From Nitrospira sp. (GTDB taxonomy: Bacteria > Nitrospirota > Nitrospiria > Nitrospirales > Nitrospiraceae): DNA of 64,000 nucleotides. A model generated the notes under the pieces. The model saw nothing but the letters and a program-made list of their open reading frames with translations, made no database searches and was not told where the DNA came from. Numbering within the stretch: the first letter of the stretch is position 1; each line of letters starts with the position of its first letter. The stretch is taken from assembly GCA_030653545.1 (NCBI GenBank), contig JAURZE010000014.1:1-64000 (forward strand). Direction: 5' to 3'. The translations under genes and the position numbers were made by a program. Of the stretch, positions 1 to 64,000 are shown one piece after another.

Positions 1-1
1 G

Positions 2-127
2 ATTGACGCCTACATGACCCACCGCAATACCCAGCCCACCCCCTTTGTGTGGACCAAATCCGCGCAGGAAATCTTAGCGAAAGTGAATCGGGCCAAGAGC
101 GCTCTGGATAAGACAAGAACAGCATGA
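2..127 (+). CDS. IS630-type transposase, C-terminal end (5' truncated by window)
   Basis: The first 41 codons form an open frame ending in TGA at 125-127. They contain a PFVWT motif followed by an EILAKV-like helix, which is how the C-terminus of IS630/Tc1-mariner DDE transposases usually ends. The catalytic DDE residues would lie left of the window and cannot be checked, so it is unknown whether the copy is intact. No downstream terminal inverted repeat was identified. Could also be an orphan remnant. Confidence 0.6.
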   Translation: MDAYMTHRNTQPTPFVWTKSAQEILAKVNRAKSALDKTRTA

Positions 128-215
128 ATCACTACACTAGGACATACGATGGGACACAGACTCTTCTCTCTACCCGATTTGCTCACGGCCGAGCCCCTAC
201 CAGGGAAATATCCAT

Positions 216-863
216 TTGACATCATGTCCACCCTGGGCAATAATCCCGCCCTCTTCTTCTCATGGTGCCCGCATGTCGGTTCCCACATCGGTTTTTTCCA
301 TTCTGTTACTGACGGCGGATGCCGACATCCACGCTCAATTCAAAGCCGTTTTTGGGAACGCCTCCGTCACAATGGTTCGCGATGCAGCCTCGCTCCCCAA
401 AGATCTCCCCAGACGCCCATATGATGCCGTGGTTGTAGAGGCTCGCCCAGGGCAAGGCCACTCCGAGGTGCTTCCTCCACGGATAGATCCCGCCCAAACT
501 TTGGTCATTGTGGGATCACGAACTGTTCTGAAGCGGGCTCCGGCTATGCTCCAACTGATGAGCCAGCACCGCGAGGAAACCCAGAAGAGCAAGGGACACG
601 ATCTCTCGCTGGAAGATTTCCTCGACCAAAAAATGGGAGACTTCGTCAAGGGGATGCATAACGGCGCCGCCAAGAACCTTCACCCGATGCTGATTTCAGC
701 CGTCGAACGCCCTCTGATCTCGTCAGCTCTACGAGAAACCCAAGGCAATCAAATCCAAGCGGCGGAATTATTGGGCCTGAATCGCAATACGTTGAGAAAG
801 AAGATTACGAATCTCCATATTCCATTGAAGCGGGGTCGCGTAAAGGCCGCTGGCTCCTCCTAA
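216..863 (+). CDS. Fis-type helix-turn-helix regulator with degenerate receiver-like N-terminus
   Basis: The last ~60 residues carry a Fis/NtrC-type DNA-binding helix-turn-helix (ALRETQGNQIQAAELLG then LNRNTLRKKI), as at the C-terminus of bacterial enhancer-binding proteins. There is no AAA+ sigma-54 domain. The N-terminal ~90 residues (LLLTADADIHAQF, YDAVVVEA) resemble a receiver fold without a clear phosphoacceptor. A TTG at 216 gives 215 aa; an ATG at 273 gives 196 aa and starts directly at the receiver-like strand. Neither has a strong ribosome binding site, so the start is uncertain. It lies 91 bp upstream of the HU gene on the same strand. Target genes are unknown. Confidence 0.7.
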   Translation: MTSCPPWAIIPPSSSHGARMSVPTSVFSILLLTADADIHAQFKAVFGNASVTMVRDAASLPKDLPRRPYDAVVVEARPGQGHSEVLPPRIDPAQTLVIVGSRTVLKRAPAMLQLMSQHREETQKSKGHDLSLEDFLDQKMGDFVKGMHNGAAKNLHPMLISAVERPLISSALRETQGNQIQAAELLGLNRNTLRKKITNLHIPLKRGRVKAAGSS

Positions 864-954
864 TGCTGCGGTGCAGCAGGAAACTCTGTCTGGACAATGG
901 GAACGGCTTCAGGCGTTCGGCATCCTCATTCATTCATAACCAAGGAGGGGACTG

Positions 955-1227
955 ATGACGAAGGAAGAGCTGATTGCGAAAATGGCAGCCTCGGCAGGAA
1001 TCACAAAAGTTGCCGCGGGCACGGCCCTGGAGGCCTTCACCGGAGCCGTCACGACGTCGCTAAAGAAGGGACAGCGGGTTTCTCTGGTGAATTTCGGTAC
1101 CTTTACGATTTCAAAGCGGAAAGCGCGGATGGGCAGAAACCCACGCACCGGGGAATCGCTTAAAATTCCGGCCGCTAAGGTCCCGAAGTTTTCGGCAGGG
1201 AAAGAACTGCGCTCGGCGGTCAAGTAA
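955..1227 (+). CDS. HU-family histone-like DNA-binding protein
   Basis: A 90-aa protein of standard HU/IHF length. It begins MTKEELIAKMA, has the dimer core VNFGTF and the DNA-binding arm with GRNPRTGE, and ends in a typical helix (KVPKFSAGKELRSAVK). It bends and compacts DNA as a dimer. AAGGAGGGG lies directly upstream of the ATG, which fixes the start. A strong terminator follows at 1254-1306, so it is probably monocistronic. In E. coli the thrS-infC-rpmI-rplT-pheST cluster is followed by ihfA; here an HU-type gene precedes the cluster instead. HU rather than IHF is inferred from the sequence pattern. Confidence 0.93.
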   Translation: MTKEELIAKMAASAGITKVAAGTALEAFTGAVTTSLKKGQRVSLVNFGTFTISKRKARMGRNPRTGESLKIPAAKVPKFSAGKELRSAVK

Positions 1228-1253
1228 CGACCCCGCAGCATTTCCAGTAGCAC

Positions 1254-1306
1254 AAAGAGAAGGCGGTGCCTTCCAGAACCTCCGGAAGAAGGCTGCCTTC
1301 TCTTTT
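1254..1306 (+). terminator. Rho-independent terminator after HU gene
   Basis: AAAGAGAAGGC at 1254 pairs with GCCTTCTCTTT near 1295-1305, with further internal pairing, and ends in TCTTTT. It lies 27 bp after the HU stop codon. Confidence 0.8.
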
Positions 1307-1313
1307 GCATTTC

Positions 1314-1342
1314 TTGACAGTATGGGCAGGGCTATATTAGCA
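1314..1342 (+). promoter_or_regulatory. Candidate sigma-70 promoter for tRNA-Val(GAC)
   Basis: A perfect TTGACA lies at 1314-1319. The -10 is less clear: TTAGCA at 1337-1342 gives a 17-bp spacer, and TATATT at 1333-1338 would be too close. The site lies just after the HU terminator and before the tRNA, so a promoter is expected here. Confidence 0.4.
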
Positions 1343-1358
1343 TGCCCACCCGGACAAT

Positions 1359-1433
1359 AGGCGCGTAGCTCAGGGGGAGAGCGTTACCTTGACACGGTAA
1401 AGGTCGACGGTTCAAGACCGTCCGCGCCTACCA
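1359..1433 (+). tRNA. tRNA-Val (anticodon GAC)
   Basis: The cloverleaf is complete: acceptor AGGCGCG/CGCGCCT, anticodon stem TTACC/GGTAA with loop TTGACAC (anticodon GAC), T-arm GACGG-TTCAAGA-CCGTC, discriminator A and an encoded CCA. It sits between the HU gene and thrS. A second valine tRNA (CAC) is at 47674-47748. Confidence 0.97.
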
Positions 1434-1515
1434 TTCCGGCTAGGGGCATCCGTTTGCCTTGAGGCGGCGGAATGCCTTTGTTGTTTTTGTTTGAATAAGA
1501 AAAGCACTGGAACGG

Positions 1516-3447
1516 ATGAAGATCACGCTTAAAGGCGGGAATAGCCAGGTCCTTGAAACCGGACAGACCGTGGGAGCGGCCTTGAAGGCCTGCGGCCTGT
1601 CGATCGGATCCGATGTCCTCGCCGCCAAAGTCAACGGAGTCGTGGTCGATCTGTCACGGCAGCTGACTGAAGACGCTGTCGTGGAACCCATCCGGTTCGA
1701 TACGACAGAAGGGCGAGAAGTTTATCGCCACAGCAGCACCCACATCATGGCGCAGGCGGTAAAAGAAGTATTTCCAACCGCACAGGTCACCATCGGTCCG
1801 GCGCTTGAAGATAGCTTCTTTTACGACTTCGCCTTCGAGCGGCCTTTCACGCCGGAGGATCTCGAGAAAATCGAAGCTCGCGTCCGCGAGATTATCAAGC
1901 GGAACCTGCCGGTCACGCGGAAGGAGCTGTCGAAGCAAGAAGCTATTCAGCTTTTCCAATCTCGCGGTGAAGCCTATAAGGTCGAATTGATCCAAGGATT
2001 CCCTGAGCATGAGCCGATCTCTGCCTATAGCCAGGGCGAGTTTATCGATCTCTGTCGTGGGCCCCATCTCCCCGCCACCGGCCACGTCGGCGCATTTAAG
2101 CTCCTGACCACCGCCGGCGCCTACTGGCGCGGAGATGAGCGTAATCCGATGTTGCAACGGATCTACGGAACATCCTTCCCAACCCAGGCTGAACTCGACG
2201 CCTATCTGACGCGCCTTGAAGAGATTAAGCGGCGGGATCATCGTAAGGTAGGGAAAGAACTTGATCTCTTTACGATACAGGATGAAACCGGTCCTGGATT
2301 GGTCCTCTGGCATCCCAAAGGAGCACTGGTTCGGCTCTTGATCGAGAACTTCTGGCGCGAACAGCACATTAAGGATGGATACGATCTGGTGTATTCGCCC
2401 CATGTAGCCAGGCTCGACCTTTGGAAAACGAGCGGGCACGTTGACTATTATCGGGAGAATATGTTCGCACCGATGAAGCTGGAAGGCAGCGAATACCAGC
2501 TCAAGCCGATGAACTGCCCCTACCACATCATGATTTACAAATCGCACTTGCGGAGTTATCGGGATCTCCCCATCCGCTACGGCGAGCTCGGGACAGTGTA
2601 TCGGTATGAACGCACGGGCGTCCTGCATGGCCTCTTGCGCGTGCGCGGATTCACGCAAGACGATGCGCACCTCTTTTGCCGACCCGATCAGATTCAGGAT
2701 GAGGTCAGCCGGGTATTGGACTTCACCTTCTTTATTTTGAAATCGTTCGGCTTTGTCGACTTTGAGATCTTTCTGTCGACCAGACCGGAAAAGTCGGTCG
2801 GCTCTGATGATAAGTGGGTCCTCGCGACAGATTCGCTGGAGGGAGCGCTCAAGAGCCGTGGGATCGCCTTTCATTTGGACGAAGGGGGCGGGGCCTTCTA
2901 CGGACCGAAAATCGATATTAAAATCAAGGACGCGCTTGGCCGATCCTGGCAATGCTCCACCATTCAGGTGGACTTCAACAATCCGGAACGGTTTGAGCTC
3001 GGTTATATCGGGGAAGATGGAAAATCTCACGAGCCGATCATGATTCATCGGGCCTTGATGGGGTCCATTGAGCGATTCTTCGGGATTCTCATCGAACATT
3101 ATGGCGGCGCATTCCCAACCTGGCTGGCGCCGGTCCAAGTCGTGGTCATGGCGATCACCGACAATCAGCGGGAGTATGTGAATACCGTCGTCGCGCAGTT
3201 GAAAGCCGCAGGGTTTCGGGCTGATGCCGACCTGCGCAACGAAAAAATCGGCTTTAAAATTCGCGAGGCGGAAAAAGCCAAAATCCCCTACATGCTCGTG
3301 GCGGGGGATCGGGAAGTCCAGAGCGGCACGCTCTCCGTCAGAGGACGGAGCGGGGCAAATCTTGGCAGTATGACAGGGGCTGCAGTGATCGATCTTCTCA
3401 GGAACGACGTCACGCGCGCGCAGCCGGAGCTACAACCAACACACTAA
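1516..3447 (+). CDS. thrS: Threonine--tRNA ligase
   Basis: A class II aminoacyl-tRNA synthetase that charges tRNA-Thr in the cytoplasm. The 643-aa length is normal for the bacterial enzyme. In order: TGS domain (about 1-62), editing domain with HSSTH at 72-76 and a CRGPH motif near residue 180, catalytic core with MNCPYH (zinc ligand Cys334), the motif 2 region RYERTG, and a C-terminal anticodon-binding domain. The ATG at 1516 has only a weak ribosome binding site. It leads the cluster thrS-infC-rpmI-rplT, a conserved bacterial order. No T-box or long leader was recognised between tRNA-Val and thrS. Confidence 0.97.
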   Translation: MKITLKGGNSQVLETGQTVGAALKACGLSIGSDVLAAKVNGVVVDLSRQLTEDAVVEPIRFDTTEGREVYRHSSTHIMAQAVKEVFPTAQVTIGPALEDSFFYDFAFERPFTPEDLEKIEARVREIIKRNLPVTRKELSKQEAIQLFQSRGEAYKVELIQGFPEHEPISAYSQGEFIDLCRGPHLPATGHVGAFKLLTTAGAYWRGDERNPMLQRIYGTSFPTQAELDAYLTRLEEIKRRDHRKVGKELDLFTIQDETGPGLVLWHPKGALVRLLIENFWREQHIKDGYDLVYSPHVARLDLWKTSGHVDYYRENMFAPMKLEGSEYQLKPMNCPYHIMIYKSHLRSYRDLPIRYGELGTVYRYERTGVLHGLLRVRGFTQDDAHLFCRPDQIQDEVSRVLDFTFFILKSFGFVDFEIFLSTRPEKSVGSDDKWVLATDSLEGALKSRGIAFHLDEGGGAFYGPKIDIKIKDALGRSWQCSTIQVDFNNPERFELGYIGEDGKSHEPIMIHRALMGSIERFFGILIEHYGGAFPTWLAPVQVVVMAITDNQREYVNTVVAQLKAAGFRADADLRNEKIGFKIREAEKAKIPYMLVAGDREVQSGTLSVRGRSGANLGSMTGAAVIDLLRNDVTRAQPELQPTH

Positions 3448-3457
3448 GAGGTGGGTT

Positions 3458-3967
3458 ATCGTCCCCAAACTGCGCGTGAACCGCGAAATTCGAGTGCGAG
3501 AGGTTCGAGTCATCGGTCCGGAAGGAGAGCAACTGGGGATCCTCCCCACGCCAGACGCGTTGCGCCAGGCTCAGGAGGGCGGCTACGACCTCGTGGAGGT
3601 CGCTCCCACTGCAGCGCCGCCGGTTTGCCGAATCATGGATTACGGCAAATACAAATTCGAGCTCAGCAAGAAGGACCATCAGAATCGACGTCACCAAAAG
3701 TCGACCCAGGTCAAGGAAATCAAGCTTCGGCCACGCACCGATAAGCACGACCTAGGCATCAAGATCCGTCAGATCAAGGAATTTTTGGCTGACGGGAACA
3801 AGACCAAGGTCACGTTGACGTTTCGTGGCCGGGAAATGGCCAATCAAGAGATGGGTCGATCACTCATGAGCTCAGTGATCGCCGAAATGACCGAGATTGG
3901 AACGATAGAGTATGCCCCGCGCATGGAAGGCCGCAGCCTGATCATGATCGTGGCACCCAAGAATTAG
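3458..3967 (+). CDS. infC: Translation initiation factor IF-3 (apparent ATC start codon)
   Basis: IF-3 binds the 30S subunit, prevents premature 50S joining and checks the start codon and initiator tRNA. N- and C-terminal domains are both present: VGPEGEQLG-type start, PPVCRIMDYGK, KEIKLRP, FRGREMAN and a final IMIVAPKN. The conserved N-terminus PKLRVNREIRV lies upstream of the first standard codon (GTG at 3476). An in-frame ATC at 3458 is preceded by AGAGGTGGG. IF-3 genes classically use a rare start codon (ATT/ATC/ATA) for autoregulation, so ATC 3458 is the preferred start, giving 169 aa. It follows thrS by 10 bp. Confidence 0.93.
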   Translation: MVPKLRVNREIRVREVRVIGPEGEQLGILPTPDALRQAQEGGYDLVEVAPTAAPPVCRIMDYGKYKFELSKKDHQNRRHQKSTQVKEIKLRPRTDKHDLGIKIRQIKEFLADGNKTKVTLTFRGREMANQEMGRSLMSSVIAEMTEIGTIEYAPRMEGRSLIMIVAPKN

Positions 3968-4006
3968 GGATACATTTGCAGCCTACAAACGGAGAGGATG
4001 GATTCG

Positions 4007-4207
4007 ATGAAAACGAAAGCCAAGACACACAAAGGGGCTAAAAAGCGGTTTTCCCGCACCGGAAGCGGCAAGCTTGTCCGACGGAAAGCCGGGAAGCGCC
4101 ACTTGTTAAGCCATAAGAAAAGCGATCAAAAGCGCCGGTTAAGCGGAACGGCCGTGGTGGATGCGACTTCCACCTTGTCTTTGAACCGCCTCTTGCCGTA
4201 TAACTAA
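4007..4207 (+). CDS. rpmI: 50S ribosomal protein L35
   Basis: A very basic 66-aa ribosomal protein with the L35 pattern KTKAKTHKGAKKRFSRTGSGK near the N-terminus and HLLSHKKSDQKRRL in the middle. An ATG at 3998 would add three residues, but GGAGAGG ends immediately before it. The ATG at 4007 has the same site at a proper distance and matches the family N-terminus (MKTK). It is third in the cluster, between infC and rplT. Confidence 0.95.
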   Translation: MKTKAKTHKGAKKRFSRTGSGKLVRRKAGKRHLLSHKKSDQKRRLSGTAVVDATSTLSLNRLLPYN

Positions 4208-4250
4208 GCCCTTAAAGAGCGACCCTCACGGATAAAAGGAGTATTGAGTC

Positions 4251-4619
4251 ATGCCCCGCGCAAAAGGTGGACCGAAAACAAGAGCGAGACGGAAAAAGCG
4301 GCTGAAGCTAGCAAAGGGACAGTACGGCGCGAAGAGCCGGTTGTTCCGCTCAGCCACGGAATCAGTTGATAAGGGACAGCAGTACGCCTATGACGGACGA
4401 AAGAACCGGAAGCGGGATTTTCGCCGGTTGTGGATTGCGCGCATCAGTGCCGCCGTCCGGGCACAAGGACTGACCTACGGTCGGTTCATCAACGCCCTCA
4501 AGAAAGCGGAAATCCTACTGGATCGAAAAGTTCTCTCAGACATGGCGATCAAGGATGCCGCGGGCTTTGAAAAGTTGGTCGGCTTGGCCAAGCAACACTT
4601 GACTCCTGTCGCTGCATAA
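4251..4619 (+). CDS. rplT: 50S ribosomal protein L20
   Basis: A 122-aa basic protein with a standard L20 sequence ([50 protein letters not shown]). L20 is an early 50S assembly protein binding 23S rRNA, and in other bacteria it represses translation of its own operon. An AAAGGAG site precedes the ATG. It is the last gene of the plus-strand cluster and is followed by a hairpin at 4665-4689. Confidence 0.97.
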
Positions 4620-4664
4620 CGACACCGCCTCTGAACCACGGTTTCAAGTAGCTTCTCTGATCTT

Positions 4665-4689
4665 GGAGGGCGACAAGCTGTCGCCCTCC
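4665..4689 (+). terminator. Hairpin terminator after rplT
   Basis: A perfect 11-bp stem GGAGGGCGACA / TGTCGCCCTCC with a 3-nt loop. The following T tract is weak (ATCAATTT). It lies in the gap between the plus-strand rplT cluster and the convergent pheT, so it may act from both sides. Confidence 0.6.
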
Positions 4690-4995
4690 ATCAATTTACC
4701 AGTCTCAGCACCCCTTCCCCCAACGCATCTCAGACCGGATACTTGTCGGCTCCGGTATTTTGAATTCGCCCGTTCGTCTGCATTCACGTCTCTGCAATAA
4801 GAAAATATCGTCGGGTCCTCACCGTGACCTCAAATCACGGGCAACCGCAAGACCAATAGTCGGATGGGGATAATATAGCGCTAGCTAACGCAGCTCATCG
4901 CTCACGCCAACTCCGCGCCATGAGGGGGCAAAAATGTGATGACCGCCGCGAGAAATTCCAGGGACGCAAGATGAGATGGCAAGGCGAAAAAACAA
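4690..4995. other. Intergenic gap between convergent rplT and pheT
   Basis: About 300 bp without a supported gene. Short open frames cross it but have no ribosome binding sites. No repeat or tRNA was seen. This is the junction where the conserved thrS-rplT cluster meets the archaeal-type pheST genes. Confidence 0.5.
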
Positions 4996-6714
4996 CTAGC
5001 TCAGATCGAGCAGTTGAGAGAGGTTCACGTCGAACGAAACGACCGGCACGGTGATCTGCCAGCGCTCGAGGACTTCGGGATGGACTTCGCCGATGACGCC
5101 GATGGGTTTTCCTGCGACAACGATGCGCCCTGCGCGGCCTTCCAGGAAGGACGGATGCTGGACCGGCTCCAGACTGTAGTCTTTTCCCAAATGATAAAAG
5201 AGGATATCGAGGCACGAGTGGATTTCCGAGAAGTGCGCGGTCGCATGGGCAATGACGGCGCCCAACACCGTCTCCGTGCGTGAGCCTAGCTCATGCGTGG
5301 GATCGGGGATCGCCACATCGCCGGCCTCGAACAAACGGTGCGGATAGAACGCCCGGCTCGACGCTGTTTCGACACGCAGCAACGAAGGAAGCAGCCACTG
5401 TCGCAGGCAGGAGAAGGTCAGCGTCATGGCATTCTCCACTTCGACCATCCTCCCCCACTCTGTATCAGCCAGACGCATCGTATCGCGATAGCTCTCCGGC
5501 GATCCCATAATGTTGGAGATGATTTCCTGGAATCCCAGCCCGACCATGAGCTCACGCGCTCGATCCGACGTCTGCTCAATCCGCGAGAGCCCTCCTACAG
5601 TAAATTGCGCCGGCATGACCGGAGCGAACTCTCCGTAGCCACGGCTGATCGCGACATCTTCAACCACGTCCATCGCATGCATCAGATCCTGCCGATAAGG
5701 CGGCAACGTTGCCTTCACCGTCCCCTTCCCAGCTGAGACCTCGTACCCGTACACTTCGAGCGCCTGCTTCACAACCTTCACACCGAGTTCTTGACCTAGT
5801 GCTTGTTCAATGGTCTTGAGTTGAATTGTCTTGGAATTCCCAAGATCCTGCGGCGTGACCACCCGTTTACCCAAAGGGGTGCTCTTGGGGTAGTGCACTT
5901 CAACCGGTTCGATCACGGCGCCGCGATCGGCAAGGTTGGCAGCAAAGATATTCAGCGTAAGGACAACCATCAACTGATCGGTCCCGGTCACTTCGACAAA
6001 CAGTTCGTCGTCCCCGACGCGCACTTCCCCCACTTCTCGACTGTTGATGATCGGCGGGAACGACAAGGGTTGATTCTTTGCATCACGGAGAATCGGGAGA
6101 CGACTCTGCCCGGCCAGGATATGCCCATGCTCCAGCCCTTTCGGATGGACCATGAGAATTTCCGCCAGCGTCATCACCGTCTCCATACCCAGCGGGGTAA
6201 ACTTCGCCTGATCCGGCTTGACCAACTCATAGGTGACCGGGAACGCAATCTTCGCCAGCTGGTAGACCCCGATTGAGACGGTCTTTCGCTTATGCCCGAA
6301 GATATCCGCCAGCTTCTCCTGCGTCTGAATGAGCTGGGCTAAGCCTTCCTCGGTAACCCGATACCCCCTGGCTGTGCAAGCAGCGACATAGGGACGCACC
6401 TGTTCGAGCCCCGGTGCGACAATGAGCACGTGTCCCTTCTTCGCCTTCTTGGCGAAGAAGGGATACGGCTTGAGCTTCCCCTGTTGCTTGATACGAATTT
6501 GCCGCGCAATGCCTTCGCAACACCAGAGGTCGGGCCGATTGCTGTCTTGCAATTCGATGCGCAACTCTCCGGTTTCAATATTATGCCCCTTGAGCTCACC
6601 CTTCACGAGCATGAGCCAGTCTTCCAACTGCTCGATCGAGACCGGGCGCTTGGCGCGACCGCCGAGAGCCAGCAGCGATTCGAAGTCGTCTTTGAAAATA
6701 GAAATCGTGGGCAT
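4996..6714 (-). CDS. pheT: Phenylalanine--tRNA ligase beta subunit, archaeal/eukaryotic type
   Basis: The beta subunit of heterotetrameric PheRS, which charges tRNA-Phe with PheS. Typical bacterial PheT is about 800 aa, with an N-terminal EMAP-like tRNA-binding domain and a C-terminal FDX-ACB domain. This protein is 572 aa and lacks both, as in archaea and eukaryotes. It starts MPTISIFKDDFESLLA, has an ELRIELQDSNRPDLW motif, the B3/B4 region in the middle, B5-like segments (VVEDVAISRGYGEF), and a C-terminal class II-like fold with RLFEAGDVAI. It follows pheS by 8 bp in the same operon. A bacterial-type pheT is not in the window. Confidence 0.92.
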   Translation of the reverse strand: MPTISIFKDDFESLLALGGRAKRPVSIEQLEDWLMLVKGELKGHNIETGELRIELQDSNRPDLWCCEGIARQIRIKQQGKLKPYPFFAKKAKKGHVLIVAPGLEQVRPYVAACTARGYRVTEEGLAQLIQTQEKLADIFGHKRKTVSIGVYQLAKIAFPVTYELVKPDQAKFTPLGMETVMTLAEILMVHPKGLEHGHILAGQSRLPILRDAKNQPLSFPPIINSREVGEVRVGDDELFVEVTGTDQLMVVLTLNIFAANLADRGAVIEPVEVHYPKSTPLGKRVVTPQDLGNSKTIQLKTIEQALGQELGVKVVKQALEVYGYEVSAGKGTVKATLPPYRQDLMHAMDVVEDVAISRGYGEFAPVMPAQFTVGGLSRIEQTSDRARELMVGLGFQEIISNIMGSPESYRDTMRLADTEWGRMVEVENAMTLTFSCLRQWLLPSLLRVETASSRAFYPHRLFEAGDVAIPDPTHELGSRTETVLGAVIAHATAHFSEIHSCLDILFYHLGKDYSLEPVQHPSFLEGRAGRIVVAGKPIGVIGEVHPEVLERWQITVPVVSFDVNLSQLLDLS

Positions 6715-6722
6715 GGCGTGCG

Positions 6723-8288
6723 CTAGAAGATCCCTCTGGTAGTCCGGATCAAGTCCAGATTGTCGGTGAACAATTCGCGAATGTCGTGAATGCCGAGCGC
6801 CACCATCGCCATGCGATCCAGGCCCAGTCCCCAGGCGATGACGGGCACGGTGACACCCAATGGCAAGGTGACTTCAGCGCGAAATAGCCCCGCTCCGCCC
6901 AGCTCCATCCACCCCAGGCGCGGATGCCGCACATGCATTTCGACCGACGGTTCGGTAAAGGGGAAATAGGCCGGCAGGAATTTCACTTCCTTCGCCTGAG
7001 CCACTTCACGCGCAAAAAGATTCAGGAGGCCGAGCAGCGTACGGAAGTTAATATCCTTACCCAGCACAATGCCTTCGACCTGGAAAAAGTCGGTGGCATG
7101 CGTGGCGTCGACCTGGTCATAGCGGAAACAGCGAGCGATCGAGAAATACTTTCCCGGCACGGCCGGCGCGGACGCTAACGTCCTTGCGGAAACGGCGGTC
7201 CCCTGACTCCGCAATACCAGCCGCTTGGCTCGTTCGGCATTGAAAGCGTACTTCCACCCTGTGGAACCGGTCTTGCCGCCATCCTGATGTGCCTTCGTCA
7301 CCCGTGACAGGAACGGCTCGACGATCTTCGCGGCATGCGTGGGGTGCTTCACGAAGTAGACGTCGTGAATATCGCGGGCCGGATGGAACTGCGGCATGAA
7401 GAGCGCGTCCATGTTCCAGAATTCGGTTTCCACCAGCGAGCCGCGCATTTCCTGAAAACCCATACTCACGAGCTTTGTCTTCACGGTATCGAGAAACTCG
7501 CGATAGGGATGCTTCTTTCCCGTTCCGATGCGGGGCGCACGCAGACTGATGGTGTATTTGCGGAATCGCTTATTCCGCCAACTGCCGTCCTTCAATAGGT
7601 CGGGAGTGAGTTGAGAAACTTCCTCCGCCACTCCTTCCTTGGCGAGGTGCTCTGCCGCCTCGACTCCGGACGGAGAGAGCGTAAAGGATCGCGTGACCCG
7701 ATCATCCACCCGGAATGGCTCTTTGGCGTTCCCGCGCTTGACAGCGTAATCCTCGATCACTTGGCGATGGGCTTCAGGAAAGCTCTGTAGTTCTCGAGCC
7801 GCCTCGCTGACCTGTTGGAGCAAGACCCTCATGGCCTCGACGGTCGGACTGGGACGGCCAGTGGATTCGATACAGCCGCCCTGGACGATCAGCAACACTC
7901 CTTCTTTTTTCAAACGTCCGACCGCTTTGCTGACATCGGATGGATCCAATCCATCCTGCGCCTGCAGATCGGGAATGGTCAGCCGCTTCCCCGTGCTGGC
8001 CACTTCTCGCGCGGCTGAGAAGACCCGTTCGATCGGTGACGCGCCACTGACATACTGTTCGCCCACCTTCGTCAGGGAGACCATCGGCGTCACCGTCTCG
8101 GCATGCACCACCAGCAGAGACTTTGCGAGTAACCACTCGATCGCCATGCTGAGCTGGGACGGCTCCAATTCAGCCGCAGCGGCCAATGGCTCGGTCTCGA
8201 GCACGGTGCCTGCAGGACGTGACCCGAGGGCCATGAGGACCTTGATTTCGAGGGGATGCAGACTGTCGATGAGTGCGGAAGTATCCAC
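6723..8288 (-). CDS. pheS: Phenylalanine--tRNA ligase alpha subunit, archaeal/eukaryotic type
   Basis: The catalytic class II subunit of PheRS. The N-terminal ~200 residues hold winged-helix segments (LHPLEIKVLMALG, LTIPDLQAQDGLDPSDV) characteristic of the archaeal/eukaryotic enzyme, instead of the short coiled coil of bacterial PheS. The catalytic core has HPARDIHDVYF, YFSIARCFRYDQVDATH, FFQVEG, FTEPSVEM and the final GLGLDRMAM motif 3. The GTG at 8288 gives 521 aa, close to family size, and lies 10 bp after the rpe stop. Longer in-frame starts would overlap rpe. No strong ribosome binding site precedes the GTG, so the start is moderately certain. Confidence 0.92.
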   Translation of the reverse strand: MDTSALIDSLHPLEIKVLMALGSRPAGTVLETEPLAAAAELEPSQLSMAIEWLLAKSLLVVHAETVTPMVSLTKVGEQYVSGASPIERVFSAAREVASTGKRLTIPDLQAQDGLDPSDVSKAVGRLKKEGVLLIVQGGCIESTGRPSPTVEAMRVLLQQVSEAARELQSFPEAHRQVIEDYAVKRGNAKEPFRVDDRVTRSFTLSPSGVEAAEHLAKEGVAEEVSQLTPDLLKDGSWRNKRFRKYTISLRAPRIGTGKKHPYREFLDTVKTKLVSMGFQEMRGSLVETEFWNMDALFMPQFHPARDIHDVYFVKHPTHAAKIVEPFLSRVTKAHQDGGKTGSTGWKYAFNAERAKRLVLRSQGTAVSARTLASAPAVPGKYFSIARCFRYDQVDATHATDFFQVEGIVLGKDINFRTLLGLLNLFAREVAQAKEVKFLPAYFPFTEPSVEMHVRHPRLGWMELGGAGLFRAEVTLPLGVTVPVIAWGLGLDRMAMVALGIHDIRELFTDNLDLIRTTRGIF

Positions 8289-8298
8289 CCTGAATGGC

Positions 8299-9000
8299 CT
8301 ATCGATGGGAAGCGGCGTGAGAGGTGATTGTGGCGGCCGGCTGCCCCGCGGTCCGCAGCGCTGCAATGGTGCCGGCATAGTCTCGGCTCGCAAAAATCGC
8401 CGAGCCGGCGACCAGGACGTCGGCTCCCGCCGCGATGATCTGCGCGGCATTGTCCGGTTTCACTCCGCCGTCGACTTCGAGCAACGCCCGGCTTTGGAGA
8501 CGATCCAACATCTCCCGAATTGAGGCAATCTTCTTCAATACGGACGGAATGAACTTCTGCCCGCCGAATCCTGGATTGACCGACATGACGAGCACCAGAT
8601 CGACGTCGGCTAAAATCTCCTGCAGGACACTGACCGGCGTCGCAGGATTGAGCGTCACGCCAGCCTTGACCCCACGCTCCTTGATCGATTGAATTGTCCG
8701 ATGGAGATGAGGGCAGGCTTCGACGTGCACCGTGATGTAATCGGCTCCGGCCGTCACAAACTCCGGAATGAACGCATCGGCATTGGTAATCATCAGATGC
8801 ACATCGAGCGGCACTTTAGCGACCTTCTTGATCGACTCGACGACCGGAGGACCGATCGTGAGGTTCGGCACAAAGTGTCCGTCCATCACATCGATATGAA
8901 GGAGATCCGCGCCGGCTCGTTCCACAGCCGCAATCTCATCAGCCAGACGCACGAAATCAGCTGCGAGAATCGAGGGGGCAATCAATACCGGACTACTCAT
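8299..9000 (-). CDS. rpe: Ribulose-phosphate 3-epimerase
   Basis: Interconverts ribulose-5-phosphate and xylulose-5-phosphate in the pentose phosphate or Calvin cycle. The 233-aa TIM barrel begins SSPVLIAPSILAADF and has HIDVMDGHFVPN, DVHLMI, VNPGFGGQKF and LEVDGGV, covering the metal-binding His/Asp residues and the phosphate site. The ATG at 9000 overlaps the rsmB stop in an ATGA, which suggests translational coupling and decides the start over a longer upstream frame. Operon order is fmt-rsmB-rpe-pheS-pheT. Confidence 0.96.
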   Translation of the reverse strand: MSSPVLIAPSILAADFVRLADEIAAVERAGADLLHIDVMDGHFVPNLTIGPPVVESIKKVAKVPLDVHLMITNADAFIPEFVTAGADYITVHVEACPHLHRTIQSIKERGVKAGVTLNPATPVSVLQEILADVDLVLVMSVNPGFGGQKFIPSVLKKIASIREMLDRLQSRALLEVDGGVKPDNAAQIIAAGADVLVAGSAIFASRDYAGTIAALRTAGQPAATITSHAASHR

Positions 9001-10424
9001 AACGACCCTTGCGTCTTTCTCAACCGGACGGCATAGAACCCGTCCATCCCGAGGGTATTTCCCATCGTGGACAACGCGCCCTGTGCCGTCACAAACGGAC
9101 GGGCAGGAGCGGGAATCCACGGCAGAATGGACTCGCGAGCACAATCGGCGTGGTCCTGGCAAAACCGGATAATGACGGCTTCAGTCTCTTCCGGTTCTGT
9201 CGAGCAGGTACTATAGACCAGCACCCCGCCAGGCCGCAAGACAGTGAACGCCCGTTCGAGAATCTCTCCCTGTAAAACTTGATGGCGGGCGAACATCCCG
9301 ACATCTTTTTTCCCCTTCGCATCAGGGTGTCGACGCAGTACACCAATGCCACTGCAAGGAGCATCGACCAAGATGCGATCGAAGACACCGAGCGGTGGGA
9401 GCTGTGTCTCTATCTTCTGGCAAGGGGCAATCATGCCAAGCTCTCTCGCATCTCCCACAACCGGAGAAATGATCGCCACACCAAGCCGCTGGCAGTTCTC
9501 TTTCAATACCTGTAGTCGCACGGCGTGACGGTCCATTGCTACGATCTGACCACGATTCGACATCAGCTCGGCGAGATGCGTCGCCTTTCCTCCAGGGGCC
9601 GCACAAACATCGAGAAGACGCTCGTCCGGATGTGGATCCAATAGAGGTGGAACGAGTTGCGCGGCTTCGTCTTCGACATAGAACACTCCGTCTTGAAACC
9701 CCGGGATCGTAGTGACGGCCCGTCCCTCTTCGAGCATCACCCCGACGGGGCTGACAGTTGTCGGACGGGCGGCAATCCCCGCGCCGACGAGCTGCGCAAG
9801 AAACGCGTCACGGGTCACTCGCTGACGATTCACCCGCAGCGTCAGAACTGGAACGGCACTCACGCTCTGACAGGCAGCTTCCGCCCTTTCAATCCCCATG
9901 TGTTCGACCCATCGAGTACAGAGCCACTGGGGTACCGCGTAGCGGATCGAGAGTGCCAAAGCCGGCTCTGGGTGGAGCCCGGGGAACGGCCGTTCCGGCA
10001 AACGGATCACGGTTCGTAGCACGGCATTCACGAGGCCGCTCCAATCCCTCCCAAGCTGGGCCTTGTTGGCCTTGGCCAGATTCACGGATTCATTCACGGC
10101 TGCAGAGGCCGGCACACGATCCATGTAAGCCAACTGATACATCCCCATGCGCAGAAGCATCTGCACCATCAGCGGGAGTCGCGGCAAGGGTTTCTTCAGT
10201 GCGGGCTCCAAACGCCAATCAAGCGTCTCCTGGCGGCGCAACACTCCATAGACTAATTCCATGGCGAAGGCGCGATCACGCCCATCCATCGCTTGTCGAT
10301 CCCACAAGCGATTGCAGACCTCATCGAGTGGGTCGCCTGATTTGGACTGGGTCAACAAGGCCACCAGCGCGCGGGCCCTGGCGGAAGGAGAGGCGGACTG
10401 CATTGAGACAGGAGGAGAAGACAT
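8997..10424 (-). CDS. rsmB: 16S rRNA (cytosine-967-C5)-methyltransferase (RsmB/Sun family)
   Basis: Methylates C5 of a cytosine in 16S rRNA using S-adenosylmethionine. The N-terminal NusB-like domain covers about residues 1-150 (ELVYGVLRRQETLDW, NAVLRT). The C-terminal Rossmann fold has LLDVCAAPGGKATHLAEL, LVDAPCSGIGVLRRHPD and VYSTCSTEPEE, holding the two Cys residues typical of RNA m5C methyltransferases. The ATG at 10424 gives 475 aa. A longer frame starts at 10478 inside fmt. Even this start overlaps nothing important: fmt ends at 10436. It sits between fmt and rpe, a common bacterial arrangement. Confidence 0.93.
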   Translation of the reverse strand: MSSPPVSMQSASPSARARALVALLTQSKSGDPLDEVCNRLWDRQAMDGRDRAFAMELVYGVLRRQETLDWRLEPALKKPLPRLPLMVQMLLRMGMYQLAYMDRVPASAAVNESVNLAKANKAQLGRDWSGLVNAVLRTVIRLPERPFPGLHPEPALALSIRYAVPQWLCTRWVEHMGIERAEAACQSVSAVPVLTLRVNRQRVTRDAFLAQLVGAGIAARPTTVSPVGVMLEEGRAVTTIPGFQDGVFYVEDEAAQLVPPLLDPHPDERLLDVCAAPGGKATHLAELMSNRGQIVAMDRHAVRLQVLKENCQRLGVAIISPVVGDARELGMIAPCQKIETQLPPLGVFDRILVDAPCSGIGVLRRHPDAKGKKDVGMFARHQVLQGEILERAFTVLRPGGVLVYSTCSTEPEETEAVIIRFCQDHADCARESILPWIPAPARPFVTAQGALSTMGNTLGMDGFYAVRLRKTQGSL

Positions 10425-10435
10425 GGCGTGTCCGA

Positions 10436-11395
10436 TCACGCCGGTGGTTCTGACGGCGGCGGCTCTGCGTCGAAACATTGGCCTGCGCTCACGCGATGCC
10501 CCGCCAAATACTGCGCCACAGTGAGTCGTTTACTATTGGACGGTTGAATCTCTCTCAGGGCTACCACCCCGTCTCCCGTCGCGATTTGGATAGACTGCTT
10601 CGTCACCTCGATGATGGTGCCGGGGGCAACATCGGGCTTCCCCGGACTCTGATTTACGGCCCACACCATCCATCGTTCACCACCGATATGCGTATACGCA
10701 CCGGGCCAGGGAGAAAGACCGCGGACACGATTGGCAATGTTGCTCGCACTCGTTGCCCAGTCAATCACCCCGTCTTTTTTCTTCAAGGGCGGGGCCAAGG
10801 TGGCCAAAGCATGATTCTGCGGCTGCGGCGTAATGGTTCCCGCCTTGAGCCTCGCAATTGTCTTCACCAGCAAACTTCCTCCGAGTACGGCGAGGCGCGG
10901 CGCCAGCGTTCCCGATGTGTCTTCAGGGAAAATCGGCAGTGACTCCTGCAAGAGCATGGCGCCTGTATCCATCCCCTCATCCATCAGCATGGTAGTGATG
11001 CCGGTCTCGGTCTCACCGTTGATCACCGCCCATTGCACTGGCGCCGCTCCGCGATATTTCGGCAGTAGCGAGCCATGTACATTCACGCAACCCACCGGCG
11101 GCAAGGTAAGGATCGGGCTATGGAGAATTCGTCCATAGGCCGTGACAGCGATCAGATCGGGCTTCCAGGCTGCGAGGGCCGTGAGAAACTCAGGCACTCT
11201 GATTTTCACAGGCTGGAGAAAAGGTATGCCTTCTCGTTGCGCAAGGAGCTTGATCGGAGGCGGAGTCAAGACTTGGCCGCGCCCTTTAGGACGATCAGGT
11301 TGCGTGACAATGCCTACGACCTGGTCATCAGACTTCAGCAGCGCCTCAAGTGAAGGGATGGCAAATTCTGGCGTGCCCATAAAGACAATACGCAT
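10436..11395 (-). CDS. fmt: Methionyl-tRNA formyltransferase
   Basis: Formylates Met-tRNA-fMet using 10-formyl-tetrahydrofolate before translation initiation. The 319-aa length is normal. The protein starts MRIVFMGTPEFA and has the formyltransferase signature NVHGSLLPKYRGAAP with catalytic Asn and His, then MDEGMDTG with the catalytic Asp, and a C-terminal OB-like domain. The usual neighbour def (peptide deformylase) is absent. Its substrate tRNA gene begins 86 bp away on the opposite strand, so the two are divergent. Confidence 0.97.
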   Translation of the reverse strand: MRIVFMGTPEFAIPSLEALLKSDDQVVGIVTQPDRPKGRGQVLTPPPIKLLAQREGIPFLQPVKIRVPEFLTALAAWKPDLIAVTAYGRILHSPILTLPPVGCVNVHGSLLPKYRGAAPVQWAVINGETETGITTMLMDEGMDTGAMLLQESLPIFPEDTSGTLAPRLAVLGGSLLVKTIARLKAGTITPQPQNHALATLAPPLKKKDGVIDWATSASNIANRVRGLSPWPGAYTHIGGERWMVWAVNQSPGKPDVAPGTIIEVTKQSIQIATGDGVVALREIQPSNSKRLTVAQYLAGHRVSAGQCFDAEPPPSEPPA

Positions 11396-11480
11396 GCTAT
11401 GCCTTTAACATCGCCCTGCACTGAATGCAACGGGCGCAACTCAGCTTGACTTGCCGTTCAACGCTTTGTTAGTCTCCACC

Positions 11481-11558
<78 letters not shown>

Positions 11559-11574
11559 ACAAACCTCTTCCAAT

Positions 11575-12675
11575 TCAACAGCTTACCAGAGATTCTCTCC
11601 CTGCTTCCGACACAGTGAAATTAGCCGATTGTGCTAAAACTGTGCTAACTCCGTCCGGAACCCGATCAAGAATCTCGATGCCAGCGCGTAAACTCTCCGG
11701 ATGGTGATGCGCATATCGCATGACCATCGAAATTGTTTTCCACCGCCCAAGCTTTTGCACGGTGTAGATGTCGCACCCGGCTTGCACGAGTCGAGTGGCA
11801 AAGGTATGGCGCAGATCATGAAACCGGAATCGTTTCACCTCTGCCTTTCTCATGGCCGGATAAAAGACACGCAGGAGATCCCGTGCGTCCATTCGGTTCC
11901 CGGCCCCGTTGAAGAAGACATAATCCGTCTTGAGCGATCGGACTTTCACCCTGGCTTTGAGTACCTCCAGCGTCTTTGCATTCACTGGAAGCGTATCTCT
12001 GCCTCCGTTCTTTTGTTCCAGCAGAGTAATGGTTCTCCTGAACAGATCCACGTTGCACCATTGAAGGTTCAGAATTTCACTCTGCCGAAATCCCGTGTTG
12101 ACCGCGAAGAGAATGATCTCTTGTAGCCACACAGGAGAGGCCGCTAAGAGACGCTGTTCTTCTTCTGCGGACAGCCATCGCTCAATCAGATTCCGCACTT
12201 TCTCCTTCGAGACCCGCTGCACCGGATTGTCCGCCACCCATTCCCATTCCTTTACCGCGAGCTGAAAGGCATGGCCTAAGAGCGTCAGTTCATTGTTGAT
12301 CGTCTTAGCCGCGGCACCGTCAGCCCGTCGCTTCGCCTTGTGCGCTGCTAAAAGAGAAGGTCGCACTTCCTTCAACGTCAAATCCCCGAAGACCCGGATC
12401 AGTGACTGAACGCGAGACTTGTCACATCTGTGTGTCGTGGGGGCTCTATTGCAAGCCGAGTGATCTCTCAGATATCGCTCCAAGAGTTCTTTCACGGTCT
12501 TGTCAGCCCCGGCTTCAGGCGGATACCACTTGCCCTCAGCGATCTGGACCATCACCTTGTGATAAATCTTCTCCGCCAGCTTCTTATCCGTGACTTCCGT
12601 GGATCTCCTGATTTGCTTCCCTTGATAGGGAAAACCCATCCACCAGACGCGGCCTCGCCGAAACAGAGCCATCAT
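11575..12675 (-). CDS. Tyrosine-type site-specific integrase of the island
   Basis: Catalyses integration and excision at the tRNA-fMet att site (inferred from position). The 366-aa protein has an N-terminal arm-binding-like domain (VWWMGFPYQGKQIRRST), a SAM-like core-binding domain in the middle, and a catalytic domain. The latter has Arg in NTGFRQSEILNLQW, Lys in EQKNGGRDTLPV, HDLRHTFATRL, LGRWKT (Trp in place of the second His, as in many phage integrases) and the nucleophile Tyr in MRYAHH. AAGGAGG precedes the ATG. Start and upstream stop overlap as TAATG, so it is coupled to the AlpA-like gene. One copy of the 19-bp bipartite motif lies inside its 3' end. Confidence 0.95.
   Translation of the reverse strand: MMALFRRGRVWWMGFPYQGKQIRRSTEVTDKKLAEKIYHKVMVQIAEGKWYPPEAGADKTVKELLERYLRDHSACNRAPTTHRCDKSRVQSLIRVFGDLTLKEVRPSLLAAHKAKRRADGAAAKTINNELTLLGHAFQLAVKEWEWVADNPVQRVSKEKVRNLIERWLSAEEEQRLLAASPVWLQEIILFAVNTGFRQSEILNLQWCNVDLFRRTITLLEQKNGGRDTLPVNAKTLEVLKARVKVRSLKTDYVFFNGAGNRMDARDLLRVFYPAMRKAEVKRFRFHDLRHTFATRLVQAGCDIYTVQKLGRWKTISMVMRYAHHHPESLRAGIEILDRVPDGVSTVLAQSANFTVSEAGRESLVSC
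11630..11648 (+). repeat. Bipartite motif copy 1 (putative integrase arm site)
   Basis: TGTGCTAAAACTGTGCTAA contains two TGTGCTAA units 11 bp apart, about one helical turn. It lies 72 bp inside attL, within the 3' end of the integrase gene. Near-identical copies are at 14938-14956 (reverse) and 19901-19919. The function as integrase arm site is inferred. Confidence 0.6.
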
Positions 12676-13022
12676 TAACCTCCTTGCTTGGCCCTGATTT
12701 CGTCTGGTTTCTCGCAGGCGGGAGTATAGACCTGGCGTTTTGCGGCTTCAATCAGTTGATCCAGATCGCGGGTCGGTTGGCAGGGGAATGGTGGGACCGC
12801 TGGGATCTTGCTGGGCTCAAATGAATGCAGCCAGGCAGTGATGGCGTCCGGGTCAAACCGGATCAATCCATGAATCTTCCGACAAGGAATCTTGCCCTGC
12901 GCCGCCCAGAGGTACAGCGTAGACGGCTTGATATTGAGCCAGGTTGAGAGATCTTTAATTGTGAGTAGCATCTTGAGCCCTTCGTCGGGGGAGTCTTCCG
13001 ACACCCCCGCACCCCCTGTCAC
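12675..13022 (-). CDS. AlpA-like MerR-fold DNA-binding protein (putative excisionase)
   Basis: A small protein with a winged-helix/MerR-type domain: LLTIKDLSTWLNIKPSTLYLW followed by GKIPCRKIHGLIRFDPDAITAWL. This is the typical pattern of excisionase/AlpA-family proteins, which control excision in integrated elements. GTG at 13022 overlaps the rep stop as GTGA and gives 115 aa. An ATG at 12971 gives 98 aa, starts right at the HTH, and could be the true start. It ends overlapping the integrase start. Role in excision is inferred from family and position. Confidence 0.8.
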   Translation of the reverse strand: MTGGAGVSEDSPDEGLKMLLTIKDLSTWLNIKPSTLYLWAAQGKIPCRKIHGLIRFDPDAITAWLHSFEPSKIPAVPPFPCQPTRDLDQLIEAAKRQVYTPACEKPDEIRAKQGG

Positions 13023-14026
13023 GGTGCGCCCGCGTCGCCGCCGGCGTCCTTTATGGAATTCGATGAGTTCTTGTTTTTCAGCAGCCCCCGATGCTTATCT
13101 TTCCATCGGCGCTTGCCCGCGAGAATTTGCCGCTCCAACCAGGCGTGTCCCTCGGGATCGGCCTCATAGATGACGGCTAACATAGGCGCGACAGACTGAC
13201 TCACCCAGCGCTTCACTTTGAGGAGGGTCTGCGCATCTTTCTCCACGACCAAGCGACCCTTCTTCAAGCCGTCGGTGAGCTGCACCCACCACTCCAGGAG
13301 CGGTGCCCGATATCGAGACTCATCCTCTTCCTCTCGGCTGGTGTCTCGGAAATCGACATAGCCCCGCAGGACTCCGACCATGAATTCCAACCAGTCCGCT
13401 TCTTCGAGATACGATAAGACCTGGCCGCAGACCTGCGCCCGCTCCTGTTTCAACTCCAATTCCCACCGGATGCCATACTCCTGCCAGTCCTCCCGTTGTT
13501 TGGCCTGACTCTCCAGACGTTTGTCATAGACCCGGAGCTTGGTTTGACTCTGCGGACTCCCGAAGTAGATGGTTTCCCCGCTTGCGGTGCCGGTATGGAT
13601 CAACGCTGAGGAGATCCGCTGGATCTGGCGAGCCCGCGTCACGCATTGCCCGGCCTCCACGGCGTGGCTGATGGTCGCGAGGGGGACCAGGCTCGCGCGA
13701 TCATCCAAGGCGCAATCGAGGCGTGTCAGATGGCCTTGTTGCGCTAAGATCCATTGGATGACTGTCCGGACCTTGCCAGCCTCCCAAGGGGCGACGATCC
13801 CGGCAGAGAGATCCACATGCACTTCGAGGGGATTCCGTGCCGCCCCGGTGCCCAGTTTGCCGATCCCTCGGTCTGATCCTGTCGTGATCCACGACACGGG
13901 ATAGCGCCGGAATCCGCTCTCGCTCTGAATCCAATCGCCTCCCAGCACCTGGAGAACGTCTTGGAGCGAACAGGAGGGCAGCGTAAAGGCAAGCCAATCG
14001 ATGGTGAGGGTGAAGGGGGGACTCAT
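13019..14026 (-). CDS. Rep_trans-type replication initiation factor
   Basis: A 335-aa protein resembling the replication initiation factor family (Rep_trans) of rolling-circle plasmids and integrative elements, which nick the double-strand origin. Supporting segments are LTIDWLAFTLP at the N-terminus, LTRLDCALDD, and GETIYFGSPQSQTKLRVYDKR, where the GS..S...RVYDK pattern is the family hallmark. AGGAGG precedes the ATG at a proper distance. The stop overlaps the next gene as GTGA. It suggests the island can replicate as a circle after excision. The catalytic Tyr was not assigned with certainty. Confidence 0.82.
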   Translation of the reverse strand: MSPPFTLTIDWLAFTLPSCSLQDVLQVLGGDWIQSESGFRRYPVSWITTGSDRGIGKLGTGAARNPLEVHVDLSAGIVAPWEAGKVRTVIQWILAQQGHLTRLDCALDDRASLVPLATISHAVEAGQCVTRARQIQRISSALIHTGTASGETIYFGSPQSQTKLRVYDKRLESQAKQREDWQEYGIRWELELKQERAQVCGQVLSYLEEADWLEFMVGVLRGYVDFRDTSREEEDESRYRAPLLEWWVQLTDGLKKGRLVVEKDAQTLLKVKRWVSQSVAPMLAVIYEADPEGHAWLERQILAGKRRWKDKHRGLLKNKNSSNSIKDAGGDAGAP

Positions 14027-14031
14027 CGACT

Positions 14032-14343
14032 CTATAGACCTCCTGGAATGATCGCTGTGGTTTGCGCCCCCGTGTTACCAGTCCGGGGGCTGGGAGTTCC
14101 TGCGCGCGGTCGGCAGGTGCCGTCCGCGGCGCAGGCTTTTGTGCCATAGCGGGCTTCGGCGTTGCGTTGCATATAGCGGAGCACTTCGTCGAGATCGAAC
14201 CGGAGCGCAGTCTTCACGCGAATGGCTGGGATCTCACCCTTCCGGAATGCCCGGCGAATCGTGTCGGTACTGACCCCGATCAGCTCGGCTAATTCTTTGA
14301 TAGAGACACGGTGGTCGGGCTTCTGCTCGTTTCTATCGTTCAT
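14032..14343 (-). CDS. Second AlpA-like helix-turn-helix protein
   Basis: A 103-aa protein with a MerR-type DNA-binding domain: VSIKELAELIGVSTDTIRRA then GEIPAIRVKTALRFDLDEVLRYM. The C-terminal ~35 residues are Pro/Thr/Gly-rich and look unstructured. AGGAGG abuts the ATG at 14349 but is well spaced for the ATG at 14343, which is preferred. It is the first gene of the leftward rep/int operon and lies next to the 10-bp repeats at 14405-14434. Autoregulation through these repeats is plausible but unproven. Confidence 0.78.
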   Translation of the reverse strand: MNDRNEQKPDHRVSIKELAELIGVSTDTIRRAFRKGEIPAIRVKTALRFDLDEVLRYMQRNAEARYGTKACAADGTCRPRAGTPSPRTGNTGAQTTAIIPGGL

Positions 14344-14404
14344 ACTCATCCTCCTGTGTAAACTTGAGTCAGGCTACCCGACTGCCACCCTTCTGGGAAT
14401 TAAG

Positions 14405-14434
14405 CAGATGTAGTCAGATGTATCCAGATGTGCG
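14405..14434. repeat. Three 10-bp direct repeats (iteron-like)
   Basis: CAGATGT units begin at 14405, 14415 and 14425, so the spacing is exactly one helical turn. They lie about 60 bp upstream of the first gene of the rep/int operon. Likely a binding site for one of the AlpA-like proteins or for Rep; which is unknown. Confidence 0.6.
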
Positions 14435-14678
14435 CTGCAGTGATCATTCTGTCGAACTTCCCCAGCAACGGCCCCCGCTCGGCACCCTCACGACGGTAGA
14501 GCAGCGGGCCACCAAAAGAAATTAGGCAGGAAGGGACTAGAGAGGTCAGGAGTGGTCAGAAACGTCTTGAAGTTCTATCTCTCACGAACAAGGGATTGTG
14601 CGGCTAAGCTCGATAAAGTGGCAACTGGCTTGGTCCTGATCGAATGATGCCGATCAAGAATTCGATTGGGAGGAGGAA

Positions 14679-14849
14679 ATGGTCACCGAACAGAAAATAT
14701 TTCTTCTCACGTGTTTCCTAACAGAGAGAAGCTGCCGACGAGATAGGAGCCAGGATGTTCACTCGCGAGAAATACAGGGTACCCGTGAGCCCGTAACTAT
14801 CTTTGCCGTACGTTTTGAGGGTGAGTTCATTTCCGAAAACGAGGGCTGA
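14679..14849 (+). CDS. Candidate small protein (56 aa), unknown
   Basis: An ATG at 14679 is preceded by GGGAGGAGGAA, one of the best ribosome binding sites in the island, and opens a frame of 56 codons ending TGA. The product has no recognised motif and no obvious membrane segment. It runs opposite to all other island genes. Support is only the binding site and open frame, so it may be chance. Confidence 0.3.
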   Translation: MVTEQKIFLLTCFLTERSCRRDRSQDVHSREIQGTREPVTIFAVRFEGEFISENEG

Positions 14850-14937
14850 GGCAGCTTGCTTGGCCGTCTACCCGTAGGCTTGGAGAGTTTCTATGCAGTC
14901 GATTGACTCTGCTCAGTTCGATGGTTTGTGATGCTTT

Positions 14938-14956
14938 TTAGCACAATTTTAGCACA
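14938..14956 (-). repeat. Bipartite motif copy 2 (inside island, reverse orientation)
   Basis: On the minus strand it reads TGTGCTAAAATTGTGCTAA, one mismatch from copy 1. It lies in the gene-poor control region, about 590 bp upstream of the leftward operon. It may be an operator, or mark an older right end of the element before the secretion cargo was gained. Confidence 0.55.
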
Positions 14957-15307
14957 GTGATTGCTTATAGAATTTCGTATAGCCATTCGTCTTCATTCAC
15001 GCTATCGACTAGGTCCGATTAAGGATTCCCTCTTTCGCCATTCCCGCGGTGGCACCGGCTGCGGATCGGCCCACAATTCTTTTCGCGCCTCCAGAGTGTC
15101 CTGCTCCTAGCCACTCCAATACTGTTCGCGATGCGAGTGCTTACGTTAGTCTTGTGTTTCGATAATACACACACTGGCGAATTTGTTTGATAGGTAGAGA
15201 GAAATCTCTGACACACCGTCTCCCACATCCTGTCCAAACACGCCCAGTCAGTGTGATCGGCCAATTCCGGGGGGCCTTCGGTGCTCAGGTCTTGTGTCAA
15301 GATGCTG

Positions 15308-17131
15308 TTAAAAGAGATTCATCACGACTCCCATGTGGACTCCATGATCCTGAAGCGTATTCCCGGCGCTCGGCACATGGTTCAGTTGCTGCCCCCAATA
15401 GACTTCAAAGAGGGCTTTGTCGTTGGGCAGGATATTCCAGCGGAGACCGGCCCCCGCGCTGGCAAGCGTGTTAGGGAAGCTGGTGAGGGGAGCTGTCACG
15501 GCCGGGCGGTTGTCGCCCAAGTTCCAGCCGTGTGCGACGTCCACAAAGAGTGCAACCTGGACCATCGGTTCGCCGTTCGCCCACCGTAGCACCGGAAAGC
15601 GTGGCTCCACCGAAGCAGTGATCGAATTGTCGCGTAGGATGGTCACTTCTCGGTAGCCGCGCACCGTGTACCGCCCGCCGAGCGCCACCTGCTCAAGCGA
15701 AAACAACGGCGAGTTGGTAAATTGCAGATCCAGGCGGCCGAGGAGCTGCATACCGAACCCCTCATCACCGAACTGTTTGATAGCCTGCGCCTGGCCCAGC
15801 CAGGAGAAGAATTGTCCGTCCGGCGTGTCAGGGTTTGCATGAATAGTCGCGCCGAGAACATTAAGGCCCACACTAAATCGAGAGCGGAGGGCCAGCACGG
15901 TATCGAGCGTGCGGTGGGTCCAGTCCTGCGCGAAGCGGAGGGCCGAGACGGTGGCTGCCCCATTTTGAAAACCAGGAGACGAATTGAACGTCATTTGATC
16001 GCTCGTGCCCGCGAACAGAAAGCTTTGGGTGAAGAGATGCTCCCCGATGATCGAAAATGCTACCTCGTCGGTCACGGTCTTATAAATCGGCTGACGCAGG
16101 CTCATGCCGATGATCTCTGAGTCCGCCTTGATGTTCAGCGGAGTGAAGGGCTGTTCGACTAGCTTGAAGCCATAGCGCCGGTAGTAGGGGGAAAAGGTTG
16201 TCCCGTATCGGTTGACGGGGAGAGAGTAGGAAGCGTCCACGATCGGAAAGGCGCCGCTCGATTGGCCGTAGCTGAGACTGAGCTGGTCTCCATGGCCGGT
16301 GAGGTTATCGTTGGACAGCGTGCCAATCCCTCGGATTTCCCCGACCAACGGTGTCTGATAGTTGTTGACCTCTAGCGTGGCGTGAAACGGGTTCTTGTCC
16401 ACCACGCGCACGTTCAGGACGCTGTCGCCCTGCTGGTCACCAGGTCGCAGTTCGGCGTTTACACGCTCAATCCGCCGGTCCTGCTGAAGGAGTTGCAGCT
16501 GCTCCTGCAAGGGGTCGAGCGACACCGGCGTGCGGATACCGAGTTCCAGGCGGTCGCGGAGGTAAGAGGAACGGAACCAGCGGTTTCCTTCTACGTCGAT
16601 CCGCGTCAGCGTTCCTTCGATGATCTGCATCGTGATGACGCCTGACGAGACGTCCTGGTCTGGGATGATCGCACCGGAGGTCAGGTAGCCCTTATTGACG
16701 TAGAGCAGGGTGAGGGCTAGCCGGAGCCGTTCGAGATCCTCGGTCAGCACTGTCCGGTTTGTAAATGGGGCGGTCACCTCGGCGATCTCCGTGTCCGAAA
16801 AGGCGGTGTGGCCGATCACGCGCACGTCACGAACGAACACCCGTATCGTGCCAGGCGGTGTCGGCACCTCGGTCTCCGGTGGGAGCGGAACGATGGGAAG
16901 CATGAGGTTCGGAGGTGGGATGGGCCGCTGAAATTCCTCCTTGAGGGGCCCGTGCGGTTCGCCGGACCGTCCTGTTGGATCGATCGCAATCTGGGCAAAG
17001 GCTGAAGGAGATGCCGACACCATGACCAGCACGAATCCGGTGCAGCAGCAAAGTGTTCCCAGGACCCAGGGTGAGCGAATAGGCCCTGGCTCCCCAACGC
17101 GATGGGTCATGACTGAGAGCTCGCCGACCAA
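15308..17131 (-). CDS. Two-partner secretion outer-membrane transporter (TpsB, FhaC/ShlB family)
   Basis: A 607-aa protein that should export the TpsA partner across the outer membrane. It has an N-terminal signal segment (VLGTLCCCTGFVLVMVSASPSAFA), a Pro-rich linker, two POTRA-like domains (about 95-250: VFVRDVRVIGHTAFSD, VITMQIIEGTLTRIDVEGN), then a 16-stranded-type barrel with the conserved VRGYRE loop motif and a C-terminal Phe. An ATG at 17110 is an alternative start. It lies downstream of tpsA on the same strand, with the decayed tpsA 3' region in between. The frame is intact, so the transporter may still function. Confidence 0.9.
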   Translation of the reverse strand: MVGELSVMTHRVGEPGPIRSPWVLGTLCCCTGFVLVMVSASPSAFAQIAIDPTGRSGEPHGPLKEEFQRPIPPPNLMLPIVPLPPETEVPTPPGTIRVFVRDVRVIGHTAFSDTEIAEVTAPFTNRTVLTEDLERLRLALTLLYVNKGYLTSGAIIPDQDVSSGVITMQIIEGTLTRIDVEGNRWFRSSYLRDRLELGIRTPVSLDPLQEQLQLLQQDRRIERVNAELRPGDQQGDSVLNVRVVDKNPFHATLEVNNYQTPLVGEIRGIGTLSNDNLTGHGDQLSLSYGQSSGAFPIVDASYSLPVNRYGTTFSPYYRRYGFKLVEQPFTPLNIKADSEIIGMSLRQPIYKTVTDEVAFSIIGEHLFTQSFLFAGTSDQMTFNSSPGFQNGAATVSALRFAQDWTHRTLDTVLALRSRFSVGLNVLGATIHANPDTPDGQFFSWLGQAQAIKQFGDEGFGMQLLGRLDLQFTNSPLFSLEQVALGGRYTVRGYREVTILRDNSITASVEPRFPVLRWANGEPMVQVALFVDVAHGWNLGDNRPAVTAPLTSFPNTLASAGAGLRWNILPNDKALFEVYWGQQLNHVPSAGNTLQDHGVHMGVVMNLF

Positions 17132-17518
17132 TCCGAGGCAGAAGCCTGGGTCAAGAACCCGGTCGGCGTGAGGACGACGTTGCTCCTCTGCGTCTGCGCC
17201 GCAGTCGTCCGTACAACGCTGGTATTGCTAACGGACGTAGAGCTGACGGTTATCTCAAAAGCTCCGCCAGCCCCCACTCCTATCGTCGATACGTCGATGA
17301 CGGCCCCCACTGTTTAATATGAGTTGGCCGGCATCGACAGTGATGATGCCTCCAGTTCCCACACCTGATGTGGCAGCAGAAAGAGTCCCGCCGTTCTTAC
17401 ACCCCTTACACCGTCAATGTTTGAGTCGAACCAGTCATAGGCCAGCCCGCATGGGTGCTAGCTTGAGTGATAACGATCTCATGCCGGGCCGTCGATTGGG
17501 TCCGACTCAGCCGCGCCA
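17132..17518 (-). pseudogene. Decayed 3' remnant of tpsA passenger
   Basis: Minus-strand translation shows passenger-like segments in different frames: EIVITQASTHAGWPMTG then a stop, GTLSAATSGVGTGGIITVDA in another frame, and AVIDVSTIGVGAGGAFEIT after a further shift. These Gly/Thr/Val-rich repeats are typical of beta-helical haemagglutinin passengers. The stops and frameshifts between them show that the 3' part of tpsA, or a second tpsA-like gene, has degraded. The last open stretch runs on to 17107 and overlaps the tpsB start region. Confidence 0.7.
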
Positions 17519-19570
17519 TCAATGAATGGTCACCGTGCCGTCTGTGCCAAGCTGGGATGTCGCGTCAATGACGCTGTTGGCAATTGGACGACGATTGTGA
17601 CTTGAGATTTCGATGGTGCCGCCTTGCCCTTCCGTGGCGGTGCTGAGAATCTGGCTGTTTTTGACGGTCACGTTCTTCGCATCCACGGTGATGCTACCCC
17701 CGACCGTCTGCGGGCCACCCGAAACCGAGGTCGTGAGCACCGTATCATTCAACGTAGCCTTTTGGGCTTCGATGTGGATGGAGCCGCCGCTTCCGAGCAC
17801 CGATTGCGCCGAGATCGTGCTCTGTTGACTAGTGAACTGGGATCCGCCATCGATATGAATGGTGCCGCCATTGGCGTTTCGGGGTGGCGTAGTGAAGAAG
17901 GGATAGTTCAGGTAGTTGTCTGCGGAAAGAGCGGTATCGGTGAGGCTCACTGACTTTTTCCCCGTTATGCTAATTGTTCCCCCATGGCCGATTCCGCCAC
18001 TACGGGCGTCGAGCTGACTGCCTTTGATCGAGATGCTGGGCGCTGCTAGTGAGATGTTCCCACCATTGAATGCAATTGATGAGCGTGTGCTAATTAGCGT
18101 ATTCGTGAGGTCGATGCTGTTCCCTGCTGTGAAGTCCACTAGCCCGCCGGACCACCAAATGCTATTGCTGGAAAAGGAGCTGTCACGACTTTCGATGCGA
18201 TTATTCCCCACCAGCGTTATTGCTCCCCCTGTATTCTCGTAGGAATACGCATAGAAGAGGCTCTGAGTGACCTCGATATTGTCGGCCCGAATGGCAATGG
18301 GCCCCCCACGCACATCGGACCCGAAATCGGGAAGACCTCTGTTTGAGGTATCCACGGTGGTATTCGTCACAGAAACCGAGCGTGCGCTGTCGCCTGGGCC
18401 GTGGAGTCCTTGAATCGTCACAGCCCCAGCCGCGGATGTATCCCACCCTGCGCTGGCGTTGATGGCTGAATCTTTCGCCGAAAAAGTCTCTGTATTGAAC
18501 GTGATATCTCCCGCCGACCCGTAGCGTTGATTAGTGGTACTTATCCTGCTGCCATTCGAAATATCGATATGCTTGGCCGTCACCTCGATGTTTCCGCCAA
18601 CGGATGGATTAGATGCATTGAAGATCTGTGAGGCGTATTCAGCCTTCACGGAGGAATTGTTCATCACAAACTCTCCAGCACGAATCGACACTCCTCCTGC
18701 GGAATTTCCACCGTTTGCGGATACACTTGTATCAACGGTGCTGCCTTGAGAAAGATTGATGGCCCCCAAACTTTTGAAGCCGGTCGGCGTGAAACCTGAT
18801 CCCTGTCCCACCCCACTCACAACGACTTCTCCCCCAACTTTCGCATTCGACGGCTTGCCGACGCTGACAAGATTAATCTGACCGCTCGGTGCCGTGAGCG
18901 TGCCATCCTGAATGGTAATATTCCCTCCGACCAGGGAGATCCCTGTTCCCCCGACGACCGAAAGGTGGCTCCCCTGGACAGTAATCGCGCCCGGATTTGA
19001 ACCCAAGAAGCCAAACGCTGCGACGGGGGCAGCGCTGAGAAGTTGATCGGGTCCTGTCCGAGGAATCGCATTGAATCGTGCATTGTCTGAGAGTCGGAGG
19101 TAATCCGCCGACGTGAACGTCATCATTCCTCCGACATTGACCGTGGCATTTGGACCAAAGAGGAACCCGGCTGGATTGATCAGAAAGAGGTTGGCGTTCC
19201 CAAACCCTGTGGTTTGGATGCTTCCCAAGATGTTAGATGGATTGCCGCCAGTCACGCGACCAAGAATGTTGGATGTAGGAAGACCGGAATTATTAAGAAA
19301 GTTCGCGATGTTGTTGTTCGGAACATTGAAGTTGCCAAAGCTGTGAAACAGATTCGATCCACCCCCCGGTCTCGTGCCACCGGTGATGTTGAATTGAGTC
19401 TGTCCAGTCGGCAGGGTAACCGGTGCGGACACCGTCGTATTGAGGCCTGATGACGTAATCGGCGTACCTACTTGGGCGATGGAGACCGCGCAAGGGATTG
19501 CAAGAAGGAGAAAGAATCCGACTGTGAGATATCGAGCCAACCTAACGTGTTCCCGATGCGGCTGTTTCAT
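17519..19570 (-). CDS. TpsA filamentous-haemagglutinin-like exoprotein, probably 3' truncated
   Basis: A 683-aa secreted protein with signal peptide (FFLLLAIPCAVSIAQ) and N-terminal TPS domain (FNITGGTRPGGGSNLFHSF, NPSNILGSIQ, NLFLINPAGFLFGPNA). A long right-handed beta-helix passenger follows with repeated GGxIxIxA-type turns. The frame stops right after GTDGTVTIH, a motif normally followed by more sequence in this family, and passenger-like remnants continue out of frame to 17107. GAGGGGAG precedes the ATG. Usual roles are adhesion or contact-dependent functions; here none can be assigned. It is the island's cargo together with tpsB. Confidence 0.88.
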   Translation of the reverse strand: MKQPHREHVRLARYLTVGFFLLLAIPCAVSIAQVGTPITSSGLNTTVSAPVTLPTGQTQFNITGGTRPGGGSNLFHSFGNFNVPNNNIANFLNNSGLPTSNILGRVTGGNPSNILGSIQTTGFGNANLFLINPAGFLFGPNATVNVGGMMTFTSADYLRLSDNARFNAIPRTGPDQLLSAAPVAAFGFLGSNPGAITVQGSHLSVVGGTGISLVGGNITIQDGTLTAPSGQINLVSVGKPSNAKVGGEVVVSGVGQGSGFTPTGFKSLGAINLSQGSTVDTSVSANGGNSAGGVSIRAGEFVMNNSSVKAEYASQIFNASNPSVGGNIEVTAKHIDISNGSRISTTNQRYGSAGDITFNTETFSAKDSAINASAGWDTSAAGAVTIQGLHGPGDSARSVSVTNTTVDTSNRGLPDFGSDVRGGPIAIRADNIEVTQSLFYAYSYENTGGAITLVGNNRIESRDSSFSSNSIWWSGGLVDFTAGNSIDLTNTLISTRSSIAFNGGNISLAAPSISIKGSQLDARSGGIGHGGTISITGKKSVSLTDTALSADNYLNYPFFTTPPRNANGGTIHIDGGSQFTSQQSTISAQSVLGSGGSIHIEAQKATLNDTVLTTSVSGGPQTVGGSITVDAKNVTVKNSQILSTATEGQGGTIEISSHNRRPIANSVIDATSQLGTDGTVTIH

Positions 19571-19607
19571 AGTGGATCTCCCCTCAATAATTAGGCCTCA
19601 GGGACCA

Positions 19608-19645
19608 ATAAAAAAGGTCGTTCGGGCGAAACTGCCTGAACGACC
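19608..19645 (-). terminator. Terminator upstream of tpsA (minus strand)
   Basis: A 13-bp stem, AGGTCGTTCAGGC paired with GCCCGAACGACCT on the minus strand with one G-T wobble and a 6-nt loop, is followed on that strand by TTTTTT. It would stop transcripts entering from attR, insulating tpsA from chromosomal reading. Confidence 0.75.
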
Positions 19646-19890
19646 TATCGAAATATTTTCCTCTTGTCTTGATGAACCACCACGCGTTCCGCGACAGCAC
19701 GCTCGCCAGCGCGAACCTTAGGAGTAATCAAGTAAAATAGATATCCCCTCTTTAGTAGGGTGGCTAAGTTATGGCCATTTTCCCCGCCACTCCCTTTAAC
19801 TCTTGCGATTACTTGCGTTGCTACATAACGACCTTCCGGATTCCTGCATACACCCAACTCGGTGTCTTTGATACCGGCAGCAGCCCACAT
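19645..19890 (-). CDS. Doubtful small ORF, unknown function
   Basis: An 81-aa basic frame ending at the base of the terminator hairpin, so a transcript stopping there would just include it. No domain was recognised. The ATG has no good ribosome binding site. It may be a real short gene ended by its own terminator, or a chance frame. Confidence 0.3.
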   Translation of the reverse strand: MWAAAGIKDTELGVCRNPEGRYVATQVIARVKGSGGENGHNLATLLKRGYLFYLITPKVRAGERAVAERVVVHQDKRKIFR

Positions 19891-19900
19891 CCAAATCGAC

Positions 19901-19919
19901 TGTGTTAAAACTGTGCTAA
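19901..19919 (+). repeat. Bipartite motif copy 3 (right end)
   Basis: TGTGTTAAAACTGTGCTAA differs from copy 1 at one base. It lies 131 bp inside attR in the same orientation as copy 1. In the excised circle the two would flank the att core at unequal distances, as integrase arm sites do. Confidence 0.6.
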
Positions 19920-20049
19920 AGAAAATCGAAAGGGATCAAAATCATCAGAATTAGCCGCAACGAATAGAATGCGCTAAACCCTCGAAAGTCTTTAATAAAG
20001 CGAGAAACCAGACGGAAGATCAGGGTGTTACAAAACTAGTCTTTACGGC

Positions 20050-20095
20050 CTCATAACCCAAAGGTCAGAGGTTCAAATCCTCTCCCCGCAACCAA
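20050..20095. repeat. attR: 46-bp direct repeat of the tRNA-fMet 3' part
   Basis: Exact copy of 11513-11558. There is no 5' half of a tRNA before it (TTTACGGC instead), so it is a remnant and not a functional tRNA gene. Confidence 0.9.
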
Positions 20096-20266
20096 TCGGC
20101 ACTCCCCCTCCCTGATAACCACGTCACCCAAAGAATCCTGGATACTCTCAAGGCGTTTCTACGGCAAAACTCCGCCCTGGCATGCGAAGATTCGCAAGTT
20201 CCTTGGGTGGTCTCTCCATTTGCGATAGGATCACCCTACGCTGACTGGCGGGAAGGGAGCGGGGTC

Positions 20267-20464
20267 GTGAACTTTATTCGAATCGGCAACCGCGCACTGA
20301 ATCTTGATCGCGTCACCCATTGCGAAGTGCAGATCTGGCAAGACGCCATATCCGTAAAGATTTACATGGCCGGGACTGCGAATAACACCCCTGTAGTGCT
20401 GAATGAGGAAGAAGCCAAAGAATTCTGGAAGTATATTGAGTATGTCGCTGAAAAACCGGTGTGA
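20267..20464 (+). CDS. Hypothetical small protein
   Basis: A 65-aa protein starting VNFIRIGNRALNLDRVTHC and ending in a helix with EEEAKEFWKYIEYVAE. GGGAGCGGGG precedes the GTG at 20267. A longer in-frame GTG at 20207 would give 85 aa but lacks a binding site. The alternating hydrophobic strands and final amphipathic helix suggest a small folded cytoplasmic protein. Function unknown. It is the first chromosomal gene right of the island. Confidence 0.65.
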   Translation: MNFIRIGNRALNLDRVTHCEVQIWQDAISVKIYMAGTANNTPVVLNEEEAKEFWKYIEYVAEKPV

Positions 20465-20526
20465 ACCCGCCCTAGCGCCACCCTACCTCTGACTCATCTA
20501 TCCATTCCCTCAATCGTAGGATCCGC

Positions 20527-21216
20527 TTATCGGTAGGCCGTCCCACCCGCCGTTATCAGAAAGTCTGGTTCCTGGGAGCGATAGTCTCGATAGTAGCCCA
20601 TGACTTTCCTCACATATAACTGGGTTTCTTTGAACGGGGGAATCTGCCGGTACCGATCGACTCTTTTCTCTCCAGCGTTGTAGGCCGCGAGTGCCAGCCG
20701 AATATTCCCGTGAAAGCGATCCAGAAGGTAGCGCAGGTGTTTCGCACCACCGCCAATATTGTCGCGGGTATCATAGAGGTTTCGCACACCATGACGAATT
20801 GCCGTTTCGGGAATCAGCTGCATTAACCCCACCGCTCCGGCTTTTGAAATCACAGTTGGGTCAAACGACGATTCGGCCTTCATGACCGCGAGGAGGAGTG
20901 CGGGAGACAGCCGATATTCCCGCGCGTAGCGGATCACCGCTTCTTCTAACTCTTGGTCTGAGACTGCCGCATGGTATCGAGGCTTGAGGATGATTTCCCT
21001 AAAGCGCTGATCCGCCGGGACGTTGGTCACATGTACTGTTCCAGTAGAACTCACGTACCCGTAGAGTTCCCCGTCTGCTAGAACAGCGGGCGCTGCAATG
21101 GCAACCATAAACAGGCCGACCATGAGCCTAATCCCGATCCGTCGAGCCCAGACGCCATTCCCGGATGTTTCGGCTCTCCGCCTACAGTTAGAATCATTGA
21201 GAGTTGTGGGAATCAT
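20527..21216 (-). CDS. Lytic transglycosylase with SLT domain
   Basis: Cleaves peptidoglycan glycan strands in the periplasm. The C-terminal SLT domain starts around residue 85: LSPALLLAVMKAESSFDP (catalytic Glu), KAGAVGLMQLIPETA and LALAAYNAGEKRV. Before it is a signal segment (MVGLFMVAIAAPAVLA) and a short domain resembling DUF4124 (GELYGYVSSTGTVHVTNVP). GGAGGGAG upstream of the ATG at 21216 favours that start over the ATG at 21246. Monocistronic by context. Confidence 0.92.
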   Translation of the reverse strand: MIPTTLNDSNCRRRAETSGNGVWARRIGIRLMVGLFMVAIAAPAVLADGELYGYVSSTGTVHVTNVPADQRFREIILKPRYHAAVSDQELEEAVIRYAREYRLSPALLLAVMKAESSFDPTVISKAGAVGLMQLIPETAIRHGVRNLYDTRDNIGGGAKHLRYLLDRFHGNIRLALAAYNAGEKRVDRYRQIPPFKETQLYVRKVMGYYRDYRSQEPDFLITAGGTAYR

Positions 21217-21570
21217 TTGCGCTCCCTCCAGTACTCCGCTTGCCATGGGCCCGTTGCGTCAGGTCTCCTCACGCCTGGTCTATCCGCATGGATTGTGCCA
21301 TTACACAAGAACCATCCGTCAATGAACTATTCAACACTTTCAAACAGATAGGCACGTATACACCTCCAGACTTATGTAGGTGAAGACGCCCATGGAGTAG
21401 CCGCTTTTTCGTCATTGCGCCACACTTTGTCGCTTCGATGAAATGGCCCGAATATTGTCCGATGAGTGGCCGCGATATGCTCGATCAATGACTCCCGTTG
21501 TGCTACGGTTGCTTTGTGATTCGCAAGCTCGGAGACGCAGTGGCAAGAGGGTTGAGTAAAGAAGGGGGGA
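21217..21570. other. Intergenic region between divergent genes
   Basis: About 350 bp separating the transglycosylase gene and a small lipoprotein gene, which are divergent. Promoters for both should lie here but none matches consensus well. No tRNA, repeat or supported ORF was seen. Confidence 0.4.
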
Positions 21571-21573
21571 GTG

Positions 21574-21921
21574 ATGAATCAGCGACCACGGTTCCTTCGA
21601 GCCATTGCCCTGTGGGGGGTTCTCTTTTTCACATATGGCTGCGCGAGTGAATACAATGCCTTCCATACCCAAACGGGAGACCCCATCCTCCTTTCACGGC
21701 GAGCCTACTCAAAGGAAACCTGCCTGCAAAAGATTCAAGCAGAGGGTGTTCGCCTTGGAGTTACCTTTCGCTATGTTCATGTGCGAGGCTCATTTTTTGG
21801 TCAATCCCTTCTATGGCCGTTTGAAGGTGGGTATGCCTGTGAGGCAGCCATAGGGCCGGAAGGGAAACCTAGGGGCATTTACCCGCTCGAAGACTCGCCG
21901 CTGCTTGCGCACAGTGAGTGA
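21574..21921 (+). CDS. Small putative lipoprotein, unknown function
   Basis: A 115-aa protein with a charged N-terminus, a hydrophobic stretch (AIALWGVLFFTYG) and a lipobox-like Cys (TYGCAS), so probably a lipoprotein with a mature part of about 90 residues. The mature part has two more Cys (SKETCLQKI, GGYACEA), which could form a disulfide. AAGGGGGGA precedes GTGATG; the ATG at 21574 is preferred over the GTG at 21571. No family recognised. Confidence 0.65.
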   Translation: MNQRPRFLRAIALWGVLFFTYGCASEYNAFHTQTGDPILLSRRAYSKETCLQKIQAEGVRLGVTFRYVHVRGSFFGQSLLWPFEGGYACEAAIGPEGKPRGIYPLEDSPLLAHSE

Positions 21922-22291
21922 ACTTCTCCCGCATCCACTACTCAAACGACTGGCACGAAAAATATTTTCCTTCCATACTCACGATTAGTAAGAATTCTTC
22001 TCTTTCAGACAAAGTCTCTGTTGACAACACTCCCTATAGCGCAGTAATACTCGATCCTCCACAGAATATGGGGGCGTGCGGGCACAACGCTCCTTCTCGC
22101 ACTTCTGTTTATGGGAATGCGGGCAAGTCGAAGGGAGGTGGACCCAGGATTCTGGCACAAAGGGGTACAGGCCAGGTCCATGAACAACAGAACAAGAGTG
22201 CTGTACCGTCAGCATATGCATTCGGAAAAACCTGTGGTTCTTGCGCCATCCGTTTTACAAAAATCTGTTGGATTAGAAACAAGGAGTACGT
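21922..22291. other. Intergenic region with strong promoter and possible long leader
   Basis: It contains a near-consensus promoter at 22021-22050 whose transcript would run about 235 nt before the next gene. An open frame of 129 codons spans the region (21918-22307) but has no convincing ribosome binding site or protein-like composition. The leader could be a long 5' UTR or a small RNA. Confidence 0.45.
22021..22050 (+). promoter_or_regulatory. Near-consensus sigma-70 promoter
   Basis: TTGACA at 22021-22026, an 18-bp spacer, and TAATAC at 22045-22050. It points toward the small coiled-coil gene at 22292. Confidence 0.55.
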
Positions 22292-22669
22292 ATGGAAGAC
22301 TTGGTGATTGAAGAAGAAGGCACCTCCTCCGCATTGACCATTACTCTCGGTGATTTTCTCGTCTTTATTAATTGGATGAATCAAACTGAAAAGGCTCTTG
22401 AACGCGCGGAAGCTCTACCCACAATGCCTCAGCTCGATTCAGGTAAGGTGCGCGGCTGGATTCAATTGGTTCAGCGCCTGGAAGAGCGCTTCCGTCGGAG
22501 CGAGGAAAAGAAATTGGCGATGGAAGCGAATGTCATCGCGCAGGAAGCCCAACTTGGCCAGCTCTTGTCCCATCTCCACTCAAATATCGCTTCCTTATAT
22601 GAAAATCTCGGGCAGTCACAAAAAGCCGAAGAAGTCCGCCGGCGTGCTGAAGCCCTTCATTCCGCATAG
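22292..22669 (+). CDS. Hypothetical coiled-coil protein
   Basis: A 125-aa acidic protein. After a Thr/Ser-rich start comes a hydrophobic segment (LGDFLVFINWM), then mostly charged helix (RLEERFRRSEEKKLAMEANVIAQEAQLGQLL) ending QKAEEVRRRAEALHS. The heptad-like pattern suggests a helical or coiled-coil protein. AAGGAG lies before the ATG. Followed by a hairpin at 22685. Function unknown. Confidence 0.65.
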   Translation: MEDLVIEEEGTSSALTITLGDFLVFINWMNQTEKALERAEALPTMPQLDSGKVRGWIQLVQRLEERFRRSEEKKLAMEANVIAQEAQLGQLLSHLHSNIASLYENLGQSQKAEEVRRRAEALHSA

Positions 22670-22684
22670 CCCCACATAGGACAT

Positions 22685-22719
22685 CCCGGAGAAGCAGCAA
22701 CACCGCTTACTTCTCCGGG
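22685..22719 (+). terminator. Hairpin after the coiled-coil gene
   Basis: CCCGGAGAAG at 22685 pairs exactly with CTTCTCCGGG at 22710. There is no T run, so termination efficiency is uncertain. Confidence 0.5.
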
Positions 22720-22887
22720 CCCTCCTCACAGTCGCCGCTCCCTAGGTATTCGGTTTTCATCACTCCCTACTATTTCTGACATTTCCTTGTGAAGACATGG
22801 ACTTTGGCTATACTTGAGCCAGCGCTGCTGACGCCTTGATCGGAAAGGCGCATCTCGACACTGTTTTCTTGCACAGAGGGATCAGAA

Positions 22888-23823
22888 TTGAGCCCTTCAA
22901 TAATCAAATTGCTGCTCGTCGAAGACAATGATGTCGATGCCCACCTCACTCGGGATATCCTGGCTGAATGGAGCATTGAGCAATTCGACATCACTCACGT
23001 CACGCGACTCAGCGAAGCGTTTGCCCATCTTGCACGAGATCGCTACGATGCCATCCTGCTAGATCTGTCCTTGCCCGATGCCTATGGCTTGCCCACCCTG
23101 AAACAGGTTCAAGCAACAAGCCCCACCATCCCCATTATTGTCCTCAGCGGAGTCAGCGACCAGGCCCTATCCCTCCAGGCTGTGCAACAAGGCGCCCAGG
23201 ACTATCTCGTCAAGGGGCAGGGCCATCCTGAATTGCTCGCTCGCTCCATCCGCTATGCCATCGAACGGAAGCGGGCAGAAGAACGGATGACGTACCTGGC
23301 GCAGTACGACCAGTTAACCGGCCTGGTCAATCGGACCTTATTCCGCGATCGGCTCATCCAGGCCATGGCGCGAAGCAAACGACTCCAACGCCCGCTCGGC
23401 TTGATGTTGTTAGATCTCGACCGGTTTAAAGCGGTCAACGATACGATGGGACACGATGTTGGCGATTTGCTGCTTAAGTCAGTGGCAGACCGGCTTAAAC
23501 TCTGTGTCCGAGAAGTAGATACAGTAGCCCGAATGGGTGGAGACGAGTTTACGATTATCCTGGAAGGTTGCTCAGCGGAACAGGACATCACGATCGTGGC
23601 TCAACGGATTACCGAATCCCTGAGCGAGCCCTTCGAACTGGGCCAGCACCGCCCATCGATTGGCGTCAGCATCGGGGTCACCATCTACCCCTCTGACGAT
23701 CACGATATCGACGACCTCCTGAAACACGCCGATGCCGCGATGTACCGCGCCAAACAAAAAGGTGGCAGCACCTTTCAACTGCACACATCCGATGCCAAGC
23801 CGCACTCCCCGCTTGTCTCGTAG
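22888..23823 (+). CDS. Response regulator diguanylate cyclase (REC-GGDEF)
   Basis: A 311-aa single protein that should make cyclic di-GMP from GTP under control of phosphorylation. The receiver domain (1-120) has VEDND, the phosphoacceptor Asp in ILLDLSLPDA, and YLVKGQG with the conserved Lys. The GGDEF domain (about 145-300) has the exact active-site motif MGGDEF. An RxxD inhibitory site (REVD) lies five residues before it, as in product-inhibited cyclases. Start is TTG at 22888 behind AGAGGGA; no ATG fits. A cognate kinase is not adjacent. Confidence 0.93.
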   Translation: MSPSIIKLLLVEDNDVDAHLTRDILAEWSIEQFDITHVTRLSEAFAHLARDRYDAILLDLSLPDAYGLPTLKQVQATSPTIPIIVLSGVSDQALSLQAVQQGAQDYLVKGQGHPELLARSIRYAIERKRAEERMTYLAQYDQLTGLVNRTLFRDRLIQAMARSKRLQRPLGLMLLDLDRFKAVNDTMGHDVGDLLLKSVADRLKLCVREVDTVARMGGDEFTIILEGCSAEQDITIVAQRITESLSEPFELGQHRPSIGVSIGVTIYPSDDHDIDDLLKHADAAMYRAKQKGGSTFQLHTSDAKPHSPLVS

Positions 23824-23835
23824 CAGTCACCTCGG

Positions 23836-24624
23836 CTAGCGACCGATGTCCTCCAACGGTTGATCCGTCACCACATACGCTCCTCGTGGATTACGCACAA
23901 GATCATTGGCGGTGACCAATTCGGAGGGAGCCGGATTGGGATGCGCATCGGGCGTTACCACGACCCCCCAGTGCTGATTATCCCGGCAAAGATTATCCGC
24001 CAACAAGGCGCCTCCATGATGAAACAGCAGGATGCCGCTTAGCATGTTCCCCTCACATTGATTGCGGACGATATCGGGGCAAGTCCCGGCATCACGGACG
24101 GCAATACCAAAATGATGATTGTCGAAGCACCGGTTGTCTACTACCCGAGGTTGAGCTCCAGCAAACACGAAAATCCCTGACTCCCGGTTCAGACAAACTT
24201 CATTGCCGGAGAAGGTTGCCCGACATTCCGGGCCATACAGCACCACACCTGACAAAATCCCTTCCATGGCGCGACAGTCGGAAATCACGCAGGTGCTATC
24301 CAGAACGTTGATGGCCGAATGTTGATCGCTCCCCACATAACGAAATGCGATGCCTGAAACTCGCCCAGCTGGAACCCGCTGCATGTATAAGGGCCCACCG
24401 CGACGGGAAAAGATCTGCACCTGATCGCGCCCGGCACCAATCAACCGCACCGGACGGTCGGAGATGAAAATCTTATCTTCATAAATGCCTGGTCTAATAT
24501 AGATCTGATCCTGCTCCTCCGCATGACGAAGCGCGTCACTTGGGAGAGAATAGCAACGCGGATCTCTTGCATCGACAATCAGCGTTTTGCCACCAGCTGG
24601 ATTGGATGGTACCGGCTCATCCAT
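23836..24624 (-). CDS. Right-handed beta-helix repeat protein
   Basis: A 262-aa protein composed of parallel beta-helix repeats, as in pectate-lyase/NosD-type folds: IYIRPGIYEDKIFISDRPVRLIG, then repeated NxxxGIxVxxxAxPxVxxNxC units (GIFVFAGAQPRVVDNRCFDN, GIAVRDAGTCPDIVRNQCEG). There is no signal peptide from the preferred ATG at 24624, which has AAGGAG six bases upstream. Such proteins often bind or modify carbohydrate, but no catalytic residues can be assigned. Convergent to the GGDEF gene, 12 bp apart. Confidence 0.8.
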   Translation of the reverse strand: MDEPVPSNPAGGKTLIVDARDPRCYSLPSDALRHAEEQDQIYIRPGIYEDKIFISDRPVRLIGAGRDQVQIFSRRGGPLYMQRVPAGRVSGIAFRYVGSDQHSAINVLDSTCVISDCRAMEGILSGVVLYGPECRATFSGNEVCLNRESGIFVFAGAQPRVVDNRCFDNHHFGIAVRDAGTCPDIVRNQCEGNMLSGILLFHHGGALLADNLCRDNQHWGVVVTPDAHPNPAPSELVTANDLVRNPRGAYVVTDQPLEDIGR

Positions 24625-24874
24625 GCTTAGCTCCTTCTTTTTGCTCCAACCGTAGCAGCGTAGCATTAAAGTCACACTGGGCAAAAATGGACTCGTACAA
24701 TTCTGTCATCATTCAGAGCCTCCGGCCGAATTGTGTCAGAGTAGCTCTGATCTGAATGCCAGAACCCCTCTATTTTTCACCGTTTTGAGGTCTCTGCTCT
24801 ATCTTCCTCGTGGCATACCGATTGCGTTCTCCCCCTCTGAAGACCCGAGGGGGCTGGCTAGTTGGAGGAAAACC

Positions 24875-25375
24875 ATGAAGAAGCAATTGCGCATCGGAAT
24901 CCTCGTTGCAATGAGCGCCCTGCTCTTTTCGCCAAATATCCCACTGGCGGCTCAAGGCCAAATGCAAGACAGCTCCCGCCGCCTATATGATCGAGTGATG
25001 GAAGAATTCAAGCACCGGGACTATGAAGCGGCGCTCGCAGGATTTCGTTTCTTTATCGAAGTGCATGGGCACTCCGCCCTTGCTGCAAATGCCCAATATT
25101 GGATCGGAGAATGCCAGTATCGATTGGGGCGCTATAAGGATTCGCTCGCCTCGTTCTATAATGTCGTCTCGTATTATCCACTCAGTCCGAAGCTGGCGGC
25201 CTCCACTCTGAAAATCGGGCAAGCCTATACGAAACTCGGCGACCAGGATAAAGCCCGCATGATGTTTGAACGCGTGGTCGACCAGTACCCCGACAGTTCA
25301 GAAGCCGAGCTTGCCAGGAAGGCTATCGACACCACCAACGCCAAATCTGACCCGGTCTCACACACGCTTGAATAA
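24875..25375 (+). CDS. Exported TPR-type tol-pal/YbgF-like protein
   Basis: A 166-aa protein with a signal peptide (LVAMSALLFSPNIPLAAQG), then three tandem TPR-like repeats: YEAALAGFRFFIEVHGHS with AQYWIGECQYRLGRY, SLASFYNVVSYYPLSP, and ARMMFERVVDQYPDSSEAELA. This is the layout of the C-terminal part of YbgF/CpoB, which acts in outer-membrane constriction and peptidoglycan synthesis. Typical CpoB also has a coiled coil that is absent here, and no tol genes are nearby. The ATG at 24875 has GGAGGAA. Assignment to CpoB itself is not secure. Confidence 0.8.
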   Translation: MKKQLRIGILVAMSALLFSPNIPLAAQGQMQDSSRRLYDRVMEEFKHRDYEAALAGFRFFIEVHGHSALAANAQYWIGECQYRLGRYKDSLASFYNVVSYYPLSPKLAASTLKIGQAYTKLGDQDKARMMFERVVDQYPDSSEAELARKAIDTTNAKSDPVSHTLE

Positions 25376-25409
25376 CACGGGCCAAGTCCGCCTACGGCCC
25401 CTCCAGCCA

Positions 25410-25919
25410 CTACAACTCATCCGGCTCGCATCCGAGCAGGGATGCGAGCGCTGGAACGGTATAGGACTTCTGCACACGGAGAGTTACAAGCTTAATCCCG
25501 GCAGCATCTAGCACCGACTCGATCACCCGCTGTCGGCTTTCTTGACCGCCCCGCGAAGCAATATCTTCCACTTGCACAACCTGCTCAACCTGCCTCGTCC
25601 CCGGGTGTACCAGGACAAACGCCACACTCTTCAGTGCAATCTGTCGAAAAGCCTGTGCCCGAACTTCTCCAACCGCCTCAATTCGGACAAAAGCCCAGAG
25701 CGGAACTTGCGAAAAGACAAGATACTGATCCTGAACCGCCAGCCGGATAAGGTTGTAGAGCAAGACTTCTTGCTCCGTCAGCAATGGAGCGGGGCTTACC
25801 TTCGTTCCTGCCGGAAAGACTGGGCCCTGACTCTTCCCCTTGTCTGACGAAGGGCTCCGTTTCCATAGCAACAATGCCAGCACAACCACTGCGAGAGAAC
25901 CAATGAGAATGACTTCCAT
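25410..25919 (-). CDS. Membrane-anchored DUF2726 protein
   Basis: A 169-aa protein with an N-terminal membrane segment (VILIGSLAVVVLALLLW) followed by a basic/Pro linker and a domain matching the DUF2726 pattern: LLTEQEVLLYNLIRLAVQD then VFSQVPLWAFVRI, later FVLVHPGTRQVEQVVQVED. DUF2726 is related to restriction-endonuclease-like folds, but no function is established. It is transcribed toward the TPR gene and lies 17 bp downstream of anmK on the same strand, so the two may be cotranscribed. Confidence 0.78.
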   Translation of the reverse strand: MEVILIGSLAVVVLALLLWKRSPSSDKGKSQGPVFPAGTKVSPAPLLTEQEVLLYNLIRLAVQDQYLVFSQVPLWAFVRIEAVGEVRAQAFRQIALKSVAFVLVHPGTRQVEQVVQVEDIASRGGQESRQRVIESVLDAAGIKLVTLRVQKSYTVPALASLLGCEPDEL

Positions 25920-25936
25920 GCGCTACGTGCGGCCCT

Positions 25937-27118
25937 TCAAGATGAGATTTTCAGCCGGCGCATCCACCCCGGTCCACCGGGAACAATGCAGCCCAGCAAA
26001 GCCAGGTGACTCGCGCCAGTGACAGCAGGAACATTGCCGCACTGGTCCATCACTGTTTGATACGCCAGAATGGCAAACGCGACCGCCTCGAACGCTTTAC
26101 TATCCCACCCAATCGCGTCGAACGTCGTGACAGGGGCCGGTGAAAATACGTCGGCTAGATGCGTCATAATGGCGCGGTTTCGCACGCCGCCCCCACCGAC
26201 GATTACTTCGTCGATTCCACCATGAATCCATCGCCTGGCCGTCCCTACAGACTCGGCTGTCCAACGACTGCAGGTAGCCAGGAGGGTTTCGATCGAAAGC
26301 TGTCGCGCCTCCTGAATGGCCAGAAGCTCCTCTACCATCGGTGCGCCAAATAGTTCTCGTCCAGTCGATTTGGGAGGATGTTTTGACAAATATGGATGCG
26401 CCAGCAACTTCGTCAGCAACCGACCGTCCGGCTTCCCGCGCGAGGCCAGGCGTCCGTCACGATCCATCGAGACCCGGCCGTCCGTCGCCCGGTACATGAG
26501 GCCGTCCAAAACCATATTGGCCGGACCGGTATCAAACGCGATGACACCCCCCACTCCTTTCCCGCGCGGCAGATAGGTCACGTTGCTGATGCCGCCAAGA
26601 TTCACTACCAATCGTGCGCGCCGGGGATGGCGGAACACGAGCGCATGCACGCCGGGAGTCAACGGTGCACCCTGGCCACCGGCAGCGATGTCACGCGGGC
26701 GAAAGTTAGCCACCGTAGTAATGCCCGTTCGCTCAGCAATCACGGCAGGCTCGGCGATCTGCAGGGTAGACCGGATGGCTCCAACCCCGGCATCCTTCAC
26801 TCCATGAGGCAAGTGGTGAACCGTCTGGCCATGAGAACCGATTAAGTCGATATCCTTGGGCCGAAGCCCGGCGGTTCGAATCGCACCGAGAGCCGCATTG
26901 GCAAACCATTCGCCGAGCAAGGCATTCAAGTGACAAATTTCTGCAACAGACCCCGAGGCCGAGGCCGCAAGAATCCGCTGTTGTAGAGATCGCGGGTACG
27001 GCAATGCGTGGAAGGCGATGGTGTGTATATCCAGGCCCTTCCGTGATCGCGTGATCTCGACTAGTGCGGCATCAACTCCATCACCAGACGTACCAGACAT
27101 CAGTCCTACCACTTTCAT
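25937..27118 (-). CDS. anmK: Anhydro-N-acetylmuramic acid kinase
   Basis: Phosphorylates 1,6-anhydro-MurNAc during peptidoglycan recycling, giving MurNAc-6-phosphate. The protein begins MKVVGLMSGTSGDGVDAALVEI, the diagnostic phosphate-binding start of AnmK. It also has IGSHGQTVHHLP, LVVNLGGISNVTYLP, AFDTGPANMVLDGL and GGGVRNRAIM. The ATG at 27118 gives 393 aa; a longer frame to 27235 adds residues with no similarity. A lytic transglycosylase producing anhydro sugars is in the same region (20527), but not in operon. Confidence 0.95.
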   Translation of the reverse strand: MKVVGLMSGTSGDGVDAALVEITRSRKGLDIHTIAFHALPYPRSLQQRILAASASGSVAEICHLNALLGEWFANAALGAIRTAGLRPKDIDLIGSHGQTVHHLPHGVKDAGVGAIRSTLQIAEPAVIAERTGITTVANFRPRDIAAGGQGAPLTPGVHALVFRHPRRARLVVNLGGISNVTYLPRGKGVGGVIAFDTGPANMVLDGLMYRATDGRVSMDRDGRLASRGKPDGRLLTKLLAHPYLSKHPPKSTGRELFGAPMVEELLAIQEARQLSIETLLATCSRWTAESVGTARRWIHGGIDEVIVGGGGVRNRAIMTHLADVFSPAPVTTFDAIGWDSKAFEAVAFAILAYQTVMDQCGNVPAVTGASHLALLGCIVPGGPGWMRRLKISS

Positions 27119-27258
27119 AATCTTGCTTCCCTTTCTCGATAGGCCTCGCGCAGACGTCGCCGCTACGCTAATGGAAGTCGGGCATGCGGTCAAGCCATTG
27201 CGCCACCAGTCCATTTTATGTGAGCGTCGGACCAATTCGTTGACATCACAGAACCCCG

Positions 27259-28212
27259 ATGCTACCGTCCCCGCCCATGTTTGTACTATTTCGAATGTCT
27301 TTCACAATGATTCGCACAGCCATATGCTGCCTCGTGGCGTTCATGCCGTCGCATGCCCGGGCAACTTCCCTGCCTCCCTTGAACGTCGTCGTCACCATTC
27401 CGGTACTGAAAGACCTCACGCAACAAGTAGGCGGCCCGTATGTCCACGTCACCTCCCTCCTGAGTGGCTATGAGAACGAGCACACCTATGCGCCTAAGCC
27501 CAGTGACTTGATCGCGGTCAGAAAAGCCCGGGTTCTTTTTGAAGTCGGCATCGGGCTGGAGATCTGGGTTTCAGCCCTGGTCAAGAACGCCGGAAGTCCT
27601 TCGCTCGTTGTCATCACGACTTCCGATGGCATCGGGTTGATCCGCGATCATGCCGATCAGGAGATTGCCCAACCAGGCGACCATCAGCATGCCAACGGCG
27701 GCAATCCCCACGTGTGGATGGATCCGGAGAGTGTCGCCACGATGCTCCGGCACATTACGGAGACGCTCATCAAGCTTGACCCGGCGCATGCCAGCGAGTT
27801 TCGCGACAACCAAGCCAAGTATCTCCGACAATTGGATCAACTCCGGAAGGAATTGTCCGAACGAGTCAAGCAGCTGACCGATCGGCGTTTTATCGCCCAC
27901 CATCCAGCCTGGCCCTATCTGGCCAGACGGTTTGGGTTCGATATTGTAGCCACGATCCAAGCGCAGTCGGGCACCGAACCATCGGCCCTTCAGATTCAGT
28001 CGCTCGTCGCGAAAATCAAAAGGGACCGTATCAAGGTCATCGTCTCAGAAATCCAGTTGAGTCAACGGATCCCCGAACTCTTAGCGAAAGAAGCCAAAAC
28101 TCGCGTGATTGTCCTCACAACACTACCAGGCGGACTCCCTGGCACCGAGACCTACCTCGACATGCTTCGCTATAATGTGCTCCAATTGGCTAACGCGCTG
28201 GAGGCGACATAA
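27259..28212 (+). CDS. Zinc/manganese ABC transporter substrate-binding protein (ZnuA/TroA family)
   Basis: A periplasmic cluster A-I metal-binding protein of 317 aa with an N-terminal signal segment (about 15-40: TMIRTAICCLVAFMPSHARA). Metal ligands are visible: His in ENEHTYAPKPSD, His in NPHVWMDPES, His in FIAHHPAWPYL, and an acidic residue in IVSEIQLSQ. A short His-containing loop (DHQHANGG) replaces the long His-rich loop of ZnuA. It begins the three-gene transporter. Zn versus Mn cannot be decided from sequence alone. In-frame ATGs at 27277, 27295 and 27307 are alternative starts. Confidence 0.9.
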   Translation: MLPSPPMFVLFRMSFTMIRTAICCLVAFMPSHARATSLPPLNVVVTIPVLKDLTQQVGGPYVHVTSLLSGYENEHTYAPKPSDLIAVRKARVLFEVGIGLEIWVSALVKNAGSPSLVVITTSDGIGLIRDHADQEIAQPGDHQHANGGNPHVWMDPESVATMLRHITETLIKLDPAHASEFRDNQAKYLRQLDQLRKELSERVKQLTDRRFIAHHPAWPYLARRFGFDIVATIQAQSGTEPSALQIQSLVAKIKRDRIKVIVSEIQLSQRIPELLAKEAKTRVIVLTTLPGGLPGTETYLDMLRYNVLQLANALEAT

Positions 28213-28257
28213 CGATCGTCCTTGGTGCGGCTCAGCGCCGGAAGGAGCCTGGTTTTC

Positions 28258-29049
28258 GTGTCCGAATCATCCAACCCGATTATCCAATTTGACCACGCAA
28301 CTTTTGGCTTTCCCGGAGTGATTGCGCTCCGAGATATTTCACTCTCCATCGGCATGGGAGAGTTTGTCGGGGTCATCGGCCCTAATGGATCAGGCAAAAC
28401 CACGCTCTGCCGTGCCGTCTTAGGCCTCATGGCTCCGCTAACCGGACATTTACGTATATTTGATTGCGCCTGCGGCGAATTGCGCTGCCACCACCGGGCC
28501 CAGATCGGCTACCTTCCCCAGAAGGGCGTCGTGGATCGGAACTTTCCGGTCACCGTCCTCGAAACCGTCATGATGGGGCGCTATGGCACCTTGGGCCTCT
28601 TTAAACGAACGACGAAGAAGGACCAGGCCATTGCCCTCGATGCCCTCGCCCACGTGGGGATGGACGCGCATCGAGATACGGCACTGGGCCACCTGTCCGG
28701 CGGCCAGCAACAGCGGGTATTCATTGCCCGCGCCCTGGCCCAGCAACCCAAAGTCCTCCTGCTCGATGAGCCAACCACCGGCCTTGATATCACCACCCAG
28801 CATAACGTCATCGAACTCGTGGCCCATCTGCATAAGGAACTGGGCTTGACCGTGCTCTTGATCACACATGATATTAATATGATTCGCCCGCACGTCGACC
28901 GGCTCGTGCTGCTCAAGACTCGCCTGTTTGCCGCCGGGCCTCCGGCCGACGTGCTCAAACCAGACATTCTTCGCCAAGTCTATGGGAAGGGACTCGTAAT
29001 AACAGATAAAGACCTCGTGATTGTTGAGGACTACCACCATCATCATTAG
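28258..29049 (+). CDS. Zinc/manganese ABC transporter ATP-binding protein
   Basis: The ATPase that powers metal import. Walker A is GPNGSGKTT, Q-loop YLPQKG, signature LSGGQQQR, Walker B VLLLDEPTTGLD and H-loop THD. It ends in HHHH, a possible metal-binding tail. GGAAGGAGC precedes the GTG at 28258, giving 263 aa; an upstream GTG-containing frame from 28222 lacks this support. It lies between the substrate-binding protein and the permease. Confidence 0.92.
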   Translation: MSESSNPIIQFDHATFGFPGVIALRDISLSIGMGEFVGVIGPNGSGKTTLCRAVLGLMAPLTGHLRIFDCACGELRCHHRAQIGYLPQKGVVDRNFPVTVLETVMMGRYGTLGLFKRTTKKDQAIALDALAHVGMDAHRDTALGHLSGGQQQRVFIARALAQQPKVLLLDEPTTGLDITTQHNVIELVAHLHKELGLTVLLITHDINMIRPHVDRLVLLKTRLFAAGPPADVLKPDILRQVYGKGLVITDKDLVIVEDYHHHH

Positions 29050-29063
29050 CCGTATGACGCCAT

Positions 29064-29885
29064 ATGCTTGAGCTGTTTACTTACGATTTCATGCAACGGT
29101 CCCTCCTCGCTGCAGCGATGGTAGGCGGGCTCTGTTCTGTCATTGGCGTGTTTGTGGTCTTGCGGGGACTCGCCTTCGTTGGGGCAGGTACGGCCCATGC
29201 CGCATTTGCCGGGGTGGCACTCGGCTATTTAATGGGTTGGCCACCGCTGCTCCTTGCGATCATTTTTGGCTTAGCTACAGTCTGGATCACTGGGTGGGTG
29301 GAAGAAAAGGGTCGCATGAAGCTGGATGTCTCAATCGGGATTCTCTACACGACAACCATGGCGCTGGCCATTCTTTTCATCGGTCTCATGAAGACCTACA
29401 ATGCTGAGGTCTATGGCTATTTGTTTGGCAGTGTATTGTCCGTCACAAGCGAAGAACTGCGGACTATCGGAGGTCTCAGCATCCTTGTGCTGGGCCTGAC
29501 CCTGCTCTTTTCGAAAGAGCTGTACTTCATCGCCTTCGATCAGGAGATGGCCGAAGCCTCAGGTGTACCGGCCCGTAAAATATTTTTCCTCCTTCTCACA
29601 TTAGTCGCACTGACTGTCGTAATCTCGCTTAAAACTGTTGGAGCAATCCTAGTATTTGCCATGATTCTGATACCGGCTTCGACCGCCTACCAGCTCACAC
29701 ACAGCCTGCGCACTCTTACCATCTACTCCATTCTCATCGGCATCTCGACATCGGTAGCGGGTGTCCTGATTTCGGCGTTCTGGGATATTCCATCCGGCCC
29801 AGCCATTGTATTGTTGGCCACGACGCTATTTTTCTGTTCCATCCTGGTCTCCCCCAAGCGACAGCCTGTCGCCTACACCTCTTAA
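29064..29885 (+). CDS. Zinc/manganese ABC transporter permease (ABC-3 family)
   Basis: A 273-aa inner-membrane protein with about eight hydrophobic segments and ABC-3 family sequence: VVLRGLAFVGAGTAHAAFAGVALGYLMG, TTMALAILFIG, LILVSPK-like C-terminus, and AFDQEMAEASGVP in the cytoplasmic loop that contacts the ATPase. It follows the ATPase gene by 14 bp and closes the operon. Confidence 0.93.
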   Translation: MLELFTYDFMQRSLLAAAMVGGLCSVIGVFVVLRGLAFVGAGTAHAAFAGVALGYLMGWPPLLLAIIFGLATVWITGWVEEKGRMKLDVSIGILYTTTMALAILFIGLMKTYNAEVYGYLFGSVLSVTSEELRTIGGLSILVLGLTLLFSKELYFIAFDQEMAEASGVPARKIFFLLLTLVALTVVISLKTVGAILVFAMILIPASTAYQLTHSLRTLTIYSILIGISTSVAGVLISAFWDIPSGPAIVLLATTLFFCSILVSPKRQPVAYTS

Positions 29886-30052
29886 GGATCGCAGGATTGC
29901 GCACAGACTGGATATGCGCGGCTAGGACGCGCCCCAAAACGTATATACCACAGAAATATTGCAATAAAGTCTCTAGGAAACCCCTTGAATGTCAGGCATC
30001 CCTAGCCTTAAAATTGCAACGGCTAGTTCAGTTTTAACGCTTAGGAGGTTCC

Positions 30053-30643
30053 ATGTTACATCGAGTACTGAAGCAGCGCGTTCTAGGACTGGGGTTGTTG
30101 GTTGGGGCAATCGCCATATCGTCGCCCACGGTTTCCCACGCCATTGATGTGGTGCATGAGGGAACAGCGCAGCCAGGGGAAATCGTAGCAGGCTTTCGCG
30201 TAGGCCCAGGATTCAGCACAAACCCCGCACTCAATACCGTCGGCCCTTCCCTGAACTTCCAAGGCCTCTATGGAGTCAATAAGTGGCTCCGCATGGGAAT
30301 GGTTCTCGACTGGGACCAGCATAAGATTGACAAGAATGCAGCGAATGCGCTCGGCGTCAGCGGATCCTTTTCAACGATCACGATTCTTCCCGTGTATTTG
30401 GAGTACCGTCCAGGACGTATTGGCGGGATTCAGCCCTATGTGGCCACAGGTATTGGTGTGAACGTTAACAACAAGCAGATTTCGAATACGATGGCATGGC
30501 GTGCAGCGGGCGGGATTGATTACTTCTTGACCAAGGCGTTAGCGCTCAATACAGAAATCAAGTACACCCGAAACACCACCGATGGCCAAGATCTCGGCGG
30601 TGTGGCCCTCCTTTTCGGCGTTCGCTATTCGTTTGGCCGTTAG
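30053..30643 (+). CDS. Outer-membrane beta-barrel protein
   Basis: A 196-aa protein with signal peptide (LGLLVGAIAISSPTVSHA) and alternating beta strands ending in a C-terminal barrel strand (GVRYSFGR). The pattern resembles small OmpW/OmpX-like barrels. GGAGG precedes the ATG. It shares several segments with the next gene (GIGVNVN vs SFGVNSN, NTMAWRAAGGIDYFLTKALAL vs NTFAWRLGWGADYMITKQFAL), so the two are paralogues. Ligand or function is unknown. Confidence 0.85.
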   Translation: MLHRVLKQRVLGLGLLVGAIAISSPTVSHAIDVVHEGTAQPGEIVAGFRVGPGFSTNPALNTVGPSLNFQGLYGVNKWLRMGMVLDWDQHKIDKNAANALGVSGSFSTITILPVYLEYRPGRIGGIQPYVATGIGVNVNNKQISNTMAWRAAGGIDYFLTKALALNTEIKYTRNTTDGQDLGGVALLFGVRYSFGR

Positions 30644-31032
30644 AATCTTGCCAGAATACGCAGGAGGGGCTTGACTCCACGGCAGCCCCTCCTGTCCATT
30701 AAGTTGCATTCTCTCTTATAGCTCGCCATTGTGTTCTCCCCAAACGGTAACGGCGCTGAACTCCAACCGCCTAACATCACCAGCTCAGCCTCAATGGTAA
30801 TCCTCAGCGCGCTTTTGTGCCAAATGTAGGCCCCTGACTACAGAGAACGAATGTCTAGACCACGAAGTGCTTGACTGCAGCATCGCCGATTACTCCACGG
30901 CGACAAATACCGCGCTTAGCAGCCACATGGCAGCATGATAATTAATTGTATTGAAAGTGAGCAATTCAGCACAGGACTTGCTTTTCCAAATACGCTATCG
31001 TTTTTTTAACAATTTCATCTCGGAGGAACTAC
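30644..31032. other. Intergenic region between the two barrel genes
   Basis: About 390 bp. A hairpin terminator for the first gene is at 30661-30694, and an AT-rich stretch near 30935-31015 probably holds the promoter of the second. No ORF or RNA gene is supported. Confidence 0.45.
30661..30694 (+). terminator. Hairpin after first barrel gene
   Basis: CAGGAGGGGC at 30661 pairs with GCCCCTCCTG at 30685. The T tract after it is poor. Confidence 0.6.
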
Positions 31033-31677
31033 ATGAACAAGGGATCATCTCGACGGGTCGTCAGCGGTTTAGCTTTGGCTCTTTTCGCTAGCGTACTGAT
31101 GTCTACCAGTCCGGTGCTGGCCGAAGACGGCAAACAAGACTTTGGTGGCATCGAGCCGGGGAAATGGGTCCTGGGCATGCGAGCAGGGTTTGCGCCACTC
31201 ACCCAACAGCTCTCAGCCAACACCTCAACCGATGTCGGATCGCTGGTGAACTTTCAGGCTATGTATAGCCTGAATACGTGGCTGCTCGTCGGCTTGATGG
31301 TGGAATGGGAACGCCACGCCGTTGACAGTGAACGGCCTTCGAGGAGTTTGGGGCACCAGGACACCGTATCGGTGCTGCCGACCCTCGAATTACGCCCGGG
31401 AAACTATGGTCAATTAAGCCCGTATGTCAACATGAGCTTTGGAGTCAACTCGAACGGCTTTGGAGAAGATACCACTACGCGTATCAGCCCAAGCAACACG
31501 TTTGCCTGGCGGTTGGGCTGGGGAGCGGATTACATGATCACAAAGCAGTTCGCCTTGAATGCGGAAATGGCCTACAAAAGGAACGACGGACACGTAACTA
31601 TTAATAACAACACACGAAACGATGACTGGAACGCCTCGTCCTTTGGGTTCCTTTTCGGGGTGAAGATGTATTTCTAA
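31033..31677 (+). CDS. Outer-membrane beta-barrel protein, paralogue
   Basis: A 214-aa barrel protein with signal peptide (ALFASVLMSTSPVLA) and a C-terminal aromatic residue (VKMYF), the standard outer-membrane assembly signal. It is similar in plan to the gene at 30053. CGGAGGAA precedes the ATG. It has its own strong terminator, so the pair is not a simple operon. Function unknown. Confidence 0.85.
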   Translation: MNKGSSRRVVSGLALALFASVLMSTSPVLAEDGKQDFGGIEPGKWVLGMRAGFAPLTQQLSANTSTDVGSLVNFQAMYSLNTWLLVGLMVEWERHAVDSERPSRSLGHQDTVSVLPTLELRPGNYGQLSPYVNMSFGVNSNGFGEDTTTRISPSNTFAWRLGWGADYMITKQFALNAEMAYKRNDGHVTINNNTRNDDWNASSFGFLFGVKMYF

Positions 31678-31703
31678 AAGCCGAGAGCTTCAGCAGATCA
31701 TAC

Positions 31704-31750
31704 AAGGCAGGATGTCTTGATATAATCAGACATCCTGCCTTTTCTTTTCT
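31704..31750 (+). terminator. Strong rho-independent terminator
   Basis: AAGGCAGGATGTCT pairs with AGACATCCTGCCTT, followed by TTTCTTTTCT. It lies 27 bp after the second barrel gene. Confidence 0.9.
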
Positions 31751-31850
31751 GCAAATGACCCGTTCGGTCAGCCTGCCATGGCGAGTTCTAACGCGATCCT
31801 GTGCTAACTATAAAGTATCACTGGGTGGAGCGGAATGACGTGCTGGCGGG

Positions 31851-32282
31851 TTATTCCATCCGAGCGTTCTGGCTGCGATTCCAGACCATGCCGGTCTGTT
31901 CCTTGGAACTGAATCCTAGCTTTTCGTAGAAGCCCGGCCGGCGGGTGCAGAGCCAGAAGAGTTCGACTTTTTTCAGGCGAGGATGATGGAGGATGCGCTG
32001 GACAATTTCGGCTCCGATGCCCTGCTTCTGATACCGCTCATCCACGATCACATCCCAGATGGTTGCGCGATAGACGAAATCCGTGAGCACACGGCCGAAG
32101 CCGACCAGACGATCGCCGTCCCAGGCACACAGCGCCACATCGGTATGACGGAGCATCTCCCGGGCATCATTCAGCGTCCGGCCCTTAGCCCAGGGTGCCT
32201 GCTGAAACAACGTCAATAATTGTTCGGGGTGAAGCGACTTCTTTTCTGAAAAGGTAACCGTGGTCTTGAGCGGAGGGGGCAT
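31851..32282 (-). CDS. GNAT-family N-acetyltransferase
   Basis: A 143-aa acetyltransferase. The acetyl-CoA motif is DERYQKQGIGAEIVQRIL, preceded by the strand ATIWDVIVD and followed by FWLCTRRPGFYEKLGF. The substrate is unknown. The gene stands alone between a terminator and a divergent zinc-ribbon gene. Confidence 0.88.
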   Translation of the reverse strand: MPPPLKTTVTFSEKKSLHPEQLLTLFQQAPWAKGRTLNDAREMLRHTDVALCAWDGDRLVGFGRVLTDFVYRATIWDVIVDERYQKQGIGAEIVQRILHHPRLKKVELFWLCTRRPGFYEKLGFSSKEQTGMVWNRSQNARME

Positions 32283-32344
32283 TGTGTACTAGAGTATCTC
32301 CCGTTTCGCGATAGACTTTAAGTTCGAAGTGTACGAGGAAACCG

Positions 32345-32524
32345 ATGTCAACGCAAGTCCGTAGCTGTCCCAAATGCTTCCAGTTGATGTGGCTCAAACA
32401 GAGCGAGTTTGAACTCGTCGACGTGGAAACAGTGAGGGCCAAATGTCCCCACTGCGGCTCTACGGTCCGTTTTCGGCTTGTCAGCGAAGGCGACAATGCG
32501 GCGGGCCCGAAAATGGGTCACTAA
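32345..32524 (+). CDS. Small zinc-ribbon protein
   Basis: A 59-aa frame from an ATG preceded by CGAGGAAA. It contains two CxxC knuckles, CPKC and CPHCG, separated by about 25 residues, which should bind one zinc ion. Such small ribbons often serve in nucleic-acid or protein contacts, but no family is assigned. It is divergent from the GNAT gene. Confidence 0.75.
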   Translation: MSTQVRSCPKCFQLMWLKQSEFELVDVETVRAKCPHCGSTVRFRLVSEGDNAAGPKMGH

Positions 32525-32621
32525 GGAGGGGCCGCGACTCGTTTCATCGGTCTCTGCACGGTCACCCAGGCCCCTCTAATCAGATTGGTTTTGCTCTGAG
32601 CATTTCAGCGCCAGGCTGGAG

Positions 32622-33044
32622 CTATAACCCTCGTCCTGAGCCATCCAGTTCAGGTTTGTTTCCGGGAAGTATTTTGTGGAGAGCGGCGCGGTATTCTGCA
32701 ACCCGCTTTTCGTCTATCCGGCCCACTTCGATTTCCTTATCCCGCTGCATACGCTCCACATGATCGAGCACCGCGAGTAAGGGCTGTACGGCTCCTATTA
32801 AATTCCCGACCTCAAAGGCCTCCAATGAGGCCACGAATGATTCGTTCAATCCTTTGTAGGGCGTACCCGTACTCTGACCGCGCACGCGAGAGACATTCTC
32901 TTCATAATCATCCACAGCCTCTAGCTTGGGCTTCACACCAGTTGGCACCGCCGATAGGTGAACAATGGGCGGCAACTTAGCGGCATAGGCTTTCAGCTGA
33001 GCCGAGAGGGCGCCGATCGCATCAAGAATATCAGCAGTTTGCAT
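32622..33044 (-). CDS. Hypothetical protein
   Basis: A 140-aa predominantly helical protein (VRGQSTGTPYKGLNESFVASLEAFE, LLAVLDHVERMQRDKEIEVGRIDEKRVAEYRAAL). GAGAGGAGAA precedes the ATG. No signal peptide, membrane segment or known domain was recognised. It lies 47 bp downstream of rluD on the same strand and may share its transcript. Confidence 0.65.
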   Translation of the reverse strand: MQTADILDAIGALSAQLKAYAAKLPPIVHLSAVPTGVKPKLEAVDDYEENVSRVRGQSTGTPYKGLNESFVASLEAFEVGNLIGAVQPLLAVLDHVERMQRDKEIEVGRIDEKRVAEYRAALHKILPGNKPELDGSGRGL

Positions 33045-33091
33045 ACCATTCTCCTCTCAGGAGTGGGCGTTCGTTCGGAGCGGATCACCAC

Positions 33092-34057
33092 TCATGATTC
33101 TTTGTTCAGCTTCGATGCTCGTATCTGTTGAAGCGCTTTGGTCACCGTCTCCATATCGGATGGGAACGGGCGAGTAAAGTCCTGTCGCATCCCGGTCGTG
33201 GGGTGCGTGAAGCCGAGTGTTCGAGCATGGAGCATGACACGCGGAATCTCCACCTCATCAATCGCGCAGACCTTTCGGCCACCATATGTCGGGTCCCCAA
33301 GTATGGGGTGACCGAGGGAGGTGAGGTGGACGCGGAGCTGATGCGTGCGCCCCGTCCGAGGGTAGAGGAGGACATGTGCGGCAACCTTGCCATACCGCTG
33401 ATCCACCTTGTACTCCGTCGCTGATTCTCGCGGGCTGGTCGTCCTGGTCGAAATCTTCTTACGCTCCTTGGTATCGCGCCCGATCGCCAGCTCGATCAAC
33501 CCATGGCCCTTCTTCGGAACTCCCCAGATCAAGGCTTCGTACACTCTCGTAATCGTATGCTCCTTAAACTGCGCGGCGAGATGGCGATGCGCTTGATCGG
33601 TCTTGGCAATCACCATCACGCCGGAGGTTTCCTTGTCCAGTCGATGGACAAGTCCGGGTCGTTCTTTCCCCCCGATAGCCGAGACGGTCCCTCCGGATGT
33701 CTGAAAGTGATGGAGCAGCGCATTCACCAGTGTCCCGGTCCAGTTCCCCGGCGCTGGGTGAACCACGATGCCAGAGGGCTTGTTGAGCACTAGGAGACTG
33801 TCGTCTTCAAAGAGGACTTCCAGAGGGATAGCTTCGCCCTTAAGCGCCAGTGGCTCGGGCTTCGGCACATCCATGCTGATCTTGTCTCCCGGCTTGATCT
33901 TCTGGCTGGCCTTCACTACCTGCTCGTTGATGCGAATGCGGCCAAGTTCGATCAGGCGCTGCAAGGCGGATCGGGAGATATCTCGTTGGTGATTGGCGAG
34001 AAAGATATCCAGGCGTTTGGGCTGCTCTCCAGCCGTGACCACAAATTCCGTAATCAT
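33092..34057 (-). CDS. rluD: Pseudouridine synthase, RluA/RluD family
   Basis: Converts uridine to pseudouridine in rRNA (23S for RluD). An S4 RNA-binding domain covers about residues 10-70 (LDIFLANHQRDISRSALQRLIELGRI). The catalytic domain carries the motif HRLDKETSGVMV with the conserved Asp, and PRTGRTHQLRVHL. The ATG at 34057 gives 321 aa; a longer frame to 34114 lacks family similarity. The exact rRNA target is inferred from the presence of the S4 domain and overall similarity. Confidence 0.92.
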   Translation of the reverse strand: MITEFVVTAGEQPKRLDIFLANHQRDISRSALQRLIELGRIRINEQVVKASQKIKPGDKISMDVPKPEPLALKGEAIPLEVLFEDDSLLVLNKPSGIVVHPAPGNWTGTLVNALLHHFQTSGGTVSAIGGKERPGLVHRLDKETSGVMVIAKTDQAHRHLAAQFKEHTITRVYEALIWGVPKKGHGLIELAIGRDTKERKKISTRTTSPRESATEYKVDQRYGKVAAHVLLYPRTGRTHQLRVHLTSLGHPILGDPTYGGRKVCAIDEVEIPRVMLHARTLGFTHPTTGMRQDFTRPFPSDMETVTKALQQIRASKLNKES

Positions 34058-34175
34058 AACGGCACAAGCTACTAAAGAGCCTCGATCAATTGCAATGAAA
34101 TCATGCAGCCCCAACCGTATTGCTAGGGAACAGAGGAGGAAAAAGAGGAGAGAATTGAGAGGTTAGGAAATGAAG

Positions 34176-34598
34176 CTACGCGCGCCCGGCTTTATGGGCA
34201 CGTTCGGCGATCTTTTTACGAAGACGGGCTTTCTCGAGGCTGATTTCGGCTTCTTTGACTTCCGAAGGAAGGCCACCGGCCTTCAGGCGTTGTTCGGCTT
34301 TCTCGACCGCAGCTTGAGCACGGCCGACGTCAATATCCTCGGCCTTCTCCGCGATCTCTGCCATGACTGTGACTTTAGTCGGGGTGACTTCGGCATAGCC
34401 CCAGAGAATCGCCATGTGGTGAGTCTGATCGCCCACACGATATCGAAGCTCGCCGATGCGCAGTGTGGACAGAAAGTAACAATGGCCTGGCAACACCCCG
34501 AACTCGCCTTCCGAGCCAGGCGCGATGACTTCATCCACCTGCTGACTCAGCAGCTGTTTTTCCGGAGTCACAACCTCTAACAGAATCTTTCCCGCCAT
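34176..34598 (-). CDS. atpC: ATP synthase F1 epsilon subunit
   Basis: The 140-aa regulatory subunit of the F1 rotor: an N-terminal beta sandwich (LLEVVTPEKQLLSQQVDEVIAPG, EFGVLPGHCYF) and a C-terminal helical pair (VEKAEQRL, SLEKARLRKKIAERA). The ATG at 34598 has GGAAGAGGAAG and matches the family N-terminus (MAGKILLEV). Last gene of the atpHAGDC operon. Confidence 0.95.
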   Translation of the reverse strand: MAGKILLEVVTPEKQLLSQQVDEVIAPGSEGEFGVLPGHCYFLSTLRIGELRYRVGDQTHHMAILWGYAEVTPTKVTVMAEIAEKAEDIDVGRAQAAVEKAEQRLKAGGLPSEVKEAEISLEKARLRKKIAERAHKAGRA

Positions 34599-34722
34599 TC
34601 TTTTCTTCCTCTTCCCACCAACCCAAGCACGGCGGCGGGGCAGATCTCGATTGCGCGCATTGACCGAGCACCGTTTCATCGTGCGCGGTCAGCGAGCAGG
34701 AGATCGCCCTGCCGATGTGCGC

Positions 34723-36192
<1,470 letters not shown>

Positions 36193-37071
36193 CTATTGCA
36201 ACGCTTCTGCGCCGCCGACGATATCCATGAGTTCTTTCGTAATCGCGGCCTGCCGGGTCTTGTTGTAGTAGAGCGTGACTTTCTTGATGAGCTGGCCGGC
36301 ATTCCGCGTCGCGCCATCCATCGCGGCCATACGTGCGCCATGTTCGGCCGCGGCCGACTCCAACAGAATACGATAGGCCTGCACTTGAAAATGCTTCGGC
36401 ACCAGCACATTCAGCAAATCGGCTTCGTCCGGTTCGTACAGGTAACTGCCGCCGGTCGTCCCCTCGGCTTGAGCCGCGCCGAACTCGGTAGCCGCGTCAA
36501 TGGGGAACAATTTCTCGACGATCACTCGCTGCTGGATGGCTGATTTAAATTCGTTGTAGACGACGTAGAGCTCGTCGAATGTGCCCTTCACAAAGTTGTC
36601 GGTCAGATCGCCGCCGATATCGAGTGCGTGCTCGAAGCTGAGCTTATCGAAGACCCCGGTCCACTCCTGCCGGATCGGCCAGGTCCGCCGTCTAAAGTAA
36701 TCGCGCCCCTTGCGGCCGACGATGCTGAGATTGACTTGAAGCCCGCGGGCTTCGCACTGACGGACGAACTCGACGGTCTTGCGCGCAATGTTGCCGTTGA
36801 AGCCGCCGCAGAGTCCGCGATCGCTGGTGATCACCAGCACTTCAATCTTCTTCCCCTCGCGCTTCTGCAAGAGCGGATGGGCCGAACGGTTCACCCGCTG
36901 GCTCAGGTTGCTCAAGACTCCGCGCATCTTCAATGCGTAGGGACGCGCCGCCAGGATTCGATCCTGCGAACGCTTGAGCTTCGCCGCGGCCACCATTTTC
37001 ATGGCCTTGGTAATCTTCTGCGTATTTTTGAAGGCCGCAATTTTGCGGCGCAGACTTTGTAAACTCGGCAT
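36193..37071 (-). CDS. atpG: ATP synthase F1 gamma subunit
   Basis: The central rotor stalk, 292 aa, with the long N-terminal helix SLQSLRRKIAAFKNTQKITKAMKMVAAAKL and C-terminal helix GATRNAGQLIKKVTLYYNKTRQAAITKELMDIVGGAEAL, which form the coiled coil inside the alpha3beta3 ring, plus SDRGLCGGFN in the middle domain. It lies between atpA and atpD. Confidence 0.97.
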   Translation of the reverse strand: MPSLQSLRRKIAAFKNTQKITKAMKMVAAAKLKRSQDRILAARPYALKMRGVLSNLSQRVNRSAHPLLQKREGKKIEVLVITSDRGLCGGFNGNIARKTVEFVRQCEARGLQVNLSIVGRKGRDYFRRRTWPIRQEWTGVFDKLSFEHALDIGGDLTDNFVKGTFDELYVVYNEFKSAIQQRVIVEKLFPIDAATEFGAAQAEGTTGGSYLYEPDEADLLNVLVPKHFQVQAYRILLESAAAEHGARMAAMDGATRNAGQLIKKVTLYYNKTRQAAITKELMDIVGGAEALQ

Positions 37072-37121
37072 CGTCTACTTTTCTTGGCTATCGGCAAAGC
37101 GCGCGGACGCTTCAGCGAAGA

Positions 37122-38639
37122 TTATTTCGCGCCGTATCCCATCTTCTGTTTGAACGTCGTGATGATTTCTTTCAGCCGGGCTCCCACCTTGTCGTCGATC
37201 TTGCCGATGCTGGCAATTTCCTTCTTCAAATCGGGATGATGCTGCTGCACATAGTGGAGATAGTCCGCTTCGAACTGCAGCACCTTGTCGACGGGCACAT
37301 CGTCGAGATACCCGTTGACGCCGGCATGGATCGAGAGCACCTGATCGGCCACCGGCATCGGCTTGTACTGGCCCTGCTTGAGCAACTCGACCATGCGCAC
37401 GCCGCGCGCGAGCTGCATCTGCGTCGCCTTGTCGAGCTCGCTGCCGAACTGCGAGAAGGCCGCCATTTCGCGATACTGCGCCAGATCGAGCCGCAAGGTA
37501 CCGGCAACCTGCTTCATCGTCTTGATCTGCGCGGATCCGCCGACGCGGGAGACCGACAAACCGACGTTGATGGCCGGTCGAATACCTGAGTAGAACAAAT
37601 CGCTGCCGAGATAGATCTGGCCGTCGGTGATTGAAATCACGTTGGTCGGAATGTAGGCCGACACGTCGCCGGCTTGCGTTTCAATGATCGGAAGGGCTGT
37701 CAAACTGCCTCCGCCGAGCTTTTCGCTCAACTTGGCCGCCCGCTCCAGCAAGCGTGAGTGCAGATAGAACACGTCGCCCGGATAGGCTTCGCGTCCCGGC
37801 GGTCTGCGGAGCAACAACGACAATTGCCGATAGGCCACCGCATGCTTTGACAGATCGTCGTACACGATCAGCGCATGCTTGCCGTTATCGCGGAAATACT
37901 CTCCGATCGCCGCGCCGGCGAACGGCGCCAGGAACTGCATCGGCGCCGGGTCGCTGGCGGTCGCCGCGACCACGATGCTGTATTCCATGGCGTGGTTTTC
38001 TTCGAGTGTCTTGACGACGCGGGCGACGGTCGAACGCTTCTGGCCGACCGCGACATAAATGCAGAATACGCCCAGGCCCTTTTGATTGATGATCGTATCG
38101 ACCGCGATCGCGGTCTTCCCGGTCTGCCGGTCGCCGATGATCAACTCGCGCTGGCCACGCCCGATCGGAATCATGGCGTCGATCGCCTTGATGCCGGTCT
38201 GCAGGGGCTCGCGGACGGATTGACGGGTATTCACACCGGGCGCGACGACTTCGATACGGGACGAATGCTCTGACTTGATCGGTCCCTTGCCGTCGATCGG
38301 TTGGCCGATGGCGTTGACCACGCGCCCGATCAGGGCTTCGCCGACCGGGATTTCTGCGATGCGGCCCGTGCGCTTGACGGGATCGCCTTCCTTGATCGCG
38401 GTGTCTTCGCCCATCAACACGGCACCGACGTTGTCTTCTTCGAGGTTCAGCGCGATGCCATAGAGTCCGCCGGGGAACTCCAGCATTTCTCCGGCCATGG
38501 CTCCATCGAGCCCGTAGACCTTGGCAATCCCGTCGCCGACCTGGATGACCGAACCGGTCTCCTTGACATCGACTTGCTTGTCGAAGCCCTTGATCTTTTC
38601 CTTAATGATCGCACTGATTTCATCTGCCTTGATCTGCAT
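37122..38639 (-). CDS. atpA: ATP synthase F1 alpha subunit
   Basis: The 505-aa nucleotide-binding subunit of F1: P-loop [56 protein letters not shown] (alpha signature), and the N-terminal beta-barrel with [12 protein letters not shown]. The ATG lies 2 bp after the atpH stop with AAGGAGT, supporting coupled translation. Confidence 0.97.
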
Positions 38640-38641
38640 GG

Positions 38642-39181
38642 CTACTCCTTCGTCAACAGGCTCTGCATGGCGCGCAAGCGACCTCGGACGGTACTATCGA
38701 CGACCGTGCTGCCGATAGAAATCTGCAGGCCCGCGAGGTGACTGGCGTCGGTCTGAAAGGTGATATCCACGTCTCGCTTCAGGGTGTCGCGAAGGCGTGC
38801 TTTGATGCGGTCTTGTTCTGCCGTGGGCAACGCAGCCGCACTCGATACGGTCACTTGCTGAGTCCCCTTGGATTGATCGACGAGCTTCCCGAAGGCGTCG
38901 GCGATTTCCGGCAGAAACCCGATGCGATTCTTTTTCACGAGCTGCCCGATAAAGGCCTTGCCGGCCGGGGGGCATCCGAATCGGCCACCGATCTCGGTGA
39001 GCACGGCAATCTTTTCTTCCATGCCGAACACCGGGGACGCGACCACGTGTCGGAGGGAGACAGAGTCCTGCATGGCCTGAGACAGGCCATTGAGGGTACC
39101 CCGCGTCGCTTCGATAGTGGAGGAATCGAGGAGCTCGAAGAGGGCTTTGGCGTAACGTCGCGCAACTGCTGTCTTAATCAC
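38642..39181 (-). CDS. atpH: ATP synthase F1 delta subunit
   Basis: The 179-aa peripheral-stalk subunit linking F1 to F0. An N-terminal helical domain ([23 protein letters not shown]) is followed by [21 protein letters not shown] and a C-terminal sheet region ([22 protein letters not shown]). Start is GTG at 39181 behind AAGGACC. It is the first gene of the operon. The F0 genes atpB, atpE and atpF are absent upstream, so they must be elsewhere. Confidence 0.94.
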
Positions 39182-39254
39182 GGTCCTTGTCCACTCACTT
39201 CCACAATGGGCACACGGATAATTGTCGTGCTGTCCGCACTAAAATAAGCGCGCC

Positions 39255-39284
39255 AAGCTACCATTGCTTGCGAGGAACTGTCAA
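39255..39284 (-). promoter_or_regulatory. Candidate promoter of the atp operon
   Basis: On the minus strand TTGACA (39284-39279) and TAGCTT (39260-39255) are separated by 18 bp, with a start site expected about 65 nt before the atpH GTG. The -10 is only a partial match. Confidence 0.45.
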
Positions 39285-39310
39285 CTCCGCAGCCGGCCTA
39301 TCCGTGAAAT

Positions 39311-40102
39311 TCACCTGGCAGACACGGACAGCGGGGAGGGAGGAAACTCGATCTGGGCTGTGCGAAACCGCTCCACGATCGCCTTGCTGAGTTCGCCCTG
39401 CAGCGATCCGTAGTGCACGACTTGAGTCCAGGGTTCGACAGCAATCGTAACGGCTGGCTGCCCCAGCCGGCTGACACCGATCGCCGCTTGCGGATCTTTG
39501 AGCACATGCGAGTGGTTCTCCACAATCTCCCGCACAATTGCCAGAGCTTGATTCAGATCCGTTTTGTACGACACATCCACTGTGAAGTGCAGCTGTCGAA
39601 TCGTCCCGAAGTTATGCAAGATTTCTCCGACAATCTTACGGTTCGGAATCACCACACGGGAATGATCTGAGTGCATCAGAGTCGTGGAAAAGATGTCGAT
39701 CATCACGACATCGCCGTGCACGCCCAACAACGAGATATGTTCTCCCACCTTATACGGCTTCGTGAAGATGATCGAGAGTCCTGCCATCACATTACTTAAA
39801 ACGCCCTGCAGCGCCAGACCGATCCCCACACCAGCCACACCGATTCCTGCGACCAGCGGCGCAATCGGCACACCGAGCGCTTCCAGCGCGATGACGGCCG
39901 TAAACAAGAGGACGATGATTTTGACAATGCGGACGAGCAGCATCCGCACCGGCGGCTCCAGTGTCTGCCGCTCAAGCGCCTGCTGCATCAGGTTCCCGGC
40001 CCAGCGCGCGCCCAGCGAACCGGCGGCAAAAATGCCGATGGCCACGAGCGCCTGCAGGCCGTACTTCACCGCGTATTGCGTGAGAGTATCCATTGCGAGC
40101 AT
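39311..40102 (-). CDS. MscS-family mechanosensitive channel
   Basis: A 263-aa membrane protein. Two N-terminal membrane helices (LQALVAIGIFAAGSLGARWAG, VKIIVLLFTAVIALEALG), then the pore helix ATGVAGVGIGLALQGVLSN-like (GVAGVGIGLALQGVLSNVMAGL) with its Gly/Ala packing, and the cytoplasmic domain FTKPYKVGEHI ... VVIPNRKIV. It should release solutes on osmotic downshock. ATG at 40102 or 40093. Downstream (to the left) of the AsmA-like gene by 11 bp, hence likely one operon. Confidence 0.92.
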   Translation of the reverse strand: MLAMDTLTQYAVKYGLQALVAIGIFAAGSLGARWAGNLMQQALERQTLEPPVRMLLVRIVKIIVLLFTAVIALEALGVPIAPLVAGIGVAGVGIGLALQGVLSNVMAGLSIIFTKPYKVGEHISLLGVHGDVVMIDIFSTTLMHSDHSRVVIPNRKIVGEILHNFGTIRQLHFTVDVSYKTDLNQALAIVREIVENHSHVLKDPQAAIGVSRLGQPAVTIAVEPWTQVVHYGSLQGELSKAIVERFRTAQIEFPPSPLSVSAR

Positions 40103-40113
40103 ATGTCCCTTCC

Positions 40114-41763
40114 TTAACGACCGAACAATCCCTTCAGTAACTGCTTCCCTTCCTGCTCCAGATCTTTCGGCTTGGTCGTGCCTTTGAGCAAGCCGCCGAT
40201 GGCTTCCTCCGCTTTCTGTTTAATTTGCTCCTGCACCTTTCCCGTCAGTCCTTTCATATCGAGTCCATAGGAGGGCGCGTCGAGCGTGCCGCCGATCAGG
40301 AGCGGCAGCGTCAGCCGGCCTTCCTTCACCGCCAGTCGCGCGACCGGAGAGGATCCGGCCACTTGCTGACTCAAGGCTTCAGACAACCGCAAATTCACCG
40401 TCATATTGAGGGCATGATCGAAGCCGATCGTCCCGCCGCCGGTCGCCTGAAAATCGTGACTGTCCATCAGCATATTCTGCAACATGACAACACCCTGTTT
40501 GATCGCGAGATCCGTCTCGATGGTCGAGAACGCCGTGGCTTTGGCCTCCCCCACTGAAATGCCGGCGACTTTCAAGATCGACACGGCTTCCTGAAGCAAA
40601 TTTACCCCGTCGATCTTGCCGTCTTTCACCGCGACATGGCCGGCGCCCTCCAGCGCCTTTGTCAGGTCCGGCATGGCAAAGCCCTGGCCCTTCACAGAAA
40701 GGTCCGCCCCGGCTGTTCCACTGATCGAAACCGGCGTCTCGGCGACTGCATCAATCGCGGGGCCCAGCTGCAGTCCATTGAGCGCCAGCTTCCCGTTGAA
40801 TGGAGGAGCCGCAGCCCCTGACGTGAGCCCGCCCTGCGCAACGACTTTCCCTTCAAAGACCTGAAACGAGAGGTCGGTCAGACGCATATCCTGCCCCTTC
40901 ACCTCCGCCGCGATCTTGAAGTCTTTCACCTCGACCGGTTTCTTGAGCGGCAATGTCATCGGCAAGTTGGCGGTATTGATCGACGGCGCGGTCACGGTCA
41001 GAGCCATATGCGGCCCTGCAGTCTTTCCGGCAATCCTGAAATTCGTTTTCCCCAGTGCCAATTGCAGATTGACCGCATCCAGGTCCGCCGTCTCTTTGAG
41101 CGGACCGAACGTGCCATCGAGCGAGACCGGAAGATTCATGGGCTGAACCGTCAGCCCCAGATGGAGACTCGGACTGCTGCCCAGATGAACGGACTGCAAC
41201 AGAACCTCCATATCCTGAAGCACATATTCGACCGGCTTCCCTTGCGAGAAATCGCGATACGTGACCTTTCCACCGGCAAGCGACACCCGATCCACCGCCA
41301 GAAGCGCCAGAATCTTCAGCGGTCCATCCGGCGACGGCACCGGCGCGCGCGACGGCGTCTCCGACGCAGCCACCCCCTTGCGTCCCAACGTCGCCGCATT
41401 CAGCACCCCGTTCTTGTTCTTGATCACCGTGATCACAGGCTCACGCAGCGTAATCTCCTCGACCTCGACCTTGCCACTCAGCAAGGGCATCAGCTTGATT
41501 CCGACATCGACCGAGGACAGGGAGGCAAACGGACCGGTCCCGAAGGCCGGATCCTCGATGACCGTGAATCCCGCCACCCGCGCGCCCAGCCTGGGCCAGA
41601 TGGTCAAGCGAATATCCTGTAGCGTCACCTTGCGATTCAGCGCGTCTTCGATCAACGGGCGATACTGCTCTTGATATTTATTCAGATCGATGATGAACGG
41701 AAGGAGCAGCACCACCGCGACCAGCACCGCGATCACCACACTGATACCGATCATGATTTTCAT
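40114..41763 (-). CDS. AsmA-family protein
   Basis: A 549-aa protein with one N-terminal membrane anchor (IMIGISVVIAVLVAVVLLLPFII) and an AsmA-like N-terminal domain (YRPLIEDALNRKVTLQDIRLTIWPRLGARV), then a long beta-rich bridge-like body, with the C-terminal AsmA region (ADLSVKGQGFAMPDLTKALEGAGHVAVKDGKIDGVNLL). AsmA proteins are proposed to move lipids between membranes. GGAGGTGCAGG precedes the ATG at 41763. It is upstream of mscS in the same direction. Confidence 0.9.
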   Translation of the reverse strand: MKIMIGISVVIAVLVAVVLLLPFIIDLNKYQEQYRPLIEDALNRKVTLQDIRLTIWPRLGARVAGFTVIEDPAFGTGPFASLSSVDVGIKLMPLLSGKVEVEEITLREPVITVIKNKNGVLNAATLGRKGVAASETPSRAPVPSPDGPLKILALLAVDRVSLAGGKVTYRDFSQGKPVEYVLQDMEVLLQSVHLGSSPSLHLGLTVQPMNLPVSLDGTFGPLKETADLDAVNLQLALGKTNFRIAGKTAGPHMALTVTAPSINTANLPMTLPLKKPVEVKDFKIAAEVKGQDMRLTDLSFQVFEGKVVAQGGLTSGAAAPPFNGKLALNGLQLGPAIDAVAETPVSISGTAGADLSVKGQGFAMPDLTKALEGAGHVAVKDGKIDGVNLLQEAVSILKVAGISVGEAKATAFSTIETDLAIKQGVVMLQNMLMDSHDFQATGGGTIGFDHALNMTVNLRLSEALSQQVAGSSPVARLAVKEGRLTLPLLIGGTLDAPSYGLDMKGLTGKVQEQIKQKAEEAIGGLLKGTTKPKDLEQEGKQLLKGLFGR

Positions 41764-41853
41764 CCTGCACCTCCAATTCCAACCAATTCCAATCTGCAGT
41801 ATAGGAAACACCCCCTAGAGGGTCAAATGTGGCGCCACTGATATCCTCGCGCC

Positions 41854-41883
41854 TTGCCGCATGCCAGACCGCAGTGCTACAAT
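41854..41883 (+). promoter_or_regulatory. Candidate promoter of tRNA-Ser
   Basis: TTGCCG at 41854-41859 and TACAAT at 41878-41883, 18-bp spacer, about 20 bp before the tRNA-Ser 5' end. Confidence 0.55.
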
Positions 41884-41903
41884 CCCGCTCCTCGTATGGG
41901 CGC

Positions 41904-41993
<90 letters not shown>

Positions 41994-42166
41994 TACAGCA
42001 AACCGGTGCATGAACTCCCGACGTTCACCGGGGAACAGACGTTACAAGGGAATAGGGCGGGGTGGGAGTCGAACAGGGGGATCGTGGGGGATGCGTCCCC
42101 CGCGTGGGGAGCGTACGAGGGGGCTGGCCCTCTCGTAGGAGCGCGTGCGAAGCACCTCGGCGCGAC

Positions 42167-42194
42167 TTCGAATACCCCCCTCTCCGCCATACAG
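42167..42194 (+). repeat. Partial copy of tRNA-Ser 3' end (possible att remnant)
   Basis: TTCGAAT followed by a stretch that matches the tRNA-Ser T-loop through CCA and the next five bases (41971-41998) with two differences. The last 17 bases, 42178-42194, are identical to 41982-41998. No complete cloverleaf can be folded from the preceding GC-rich DNA (42060-42166), so this is a fragment. Confidence 0.6.
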
Positions 42195-42207
42195 ACAGCG
42201 TTGAGTG

Positions 42208-42296
42208 CTGGGTACTGAGTCCTGAGTTTTTGCAGGCAAGGACAACTGCTCTTTTCCTTCACGCTCTCAGCACTCGCTACCTCACTCAATACCCAG
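42208..42296. repeat. Inverted repeat upstream of SRP RNA
   Basis: CTGGGTACTGAGT at 42208-42220 is complementary, apart from one base, to ACTCAATACCCAG at 42284-42296. The region between is pyrimidine-rich. Possibly an intergenic repeat-family member or a regulatory hairpin ahead of ffs. Confidence 0.45.
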
Positions 42297-42307
42297 GACT
42301 GAAAAAA

Positions 42308-42408
42308 GGGGCCGGGCCCTGTGCAACAGAACCCTGTGAACCCCGCCAGGTCCGGAAGGAAGCAACGGTAAGCGGTCAGTTTTGTGTGCCGCAGGATCAC
42401 CTGGCCCC
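42308..42408 (+). ncRNA. ffs: Signal recognition particle 4.5S RNA (small bacterial type)
   Basis: The conserved apical core is present: CCAGGTCCGGAAGGAAGCA with the GGAA tetraloop and the asymmetric loops that bind Ffh. The ends pair as GGGGCC (42308) with GGCCCC (42403), giving a hairpin of about 101 nt without an Alu domain. It lies 27 bp upstream of dnaX, a frequent arrangement. Confidence 0.93.
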
Positions 42409-42435
42409 GCTTAGTTTGCACATGAGCCACTCGTA

Positions 42436-44313
42436 ATGGACTATCAAGTCTCCGCCCGCAAATACCGACCCGGCACGTTCGATGATGTCGTGGGGCAGTC
42501 GCACGTCGTTCAGACACTGATGAACGCGGTCGATACCAAACGCATCGCGCATGCCTACCTCTTTTCCGGCACCCGCGGGGTGGGCAAGACGACGGTCGCC
42601 CGCATTCTGGCGAAAGCGCTGAACTGCGAACAGGGACCGACCGGCCATCCCTGTAATACTTGCGTCAACTGCGTCGAGATCACGCAAGGCACCTCCGTCG
42701 ATGTGATGGAGATCGACGGCGCATCCAATACCAGCGTCGACGATGTGCGGGAGATTCGCGAGAACGTGAAGTTCTCGCCCTTTCGCGGGCACTACCGTGT
42801 CTACATCATCGACGAAGTCCACATGCTCTCGAATTCGGCCTTTAACGCGCTCTTGAAGACGCTGGAGGAGCCACCGTCTCACGTCGTGTTTATTTTCGCG
42901 ACGACGGAAATCCACAAGATTCCGGCCACCATTATGTCGCGCTGCCAGCATTACAATTTCCGGCGGATTGCGCGCCAGGAGATTATCGACCGACTCCGCC
43001 ACGTCGCCACGCAAGACGGTATGACCATCGAGGATCGTAGCTTCACCGCGCTCGCGCGCGCGAGCGAAGGCAGTATGCGCGACGGGTTGAGCCTGCTCGA
43101 TCAGGCCGTCGCGTTCGGCGGGAAAACGATCGCCCACGCCGACCTGGAAGTGCTGCTCGGCGCCGTGCCGCAGGAACTGGTGCAGGGCATGAGCGCCGCA
43201 ATTCTCTCGCAAGACAGCCCGGCCGCGCTGGCAATACTCGCCAACCTGCTCGATCAGGGCCATGACCTGAAGGCCTTTTGCTCCGATGTGGTGGAATATC
43301 TCCGCAATCTCCTGGTCGCCTCAGTCGTCTCTGCCGGCCCTGAATTGCGCGGCTTGATCGAAGCCACGGAAGAAGACATTCACCAATTGGCCCTGGAGGC
43401 CAAGAAGCTGACGCCGGAACAACTTCAAGAGCTCCTGACGATCTTTTCGCAGGCTGAAGATTCCTTGCGCTACAGCGCTCATCCGCGGTTCGTGCTGGAA
43501 GCGGCGGCGGTACGCGCCACCAGACTGGTTCGGCAGCAGGAGAAGCGCACGGAAGCTCCATCCCAGGCGGCGACATCGCCGTTGGCACAAAAACCAAGCA
43601 CCACATCGCCGGCCATACCGCCACCAGTGAAACCTACATCCGGCACGACGATCGCCACGCCTCGCCCTGCCCCGCTAGTTGGATCAGCACCACAGCCCCC
43701 GCGCACCGGCCCGTCATCTGCCTCTGCGCGCCCGGCGACGCCGGTGGCATCGAAGCCGGTTATGGCAACTCAACCGGTGCAGGCCACACCGCCTCTCGCG
43801 CCCAAGCCGGACAAGGCCATGGCACCTCCAACAGCACCACATAGGACGCAAGCGGCGGCGGTCGATGTCTCCCTCCCTACCAATTCACCGGAACAGTCCG
43901 CGCTCAAATGGGAGTTGGTGCAGGAAGAAGTGGCGGCCTCGTTCCCGAATTTCGCTCCGTTTTTGGAAGCCGGCCGATTTGTCTCTCTGGAGGGAGGACA
44001 GGTCACGATCGGCTTTGCGAAACAGGCGACGCTGGCTCGAGCCATGATGGAAAAGGAAGATAATCTCCGAGCCTTGTCGACGCTCTGCGAACGACAGGTC
44101 GGGCAACCCATTCGCATCCGGGTGATCGAGCTGTCCGCATCGGATCCGCCGGGACTCACGATGGCCCAGGTGCGGGCGGCCAAAGAACAGGAACAGCGCA
44201 TGGTATTGTTTGAGCGGGCGCGAGCGACTCCGGTCGCAAAACAGGCCTTGGACATTTTCGGTGCGGATCTCGCAGCGGTACGCACCGTGGCACAGAAGGA
44301 GACCGGCGAATGA
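42436..44313 (+). CDS. dnaX: DNA polymerase III subunit gamma/tau
   Basis: A 625-aa clamp-loader ATPase. N-terminal AAA+ domain: KYRPGTFDDVVGQ, Walker A GTRGVGKTT, zinc ribbon CEQGPTGHPCNTCVNC, Walker B region IIDEVHMLS, sensor 1 FATTE and sensor 2 EGSMRDGLSLLDQA. Domain III follows, then a long Ala/Pro/Thr linker (about 365-480) and a C-terminal tau-like domain. No A-rich slippery heptamer for the gamma frameshift was found in the linker. It overlaps ybaB as ATGA. Confidence 0.95.
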   Translation: MDYQVSARKYRPGTFDDVVGQSHVVQTLMNAVDTKRIAHAYLFSGTRGVGKTTVARILAKALNCEQGPTGHPCNTCVNCVEITQGTSVDVMEIDGASNTSVDDVREIRENVKFSPFRGHYRVYIIDEVHMLSNSAFNALLKTLEEPPSHVVFIFATTEIHKIPATIMSRCQHYNFRRIARQEIIDRLRHVATQDGMTIEDRSFTALARASEGSMRDGLSLLDQAVAFGGKTIAHADLEVLLGAVPQELVQGMSAAILSQDSPAALAILANLLDQGHDLKAFCSDVVEYLRNLLVASVVSAGPELRGLIEATEEDIHQLALEAKKLTPEQLQELLTIFSQAEDSLRYSAHPRFVLEAAAVRATRLVRQQEKRTEAPSQAATSPLAQKPSTTSPAIPPPVKPTSGTTIATPRPAPLVGSAPQPPRTGPSSASARPATPVASKPVMATQPVQATPPLAPKPDKAMAPPTAPHRTQAAAVDVSLPTNSPEQSALKWELVQEEVAASFPNFAPFLEAGRFVSLEGGQVTIGFAKQATLARAMMEKEDNLRALSTLCERQVGQPIRIRVIELSASDPPGLTMAQVRAAKEQEQRMVLFERARATPVAKQALDIFGADLAAVRTVAQKETGE

Positions 44314-44633
44314 AAAATCCCTTTGGCGATATGTCGAATATTTTGAAGCAAGCAAAAGCGATGCAGGATCAGATGGCCAAGATCCAGGAGCAGGCCGCGA
44401 CCAAGATCGCGACCGGCACGGCGGGCGGCGGCAGCGTCACCGTGACGGCTAATGGCGCCATGCAGATTGTGAGCGTGGCCATCGATCCCGAAGTCGGCAA
44501 GAGCGGCGATGTGGAAATGCTCCAGGACCTTGTGCTGGCCGCGTCTAACGACGCACTCCGGAAGGCAAAGGACTTGATGGAGCAGGATATGAAGGCCCTG
44601 ACGGGCGGGATGAAGATGCCGGGGCTGTTTTAA
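44310..44633 (+). CDS. YbaB/EbfC-family nucleoid-associated protein
   Basis: A 107-aa DNA-binding protein of the YbaB family: N-terminal helix (MSNILKQAKAMQDQMAKIQEQ), sheet core (GGGSVTVTANGAMQIVSVAIDPEV) and C-terminal helix (LQDLVLAASNDALRKAKDLMEQDM). Translationally coupled to dnaX and upstream of recR, the widespread dnaX-ybaB-recR order. Confidence 0.95.
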   Translation: MKNPFGDMSNILKQAKAMQDQMAKIQEQAATKIATGTAGGGSVTVTANGAMQIVSVAIDPEVGKSGDVEMLQDLVLAASNDALRKAKDLMEQDMKALTGGMKMPGLF

Positions 44634-44684
44634 CGCGCCGGATTACGCTCGATATCGTCTCAACAGAATACCACCGACTCAATC

Positions 44685-45287
44685 ATGTCAATCGATCAAC
44701 GTGGATTACTCGCCCGGCTCGTAAAAGAACTGGTTCGTCTGCCTGGCGTCGGACAGAAAAGCGCCCAGCGACTGGCCTTTCACTTGCTCAAGGCAGAACG
44801 TGAGGACGCGCTCCGGTTGGCTGATGCCATCCGCGCGGTCAAGGACGGGCTGGCATTCTGCCGGCAATGCCGCAATATTGCCGAAGGCGAGTTGTGCGAA
44901 TTCTGCCTCGATCCCAAACGGGACCAGACCAAAATCCTCGTCGTGGAAGAACCCAGCACGACCTACGCGATTGAACGGGCCGCCGGCTATCGCGGTCTCT
45001 ATCATGTGCTGCTGGGCACCCTCTCTCCCCTCGATGGCATCGGCCCGGGCGATATTCGAGCAGAGGAACTGGTCGAACGGGTGAAGCTCGGCGGCGTGGA
45101 CGAAGTCATTCTCGCCACCAGTCCGACGATTGAAGGGGAAGCGACCGCGATCTATCTCACCAGATTGCTGAAGCCCTTTGTCACCCGTGTGTCCCGTATC
45201 GCCTACGGCATCCCCGTCGGTATGGATATCGAGTATGCCGACGAAGTCACGTTACTCAAGTCGATTGAGGGCCGCCGGGACCTGTAG
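44685..45287 (+). CDS. recR: Recombination mediator RecR
   Basis: A 200-aa RecFOR-pathway protein: helix-hairpin-helix LVRLPGVGQKSAQRLAFHLL, a C4 zinc finger (CRQCRNIAEGELCEFC), and a Toprim domain (ILVVEEPSTTYAIER, GIGPGDIRAEEL). Full length. It ends the dnaX operon. Confidence 0.97.
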   Translation: MSIDQRGLLARLVKELVRLPGVGQKSAQRLAFHLLKAEREDALRLADAIRAVKDGLAFCRQCRNIAEGELCEFCLDPKRDQTKILVVEEPSTTYAIERAAGYRGLYHVLLGTLSPLDGIGPGDIRAEELVERVKLGGVDEVILATSPTIEGEATAIYLTRLLKPFVTRVSRIAYGIPVGMDIEYADEVTLLKSIEGRRDL

Positions 45288-45378
45288 GCTTCAGACCCTT
45301 CAGGATCATTCCCGTTGACCCATTCTTTGGACGGCTGCTATAGTCCACGCTCGTTCGGGATGATCGGAGCCCGCATCC

Positions 45379-45864
45379 ATGAAGGCACCTGCTCCCCGGA
45401 AAAAGACCTCTGCGGCACGCACCACGGCTTCACGCACGAAGACTGCCGCCCGCACCGTATCCGCCAAAGCCAAGAAACCAGCTTCTCCCAAGAAATCGGC
45501 CTCTCCAAAAAGTCGTTCGAAGTATCCTGACATTCGACGAGCCCTTGAACGGCAGCGCGCCGACCTGCTTGAAGAGGTGGGAGAAGTGCTGACACAGCAC
45601 AAGACCCCGGAAGCGTTACCGGATGTCAGCGATCAGGCGTCGGCAGAAGAAGATCAGCGCTTTTCTATGCGGATCATGGAGCGCGAGCAGAAGCTGCTCA
45701 AGAAGGTCAATGAAGCCTTGGATCGGATGAAGAATCAGACCTACGGCATCTGCGAGCAATGCGGTGAGGACATTCCCTACAAGCGGCTCAAGGCCCGCCC
45801 CGTCACGACCTTCTGCATCGAGTGCAAAACTCTTCAGGAACAGAAAGAACGGGGCCGCCGGTAA
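45379..45864 (+). CDS. DksA/TraR-type zinc-finger protein
   Basis: A 161-aa protein with a Lys/Ala/Ser/Pro-rich, probably disordered, basic N-terminal ~50 residues, then an acidic coiled-coil segment (LERQRADLLEEVGEVL, EEDQRFSMRIMEREQKLLKKVNEALDRM) and a C4 zinc finger, YGICEQCGEDIPYKRLKARPVTTFCIEC. DksA-type proteins bind the RNA polymerase secondary channel and act with ppGpp. The basic tail is unusual for DksA itself and could bind DNA. Confidence 0.88.
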   Translation: MKAPAPRKKTSAARTTASRTKTAARTVSAKAKKPASPKKSASPKSRSKYPDIRRALERQRADLLEEVGEVLTQHKTPEALPDVSDQASAEEDQRFSMRIMEREQKLLKKVNEALDRMKNQTYGICEQCGEDIPYKRLKARPVTTFCIECKTLQEQKERGRR

Positions 45865-45885
45865 CCCAGGATTTCCGTCTCTCCT

Positions 45886-47043
45886 TTACGGCTTTTTCAA
45901 GACCTTCAGTCGTTCCTTGACCCGGGCAATTCGCCCCTCTTCTTCTGGAATTCCCTCGACAAGCGCCAGGAAGGTTTCATATTCGGCAAGAGCCCGTTTC
46001 GGATTCGTTGGCTCGTAGGCCTCCGCCAGATTGTACCGGGCCATGGCATAGTTCGGTCTGAGGATCACGGCCTTCTCAAATAGACTCATGGCCGCAGCTT
46101 TCTCCCCGAGTTTATTGTGGACAGCCCCGAGATTGTTCATCACCTCCGGAACATTCGGCCGGATGGCGAGCGACTGAAGCATTTCAGCCTTTGCCTTTTC
46201 AAACTGTCCTTTCGCATCCAACGAGACGCCCAAACGATGGTGGGCTTCTGCCATCCACACTTTGTTGGCGAAGCCGCTCGTAATCGACTTCTGGTAGGCG
46301 TCAGCAGCGACATCATAATGCTTGTCTCCGCAATAGGCCAATTGCGCCGTCTGACCGCGGGCGAACTGCTGCAAGGAGGCAAACGGCTCTTTGTCTTCGC
46401 TTCCCTGACTCTCAATCTTCATTCCAGACTTGCCGCCAGCCGGTGCCCTGAGCCGGTCGAGAAATTCCCGCCGGTAGGGGGAAAACAGCCGGACATAAGG
46501 GTCAATCGTGAAAGAAGCCGTGAGGAGAATCATATGCTCCCGGTTGCCGGTCACCAGATACTCGACCGTCGTTTTCTCATCGCCGGTATCGAAGATGGCG
46601 CTGGAGTCCATATTGGCCTTGGTCGCTAACTGCGACACGTTCAGATAAAACTCCAATTGTGGCTTCAAGGCTTGCAACGTCTTTCTCAAGACAGGATAGG
46701 GTTCGAGATCCAACCCGCTCGGGAACATAAAGATCGCTCCCACGAGCATTCCGTCCTCATCGAAAAAATAAGATTCATCTGCATGGGAGGGACTGTGCGC
46801 AGAGGGATACAGTAATTCCTGGCCGCTTCCCCAGGGTCTCGCGGTAAATGTTTGGGGCGGGACCTTTTTCAGGACCTCGGGTTTGCGATCGCACAACGCG
46901 GCCGTCGTCTTGAGCAGAACGAGATCGCTCTCGGATGGGGGAAGATTGGGTCGAATCGGAGGAGGCGGACCGCTACATCCGGCTATCAGGCTCAATAGGA
47001 TACTGCTTATTGCGAGCGTGCCGAATCGGCGGTGCAATGGCAT
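45886..47043 (-). CDS. TPR-repeat lipoprotein
   Basis: A 385-aa protein with a lipoprotein signal (LAISSILLSLIAGCSG) and Pro-rich start. The N-terminal half has no recognised domain. The C-terminal half carries TPR repeats (AEAHHRLGVSLDAKGQFEKAKAEM, PEVMNNLGAVHNKLGEKAAAMSLFEKA, AMARYNLAEAYE). The ATG at 47043 places the signal peptide at the N-terminus. Probably an envelope scaffold; partner unknown. Convergent with the DksA-type gene. Confidence 0.8.
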   Translation of the reverse strand: MPLHRRFGTLAISSILLSLIAGCSGPPPPIRPNLPPSESDLVLLKTTAALCDRKPEVLKKVPPQTFTARPWGSGQELLYPSAHSPSHADESYFFDEDGMLVGAIFMFPSGLDLEPYPVLRKTLQALKPQLEFYLNVSQLATKANMDSSAIFDTGDEKTTVEYLVTGNREHMILLTASFTIDPYVRLFSPYRREFLDRLRAPAGGKSGMKIESQGSEDKEPFASLQQFARGQTAQLAYCGDKHYDVAADAYQKSITSGFANKVWMAEAHHRLGVSLDAKGQFEKAKAEMLQSLAIRPNVPEVMNNLGAVHNKLGEKAAAMSLFEKAVILRPNYAMARYNLAEAYEPTNPKRALAEYETFLALVEGIPEEEGRIARVKERLKVLKKP

Positions 47044-47122
47044 ACGGTCTCCGGTCAAGAATCCAGAGTCTGAGGCCAATGAAACTTACACGAATTCGGC
47101 AGGGTTTGCGACCGGGCAAGAA

Positions 47123-47155
47123 AAAGCCCGCTCCCTTATCCAGGAAGCGGGCTTT
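47123..47155 (-). terminator. Terminator of the small lipoprotein gene
   Basis: AAAGCCCGCT (47123) and AGCGGGCTTT (47146) form a perfect 10-bp stem with T runs on both strands. It should terminate the minus-strand gene at 47179. Confidence 0.85.
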
Positions 47156-47178
47156 CGTGATGAGCTGCGAGGGCCGTT

Positions 47179-47517
47179 TTACCGGCGCTGGCTATCCTGC
47201 ATATTGTCCTCAGCGGTGTAGCCGAACAAATACGGAAAGGCGCCTGCCAAGGTATAGATTGGACGATTTACTGCATAATCTACCGCGTGGCCGAGCGGGT
47301 GGAAGAAGAAACCCAACCAGCGGATCGGATTGTCATTGATCGGGCTGCCTGCCGTAGGATCTGAATACACCAAGGCCGTGCTATCGAGCACGTTGTAAAT
47401 GCTTGTTGGAGGATTGTACTCCCTCTCCGATGCAGTACCCGCTTGATTCGTCGTCGTGCACCCTGCTGCAAGCACCGCCATCAGCACCGCACCCATTGCC
47501 CAAGATGTTGGTCGCAT
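47179..47517 (-). CDS. Small putative lipoprotein
   Basis: A 112-aa protein with signal and lipobox (AMGAVLMAVLAAGCTTT). The mature part contains WLGFFFHPLGHAVDYAVNRPIYTLAGAFPYLFGY, a hydrophobic/aromatic-rich stretch suggesting membrane association. GTGAGG precedes the ATG at 47517; a longer frame to 47595 has no binding site. Family not recognised. Confidence 0.7.
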   Translation of the reverse strand: MRPTSWAMGAVLMAVLAAGCTTTNQAGTASEREYNPPTSIYNVLDSTALVYSDPTAGSPINDNPIRWLGFFFHPLGHAVDYAVNRPIYTLAGAFPYLFGYTAEDNMQDSQRR

Positions 47518-47673
47518 ACGTAACCTCACTTTGTTCGATCCCATCGACAGTGGCCCAACCGATCTCCGAAATACAGTGTGAAGTGTAGCCGACATCCCTG
47601 ATTCTGTCTAGGAACGAGATAATTATTGAAAGAACCTGGCCGAGCGGCGATGGGGTGCGAAGCAGAAACAGCA

Positions 47674-47748
47674 TGGTGGGCGATACAGGGATCGAACCTG
47701 TGGCCTCTTCCGTGTGAAGGAAGCGCTCTACCACTGAGCCAATCGCCC
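47674..47748 (-). tRNA. tRNA-Val (anticodon CAC)
   Basis: On the minus strand: acceptor GGGCGAT/ATCGCCC, anticodon loop TTCACAC (anticodon CAC), T-arm CACAGG-TTCGAT-CCTGT, discriminator A, encoded CCA. Confidence 0.96.
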
Positions 47749-47902
47749 ATGCGGGCCAAGTCTAGCACGGAGCAATTCGCGGGTTCAATTGCAAGAGCAC
47801 CAGGATACGAGCCGTAGGTATAGAACCGGCGGCGGCGCCTTGACTTCCCCGAAACTCGGTTTCTAGAATGCGGCCTTCCTATTTTCCCTGAGAGGAGCGT
47901 TT

Positions 47903-49225
47903 GTGGGCATGAGAGATGACATCGTCATCATAGGGGGTGGTCTGGCCGGCTCCGAGGCAGCCTGGCAGGCGGCTAACCGGGGCGCGAAGGTGACGCTCTA
48001 TGAAATGCGTCCCAAGGAGATGACGAAAGCGCACAAAACCGGTGGCCTGGCGGAACTAGTCTGTTCCAATTCCCTCGGATCAGCCGATCCCTTGAACGCT
48101 CCCGGCATCCTCAAAGAGGAAATGCGGCGGCTGGGTTCATTGATCATTACCTCAGCCGAGCAGGCCAGGGTCCCGGCTGGCTCAGCACTCGCCGTCGATC
48201 GCGACCTGTTTTCACTCAAAATCACTCAAGCACTGGAAAGCCATCCGAATGTCCGCATCCTGCATGAGGAGATCACCGAGATCCCGACGGATTGCCTCTG
48301 CATCATTGCCACAGGCCCCCTCACGTCGGACAAACTGTCGGCGGCGATCCGTGCGGTGACGCAATCGCACCATTTGTATTTCTTCGATGCTATCTCCCCG
48401 ATTATCGACGCCGAGTCGATCAATATGGATATCGTCTTCGCCGCCTCGCGTTATGACAAAGGAGGCGCCGACTACCTGAACTGTCCGATGGATGAGGCTC
48501 AATACAACACTTTTTACGACGCCCTGATGGCGGCCGAAAAGGTCCAGCCGAAAGAATTTGAGAAGACCCCCTACTTTGAAGCCTGCATTCCCATAGAAGT
48601 TATGGCGGAACGAGGCCGGCAGACCATGCTCTTCGGCCCGCTGAAACCGGTTGGACTCGAAAACCCCAAGACCGGCAAGAGACCGACAGCGGTCATCCAG
48701 CTCCGGACCGAAAACATCCATAAGACCTGCTACAACATGGTCGGCTTTCAGACGAAGCTCACCTACCCGGAACAGAAACGGGTGTTTCGCATGATCCCCG
48801 GCCTGGAACAGGCGGAGTTCCTCCGCTACGGCAGCCTGCATCGGAATACCTTTATCAACTCCCCCCAGTTGCTCTTGAATACGCTGCAGTTTAAGTCGCG
48901 CGGCACCTTATTTTTTGCCGGCCAATTGGTCGGGGTGGAAGGCTATACCGAATCTGCCGCCATGGGTGGCTTCGCGGGTATCAATGCGGCGCGAGCCCTC
49001 GCGGGCCAGCCGCTGGTCACTCCGCCGGCCACGACCGCCCACGGATGCCTGGTGGGCCATGTGGCCTCATCCGACCCGAAACATTTCCAGCCGATGAATA
49101 CGAATTACGGACTCTTCCCGCCTCTCGCCCAGCCGACCAGGGACAAAGAAAAGAAACGGCAACTTATCGCCCAGCGGGCTCGCGAGGATTTTGAGAGATG
49201 GATGACGCAATCCGCGCTTTCATGA
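47903..49225 (+). CDS. trmFO: Methylenetetrahydrofolate--tRNA-(uracil-54-C5)-methyltransferase
   Basis: A folate- and FAD-dependent enzyme making m5U54 in the tRNA T-loop. It has the FAD-binding start IIGGGLAGSEAAWQAA, YEMRP, LVCSNSLGS, and the C-terminal HGCLVGHV and FQPMNTNYGLFPPL motifs. GGAG is five bases before GTG 47903, giving 440 aa; ATG 47909 is possible. The 3' end overlaps xerC by 28 bp. Confidence 0.96.
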   Translation: MGMRDDIVIIGGGLAGSEAAWQAANRGAKVTLYEMRPKEMTKAHKTGGLAELVCSNSLGSADPLNAPGILKEEMRRLGSLIITSAEQARVPAGSALAVDRDLFSLKITQALESHPNVRILHEEITEIPTDCLCIIATGPLTSDKLSAAIRAVTQSHHLYFFDAISPIIDAESINMDIVFAASRYDKGGADYLNCPMDEAQYNTFYDALMAAEKVQPKEFEKTPYFEACIPIEVMAERGRQTMLFGPLKPVGLENPKTGKRPTAVIQLRTENIHKTCYNMVGFQTKLTYPEQKRVFRMIPGLEQAEFLRYGSLHRNTFINSPQLLLNTLQFKSRGTLFFAGQLVGVEGYTESAAMGGFAGINAARALAGQPLVTPPATTAHGCLVGHVASSDPKHFQPMNTNYGLFPPLAQPTRDKEKKRQLIAQRAREDFERWMTQSALS

Positions 49226-50148
49226 CGTTTCTCACCGTCGAGCGTCAGGCCTCACCGGAAACCATCCGCAATTACCATTCTGACCTCCGACAGCTGACGA
49301 CCTTTCTCGCGCAAGCCCGGCCGTCGCCACAGCCGCAGTCTATAGTCGCCATAGGCGATGTGACCGCGGATTCATTGCGCGCCTATCTGCACTGGCTTGA
49401 CCGCAAGGGTGAAAAGGCCTCCTCTCTCGCACGCAAACTCGCCTGCCTGAGAAGCTTCTACCGATTCCATGTCCGCGAAGGGACGGTCGAAAAGAATCCG
49501 GCCGAAGACATTAGAAGTCCCAAGCTCCCGAAGACACTGCCGCGGGTACTGACGAAGGATGATGCGAATGTCTTGATGGAGTTCCCCGAGGGGCGCACGT
49601 CGTTGCCGTTGCGAGACCGGGCTATCCTGGAAACGCTCTATTCCACCGGCGCCCGCGTCAGTGAAGCCGTCGGGCTCAACCTCGGCGATCTCAACCGATC
49701 CGACGGGCTCGTCCATCTCCGCGGCAAGGGCCGGAAAGAACGCATCGTTCCGATCGGCGATGTCGCGCTCCAGGCAATTCAAACCTATCGGACCTCGCTG
49801 AAACATGCGGCGGGCGATGATCGACCTGCGACCCCTCTGTTCCTCAATCACCGGGGAGGTCGTTTGACCTCACGGAGTGTCGCCCGCCTGGTTGCTCGTT
49901 ATTCAAGTCGCCTGGCTGGCGGATCCGTCAGCCCCCATGCTCTCCGCCACTCCTACGCGACCCATCTCCTCGACGAAGGCGCGGACCTGCGTTCTATTCA
50001 AGAGATGTTGGGACACGCCTCGCTCAGCACGACACAAAAATACACGCATCTGGCCACCGACCAACTCCTGGCTGTCTATGACCGCGCTCATCCCCGGGCC
50101 AAGACGGCCAAGACGCCGCCGGCCGGGCAAGACGGTCCCGCAACGTGA
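49198..50148 (+). CDS. xerC: Tyrosine recombinase XerC
   Basis: A 316-aa recombinase for chromosome-dimer resolution at dif. The N-terminal SAM-like domain is followed by a catalytic domain with Arg (STGARVSEAVGL), Lys (RGKGRKERIVP), HALRHSYATHLL, LGHASLSTTQKYTH (His and nucleophile Tyr). It overlaps trmFO, a gene pair common in many bacteria. XerC rather than XerD is inferred from the context. Confidence 0.92.
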   Translation: MDDAIRAFMTFLTVERQASPETIRNYHSDLRQLTTFLAQARPSPQPQSIVAIGDVTADSLRAYLHWLDRKGEKASSLARKLACLRSFYRFHVREGTVEKNPAEDIRSPKLPKTLPRVLTKDDANVLMEFPEGRTSLPLRDRAILETLYSTGARVSEAVGLNLGDLNRSDGLVHLRGKGRKERIVPIGDVALQAIQTYRTSLKHAAGDDRPATPLFLNHRGGRLTSRSVARLVARYSSRLAGGSVSPHALRHSYATHLLDEGADLRSIQEMLGHASLSTTQKYTHLATDQLLAVYDRAHPRAKTAKTPPAGQDGPAT

Positions 50149-50338
50149 ACACTGGCTCAACGGCCTCCGATTCAGCCCGAGATGACCGTAAACTTGCGAG
50201 AAAATTGATACCGGTTCGAGCACAACAGGATTGTGTTTCTGGAGGAAATTGATATAGTCACGGCCCGCAAGCCAGTGCGCGCCGCGGTGAAGGATCGGAA
50301 TGTGATCCGGGACATCCTCTGAGAACTAGGAGCAGCCC

Positions 50339-51232
50339 ATGAATCGACTGATTAAGAAAGCCAATATCCTCATCGAGGCGCTGCCCTATATCCGCACCTT
50401 CCGGGGCAAAACGGTGGTCATTAAGTATGGCGGGCATGCCATGACCGAGACGGCGCTCAAGGAACGGTTCGCGGAAGATATCGTCCTACTCAAATATGTC
50501 GGGCTCAATCCGGTCATCGTGCATGGCGGAGGCCCGCAGATCGACAAGATGTTGACCAGACTCGGCATCGAAGCCAAGTTCCGCCACGGCGTCCGGATCA
50601 CCGACGAAGCCACCATGGAAATCGTGGAGATGGTCCTGGCCGGCAAGATCAATATGGAAATCGTGGAACTCCTGAATCGCCACGGCGGCCGGTCCGTGGG
50701 CCTCAGCGGAAAAGACGGCGGGCTGCTCATGGCTCAACCACTCACCGCGAAATCCTGGGCGAAGAGTTTAGGTAAAGATTTAGAAGGCGACGACCAGGGT
50801 GATTTCGGGCTGGTCGGGGAAGTACAAGCGGTCGATCCCAGTCTCGTGCTGAAGCTCCAGCAAGACCACTATATCCCCGTCATCGCACCGATCGGAACAG
50901 ACAAGGAAGGCAACACGTACAACATCAATGCCGACCTCGTGGCCGGCGCCATTGCCGCGTCGCTCCATGCAGAAAAACTCGTGATGATGACCGACATCAA
51001 GGGAATCCGTGACGCCAACAACCGCCACCTTTCGACGGTCTCACGAAAAGATGTGCAGCGAATGGTAAAGAAAGGCGTGATCGGCCAAGGCATGTTGCCG
51101 AAAGTGCATGCCTGTCTCGAGGCGCTGGCGGGCGGAGCCGGGAAAGCCCACATCATCGACGGCCGCATTCCCCATGCCCTCTTGCTCGAAATATTCACCC
51201 GCAAGGGCATCGGCACCGAGATTGTGTCGTAA
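50339..51232 (+). CDS. argB: Acetylglutamate kinase
   Basis: Phosphorylates N-acetylglutamate in arginine biosynthesis. The 297-aa protein has VIKYGGHAM, PVIVHGGGPQI, NRHGGRSVGLSGKDGGLL, and YNINADLVAGAIA. The N-terminal extension helix (LIKKANILIEALPYI) is like that of arginine-sensitive hexameric enzymes. No other arg gene is adjacent. AGGAGC precedes the ATG. Confidence 0.96.
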   Translation: MNRLIKKANILIEALPYIRTFRGKTVVIKYGGHAMTETALKERFAEDIVLLKYVGLNPVIVHGGGPQIDKMLTRLGIEAKFRHGVRITDEATMEIVEMVLAGKINMEIVELLNRHGGRSVGLSGKDGGLLMAQPLTAKSWAKSLGKDLEGDDQGDFGLVGEVQAVDPSLVLKLQQDHYIPVIAPIGTDKEGNTYNINADLVAGAIAASLHAEKLVMMTDIKGIRDANNRHLSTVSRKDVQRMVKKGVIGQGMLPKVHACLEALAGGAGKAHIIDGRIPHALLLEIFTRKGIGTEIVS

Positions 51233-51259
51233 CCCTTTCCAAGCACGAGCACCAGCCGC

Positions 51260-52114
51260 GTGACTGACGAATTGACGACCCACCTCGCTGCGCTTACCCG
51301 CGAGCGCCACCCCGACACATCGCCGGTCGCATTGCGGGAGACGGCCGTCTATTTAACACAGCAGTTCCTCCGCTTGGGCCTTGAGGTCACCACGCACCGA
51401 TTTGAGGCCTTGGGACAGACCTACGACAACGTGATCGGGAGCAAATCGTCGCAAAATAGCGCGGCCGCTCCACCGCTGATTCTCGCCGCCCACTACGATA
51501 CGGTCATTGGATCGCCCGGCGCCGACGACAATGCCAGCGCGCTCACCGTCCTTCTCGAAGTCGCCCGCCGACTCACGCAGACCGCACTGGCGCGACCGGT
51601 CCGATTCATGGCCTTTTGCCTCGAAGAAGAAGACCTGCTGGGCAGTCGCGCCTATGTGGCCCATCTTGCCGAGACCGGCCAGTCCGTCTATGGGGCAATC
51701 GTCCTTGAATGTGTCGGATATGCCAACGAGCAGGAAGGCTCGCAGCGAACGCCCCCCGGTATTCCCATCGCCGTACCTTCTGTCGGAAACTTTCTCGCGC
51801 TGATCGGAAACCAGGCGTCAGCCTCCCTGACCTCCGCGTTGTCGCAAGCCATGGCTCCCGCCATCCCCGTCGTTCCGTTGGTCGTCCCTGGTAACGGGGA
51901 ACACCTTCCCGACACCAGACGAAGCGACCATACGGCCTTTTGGGAACAGGGCTTCGCCGCCGTGATGGTGACCGACACCGCTAATTTTCGGAATCCGCAC
52001 TACCATCGATCCACCGATACGGTCGACACCCTTAACCTGAAATTCCTCGCATCCGTGACTGACGCCGTCACGAATGCAGTGCTGGCGCTTGCCGCCATGC
52101 CGGAAAGGCCATGA
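51260..52114 (+). CDS. M28-family zinc aminopeptidase-like peptidase
   Basis: A 284-aa cytoplasmic-looking peptidase. Metal ligands: His and Asp in LAAHYDTVIGSPGADDNASA, Glu pair in FCLEEEDLLGSRAYV, Glu/Asp in IVLECVGY, and a late His in PHYHRSTDT. No signal peptide. It overlaps the next gene as ATGATG. Substrate unknown. Confidence 0.9.
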   Translation: MTDELTTHLAALTRERHPDTSPVALRETAVYLTQQFLRLGLEVTTHRFEALGQTYDNVIGSKSSQNSAAAPPLILAAHYDTVIGSPGADDNASALTVLLEVARRLTQTALARPVRFMAFCLEEEDLLGSRAYVAHLAETGQSVYGAIVLECVGYANEQEGSQRTPPGIPIAVPSVGNFLALIGNQASASLTSALSQAMAPAIPVVPLVVPGNGEHLPDTRRSDHTAFWEQGFAAVMVTDTANFRNPHYHRSTDTVDTLNLKFLASVTDAVTNAVLALAAMPERP

Positions 52115-52845
52115 TGCCCAAGCCCCTTAGCCGGCCGACACGAGCCGCCGTTTCCCAGCTCTTTGCCCATTTAGACTATACGGCGCTCGGCCCGGTCTAT
52201 TGTTACGAAGGCGGCGATGAGTTCTGGCAAGCCAAGCGAAAGCCCTGTGAGCGACTGGGCAACCGGATCGCTCGTGCGCTCTACGATCGCCTCGACCCGC
52301 ATGGCCGGAGCCTCTATGTGGGAGCGGGTGTCGCGGAGCTCCCGCCGCTTCTCATGGAAACGCTCGACCTCCAACGAGAAGTCGAGCCCTATAATCTTCG
52401 CCGAACCGAGGTCGCCGCCATCAATCGAGCCTGCCAATCCCTGCCGGTTCGATTTCATAGCCTTGATGCAGCCAAGGCCAAGGGACGCTTCGATCATCTC
52501 TGGATGGTGAGTGTGCTCAATGATCCGGAACGATTCCCTCACTTGGCCCCGCTGTCTTACGGAACCGCCGATCCGGTGACATTCGACCCGCGCCAATTTG
52601 AGCAGCAGCGCCGCATCGTGCGTTCCATCGTCGATCGCGTCATGCCGAAACTGAGCCTGCCTGGTTTGGTGACCACCTCAACAGAAGAAGTGGTCTGGAT
52701 CGCCGACTGGTGTCACCGCAAGAATATCCCGTACCTCGTTGGACGAGAGCAATTTCCAACGGCCCTGGTAGGGGACCCGGTGTGTTTTATGAAAATTGGA
52801 GCGGCGGCAACGAAAACTCGAAGGCCACGACGAGCTAGACCTTAA
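52111..52845 (+). CDS. Unknown protein with methyltransferase-like glycine motif
   Basis: A 244-aa protein coupled to the M28 peptidase by overlapping start and stop. A segment near residue 67, SLYVGAGVAELPPLL, resembles the SAM-binding loop of Rossmann methyltransferases, followed by EPYNLRRTEVAAINRA and FDHLWMVSVLNDPERFPHL. The remaining sequence has no clear family. It ends in a basic tail (KTRRPRRARP) overlapping the convergent carbonic-anhydrase-like gene by 11 bp. Methyltransferase activity is only a suggestion. Confidence 0.65.
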   Translation: MMPKPLSRPTRAAVSQLFAHLDYTALGPVYCYEGGDEFWQAKRKPCERLGNRIARALYDRLDPHGRSLYVGAGVAELPPLLMETLDLQREVEPYNLRRTEVAAINRACQSLPVRFHSLDAAKAKGRFDHLWMVSVLNDPERFPHLAPLSYGTADPVTFDPRQFEQQRRIVRSIVDRVMPKLSLPGLVTTSTEEVVWIADWCHRKNIPYLVGREQFPTALVGDPVCFMKIGAAATKTRRPRRARP

Positions 52846-53380
52846 ATCCGGTTTGCTTCGACGAGTCGTCCATATACTGGCAAGCGTATTTCACGTAATT
52901 GGCCGCCGACTCCTTGATCCAGGCGAGTTCGGCATCCGAAACCCCACGCCGCACCCGGCCGGGCGAGCCGAGGATGACGCTCTTCGGCGGAACCACTGTC
53001 CCCTCCACCACCAACGCGCCGGCGCCCACGACCGAGTCCTCCCCGATCACGGCGCCGTCCATGATGATCGCGCCCATGCCCACCAGCACCCGATCTTTGA
53101 TCGTACAACCGTGCAAGACGACACTATGGCCGATGGTAACCTCATTCCCGATGATCAGCGGGTGAGTATCGTGCGTCACGTGCAGCATGCAAAGATCCTG
53201 CACATTGGTCCGATTCCCCATGCGGATATAATGCACATCGCCCCGGATCACGGCATTGAACCAGACGCTGCACTCCTCACCCATGACCACATCGCCGATG
53301 ACGACAGCGGTGTCCTCGATGAAGCAGGAGTCCGGAATGGTGGGCTTGATACCCTTGAATGTTCGAATCACGGTGCGCAC
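52835..53380 (-). CDS. Gamma-carbonic-anhydrase-like hexapeptide-repeat protein
   Basis: A 181-aa left-handed beta-helix protein of the gamma-CA/YrdA/PaaY family. Repeats run from IGDVVMGEECSVWFNAVIRGD. The predicted zinc ligands are His in LCMLHVTHD and two His in TIGHSVVLHG. C-terminal helices follow (AELAWIKESAANYVKYACQYM). Whether it hydrates CO2 or is an acyl-thioesterase/transferase cannot be told. Confidence 0.9.
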   Translation of the reverse strand: MRTVIRTFKGIKPTIPDSCFIEDTAVVIGDVVMGEECSVWFNAVIRGDVHYIRMGNRTNVQDLCMLHVTHDTHPLIIGNEVTIGHSVVLHGCTIKDRVLVGMGAIIMDGAVIGEDSVVGAGALVVEGTVVPPKSVILGSPGRVRRGVSDAELAWIKESAANYVKYACQYMDDSSKQTGFKV

Positions 53381-53457
53381 TGTAGGTGAAGCATGGCCTG
53401 GATTTCAAGACCAAGACGCGTTGACAGCCTTTTCAACCCTCCCGTAGACTGCCGCTC

Positions 53458-54876
53458 ATGTCTACACCGTTGATCCAGCTCGATCGCAAGAAAGCCACCA
53501 AGAAAGCCGCGCAAACCAAGGCACCCGTTGCCGCCCGTAGAACCACCGTCGGTTTTGTGAATCTGGGCTGCTCGAAAAACCAGGTGGACTCCGAGCTCAT
53601 GCTGGGCACGCTGGTTCACGACGGTTTCCAACTGACCGACAACCCCAAGAAAGCTGAAGTCGTCATCATCAATACCTGCGGCTTTATCGAAGAAGCCAAG
53701 CAGGAATCGATCAATTCGATTCTCGAACATGGCAAACTGAAGAAGAAAGGTGCCTGCCGGGTCCTCATCGCAGCAGGCTGCCTGGCTCAACGCTATCAAG
53801 GCGACCTGCTGAAAGAACTGCCGGAATTGGACGGCGTAGTGGGCACCGGGGAATTCGGGAAGATCGCGGAAATCTGTCGTAACCTCCTCACGCCCAGCAA
53901 ACGCCAGCAACGACTGTGGATCAGCGAACCGCCCTACCTCTACGACGCGGACTCTCCGCGCCTACGGCTCGGCAAGCCGCACAGTGCCTATGTGAAGATC
54001 GCCGAAGGGTGTAACCGAAATTGCGCCTTCTGCGCCATTCCGATCATGCGCGGGAAACAGCGGAGCCGGTCGATCGAATCCATTGTGGCCGAAGCGGAGC
54101 GCCTCGCCGGCGAAGGCGTAAAAGAGCTCAACCTCATTTCCCAGGATACGATCAACTACGGCGTGGACCTGGGTATTCGAGGCGGTCTCACCTCGCTGCT
54201 TCGCGCGCTGGTGAAGGTTCCGGACATTCGCTGGATCAGACCGTTCTACCTCTATCCCCAACAAGTCACCGATGATCTACTCGACCTCTATGCGGGCGAG
54301 GAAAAGATTACCAAGTACATCGATATGCCGCTCCAGCACATCAACGACCGAATGCTGAAGCGCATGCACCGTCTGGGGAATCGAGCCGCCATCGAGAAAC
54401 TCGTGGACCGGATTCGCACCCGCATTCCCGGCCTGACGTTCCGGACCGCCTTCATCGTTGGATTTCCCGGTGAAACGGAGAAGGCCTACCAGGAACTCAA
54501 ATCCTACGTGGCGGAATCCGGTTTCGACCGAGTGGCCGCATTTCTCTACTCGGACGAGGAAGATACGACAGCGGTATCGCTGGACGACAAAATCGAGCGC
54601 AGCGTCATGGAAGAACGACGGAACGAACTGCTTGCCACCCAGGAAGGGATTGCCGCGGCACGCGGGCAGGATCGTATCGGTTCGGTCATGGAGGTCCTTG
54701 TGGAAGGGCCTTCGGAGGAAACTCCGTTGCTGCTGGAAGGCCGGCACGAAGGCCTCGCACCCGAGATCGACGGCGTCGTCTATATCAACGACGGCTCGGC
54801 CGACCCAGGAGACCTCGTCAAGGTCGAGATCACGGATGCGGCCACGTACGATCTCGTCGGCCACATCGTCTCCTGA
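53458..54876 (+). CDS. rimO: Ribosomal protein S12 methylthiotransferase RimO
   Basis: A radical-SAM enzyme that adds a methylthio group to an Asp of S12. A basic extension of about 28 residues precedes the UPF0004 domain (TVGFVNLGCSKNQVDSELMLG), then the CxxxCxxC cluster in GCNRNCAFCAIP, PLQHINDRMLKRMHR, and a C-terminal TRAM domain. The 472-aa length is slightly long because of the Lys-rich start. Confidence 0.95.
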   Translation: MSTPLIQLDRKKATKKAAQTKAPVAARRTTVGFVNLGCSKNQVDSELMLGTLVHDGFQLTDNPKKAEVVIINTCGFIEEAKQESINSILEHGKLKKKGACRVLIAAGCLAQRYQGDLLKELPELDGVVGTGEFGKIAEICRNLLTPSKRQQRLWISEPPYLYDADSPRLRLGKPHSAYVKIAEGCNRNCAFCAIPIMRGKQRSRSIESIVAEAERLAGEGVKELNLISQDTINYGVDLGIRGGLTSLLRALVKVPDIRWIRPFYLYPQQVTDDLLDLYAGEEKITKYIDMPLQHINDRMLKRMHRLGNRAAIEKLVDRIRTRIPGLTFRTAFIVGFPGETEKAYQELKSYVAESGFDRVAAFLYSDEEDTTAVSLDDKIERSVMEERRNELLATQEGIAAARGQDRIGSVMEVLVEGPSEETPLLLEGRHEGLAPEIDGVVYINDGSADPGDLVKVEITDAATYDLVGHIVS

Positions 54877-54942
54877 CTTCACGCCACACCCGATTCCCGA
54901 TCTGCTACACTCTTTGAAAACTGACGAAAGGGGCGTATCCGC

Positions 54943-55809
54943 ATGGCAGCCACTCGTAAAGATTCCGTGGTGATTCTCATCCACTGCAAAGACCGGAAGG
55001 GCATTGTCGCCCGCGTGTCGGGATTCATTCACGACTTCGGCGGCAACATTCTCGACTCCGATCACCATACCGATGAAGAAACGAACGACTTCTTGATGCG
55101 GATGGAATTCGCCACCGAGGGATTGCAGATTCCTCCCGACGAGATTTCCGCCGCCTTCGCCCCCATCGCCAAAATATTTGAGATGCGCTACGAGGTGCAT
55201 CATTCCAGCCACCGCACGCGCGTCGGCATGCTCGTCTCGAAACAAGATCACTGCTTGGCAGACCTCCTCCAACGGCACCGTCGAGACGAGTTACGTATCG
55301 ATGTTCCGGTCATCATTTCCAATCATGACGCCTGCGCGGAGTGGGCCCACCTGTTCAAGATCCCTTTCGTGGTCTTACCGGTCACCAAGGAAACCAAGCC
55401 CCAGCAAGAGCAGCAAGTCATCTCGGCGTTGAAATCCCATTGTGTGGAACTGGTGGTCATGGCCCGCTACATGCAGATTCTGAGCGCCGACTTCCTCACT
55501 CAAATCGGCTGCCCGGTGATCAACATTCATCATTCGTTTCTCCCGGCGTTCATCGGCGCAAATCCCTATCGGCAGGCCTACGAGCGGGGCGTGAAGATCA
55601 TCGGTGCAACGGCCCACTATGCCACCCAGGACCTCGACGAGGGACCGATCATCGAACAGGATGTGATTCGCGTTGGACACCGGGACACCGTCGATGATCT
55701 GGTAAGGAAGGGACGCGACCTGGAAGAGATTGTCCTGGCACGCGCGGTGCGCCGGCATATCGAACATCGGGTGTTGGTGTATGGGAAAAAGACCGTCGTC
55801 TTCGATTAG
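54943..55809 (+). CDS. purU: Formyltetrahydrofolate deformylase
   Basis: Hydrolyses 10-formyl-THF to formate and THF. An N-terminal ACT domain (VILIHCKDRKGIVARVSGFI) is followed by a formyltransferase-type catalytic domain with NIHHSFLPAFIG (Asn, His) and TQDLDEGPIIEQD (Asp). The 288-aa length is typical. It ends convergent to the HtrA gene, with a hairpin between. Confidence 0.95.
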   Translation: MAATRKDSVVILIHCKDRKGIVARVSGFIHDFGGNILDSDHHTDEETNDFLMRMEFATEGLQIPPDEISAAFAPIAKIFEMRYEVHHSSHRTRVGMLVSKQDHCLADLLQRHRRDELRIDVPVIISNHDACAEWAHLFKIPFVVLPVTKETKPQQEQQVISALKSHCVELVVMARYMQILSADFLTQIGCPVINIHHSFLPAFIGANPYRQAYERGVKIIGATAHYATQDLDEGPIIEQDVIRVGHRDTVDDLVRKGRDLEEIVLARAVRRHIEHRVLVYGKKTVVFD

Positions 55810-55834
55810 GCAGGATACTGAAAGAGTCTGCTCG

Positions 55835-55864
55835 CGGGGGATGAGGCGAACGCCCCATCCCCCG
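55835..55864. terminator. Bidirectional hairpin between purU and htrA
   Basis: CGGGGGATGAGGCG and CGCCCCATCCCCCG form a 14-bp stem with one mismatch and a 2-nt loop. It lacks a T tract but separates two convergent genes. Confidence 0.55.
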
Positions 55865-55873
55865 GTCTCTCAC

Positions 55874-57373
55874 CTACACTTTCGCGGTCAGAAATAACGC
55901 ATTGCCATGGCGATTGATCAAGATCAGGACATGGTCGCCCTTCTTGATCGCTGATGAGGCCTTCTCAAATTCCTTGACCGACTTGACCGGCTGGCGATTG
56001 ATCTCTCGAATGACATCCCCTGCCATCAAACCGGCCTTTTCGGCGCCGCTCTCCGGCTCGACGCCTGTCACCACCACTCCCTGCGCCTTGCCTTTGATGC
56101 CCAACTCCTTCGCGGTCTCCCGGTCGAGATCCTGAACCGCCACTCCGGCAAAAGCATAGTCCGCTTCACCAGCTTCGGCTTTCGCAACCTTCGTCGTATC
56201 CAACTGTTCCCCGATTGTCACCGTGAGATCTTTCTCATGGCCGTCACGGATCACCTTGACGGGCACTTTCATCCCGACCCCTGTTCTGGTCACCAGGCGC
56301 TGGAGCGCCACCGCATCCTCGACGGATGCGCCTTGATACGCGATGATCACATCGCCCTGCTTGAGACCAGCCTGGTCAGCCGGCCCCTCTTCCTTCACGT
56401 CACTGACGAGCGCGCCCTTCGCGCTCTTAATTCCGAATGACTTGGCCAGGTCCTGGCTGAGATCCTGAATCCCGACACCCAGGTACCCACGCACAACCTT
56501 TCCGCTCTTGATCAGGCTTTCATAGATCGGCTTGCTCATGCTGGTCGGTACGGCAAACCCCACCCCCTGATACCCGCCGGTCTGTGAAAAGATCGCCGTA
56601 TTGATCCCGACCAGTTCCCCGCGCGTATTCACCAATGCACCGCCTGAGTTTCCGGGATTGATGGCGGCATCCGTTTGAATGAAGTCTTCGTACTGCGTGA
56701 TGCCCATCCGACCCCGCCCCAGTGCGCTCACGATGCCGAGCGTCACCGTCGAATTCAGCCCGAACGGGTTCCCGACCGCCAGCACATACTCACCGACTTG
56801 CAGCTTGGTGGCATCGCCCCACACCACCGTCGGCAGATTCTGTCCATCGATCTTCACCACCGCCAGATCGGTCTTGGGATCGGTTCCGACAATCGTGCCT
56901 TTGAAGTCGCGCTTGTCGGGCAAGGTGACCGTGACTTCCTGCGCGCCTTCGATCACATGGTTATTGGTCAGCACATAGCCATCCGACGAGACAATCACCC
57001 CGGAGCCCTGGCCGCCCCCACGATGTCCACGAGGCTCTCCCGGACCCTGCGGCCCGCGATAACCGCGCGGGCCGCCAGGCCCGCCGAAGAACTCTTCCAT
57101 CCGATCGCGCAGTTCATCGGGAATCTTCCGCCCGTCGGAGACTTTCTCGCCCGTGATCGTCGTAATGTTGACCACCGCCGGGGTGACCGCCTTGGCCACC
57201 TCTGTAAACCCGTTCGCCCCCGAGGCGATTGGCAGCGCCACGGCGGTTGCCGCGGGCTGGATTCCGCTGGAGGCGTGGGAAGAGGGCAACGATTGACCAC
57301 CCCAGGTCAGGACCGCTCCCACCGCGGCAATGGCAAGACCCGCAACGACTGCCTTCTGAACCAACTTCTTCAT
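55874..57373 (-). CDS. DegP/HtrA-type periplasmic serine protease
   Basis: A 499-aa Do-family protease with signal peptide (AVVAGLAIAAVGAVLTWGGQ). The trypsin-like domain has the triad His in LTNNHVIEGA, Asp in DLAVVKIDG and Ser in NPGNSGGALVN. Two PDZ domains follow (VRGYLGVGIQDLS..., FAGVAVQDLDRETA...). A Gly/Pro/Arg-rich loop (about 95-120) lies before the protease core. It should degrade misfolded envelope proteins. The two-component genes next to it have a separate, same-strand orientation. Confidence 0.94.
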   Translation of the reverse strand: MKKLVQKAVVAGLAIAAVGAVLTWGGQSLPSSHASSGIQPAATAVALPIASGANGFTEVAKAVTPAVVNITTITGEKVSDGRKIPDELRDRMEEFFGGPGGPRGYRGPQGPGEPRGHRGGGQGSGVIVSSDGYVLTNNHVIEGAQEVTVTLPDKRDFKGTIVGTDPKTDLAVVKIDGQNLPTVVWGDATKLQVGEYVLAVGNPFGLNSTVTLGIVSALGRGRMGITQYEDFIQTDAAINPGNSGGALVNTRGELVGINTAIFSQTGGYQGVGFAVPTSMSKPIYESLIKSGKVVRGYLGVGIQDLSQDLAKSFGIKSAKGALVSDVKEEGPADQAGLKQGDVIIAYQGASVEDAVALQRLVTRTGVGMKVPVKVIRDGHEKDLTVTIGEQLDTTKVAKAEAGEADYAFAGVAVQDLDRETAKELGIKGKAQGVVVTGVEPESGAEKAGLMAGDVIREINRQPVKSVKEFEKASSAIKKGDHVLILINRHGNALFLTAKV

Positions 57374-57483
57374 GGTTTCCTCCTCATGACAATGATACCG
57401 GCGAACAGATCGTTCTCGTCTTGATGTACAGATGACCGTACCAGCCGGTGATGAGAAGGGGATTAGCTGCGAATTAGAAGTCG

Positions 57484-58887
57484 TTAAGCGGATGGGGTCG
57501 CTAGTGGGAGCGTAACCGTAAACGTCGACCCGACGCCCGGCTCACTGGTCACGTCGATACGGCCCTTGTGAGATTCCGCAATCCAGGTGCAAATCGCGAG
57601 TCCAAGACCCGTACCTTTCTTCGTATGGGCCCGGGCCCCATCGGTCCTGAAAAAACGATGGAAGATACGGGACAGATCATCGGGCGGGATGCCGATCCCT
57701 TGATCTCTGACCGACAGGCGCGCGCTCGGTCCTTCTGTGACGAGCGAGATCTCGACCTTTCCGTTGGGATGAGAGTACTTGATCGCGTTCTCCACCAGAT
57801 TCAGCAACAACTCGCGCAGCCGGAGTTCATCGCCTTGGACGACGGCCGGCTGCACCGTGCCAAGCGTGACGGCGATGTTGCGATCCTGTCCGAGCAGCGT
57901 CGCCTGCCGGTGGATGTCTTCGACGAGCGACTCCAGGCCGACCGGCAGCGCCTCCATTCTCACCTCTCCCATGTCGGCACGAGAGAGGAAGAGCAGCTCG
58001 TCGACGATACGCGTCATGCGATCGATTTCTTCCAGATTGCTTTCGAGGACGACTTGGTAGTCGCCCAACGGGCGGGGGCGCCGGAGCACCAATTCCGTCT
58101 CTCCCTTCATGACGGTCAACGGAGTCCGTAGCTCGTGGGACGCATCGCTGGTAAATTGTCGAATCTGGCGGAACGACACATCGAGCCGGCCGATCATGTC
58201 GTTGAACATGCTGGCCAAGCGCCCGATCTCGTCGGGAGAGGTCGAGACCGTCAAACGCTGGCTGAGATCGCCGGCGGCGATACGCTGGGCCGCCAGCGTG
58301 ATGGCGTCGACCGGCCGCAGCGCACGGCCGGCCAGAAACCATCCGCTGGCCAGTGACACCGCCAGCGCAATCGGCATCGTCACCAGCAACACCAGCAGCA
58401 GCCGGCGCAACGTGTCTTCGATCGATTCCATCGACGTCCCGACTTGCACAATGTAGAGCAAGGTTCCGCGATACATGATCGGCACGGACACGAGTCGGAG
58501 CGGCGGCTCCTTCGGATACTTCGCCGATTCAAACATGGATTTCCCGCTGAACGTCATTTCGAGCGCCGTGCGGCTGAGCGGCACTTCATGCTGCTTGATA
58601 TTGGGAGAACGGAGCGTGATCGTTCCGGAAGGGCTGAAGATCTGGAAGAACTTGTCGATGCGCGCGAGCTCGGGAAACTGCGAGAGTAATTCCTCTTCGT
58701 CGATGAGCGGGAGAAACCCCCGCTCCTCAAGCGACCGGACCGCCGTATTCGCGGTCTCTTCTAAGGATTGATCCACCGCATCGCGAAGACTCCGTGCCGT
58801 CACATTGTACAAGACCACGGAGAACACGATGAGGACGAGAGCCAGCGTGCTCCCGTACCAGAGCGTGAGCCGAAGTCGCAGTGGCAT
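57484..58887 (-). CDS. HAMP-domain sensor histidine kinase
   Basis: A 467-aa inner-membrane kinase. Two membrane helices (LWYGSTLALVLIVFSVVLYNV and LLLVLLVTMPIALAVSLASGWFL) enclose a periplasmic sensor of about 130 residues. Then HAMP (ALRPVDAITLAAQRIAAGDL), H-box SDASHELRTPLTVMKGE, N-box LVENAIKYS, and G-boxes VRDQGIGIP and GTGLGLAI. It starts as TGATG, overlapping the response regulator stop, so they form an operon. The signal is unknown. Confidence 0.95.
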   Translation of the reverse strand: MPLRLRLTLWYGSTLALVLIVFSVVLYNVTARSLRDAVDQSLEETANTAVRSLEERGFLPLIDEEELLSQFPELARIDKFFQIFSPSGTITLRSPNIKQHEVPLSRTALEMTFSGKSMFESAKYPKEPPLRLVSVPIMYRGTLLYIVQVGTSMESIEDTLRRLLLVLLVTMPIALAVSLASGWFLAGRALRPVDAITLAAQRIAAGDLSQRLTVSTSPDEIGRLASMFNDMIGRLDVSFRQIRQFTSDASHELRTPLTVMKGETELVLRRPRPLGDYQVVLESNLEEIDRMTRIVDELLFLSRADMGEVRMEALPVGLESLVEDIHRQATLLGQDRNIAVTLGTVQPAVVQGDELRLRELLLNLVENAIKYSHPNGKVEISLVTEGPSARLSVRDQGIGIPPDDLSRIFHRFFRTDGARAHTKKGTGLGLAICTWIAESHKGRIDVTSEPGVGSTFTVTLPLATPSA

Positions 58888-59564
58888 CAGTCGACTTTCA
58901 GCATATAGCCGCTGCCACGGATCGTATGGATAAGTTTTTTCGACCGGCCCCGGTCGATCTTGTTGCGGAGATAATTGACGTAGACATCGATGACATTGGT
59001 GAAGGTGTCGAAGTCCTGATTCCAGACATGCTCGGAAATCATCGGCCGCGTCAGCACCCGCCCGGTGTGCCGCATGAGATATTCCAGCAACGCATATTCT
59101 TTCAGCGTCAGCTCAATGCGTATCCCGCCCCGCGCGACCTCGCGGGTCGCCGGATTCAGCACCAAATCATCGATTTGCAGAATGCCGGGGCTCTCCGTCG
59201 CGCCCCGGCGCAACAACGCCCGGACTCGGGCCAGCAATTCATCGATCGCAAACGGCTTGGTGAGATAATCGTCGGCACCGGCGTCGAGTCCTTTCACTCG
59301 TTGATCGACCTGGGACTGCGCTGTCAGGATCATTACCGGCGTTTGAATCCGCTCACGACGAACGGCTTTAAGAATATCCATCCCTGACATCGACGGCAAC
59401 ATGAGATCCACGACGATCAAATCGTAATTGGTCGCCAGGGCCATCTCAAGTCCCTTGGCCCCGTCCTCACAGAGATCGACGGCATAACTTTCTTCCTCAA
59501 GCGCGCGCTTGATGAAACAGCCGACCTTCGTTTCGTCTTCAACCACGAGGACACGCATACGCAC
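58887..59564 (-). CDS. OmpR-family response regulator
   Basis: A 225-aa DNA-binding regulator: receiver with VVEDE, the phosphoacceptor in LIVVDLMLPSMSG and LTKPFAIDELLAR (Lys), then a winged-helix output domain (LTLKEYALLEYLMRHTGRVLTR, DVYVNYLRNKID). Partner of the kinase at 57484. Targets unknown; the HtrA gene two genes away is a plausible candidate only by position. Confidence 0.95.
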   Translation of the reverse strand: MRMRVLVVEDETKVGCFIKRALEEESYAVDLCEDGAKGLEMALATNYDLIVVDLMLPSMSGMDILKAVRRERIQTPVMILTAQSQVDQRVKGLDAGADDYLTKPFAIDELLARVRALLRRGATESPGILQIDDLVLNPATREVARGGIRIELTLKEYALLEYLMRHTGRVLTRPMISEHVWNQDFDTFTNVIDVYVNYLRNKIDRGRSKKLIHTIRGSGYMLKVD

Positions 59565-59668
59565 CCCTTATTCGGACGGATTATAACAAACCTACGGGTG
59601 ATGTTCTCGGCTAGTTGTCGCGTAGGGGATAGGGAGCAGCCCCTCGCTCCACGAAGGGCTTGAATTGA

Positions 59669-61342
59669 CTACTTGGGCGTGTAACGAGTCACCGTCACGG
59701 GAGCGTAGGACAGCCGCACCCCGTCGGGCGCCCGGTGAGCCACCGTATGCCGCAGCCAGACGGCGTCGTTGCGGGTTGGAAAGTCGGCCCGATAATGTGC
59801 GCCGCGGCTCTCCTCGCGCGCGAACGCTCCTGTAACAATGGTTTCCGCCAGTTCGACCAAGCATTGGAGCTCCAGCGCCTGGATCAAATCGGTGTTGAAG
59901 ACTCGCCCCTTGTCCTGCACCGAGACCGCCGCCGCGCGGCGCTGGAGCTCACGTACCTTGCTTCCAGCCACCGTCATCGATTCCTTTGTCCGGAAGATGC
60001 CCAGGTTCGTGCTCAAGGCCTCCCCCAACTCCTGCCGCACCTGCCACGCACGCTCTCCCCCACTCTGAGAGAGTAGCCGCTCAACTCTGGCTTGTTCGTC
60101 AGCGAGATGCTGCGGCGCCGGAATCTCATGCCCCGTAGTTCCGGCATATTCACTGGCTCTTGTCCCGGCCCGTCGCCCGAACACGATCGTTTCCAACAGC
60201 GAATTGCCGCCAAGGCGATTGGCTCCGTGCACGCTGACGCAGGCACATTCCCCTGCCGCGAAGAGGCCCTGGATCGATGTCTCGCCCCACTGATTGGCTC
60301 TGACTCCACCCATTTGATAGTGCGCACCGGGCCGGATGGGAATCGGCGTTTCAACCGGATCGAGCCCGGCAAACTCCATTGCGATCTGACGGATTTGCGG
60401 GAGCCGTTCTAAGATTTTGTCCCGCCCGAGATGCCGGAGGTCCAGCAACACACACCCATCCACTCCTCGACCTTCGAGAATTTCCTGCCCGATCGCCAAG
60501 GAGACCGTCGAGCGGGTCGCCAGCTCCATTTGCTCCGGCGCATACCGCTTCAGGAACCGCTCCCCCAGCGTGTTGAGCAGATAGCCGCCCTCACCCCTCG
60601 CCCCTTCCGTAATTAGAATGCCCGTGTCTTTCAATGTGGTCGGATGAAACTGGACAAACTCCATGTCCATGAGCGGCGCCCCGGCGCGATAGGCTAAGGC
60701 CATCCCGTCTCCGGTATTGATCACGGCATTCGTACTGGTCAAAAACACACGACCGCTGCCGCCGGTCGCAAGGATGACGGCCTTCGCCTGCAGCATCCGT
60801 AAGCCGCCATGCACCAGATCCCACGCGATGACTCCCCGACAGACCCCGGCTTCGACCACGAGCGCGGTGACGTACCATTCTTCATAGACCGTAGTGCGTC
60901 GTTTGAGAATTTGCTCATAGAGCGCATGCAGCAGCGCGTGTCCGGTGCGATCCGCCGCGTAGCACGTGCGCGGAAAGCCGGCCCCTCCGAACGGTCGCTG
61001 GGCGATGCGGCCGTGGGCATCACGACTGAAGATCACGCCCATTCGCTCCAGATCGAGGATATCCCCTGGGGCTTCCCGGCACATCGCCTCGATGGCATCC
61101 TGATCGCCGAGATACAACCCCCCTTTCGCCGTATCGAAGGCATGGGCTTCCCACGAATCACTCTCGCCGAGCGCGGCGTTGATCCCGCCCTGAGCCGCCA
61201 CCGAATGGCTACGGACCGGATGGACTTTTGAGATCAGGGCTACATCCAAATTAGTCGGGGCCGCTAAGGCCGCGCGCATCCCTGCCAGACCGGCTCCGAC
61301 GATGAGAATGTCATGCACATGTGTTCGTTGAGTCGTCATCAA
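59669..61342 (-). CDS. Succinate dehydrogenase/fumarate reductase flavoprotein subunit
   Basis: The FAD-carrying catalytic subunit of a SdhA/FrdA enzyme, 557 aa. It has the FAD start [17 protein letters not shown], the His for covalent FAD in [34 protein letters not shown] (substrate/proton residues), and the C-terminal [16 protein letters not shown]. The iron-sulfur and membrane subunits are not next to it. NadB (L-aspartate oxidase) is related but lacks this C-terminus. The ATG may be 61342 or 61339. Confidence 0.9.
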
Positions 61343-61520
61343 GCCCCACAGGAATGGGAAGAATGCCCTCTATCCCCTGTACTTACAGAACTATCCACCC
61401 CCAAGGCAAGCAGCGGCGACATCGGGCCGTGGGATATTGGAAATGGAGCAGCGCCATGGTACTCTCCTCCGGCTCATGTGCCATTCACGAACTATTTGAT
61501 AGCGAGCGGATCGAACGACC

Positions 61521-64000
61521 ATGCCTCAACCTGATTTTCTGCAACCGACCGATCTCTTCCCGCAGCGCCATATCGGCCCGTCGGAAGACGACATCCGCGA
61601 CATGCTGGCCGTAGCCGGCATGCCCTCGCTGGAACATCTCTGCGATGTCACGGTCCCCCAGGACATCCAGCTGCGAAAGCCGCTGAACTTGCCGTCGCAG
61701 CGAGGGGAGCAGGCCGTGCTGGGCGAGCTGAAACAGATGGCCGCCCAAAATCGTGTCTACCGTTCGCTCATCGGCATGGGCTATTACCATTGCATCACGC
61801 CCGGCGTGATCCAGCGGAATATTCTGGAAAACCCCGGCTGGTACACCCAATACACGCCCTATCAGGCCGAAATCGCCCAAGGCCGCCTCGAAGCGCTGGT
61901 GAATTTTCAAACGATGGTCGGAGATCTGACCGGGTTGCCCCTGGCTAATGCCTCCTTGCTGGACGAGGCGACTGCCGCCGCAGAAGCCATGGCCATGTGC
62001 TTGGCTATCACTCGCTCCCGGGGCGAGGAGCGGACAGAATTCTTTGTCTCGCAGGATTGCCATCCACAGACCCTCGCGGTGCTCCAAACCCGCGCTGACC
62101 CCCTAGGGATCACCATTCGCTCAGGCCCCAATGCCTCGATCAAGTTCTCGGATAAAACCTTATGCGGATTGTTGCTCCAATACCCGGGGAGTGACGGCTA
62201 CGTCGGTGACGTCAGCGGCCTGGTCGCTCAAGCCCATGAGGCGGGAACACTCGTGGTCGTCGCCACAGACCTACTGGCCTTGACGCTCTTGCGTTCCCCG
62301 GGAGAGTTCGGCGCCGACATCGCCGTGGGCTCCAGCCAGCGGTTCGGTGTTCCTATGGGATTCGGCGGCCCACATGCTGCGTTCTTAACCACCAAGGAAG
62401 AATTCAAGCGCCAGATGCCCGGCCGCATCGTCGGGGTCTCGAAAGATGCGACTGGCAATACGGCCTACCGGTTATCCCTCCAAACACGCGAACAACATAT
62501 CCGGCGGGAAAAGGCCACGAGCAACATTTGTACGGCCCAGGTGCTCTTGGCCGTCATGGCCGGCATGTTCGCGGTGTATCACGGCCCCGACGGTCTCCGC
62601 CGCATCGCGCAGCGCGTGCACGGATTGACACTGATGCTCGCCGAGGGCTTGCGCCGTCTCGGCTTCGACGTAGGTCCGGAATTGTTCTTCGATACGTTGC
62701 GCGTCCGCGCGCCCAAGAACCAGGCCGATCTGATCCGCGTCAGAGCGACTGAACGGCACATCAATCTCCGGACCCATGAGGACGGATCCCTCGGGCTCTC
62801 ACTCGATGAAACCAGCACCGAGCACGAAGTCGGAACGCTCTTGGAACTCTTCGTCGGCCATGACCGCCTGCCCTTCCAGGTTATCGACCTCGCCGGCGCC
62901 GTTGAGACCGGCTATCCCAATCCATTGGCACGCACTAGTTCCTATCTCACACATGAGATTTTCAATCGCTATCATTCCGAGCATGAGATGTTGCGCTACT
63001 TGCATCGGCTTCAGGGGAAGGATCTGTCGCTCACGCATTCGATGATTCCGTTGGGCTCCTGCACCATGAAGCTGAACGCAACAGCGGAAATGCTCCCCGT
63101 GACCTGGCCTGAATTTGCCCATCTCCATCCTTTCGCGCCGGCAGAACAGACGCAGGGGTACCAGGAATTGTTCCGGCAGCTGGAGTCCTGGCTGGCGGAG
63201 ATTACGGGATTTGTCGCCATCTCGCTCCAGCCCAACGCCGGCTCCCAGGGTGAATATGCGGGACTGATGGTGATTCGTGCGTACCACCGGGGACAGGGTG
63301 CGCCCCATCGGGATGTGTGCCTCATTCCTGTGTCGGCCCACGGCACCAACCCCGCGAGTGCGGCGATGGCCGGGATGACGGTGGTCGTCGTGGCCTGCGA
63401 CAAACAGGGAAATGTGGATCTCGCCGACCTGGAAGCGAAAGCCGTGCAGTACCGCGACCGGTTGTCGGCCTTGATGCTCACCTACCCCTCAACGCATGGG
63501 GTCTTCGAAGCGGACGTGCGGCGGATCTGCCAGATCGTCCATACTCATGGCGGGCAGGTCTACATGGACGGGGCCAACATGAACGCACAGGTGGGACTCT
63601 GCCGGCCCGGCGACATCGGCGCCGACGTCTGCCATCTGAATTTGCACAAAACGTTTTGCATCCCGCACGGCGGAGGCGGCCCTGGCATGGGGCCCATCGG
63701 CGTCGCCAGGCATCTCGCGCCCTACCTCCCGGGGCACCCGGTGACGGGGCAGGGAAGCCGCGAGTCGATCGGTCCCGTGTCCGCAGCCCCGCACGGAAGC
63801 GCAAGCATTCTGCCCATCTCCTGGGTGTACATCGCCCTCATGGGCCGTGACGGTCTCAAGAAGGCCACGCAAGTCGCCATTCTCAACGCCAACTACATGG
63901 CCAAGCGGCTGGAGAAGCACTACTCCATCGTCTATACGGGAACGACGGGACATGTCGCGCACGAATTCATCCTCGATCTGCGCCCCTTTAAAGAAACCTC
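61521..64000 (+). CDS. gcvP: Glycine dehydrogenase (decarboxylating), GcvP, 3' end outside window
   Basis: The P-protein of the glycine cleavage system, which decarboxylates glycine with PLP and passes the aminomethyl group to GcvH. The N-terminal half ([48 protein letters not shown]) and C-terminal half ([18 protein letters not shown]) are fused in one chain, as in the single-chain enzyme of about 950 aa. The PLP Lys is in [15 protein letters not shown], near residue 710. 826 codons lie in the window. No glycine riboswitch was recognised in the 178-bp upstream gap, and the ribosome binding site is weak. Confidence 0.95.

Follow-up and report, generated by a model that had tools for sequence, protein, structure and literature searches.

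The pheST locus and its neighbors

The locus under study occupies positions 4996-8288 of the window, i.e. the whole stretch of 64,000 nucleotides of Nitrospira sp. DNA that was analyzed. It carries the genes for both subunits of a PheRS, pheS and pheT, next to the thrS-infC-rpmI-rplT cluster. The features of this region are the following:

1516..3447, plus strand: thrS (ORF and synteny)
3476..3967, plus strand: infC (ORF)
3998..4207, plus strand: rpmI
4251..4619, plus strand: rplT, its 3' end pointing toward that of pheT
4664..4690, no strand assigned: perfect hairpin around GGAGGGCGACAAGCTGTCGCCCTCC, between rplT and pheT, a candidate terminator that lacks a T-run
6714..4996, minus strand: pheT, archaeal/eukaryotic-type PheRS beta subunit, 572 aa, with B1, B3/4 editing, B5 and CLM domains and without EMAP (B2) and FDX-ACB (B8)
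8288..6723, minus strand: pheS, archaeal/eukaryotic-type PheRS alpha subunit, 521 aa, GTG start, with an N-terminal winged-helix-like region (~1-215) and a class II catalytic core (~245-515)
8299..9000, minus strand: rpe-like gene directly upstream of pheS, with a 10-nt gap (ORF and synteny)
8997..10478, minus strand: rsmB-like ORF (16S rRNA m5C methyltransferase), overlapping the rpe start (ORF and synteny)
10436..11395, minus strand: fmt (methionyl-tRNA formyltransferase), heading the same-strand run (ORF and synteny)

The pheS frame stays open as far as position 8450, and the GTG at 8288 was taken as its start because relatives of the same length begin at the equivalent position. Both pheS and pheT lie on the minus strand, are spaced by 8 nt and form the tail of the run rsmB-rpe-pheS-pheT, in which neighboring genes overlap or stand about 10 nt apart. 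The convergent position of pheST beside the ribosomal protein cluster, as well as the coordinates given for it in the original prediction, proved right: the plus-strand rplT stops at 4619, leaving a gap of 376 nt to the end of pheT. No significant match to remnants of a bacterial pheT was obtained when this gap was searched by tblastn. The hairpin at 4664-4690 (-30 kcal/mol, z -3.3), which is absent from the list of canonical terminators, is a candidate terminator for both convergent operons.

The locus encodes an archaeal/eukaryotic-type PheRS

By using profile searches, we found that PheS scored 562.8 bits against NF003210 (PRK04172), whose cut-off is 350, and that PheT scored 468.7 bits against the archaeal profile TIGR00471 (pheT_arch, cut-off 282.65), whereas it failed the bacterial profile TIGR00472 (pheT_bact) with 115.6 bits for a cut-off of 402.65 and with a match confined to the B5-CLM half. 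Pfam analysis of PheT returned B5 and CLM, plus a weak B1, and listed neither EMAP (tRNA_bind) nor FDX-ACB in 14 members, even at an E-value of 10. In the AlphaFold model of PheS, the N-terminal ~215 residues display a repeated HTH/winged-helix pattern with pLDDT values of about 80-92, and weak MarR/wHTH Pfam matches were observed in this region in up to 15 of 20 members. This extension, judged here as a whole, is well modeled, and the catalytic part of the same model is poor (pTM of 0.42). The best Foldseek match of PheS was full-length human cytosolic PheRS alpha.

Among solved structures, PheT is closest to the N-terminal fragment 2cxi from Pyrococcus horikoshii (38.7% identity over 346 residues), on which the AlphaFold model of PheT superposes with a TM of 0.95 and 1.6 Å. 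In the editing pocket, to which we assign Q126, E127, R137, L202, S211, D234 and T236 of P. horikoshii, 7 of 8 P. horikoshii residues are identical in the window PheT, and D234 is replaced by E, as in the human protein; the pocket residues are conserved throughout 27 Nitrospirota sequences. Previous work has described Asn217 (P. horikoshii numbering) as an editing-site residue, and both the winged-helix extension on alpha and the missing B8 as traits of archaeal/eukaryotic PheRS (PMC3275996). The window PheRS shares with the archaeal and eukaryotic cytosolic enzymes (P. horikoshii 2cxi and human 3l4g) the alpha extension, a beta subunit without B8, and the editing residues including Asn217.

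Collectively, these results confirm that positions 4996-8288 encode an archaeal/eukaryotic-type PheRS. The architecture proposed in the original prediction, with a winged-helix N-terminus in PheS and a short PheT devoid of EMAP and FDX-ACB, was thus recovered by HMM scores, Pfam, the predicted fold and Foldseek, and the scores are unlike those of ordinary bacterial PheRS.

A single PheRS and a tRNA-Phe with bacterial features

The genome that contains the window (G000; 3.94 Mb, 39 contigs, 99.9% complete) was also searched for a bacterial-type pheST, as the original prediction had suggested. The only match to TIGR00468 was the pheS described here, and matches to TIGR00472 comprised this pheT, as a cross-match, and an EMAP-like stretch of 80 residues within a different ORF; hence profile searches found no second, bacterial-type pheS or pheT in this 99.9% complete genome. 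Likewise, archaeal-type and bacterial-type PheT never occurred together over their cut-offs in any of 296 Nitrospirota genomes. A rival reading, in which the archaeal-type pair is an additional PheRS with some other function and a bacterial-type enzyme encoded elsewhere charges the tRNA, is therefore highly improbable, and it is refuted for this assembly within its completeness. Among named relatives, PheT is 95% identical to that of Nitrospira sp. CG24D, and N. moscoviensis and N. defluvii were also matched.

One tRNA-Phe gene was present among the 45 tRNA genes read out from this genome. The Phe identity elements G34, A35, A36 and A73 are universal, G20 is characteristic of Aeropyrum pernix and yeast, and U20/U59 of Escherichia coli (PMC9976931). 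In 20 tRNA-Phe genes from Nitrospirota, position 20 was U in all of them and position 59 was U in 19. Moreover, the single tRNA-Phe of an archaeal-type genome from family f37 (G203) is identical at 76 of 76 positions to that of a bacterial-type genome from f23 (G032); compared with that of a bacterial-type genome from f40 (G297), a single position is different. Since identical tRNA-Phe species accompany different PheRS types and U20 was kept, the tRNA did not follow the enzyme. A drift of tRNA-Phe toward archaeal identity was rejected in the sampled genomes, all of which keep U20 and not G20. Judging from these gene sequences, Nitrospirota, with two PheRS types on one tRNA, look like a natural exception.

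Distribution and arrangement of archaeal-type pheST in Nitrospirota

Archaeal-type PheT exceeded its cut-off in 165 of the 296 Nitrospirota genomes and bacterial-type PheT in 119. Within the window's own class, every genome that passed any cut-off was of the archaeal type, which was also present in families f12, f13, f16, f19, f20 and f37. Because it is held by the whole class and by several further families, archaeal-type PheRS is an old trait of the class and of most of the phylum, and not a recent import. Family f20, which we presume to be Leptospirillum, includes a genome (G019, locus L080) with very divergent PheS and PheT, its PheT being 40% identical to that of the window and its end branch reaching 2.7-3.2. 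Our literature search, which did not extend to subscription papers, found no paper on the PheRS type of Nitrospira or Leptospirillum, although such a paper may exist.

In most lineages with the archaeal type, pheST adjoins rplT. The two genes rplT and pheT were convergent in 77 of the 80 loci that hold both rplT and an archaeal-type pheT, a set in which a few genomes are counted twice, and more than 1.5 kb of extra DNA lay between them in 14 of these 77 convergent loci. rpe and archaeal-type pheS share a strand in 80 of 96 loci. In one lake Nitrospira (L136), the block ihf-thrS-infC-rplT is inverted with respect to pheST, so that it trails pheT in the same direction.

Most of the bacterial-type families examined (f15, f18, f21, f22, f24, f25, f30-f36, f38-f40 and others) display a co-directional rplT-pheS-pheT order, which also occurs with bacterial-type genes in Sinorhizobium. 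Families f14 and f17 carry bacterial pheST without rplT within the stretch examined. In family f37, which includes the 'Thermodesulfovibrionia bacterium' Hainich-H32-bin005, archaeal-type pheS and pheT follow rplT co-directionally in two genera (L081 and L307), in the slot taken by bacterial-type genes in their relatives. Of the loci compared, only those of f37 clearly have archaeal pheST in exactly this slot. We think it unlikely that the f37 MAGs were mis-binned, given that archaeal pheST is contiguous with thrS-infC-rplT in both genera. The arrangement in the window lineage, with the pair convergent to rplT and inside the rsmB-rpe run, shows that pheST there was not a plain insertion at the old position.

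The original prediction had taken the locus as a replacement of native bacterial genes near or at their own site. This view stands insofar as the pair is archaeal-type, the sole PheRS, and located beside the slot in which sister lineages carry bacterial pheST, but it describes an old trait at the scale of the phylum rather than an event of this genome or genus.

History of the PheRS types

In an RpoB tree rooted with five outgroups, clade A (Nitrospiria, f12, f13, f19 and f20) was uniformly archaeal-type, with a support of 99/95, and in clade B families f16 and f37 were archaeal-type and the remainder bacterial-type. AU tests on RpoB rejected a single clade for archaeal-type genomes (p = 0.003) as well as for bacterial-type genomes (p = 0.001), which implies that the PheRS type changed at least twice. 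In a tree of PheS and PheT, for which Pyrococcus and human served as the comparison set outside Nitrospirota, all archaeal-type copies from Nitrospirota stood apart from those two (98/96), and the Nitrospirales copies mirrored the relations of genus, family and order. A search for further archaeal or spirochaete sequences returned only Nitrospirota from named genomes and nothing from viral contigs, and the PheRS genes on plasmid records were all bacterial-type. The pheST of the window lineage is inherited vertically, together with its neighborhood. The copies from f16 and f37 were sisters at 93/85 and split from clade A at 73/90, near the poorly resolved base of the Nitrospirota part of the tree. 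A tree of ThrS, IF3 and L20 placed f37 as sister to bacterial-type Thermodesulfovibrionia (98/98).

We consider it very probable that positions 4996-8288 encode the sole working PheRS of this bacterium, of archaeal type, and that the pair entered near the base of Nitrospirota, displaced the bacterial pair and has been transmitted vertically since then. Family membership, the sole copy, the distribution, the synteny and the tRNA sequences were observed directly; what we infer is that the enzyme is active, which way the transfer went and in what sequence the changes at the locus took place. The enzyme is predicted to be an alpha2beta2 tetramer in which alpha would provide the class II active site as well as winged-helix domains at its N-terminus, and in which the B3/4 domain of beta, a subunit without the bacterial anticodon-binding B8, would hydrolyze Tyr-tRNA(Phe). 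A linked archaeal-type pheS-pheT pair would have been acquired at the base of Nitrospirota or close to it, and transfer as a unit would be workable because the two subunit genes are linked. As the Phe identity elements are common to all domains, the incoming PheRS could presumably charge the resident tRNA-Phe, and today's enzyme would charge the host's bacterial tRNA-Phe (G34, A35, A36, A73, U20, U59) with no need for a change in the tRNA. The resident bacterial pheST may then have become redundant and been lost, the new pair settling beside rplT at the end of the rsmB-rpe run, with vertical inheritance afterwards in Nitrospiria and neighboring classes.

The PheRS tree allows either an archaeal-type ancestor with a return of the bacterial type, or a gain in clade A followed by transfers within the phylum. 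According to the former, archaeal-type PheRS was present in the last common ancestor of Nitrospirota, and the bacterial type of Thermodesulfovibrionia and of f14, f17, f18 and f24 is a newcomer that took over the rplT slot from the archaeal pair at least once. The split of f16 and f37, both of clade B, from all of clade A mirrors RpoB and is what this history would produce, as would the basal position of f37 relative to bacterial-type Thermodesulfovibrionia with archaeal pheST in the co-directional slot; the scattered archaeal type in f16 and f37 and the rejection of a single clade for either type fit it as well. The divergent bacterial PheT of genome G154, on a long branch, indicates in addition that later PheRS exchanges occur. 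However, the bacterial-type rplT-pheS-pheT order found outside the phylum in Sinorhizobium argues that this order is ancestral, and the supports of the decisive branches lie below the starred level; we regard an archaeal-type ancestor as rather unlikely.

An alternative that falls just short of an even chance is a single gain in the ancestor of clade A, with separate within-phylum transfers into f16 and f37, the latter landing exactly in the rplT slot through recombination between conserved flanks. The uniformity of clade A favors it, and so does the fact that f37 and f16 are sisters in PheRS despite not being sisters in RpoB; furthermore, the thrS-infC-rplT genes of f37 are of Thermodesulfovibrionia affinity, with archaeal pheST inserted co-directionally. 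Against it, the PheRS of f16 and f37 are not nested within the diversity of clade A in the best tree. Only tentatively, since it seems to us somewhat doubtful, do we propose that the PheRS types were exchanged repeatedly and in both directions, including at the same rplT-adjacent slot, while tRNA-Phe stayed unchanged to the last base.

The tree of bacterial PheT was weakly resolved and contained one separate lineage, that of G154 (contig C80, locus L094; family f27). This PheT contains EMAP, lies on a long branch, is unlike the PheT of f27 and is probably another PheRS replacement. The bacterial-type PheT proteins of Thermodesulfovibrionia, f18 and f40 (L087-L103 except L094, L304, L305 and L308-L311) have about 683-721 aa; where they were scanned, the TIGR00472 match begins at about residue 157, indicating that they lack EMAP/B2, which f14, f17 and f24 retain. 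B2 has also been reported to be missing in many PheT proteins of CPR bacteria (PMC5370408).

Precedents and implications

Archaeal-type PheRS has been reported in Spirochaeta, Borrelia and Treponema (Andam and Gogarten, 2011; PMC3191353). As in Nitrospirota, both spirochaete subunits are of archaeal type (alpha of 513-528 aa, beta of 514-573 aa) and the trait is lineage-wide. Nitrospirota differ in being another phylum, in having the pair beside thrS-infC-rpmI-rplT, and in the alternation of PheRS types between related families at one locus. Spirochaetes are thus the known precedent, and what is added here is the phylum-scale case of Nitrospirota and the apparent use of two PheRS types on one tRNA. 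The archaeal TyrRS and TrpRS of CPR bacteria (PMC5370408) are likewise interdomain replacements of an aaRS in bacteria; in that case tRNA identity became archaeal too, whereas Nitrospirota tRNA-Phe kept its bacterial features.

Accounts of the cross-domain replacement of an essential aaRS mostly treat it as an isolated oddity. Here, a phylum alternates between two PheRS types at a recognizable locus, no genome has both, and related families of different type share an identical tRNA-Phe. This offers a natural comparison for studying the limits to such replacements, and it is relevant to the orthogonality that genetic-code engineering takes for granted. Should the types indeed have been exchanged repeatedly, the PheRS-tRNA-Phe pairs of the archaeal and the bacterial type would lack orthogonality in nature, and PheRS swaps would be nearly free of tRNA co-evolution. 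pheS has served as a bacterial phylogenetic marker (e.g., PMC3636077), and caution is advisable because it could misplace or split Nitrospirota.

A neighboring element in the window

Beyond fmt, an initiator-like tRNA-Met (11481-11557) and a direct repeat of 47 nt matching its 3' half (20048-20094, 1 mismatch) bracket an element of about 8.5 kb, at 11481-20094 of the window, which resembles an element integrated in a tRNA gene. Its ORFs, all named by eye, are:

11575-12675, minus strand: tyrosine-recombinase-like ORF beside tRNA-Met
13019-14026, minus strand: replication-protein-like ORF
15308-17131, minus strand: outer-membrane POTRA/ShlB-like ORF
17519-19570, minus strand: haemagglutinin-repeat-like TpsA ORF

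The last two were read, also by eye, as a two-partner-secretion pair.
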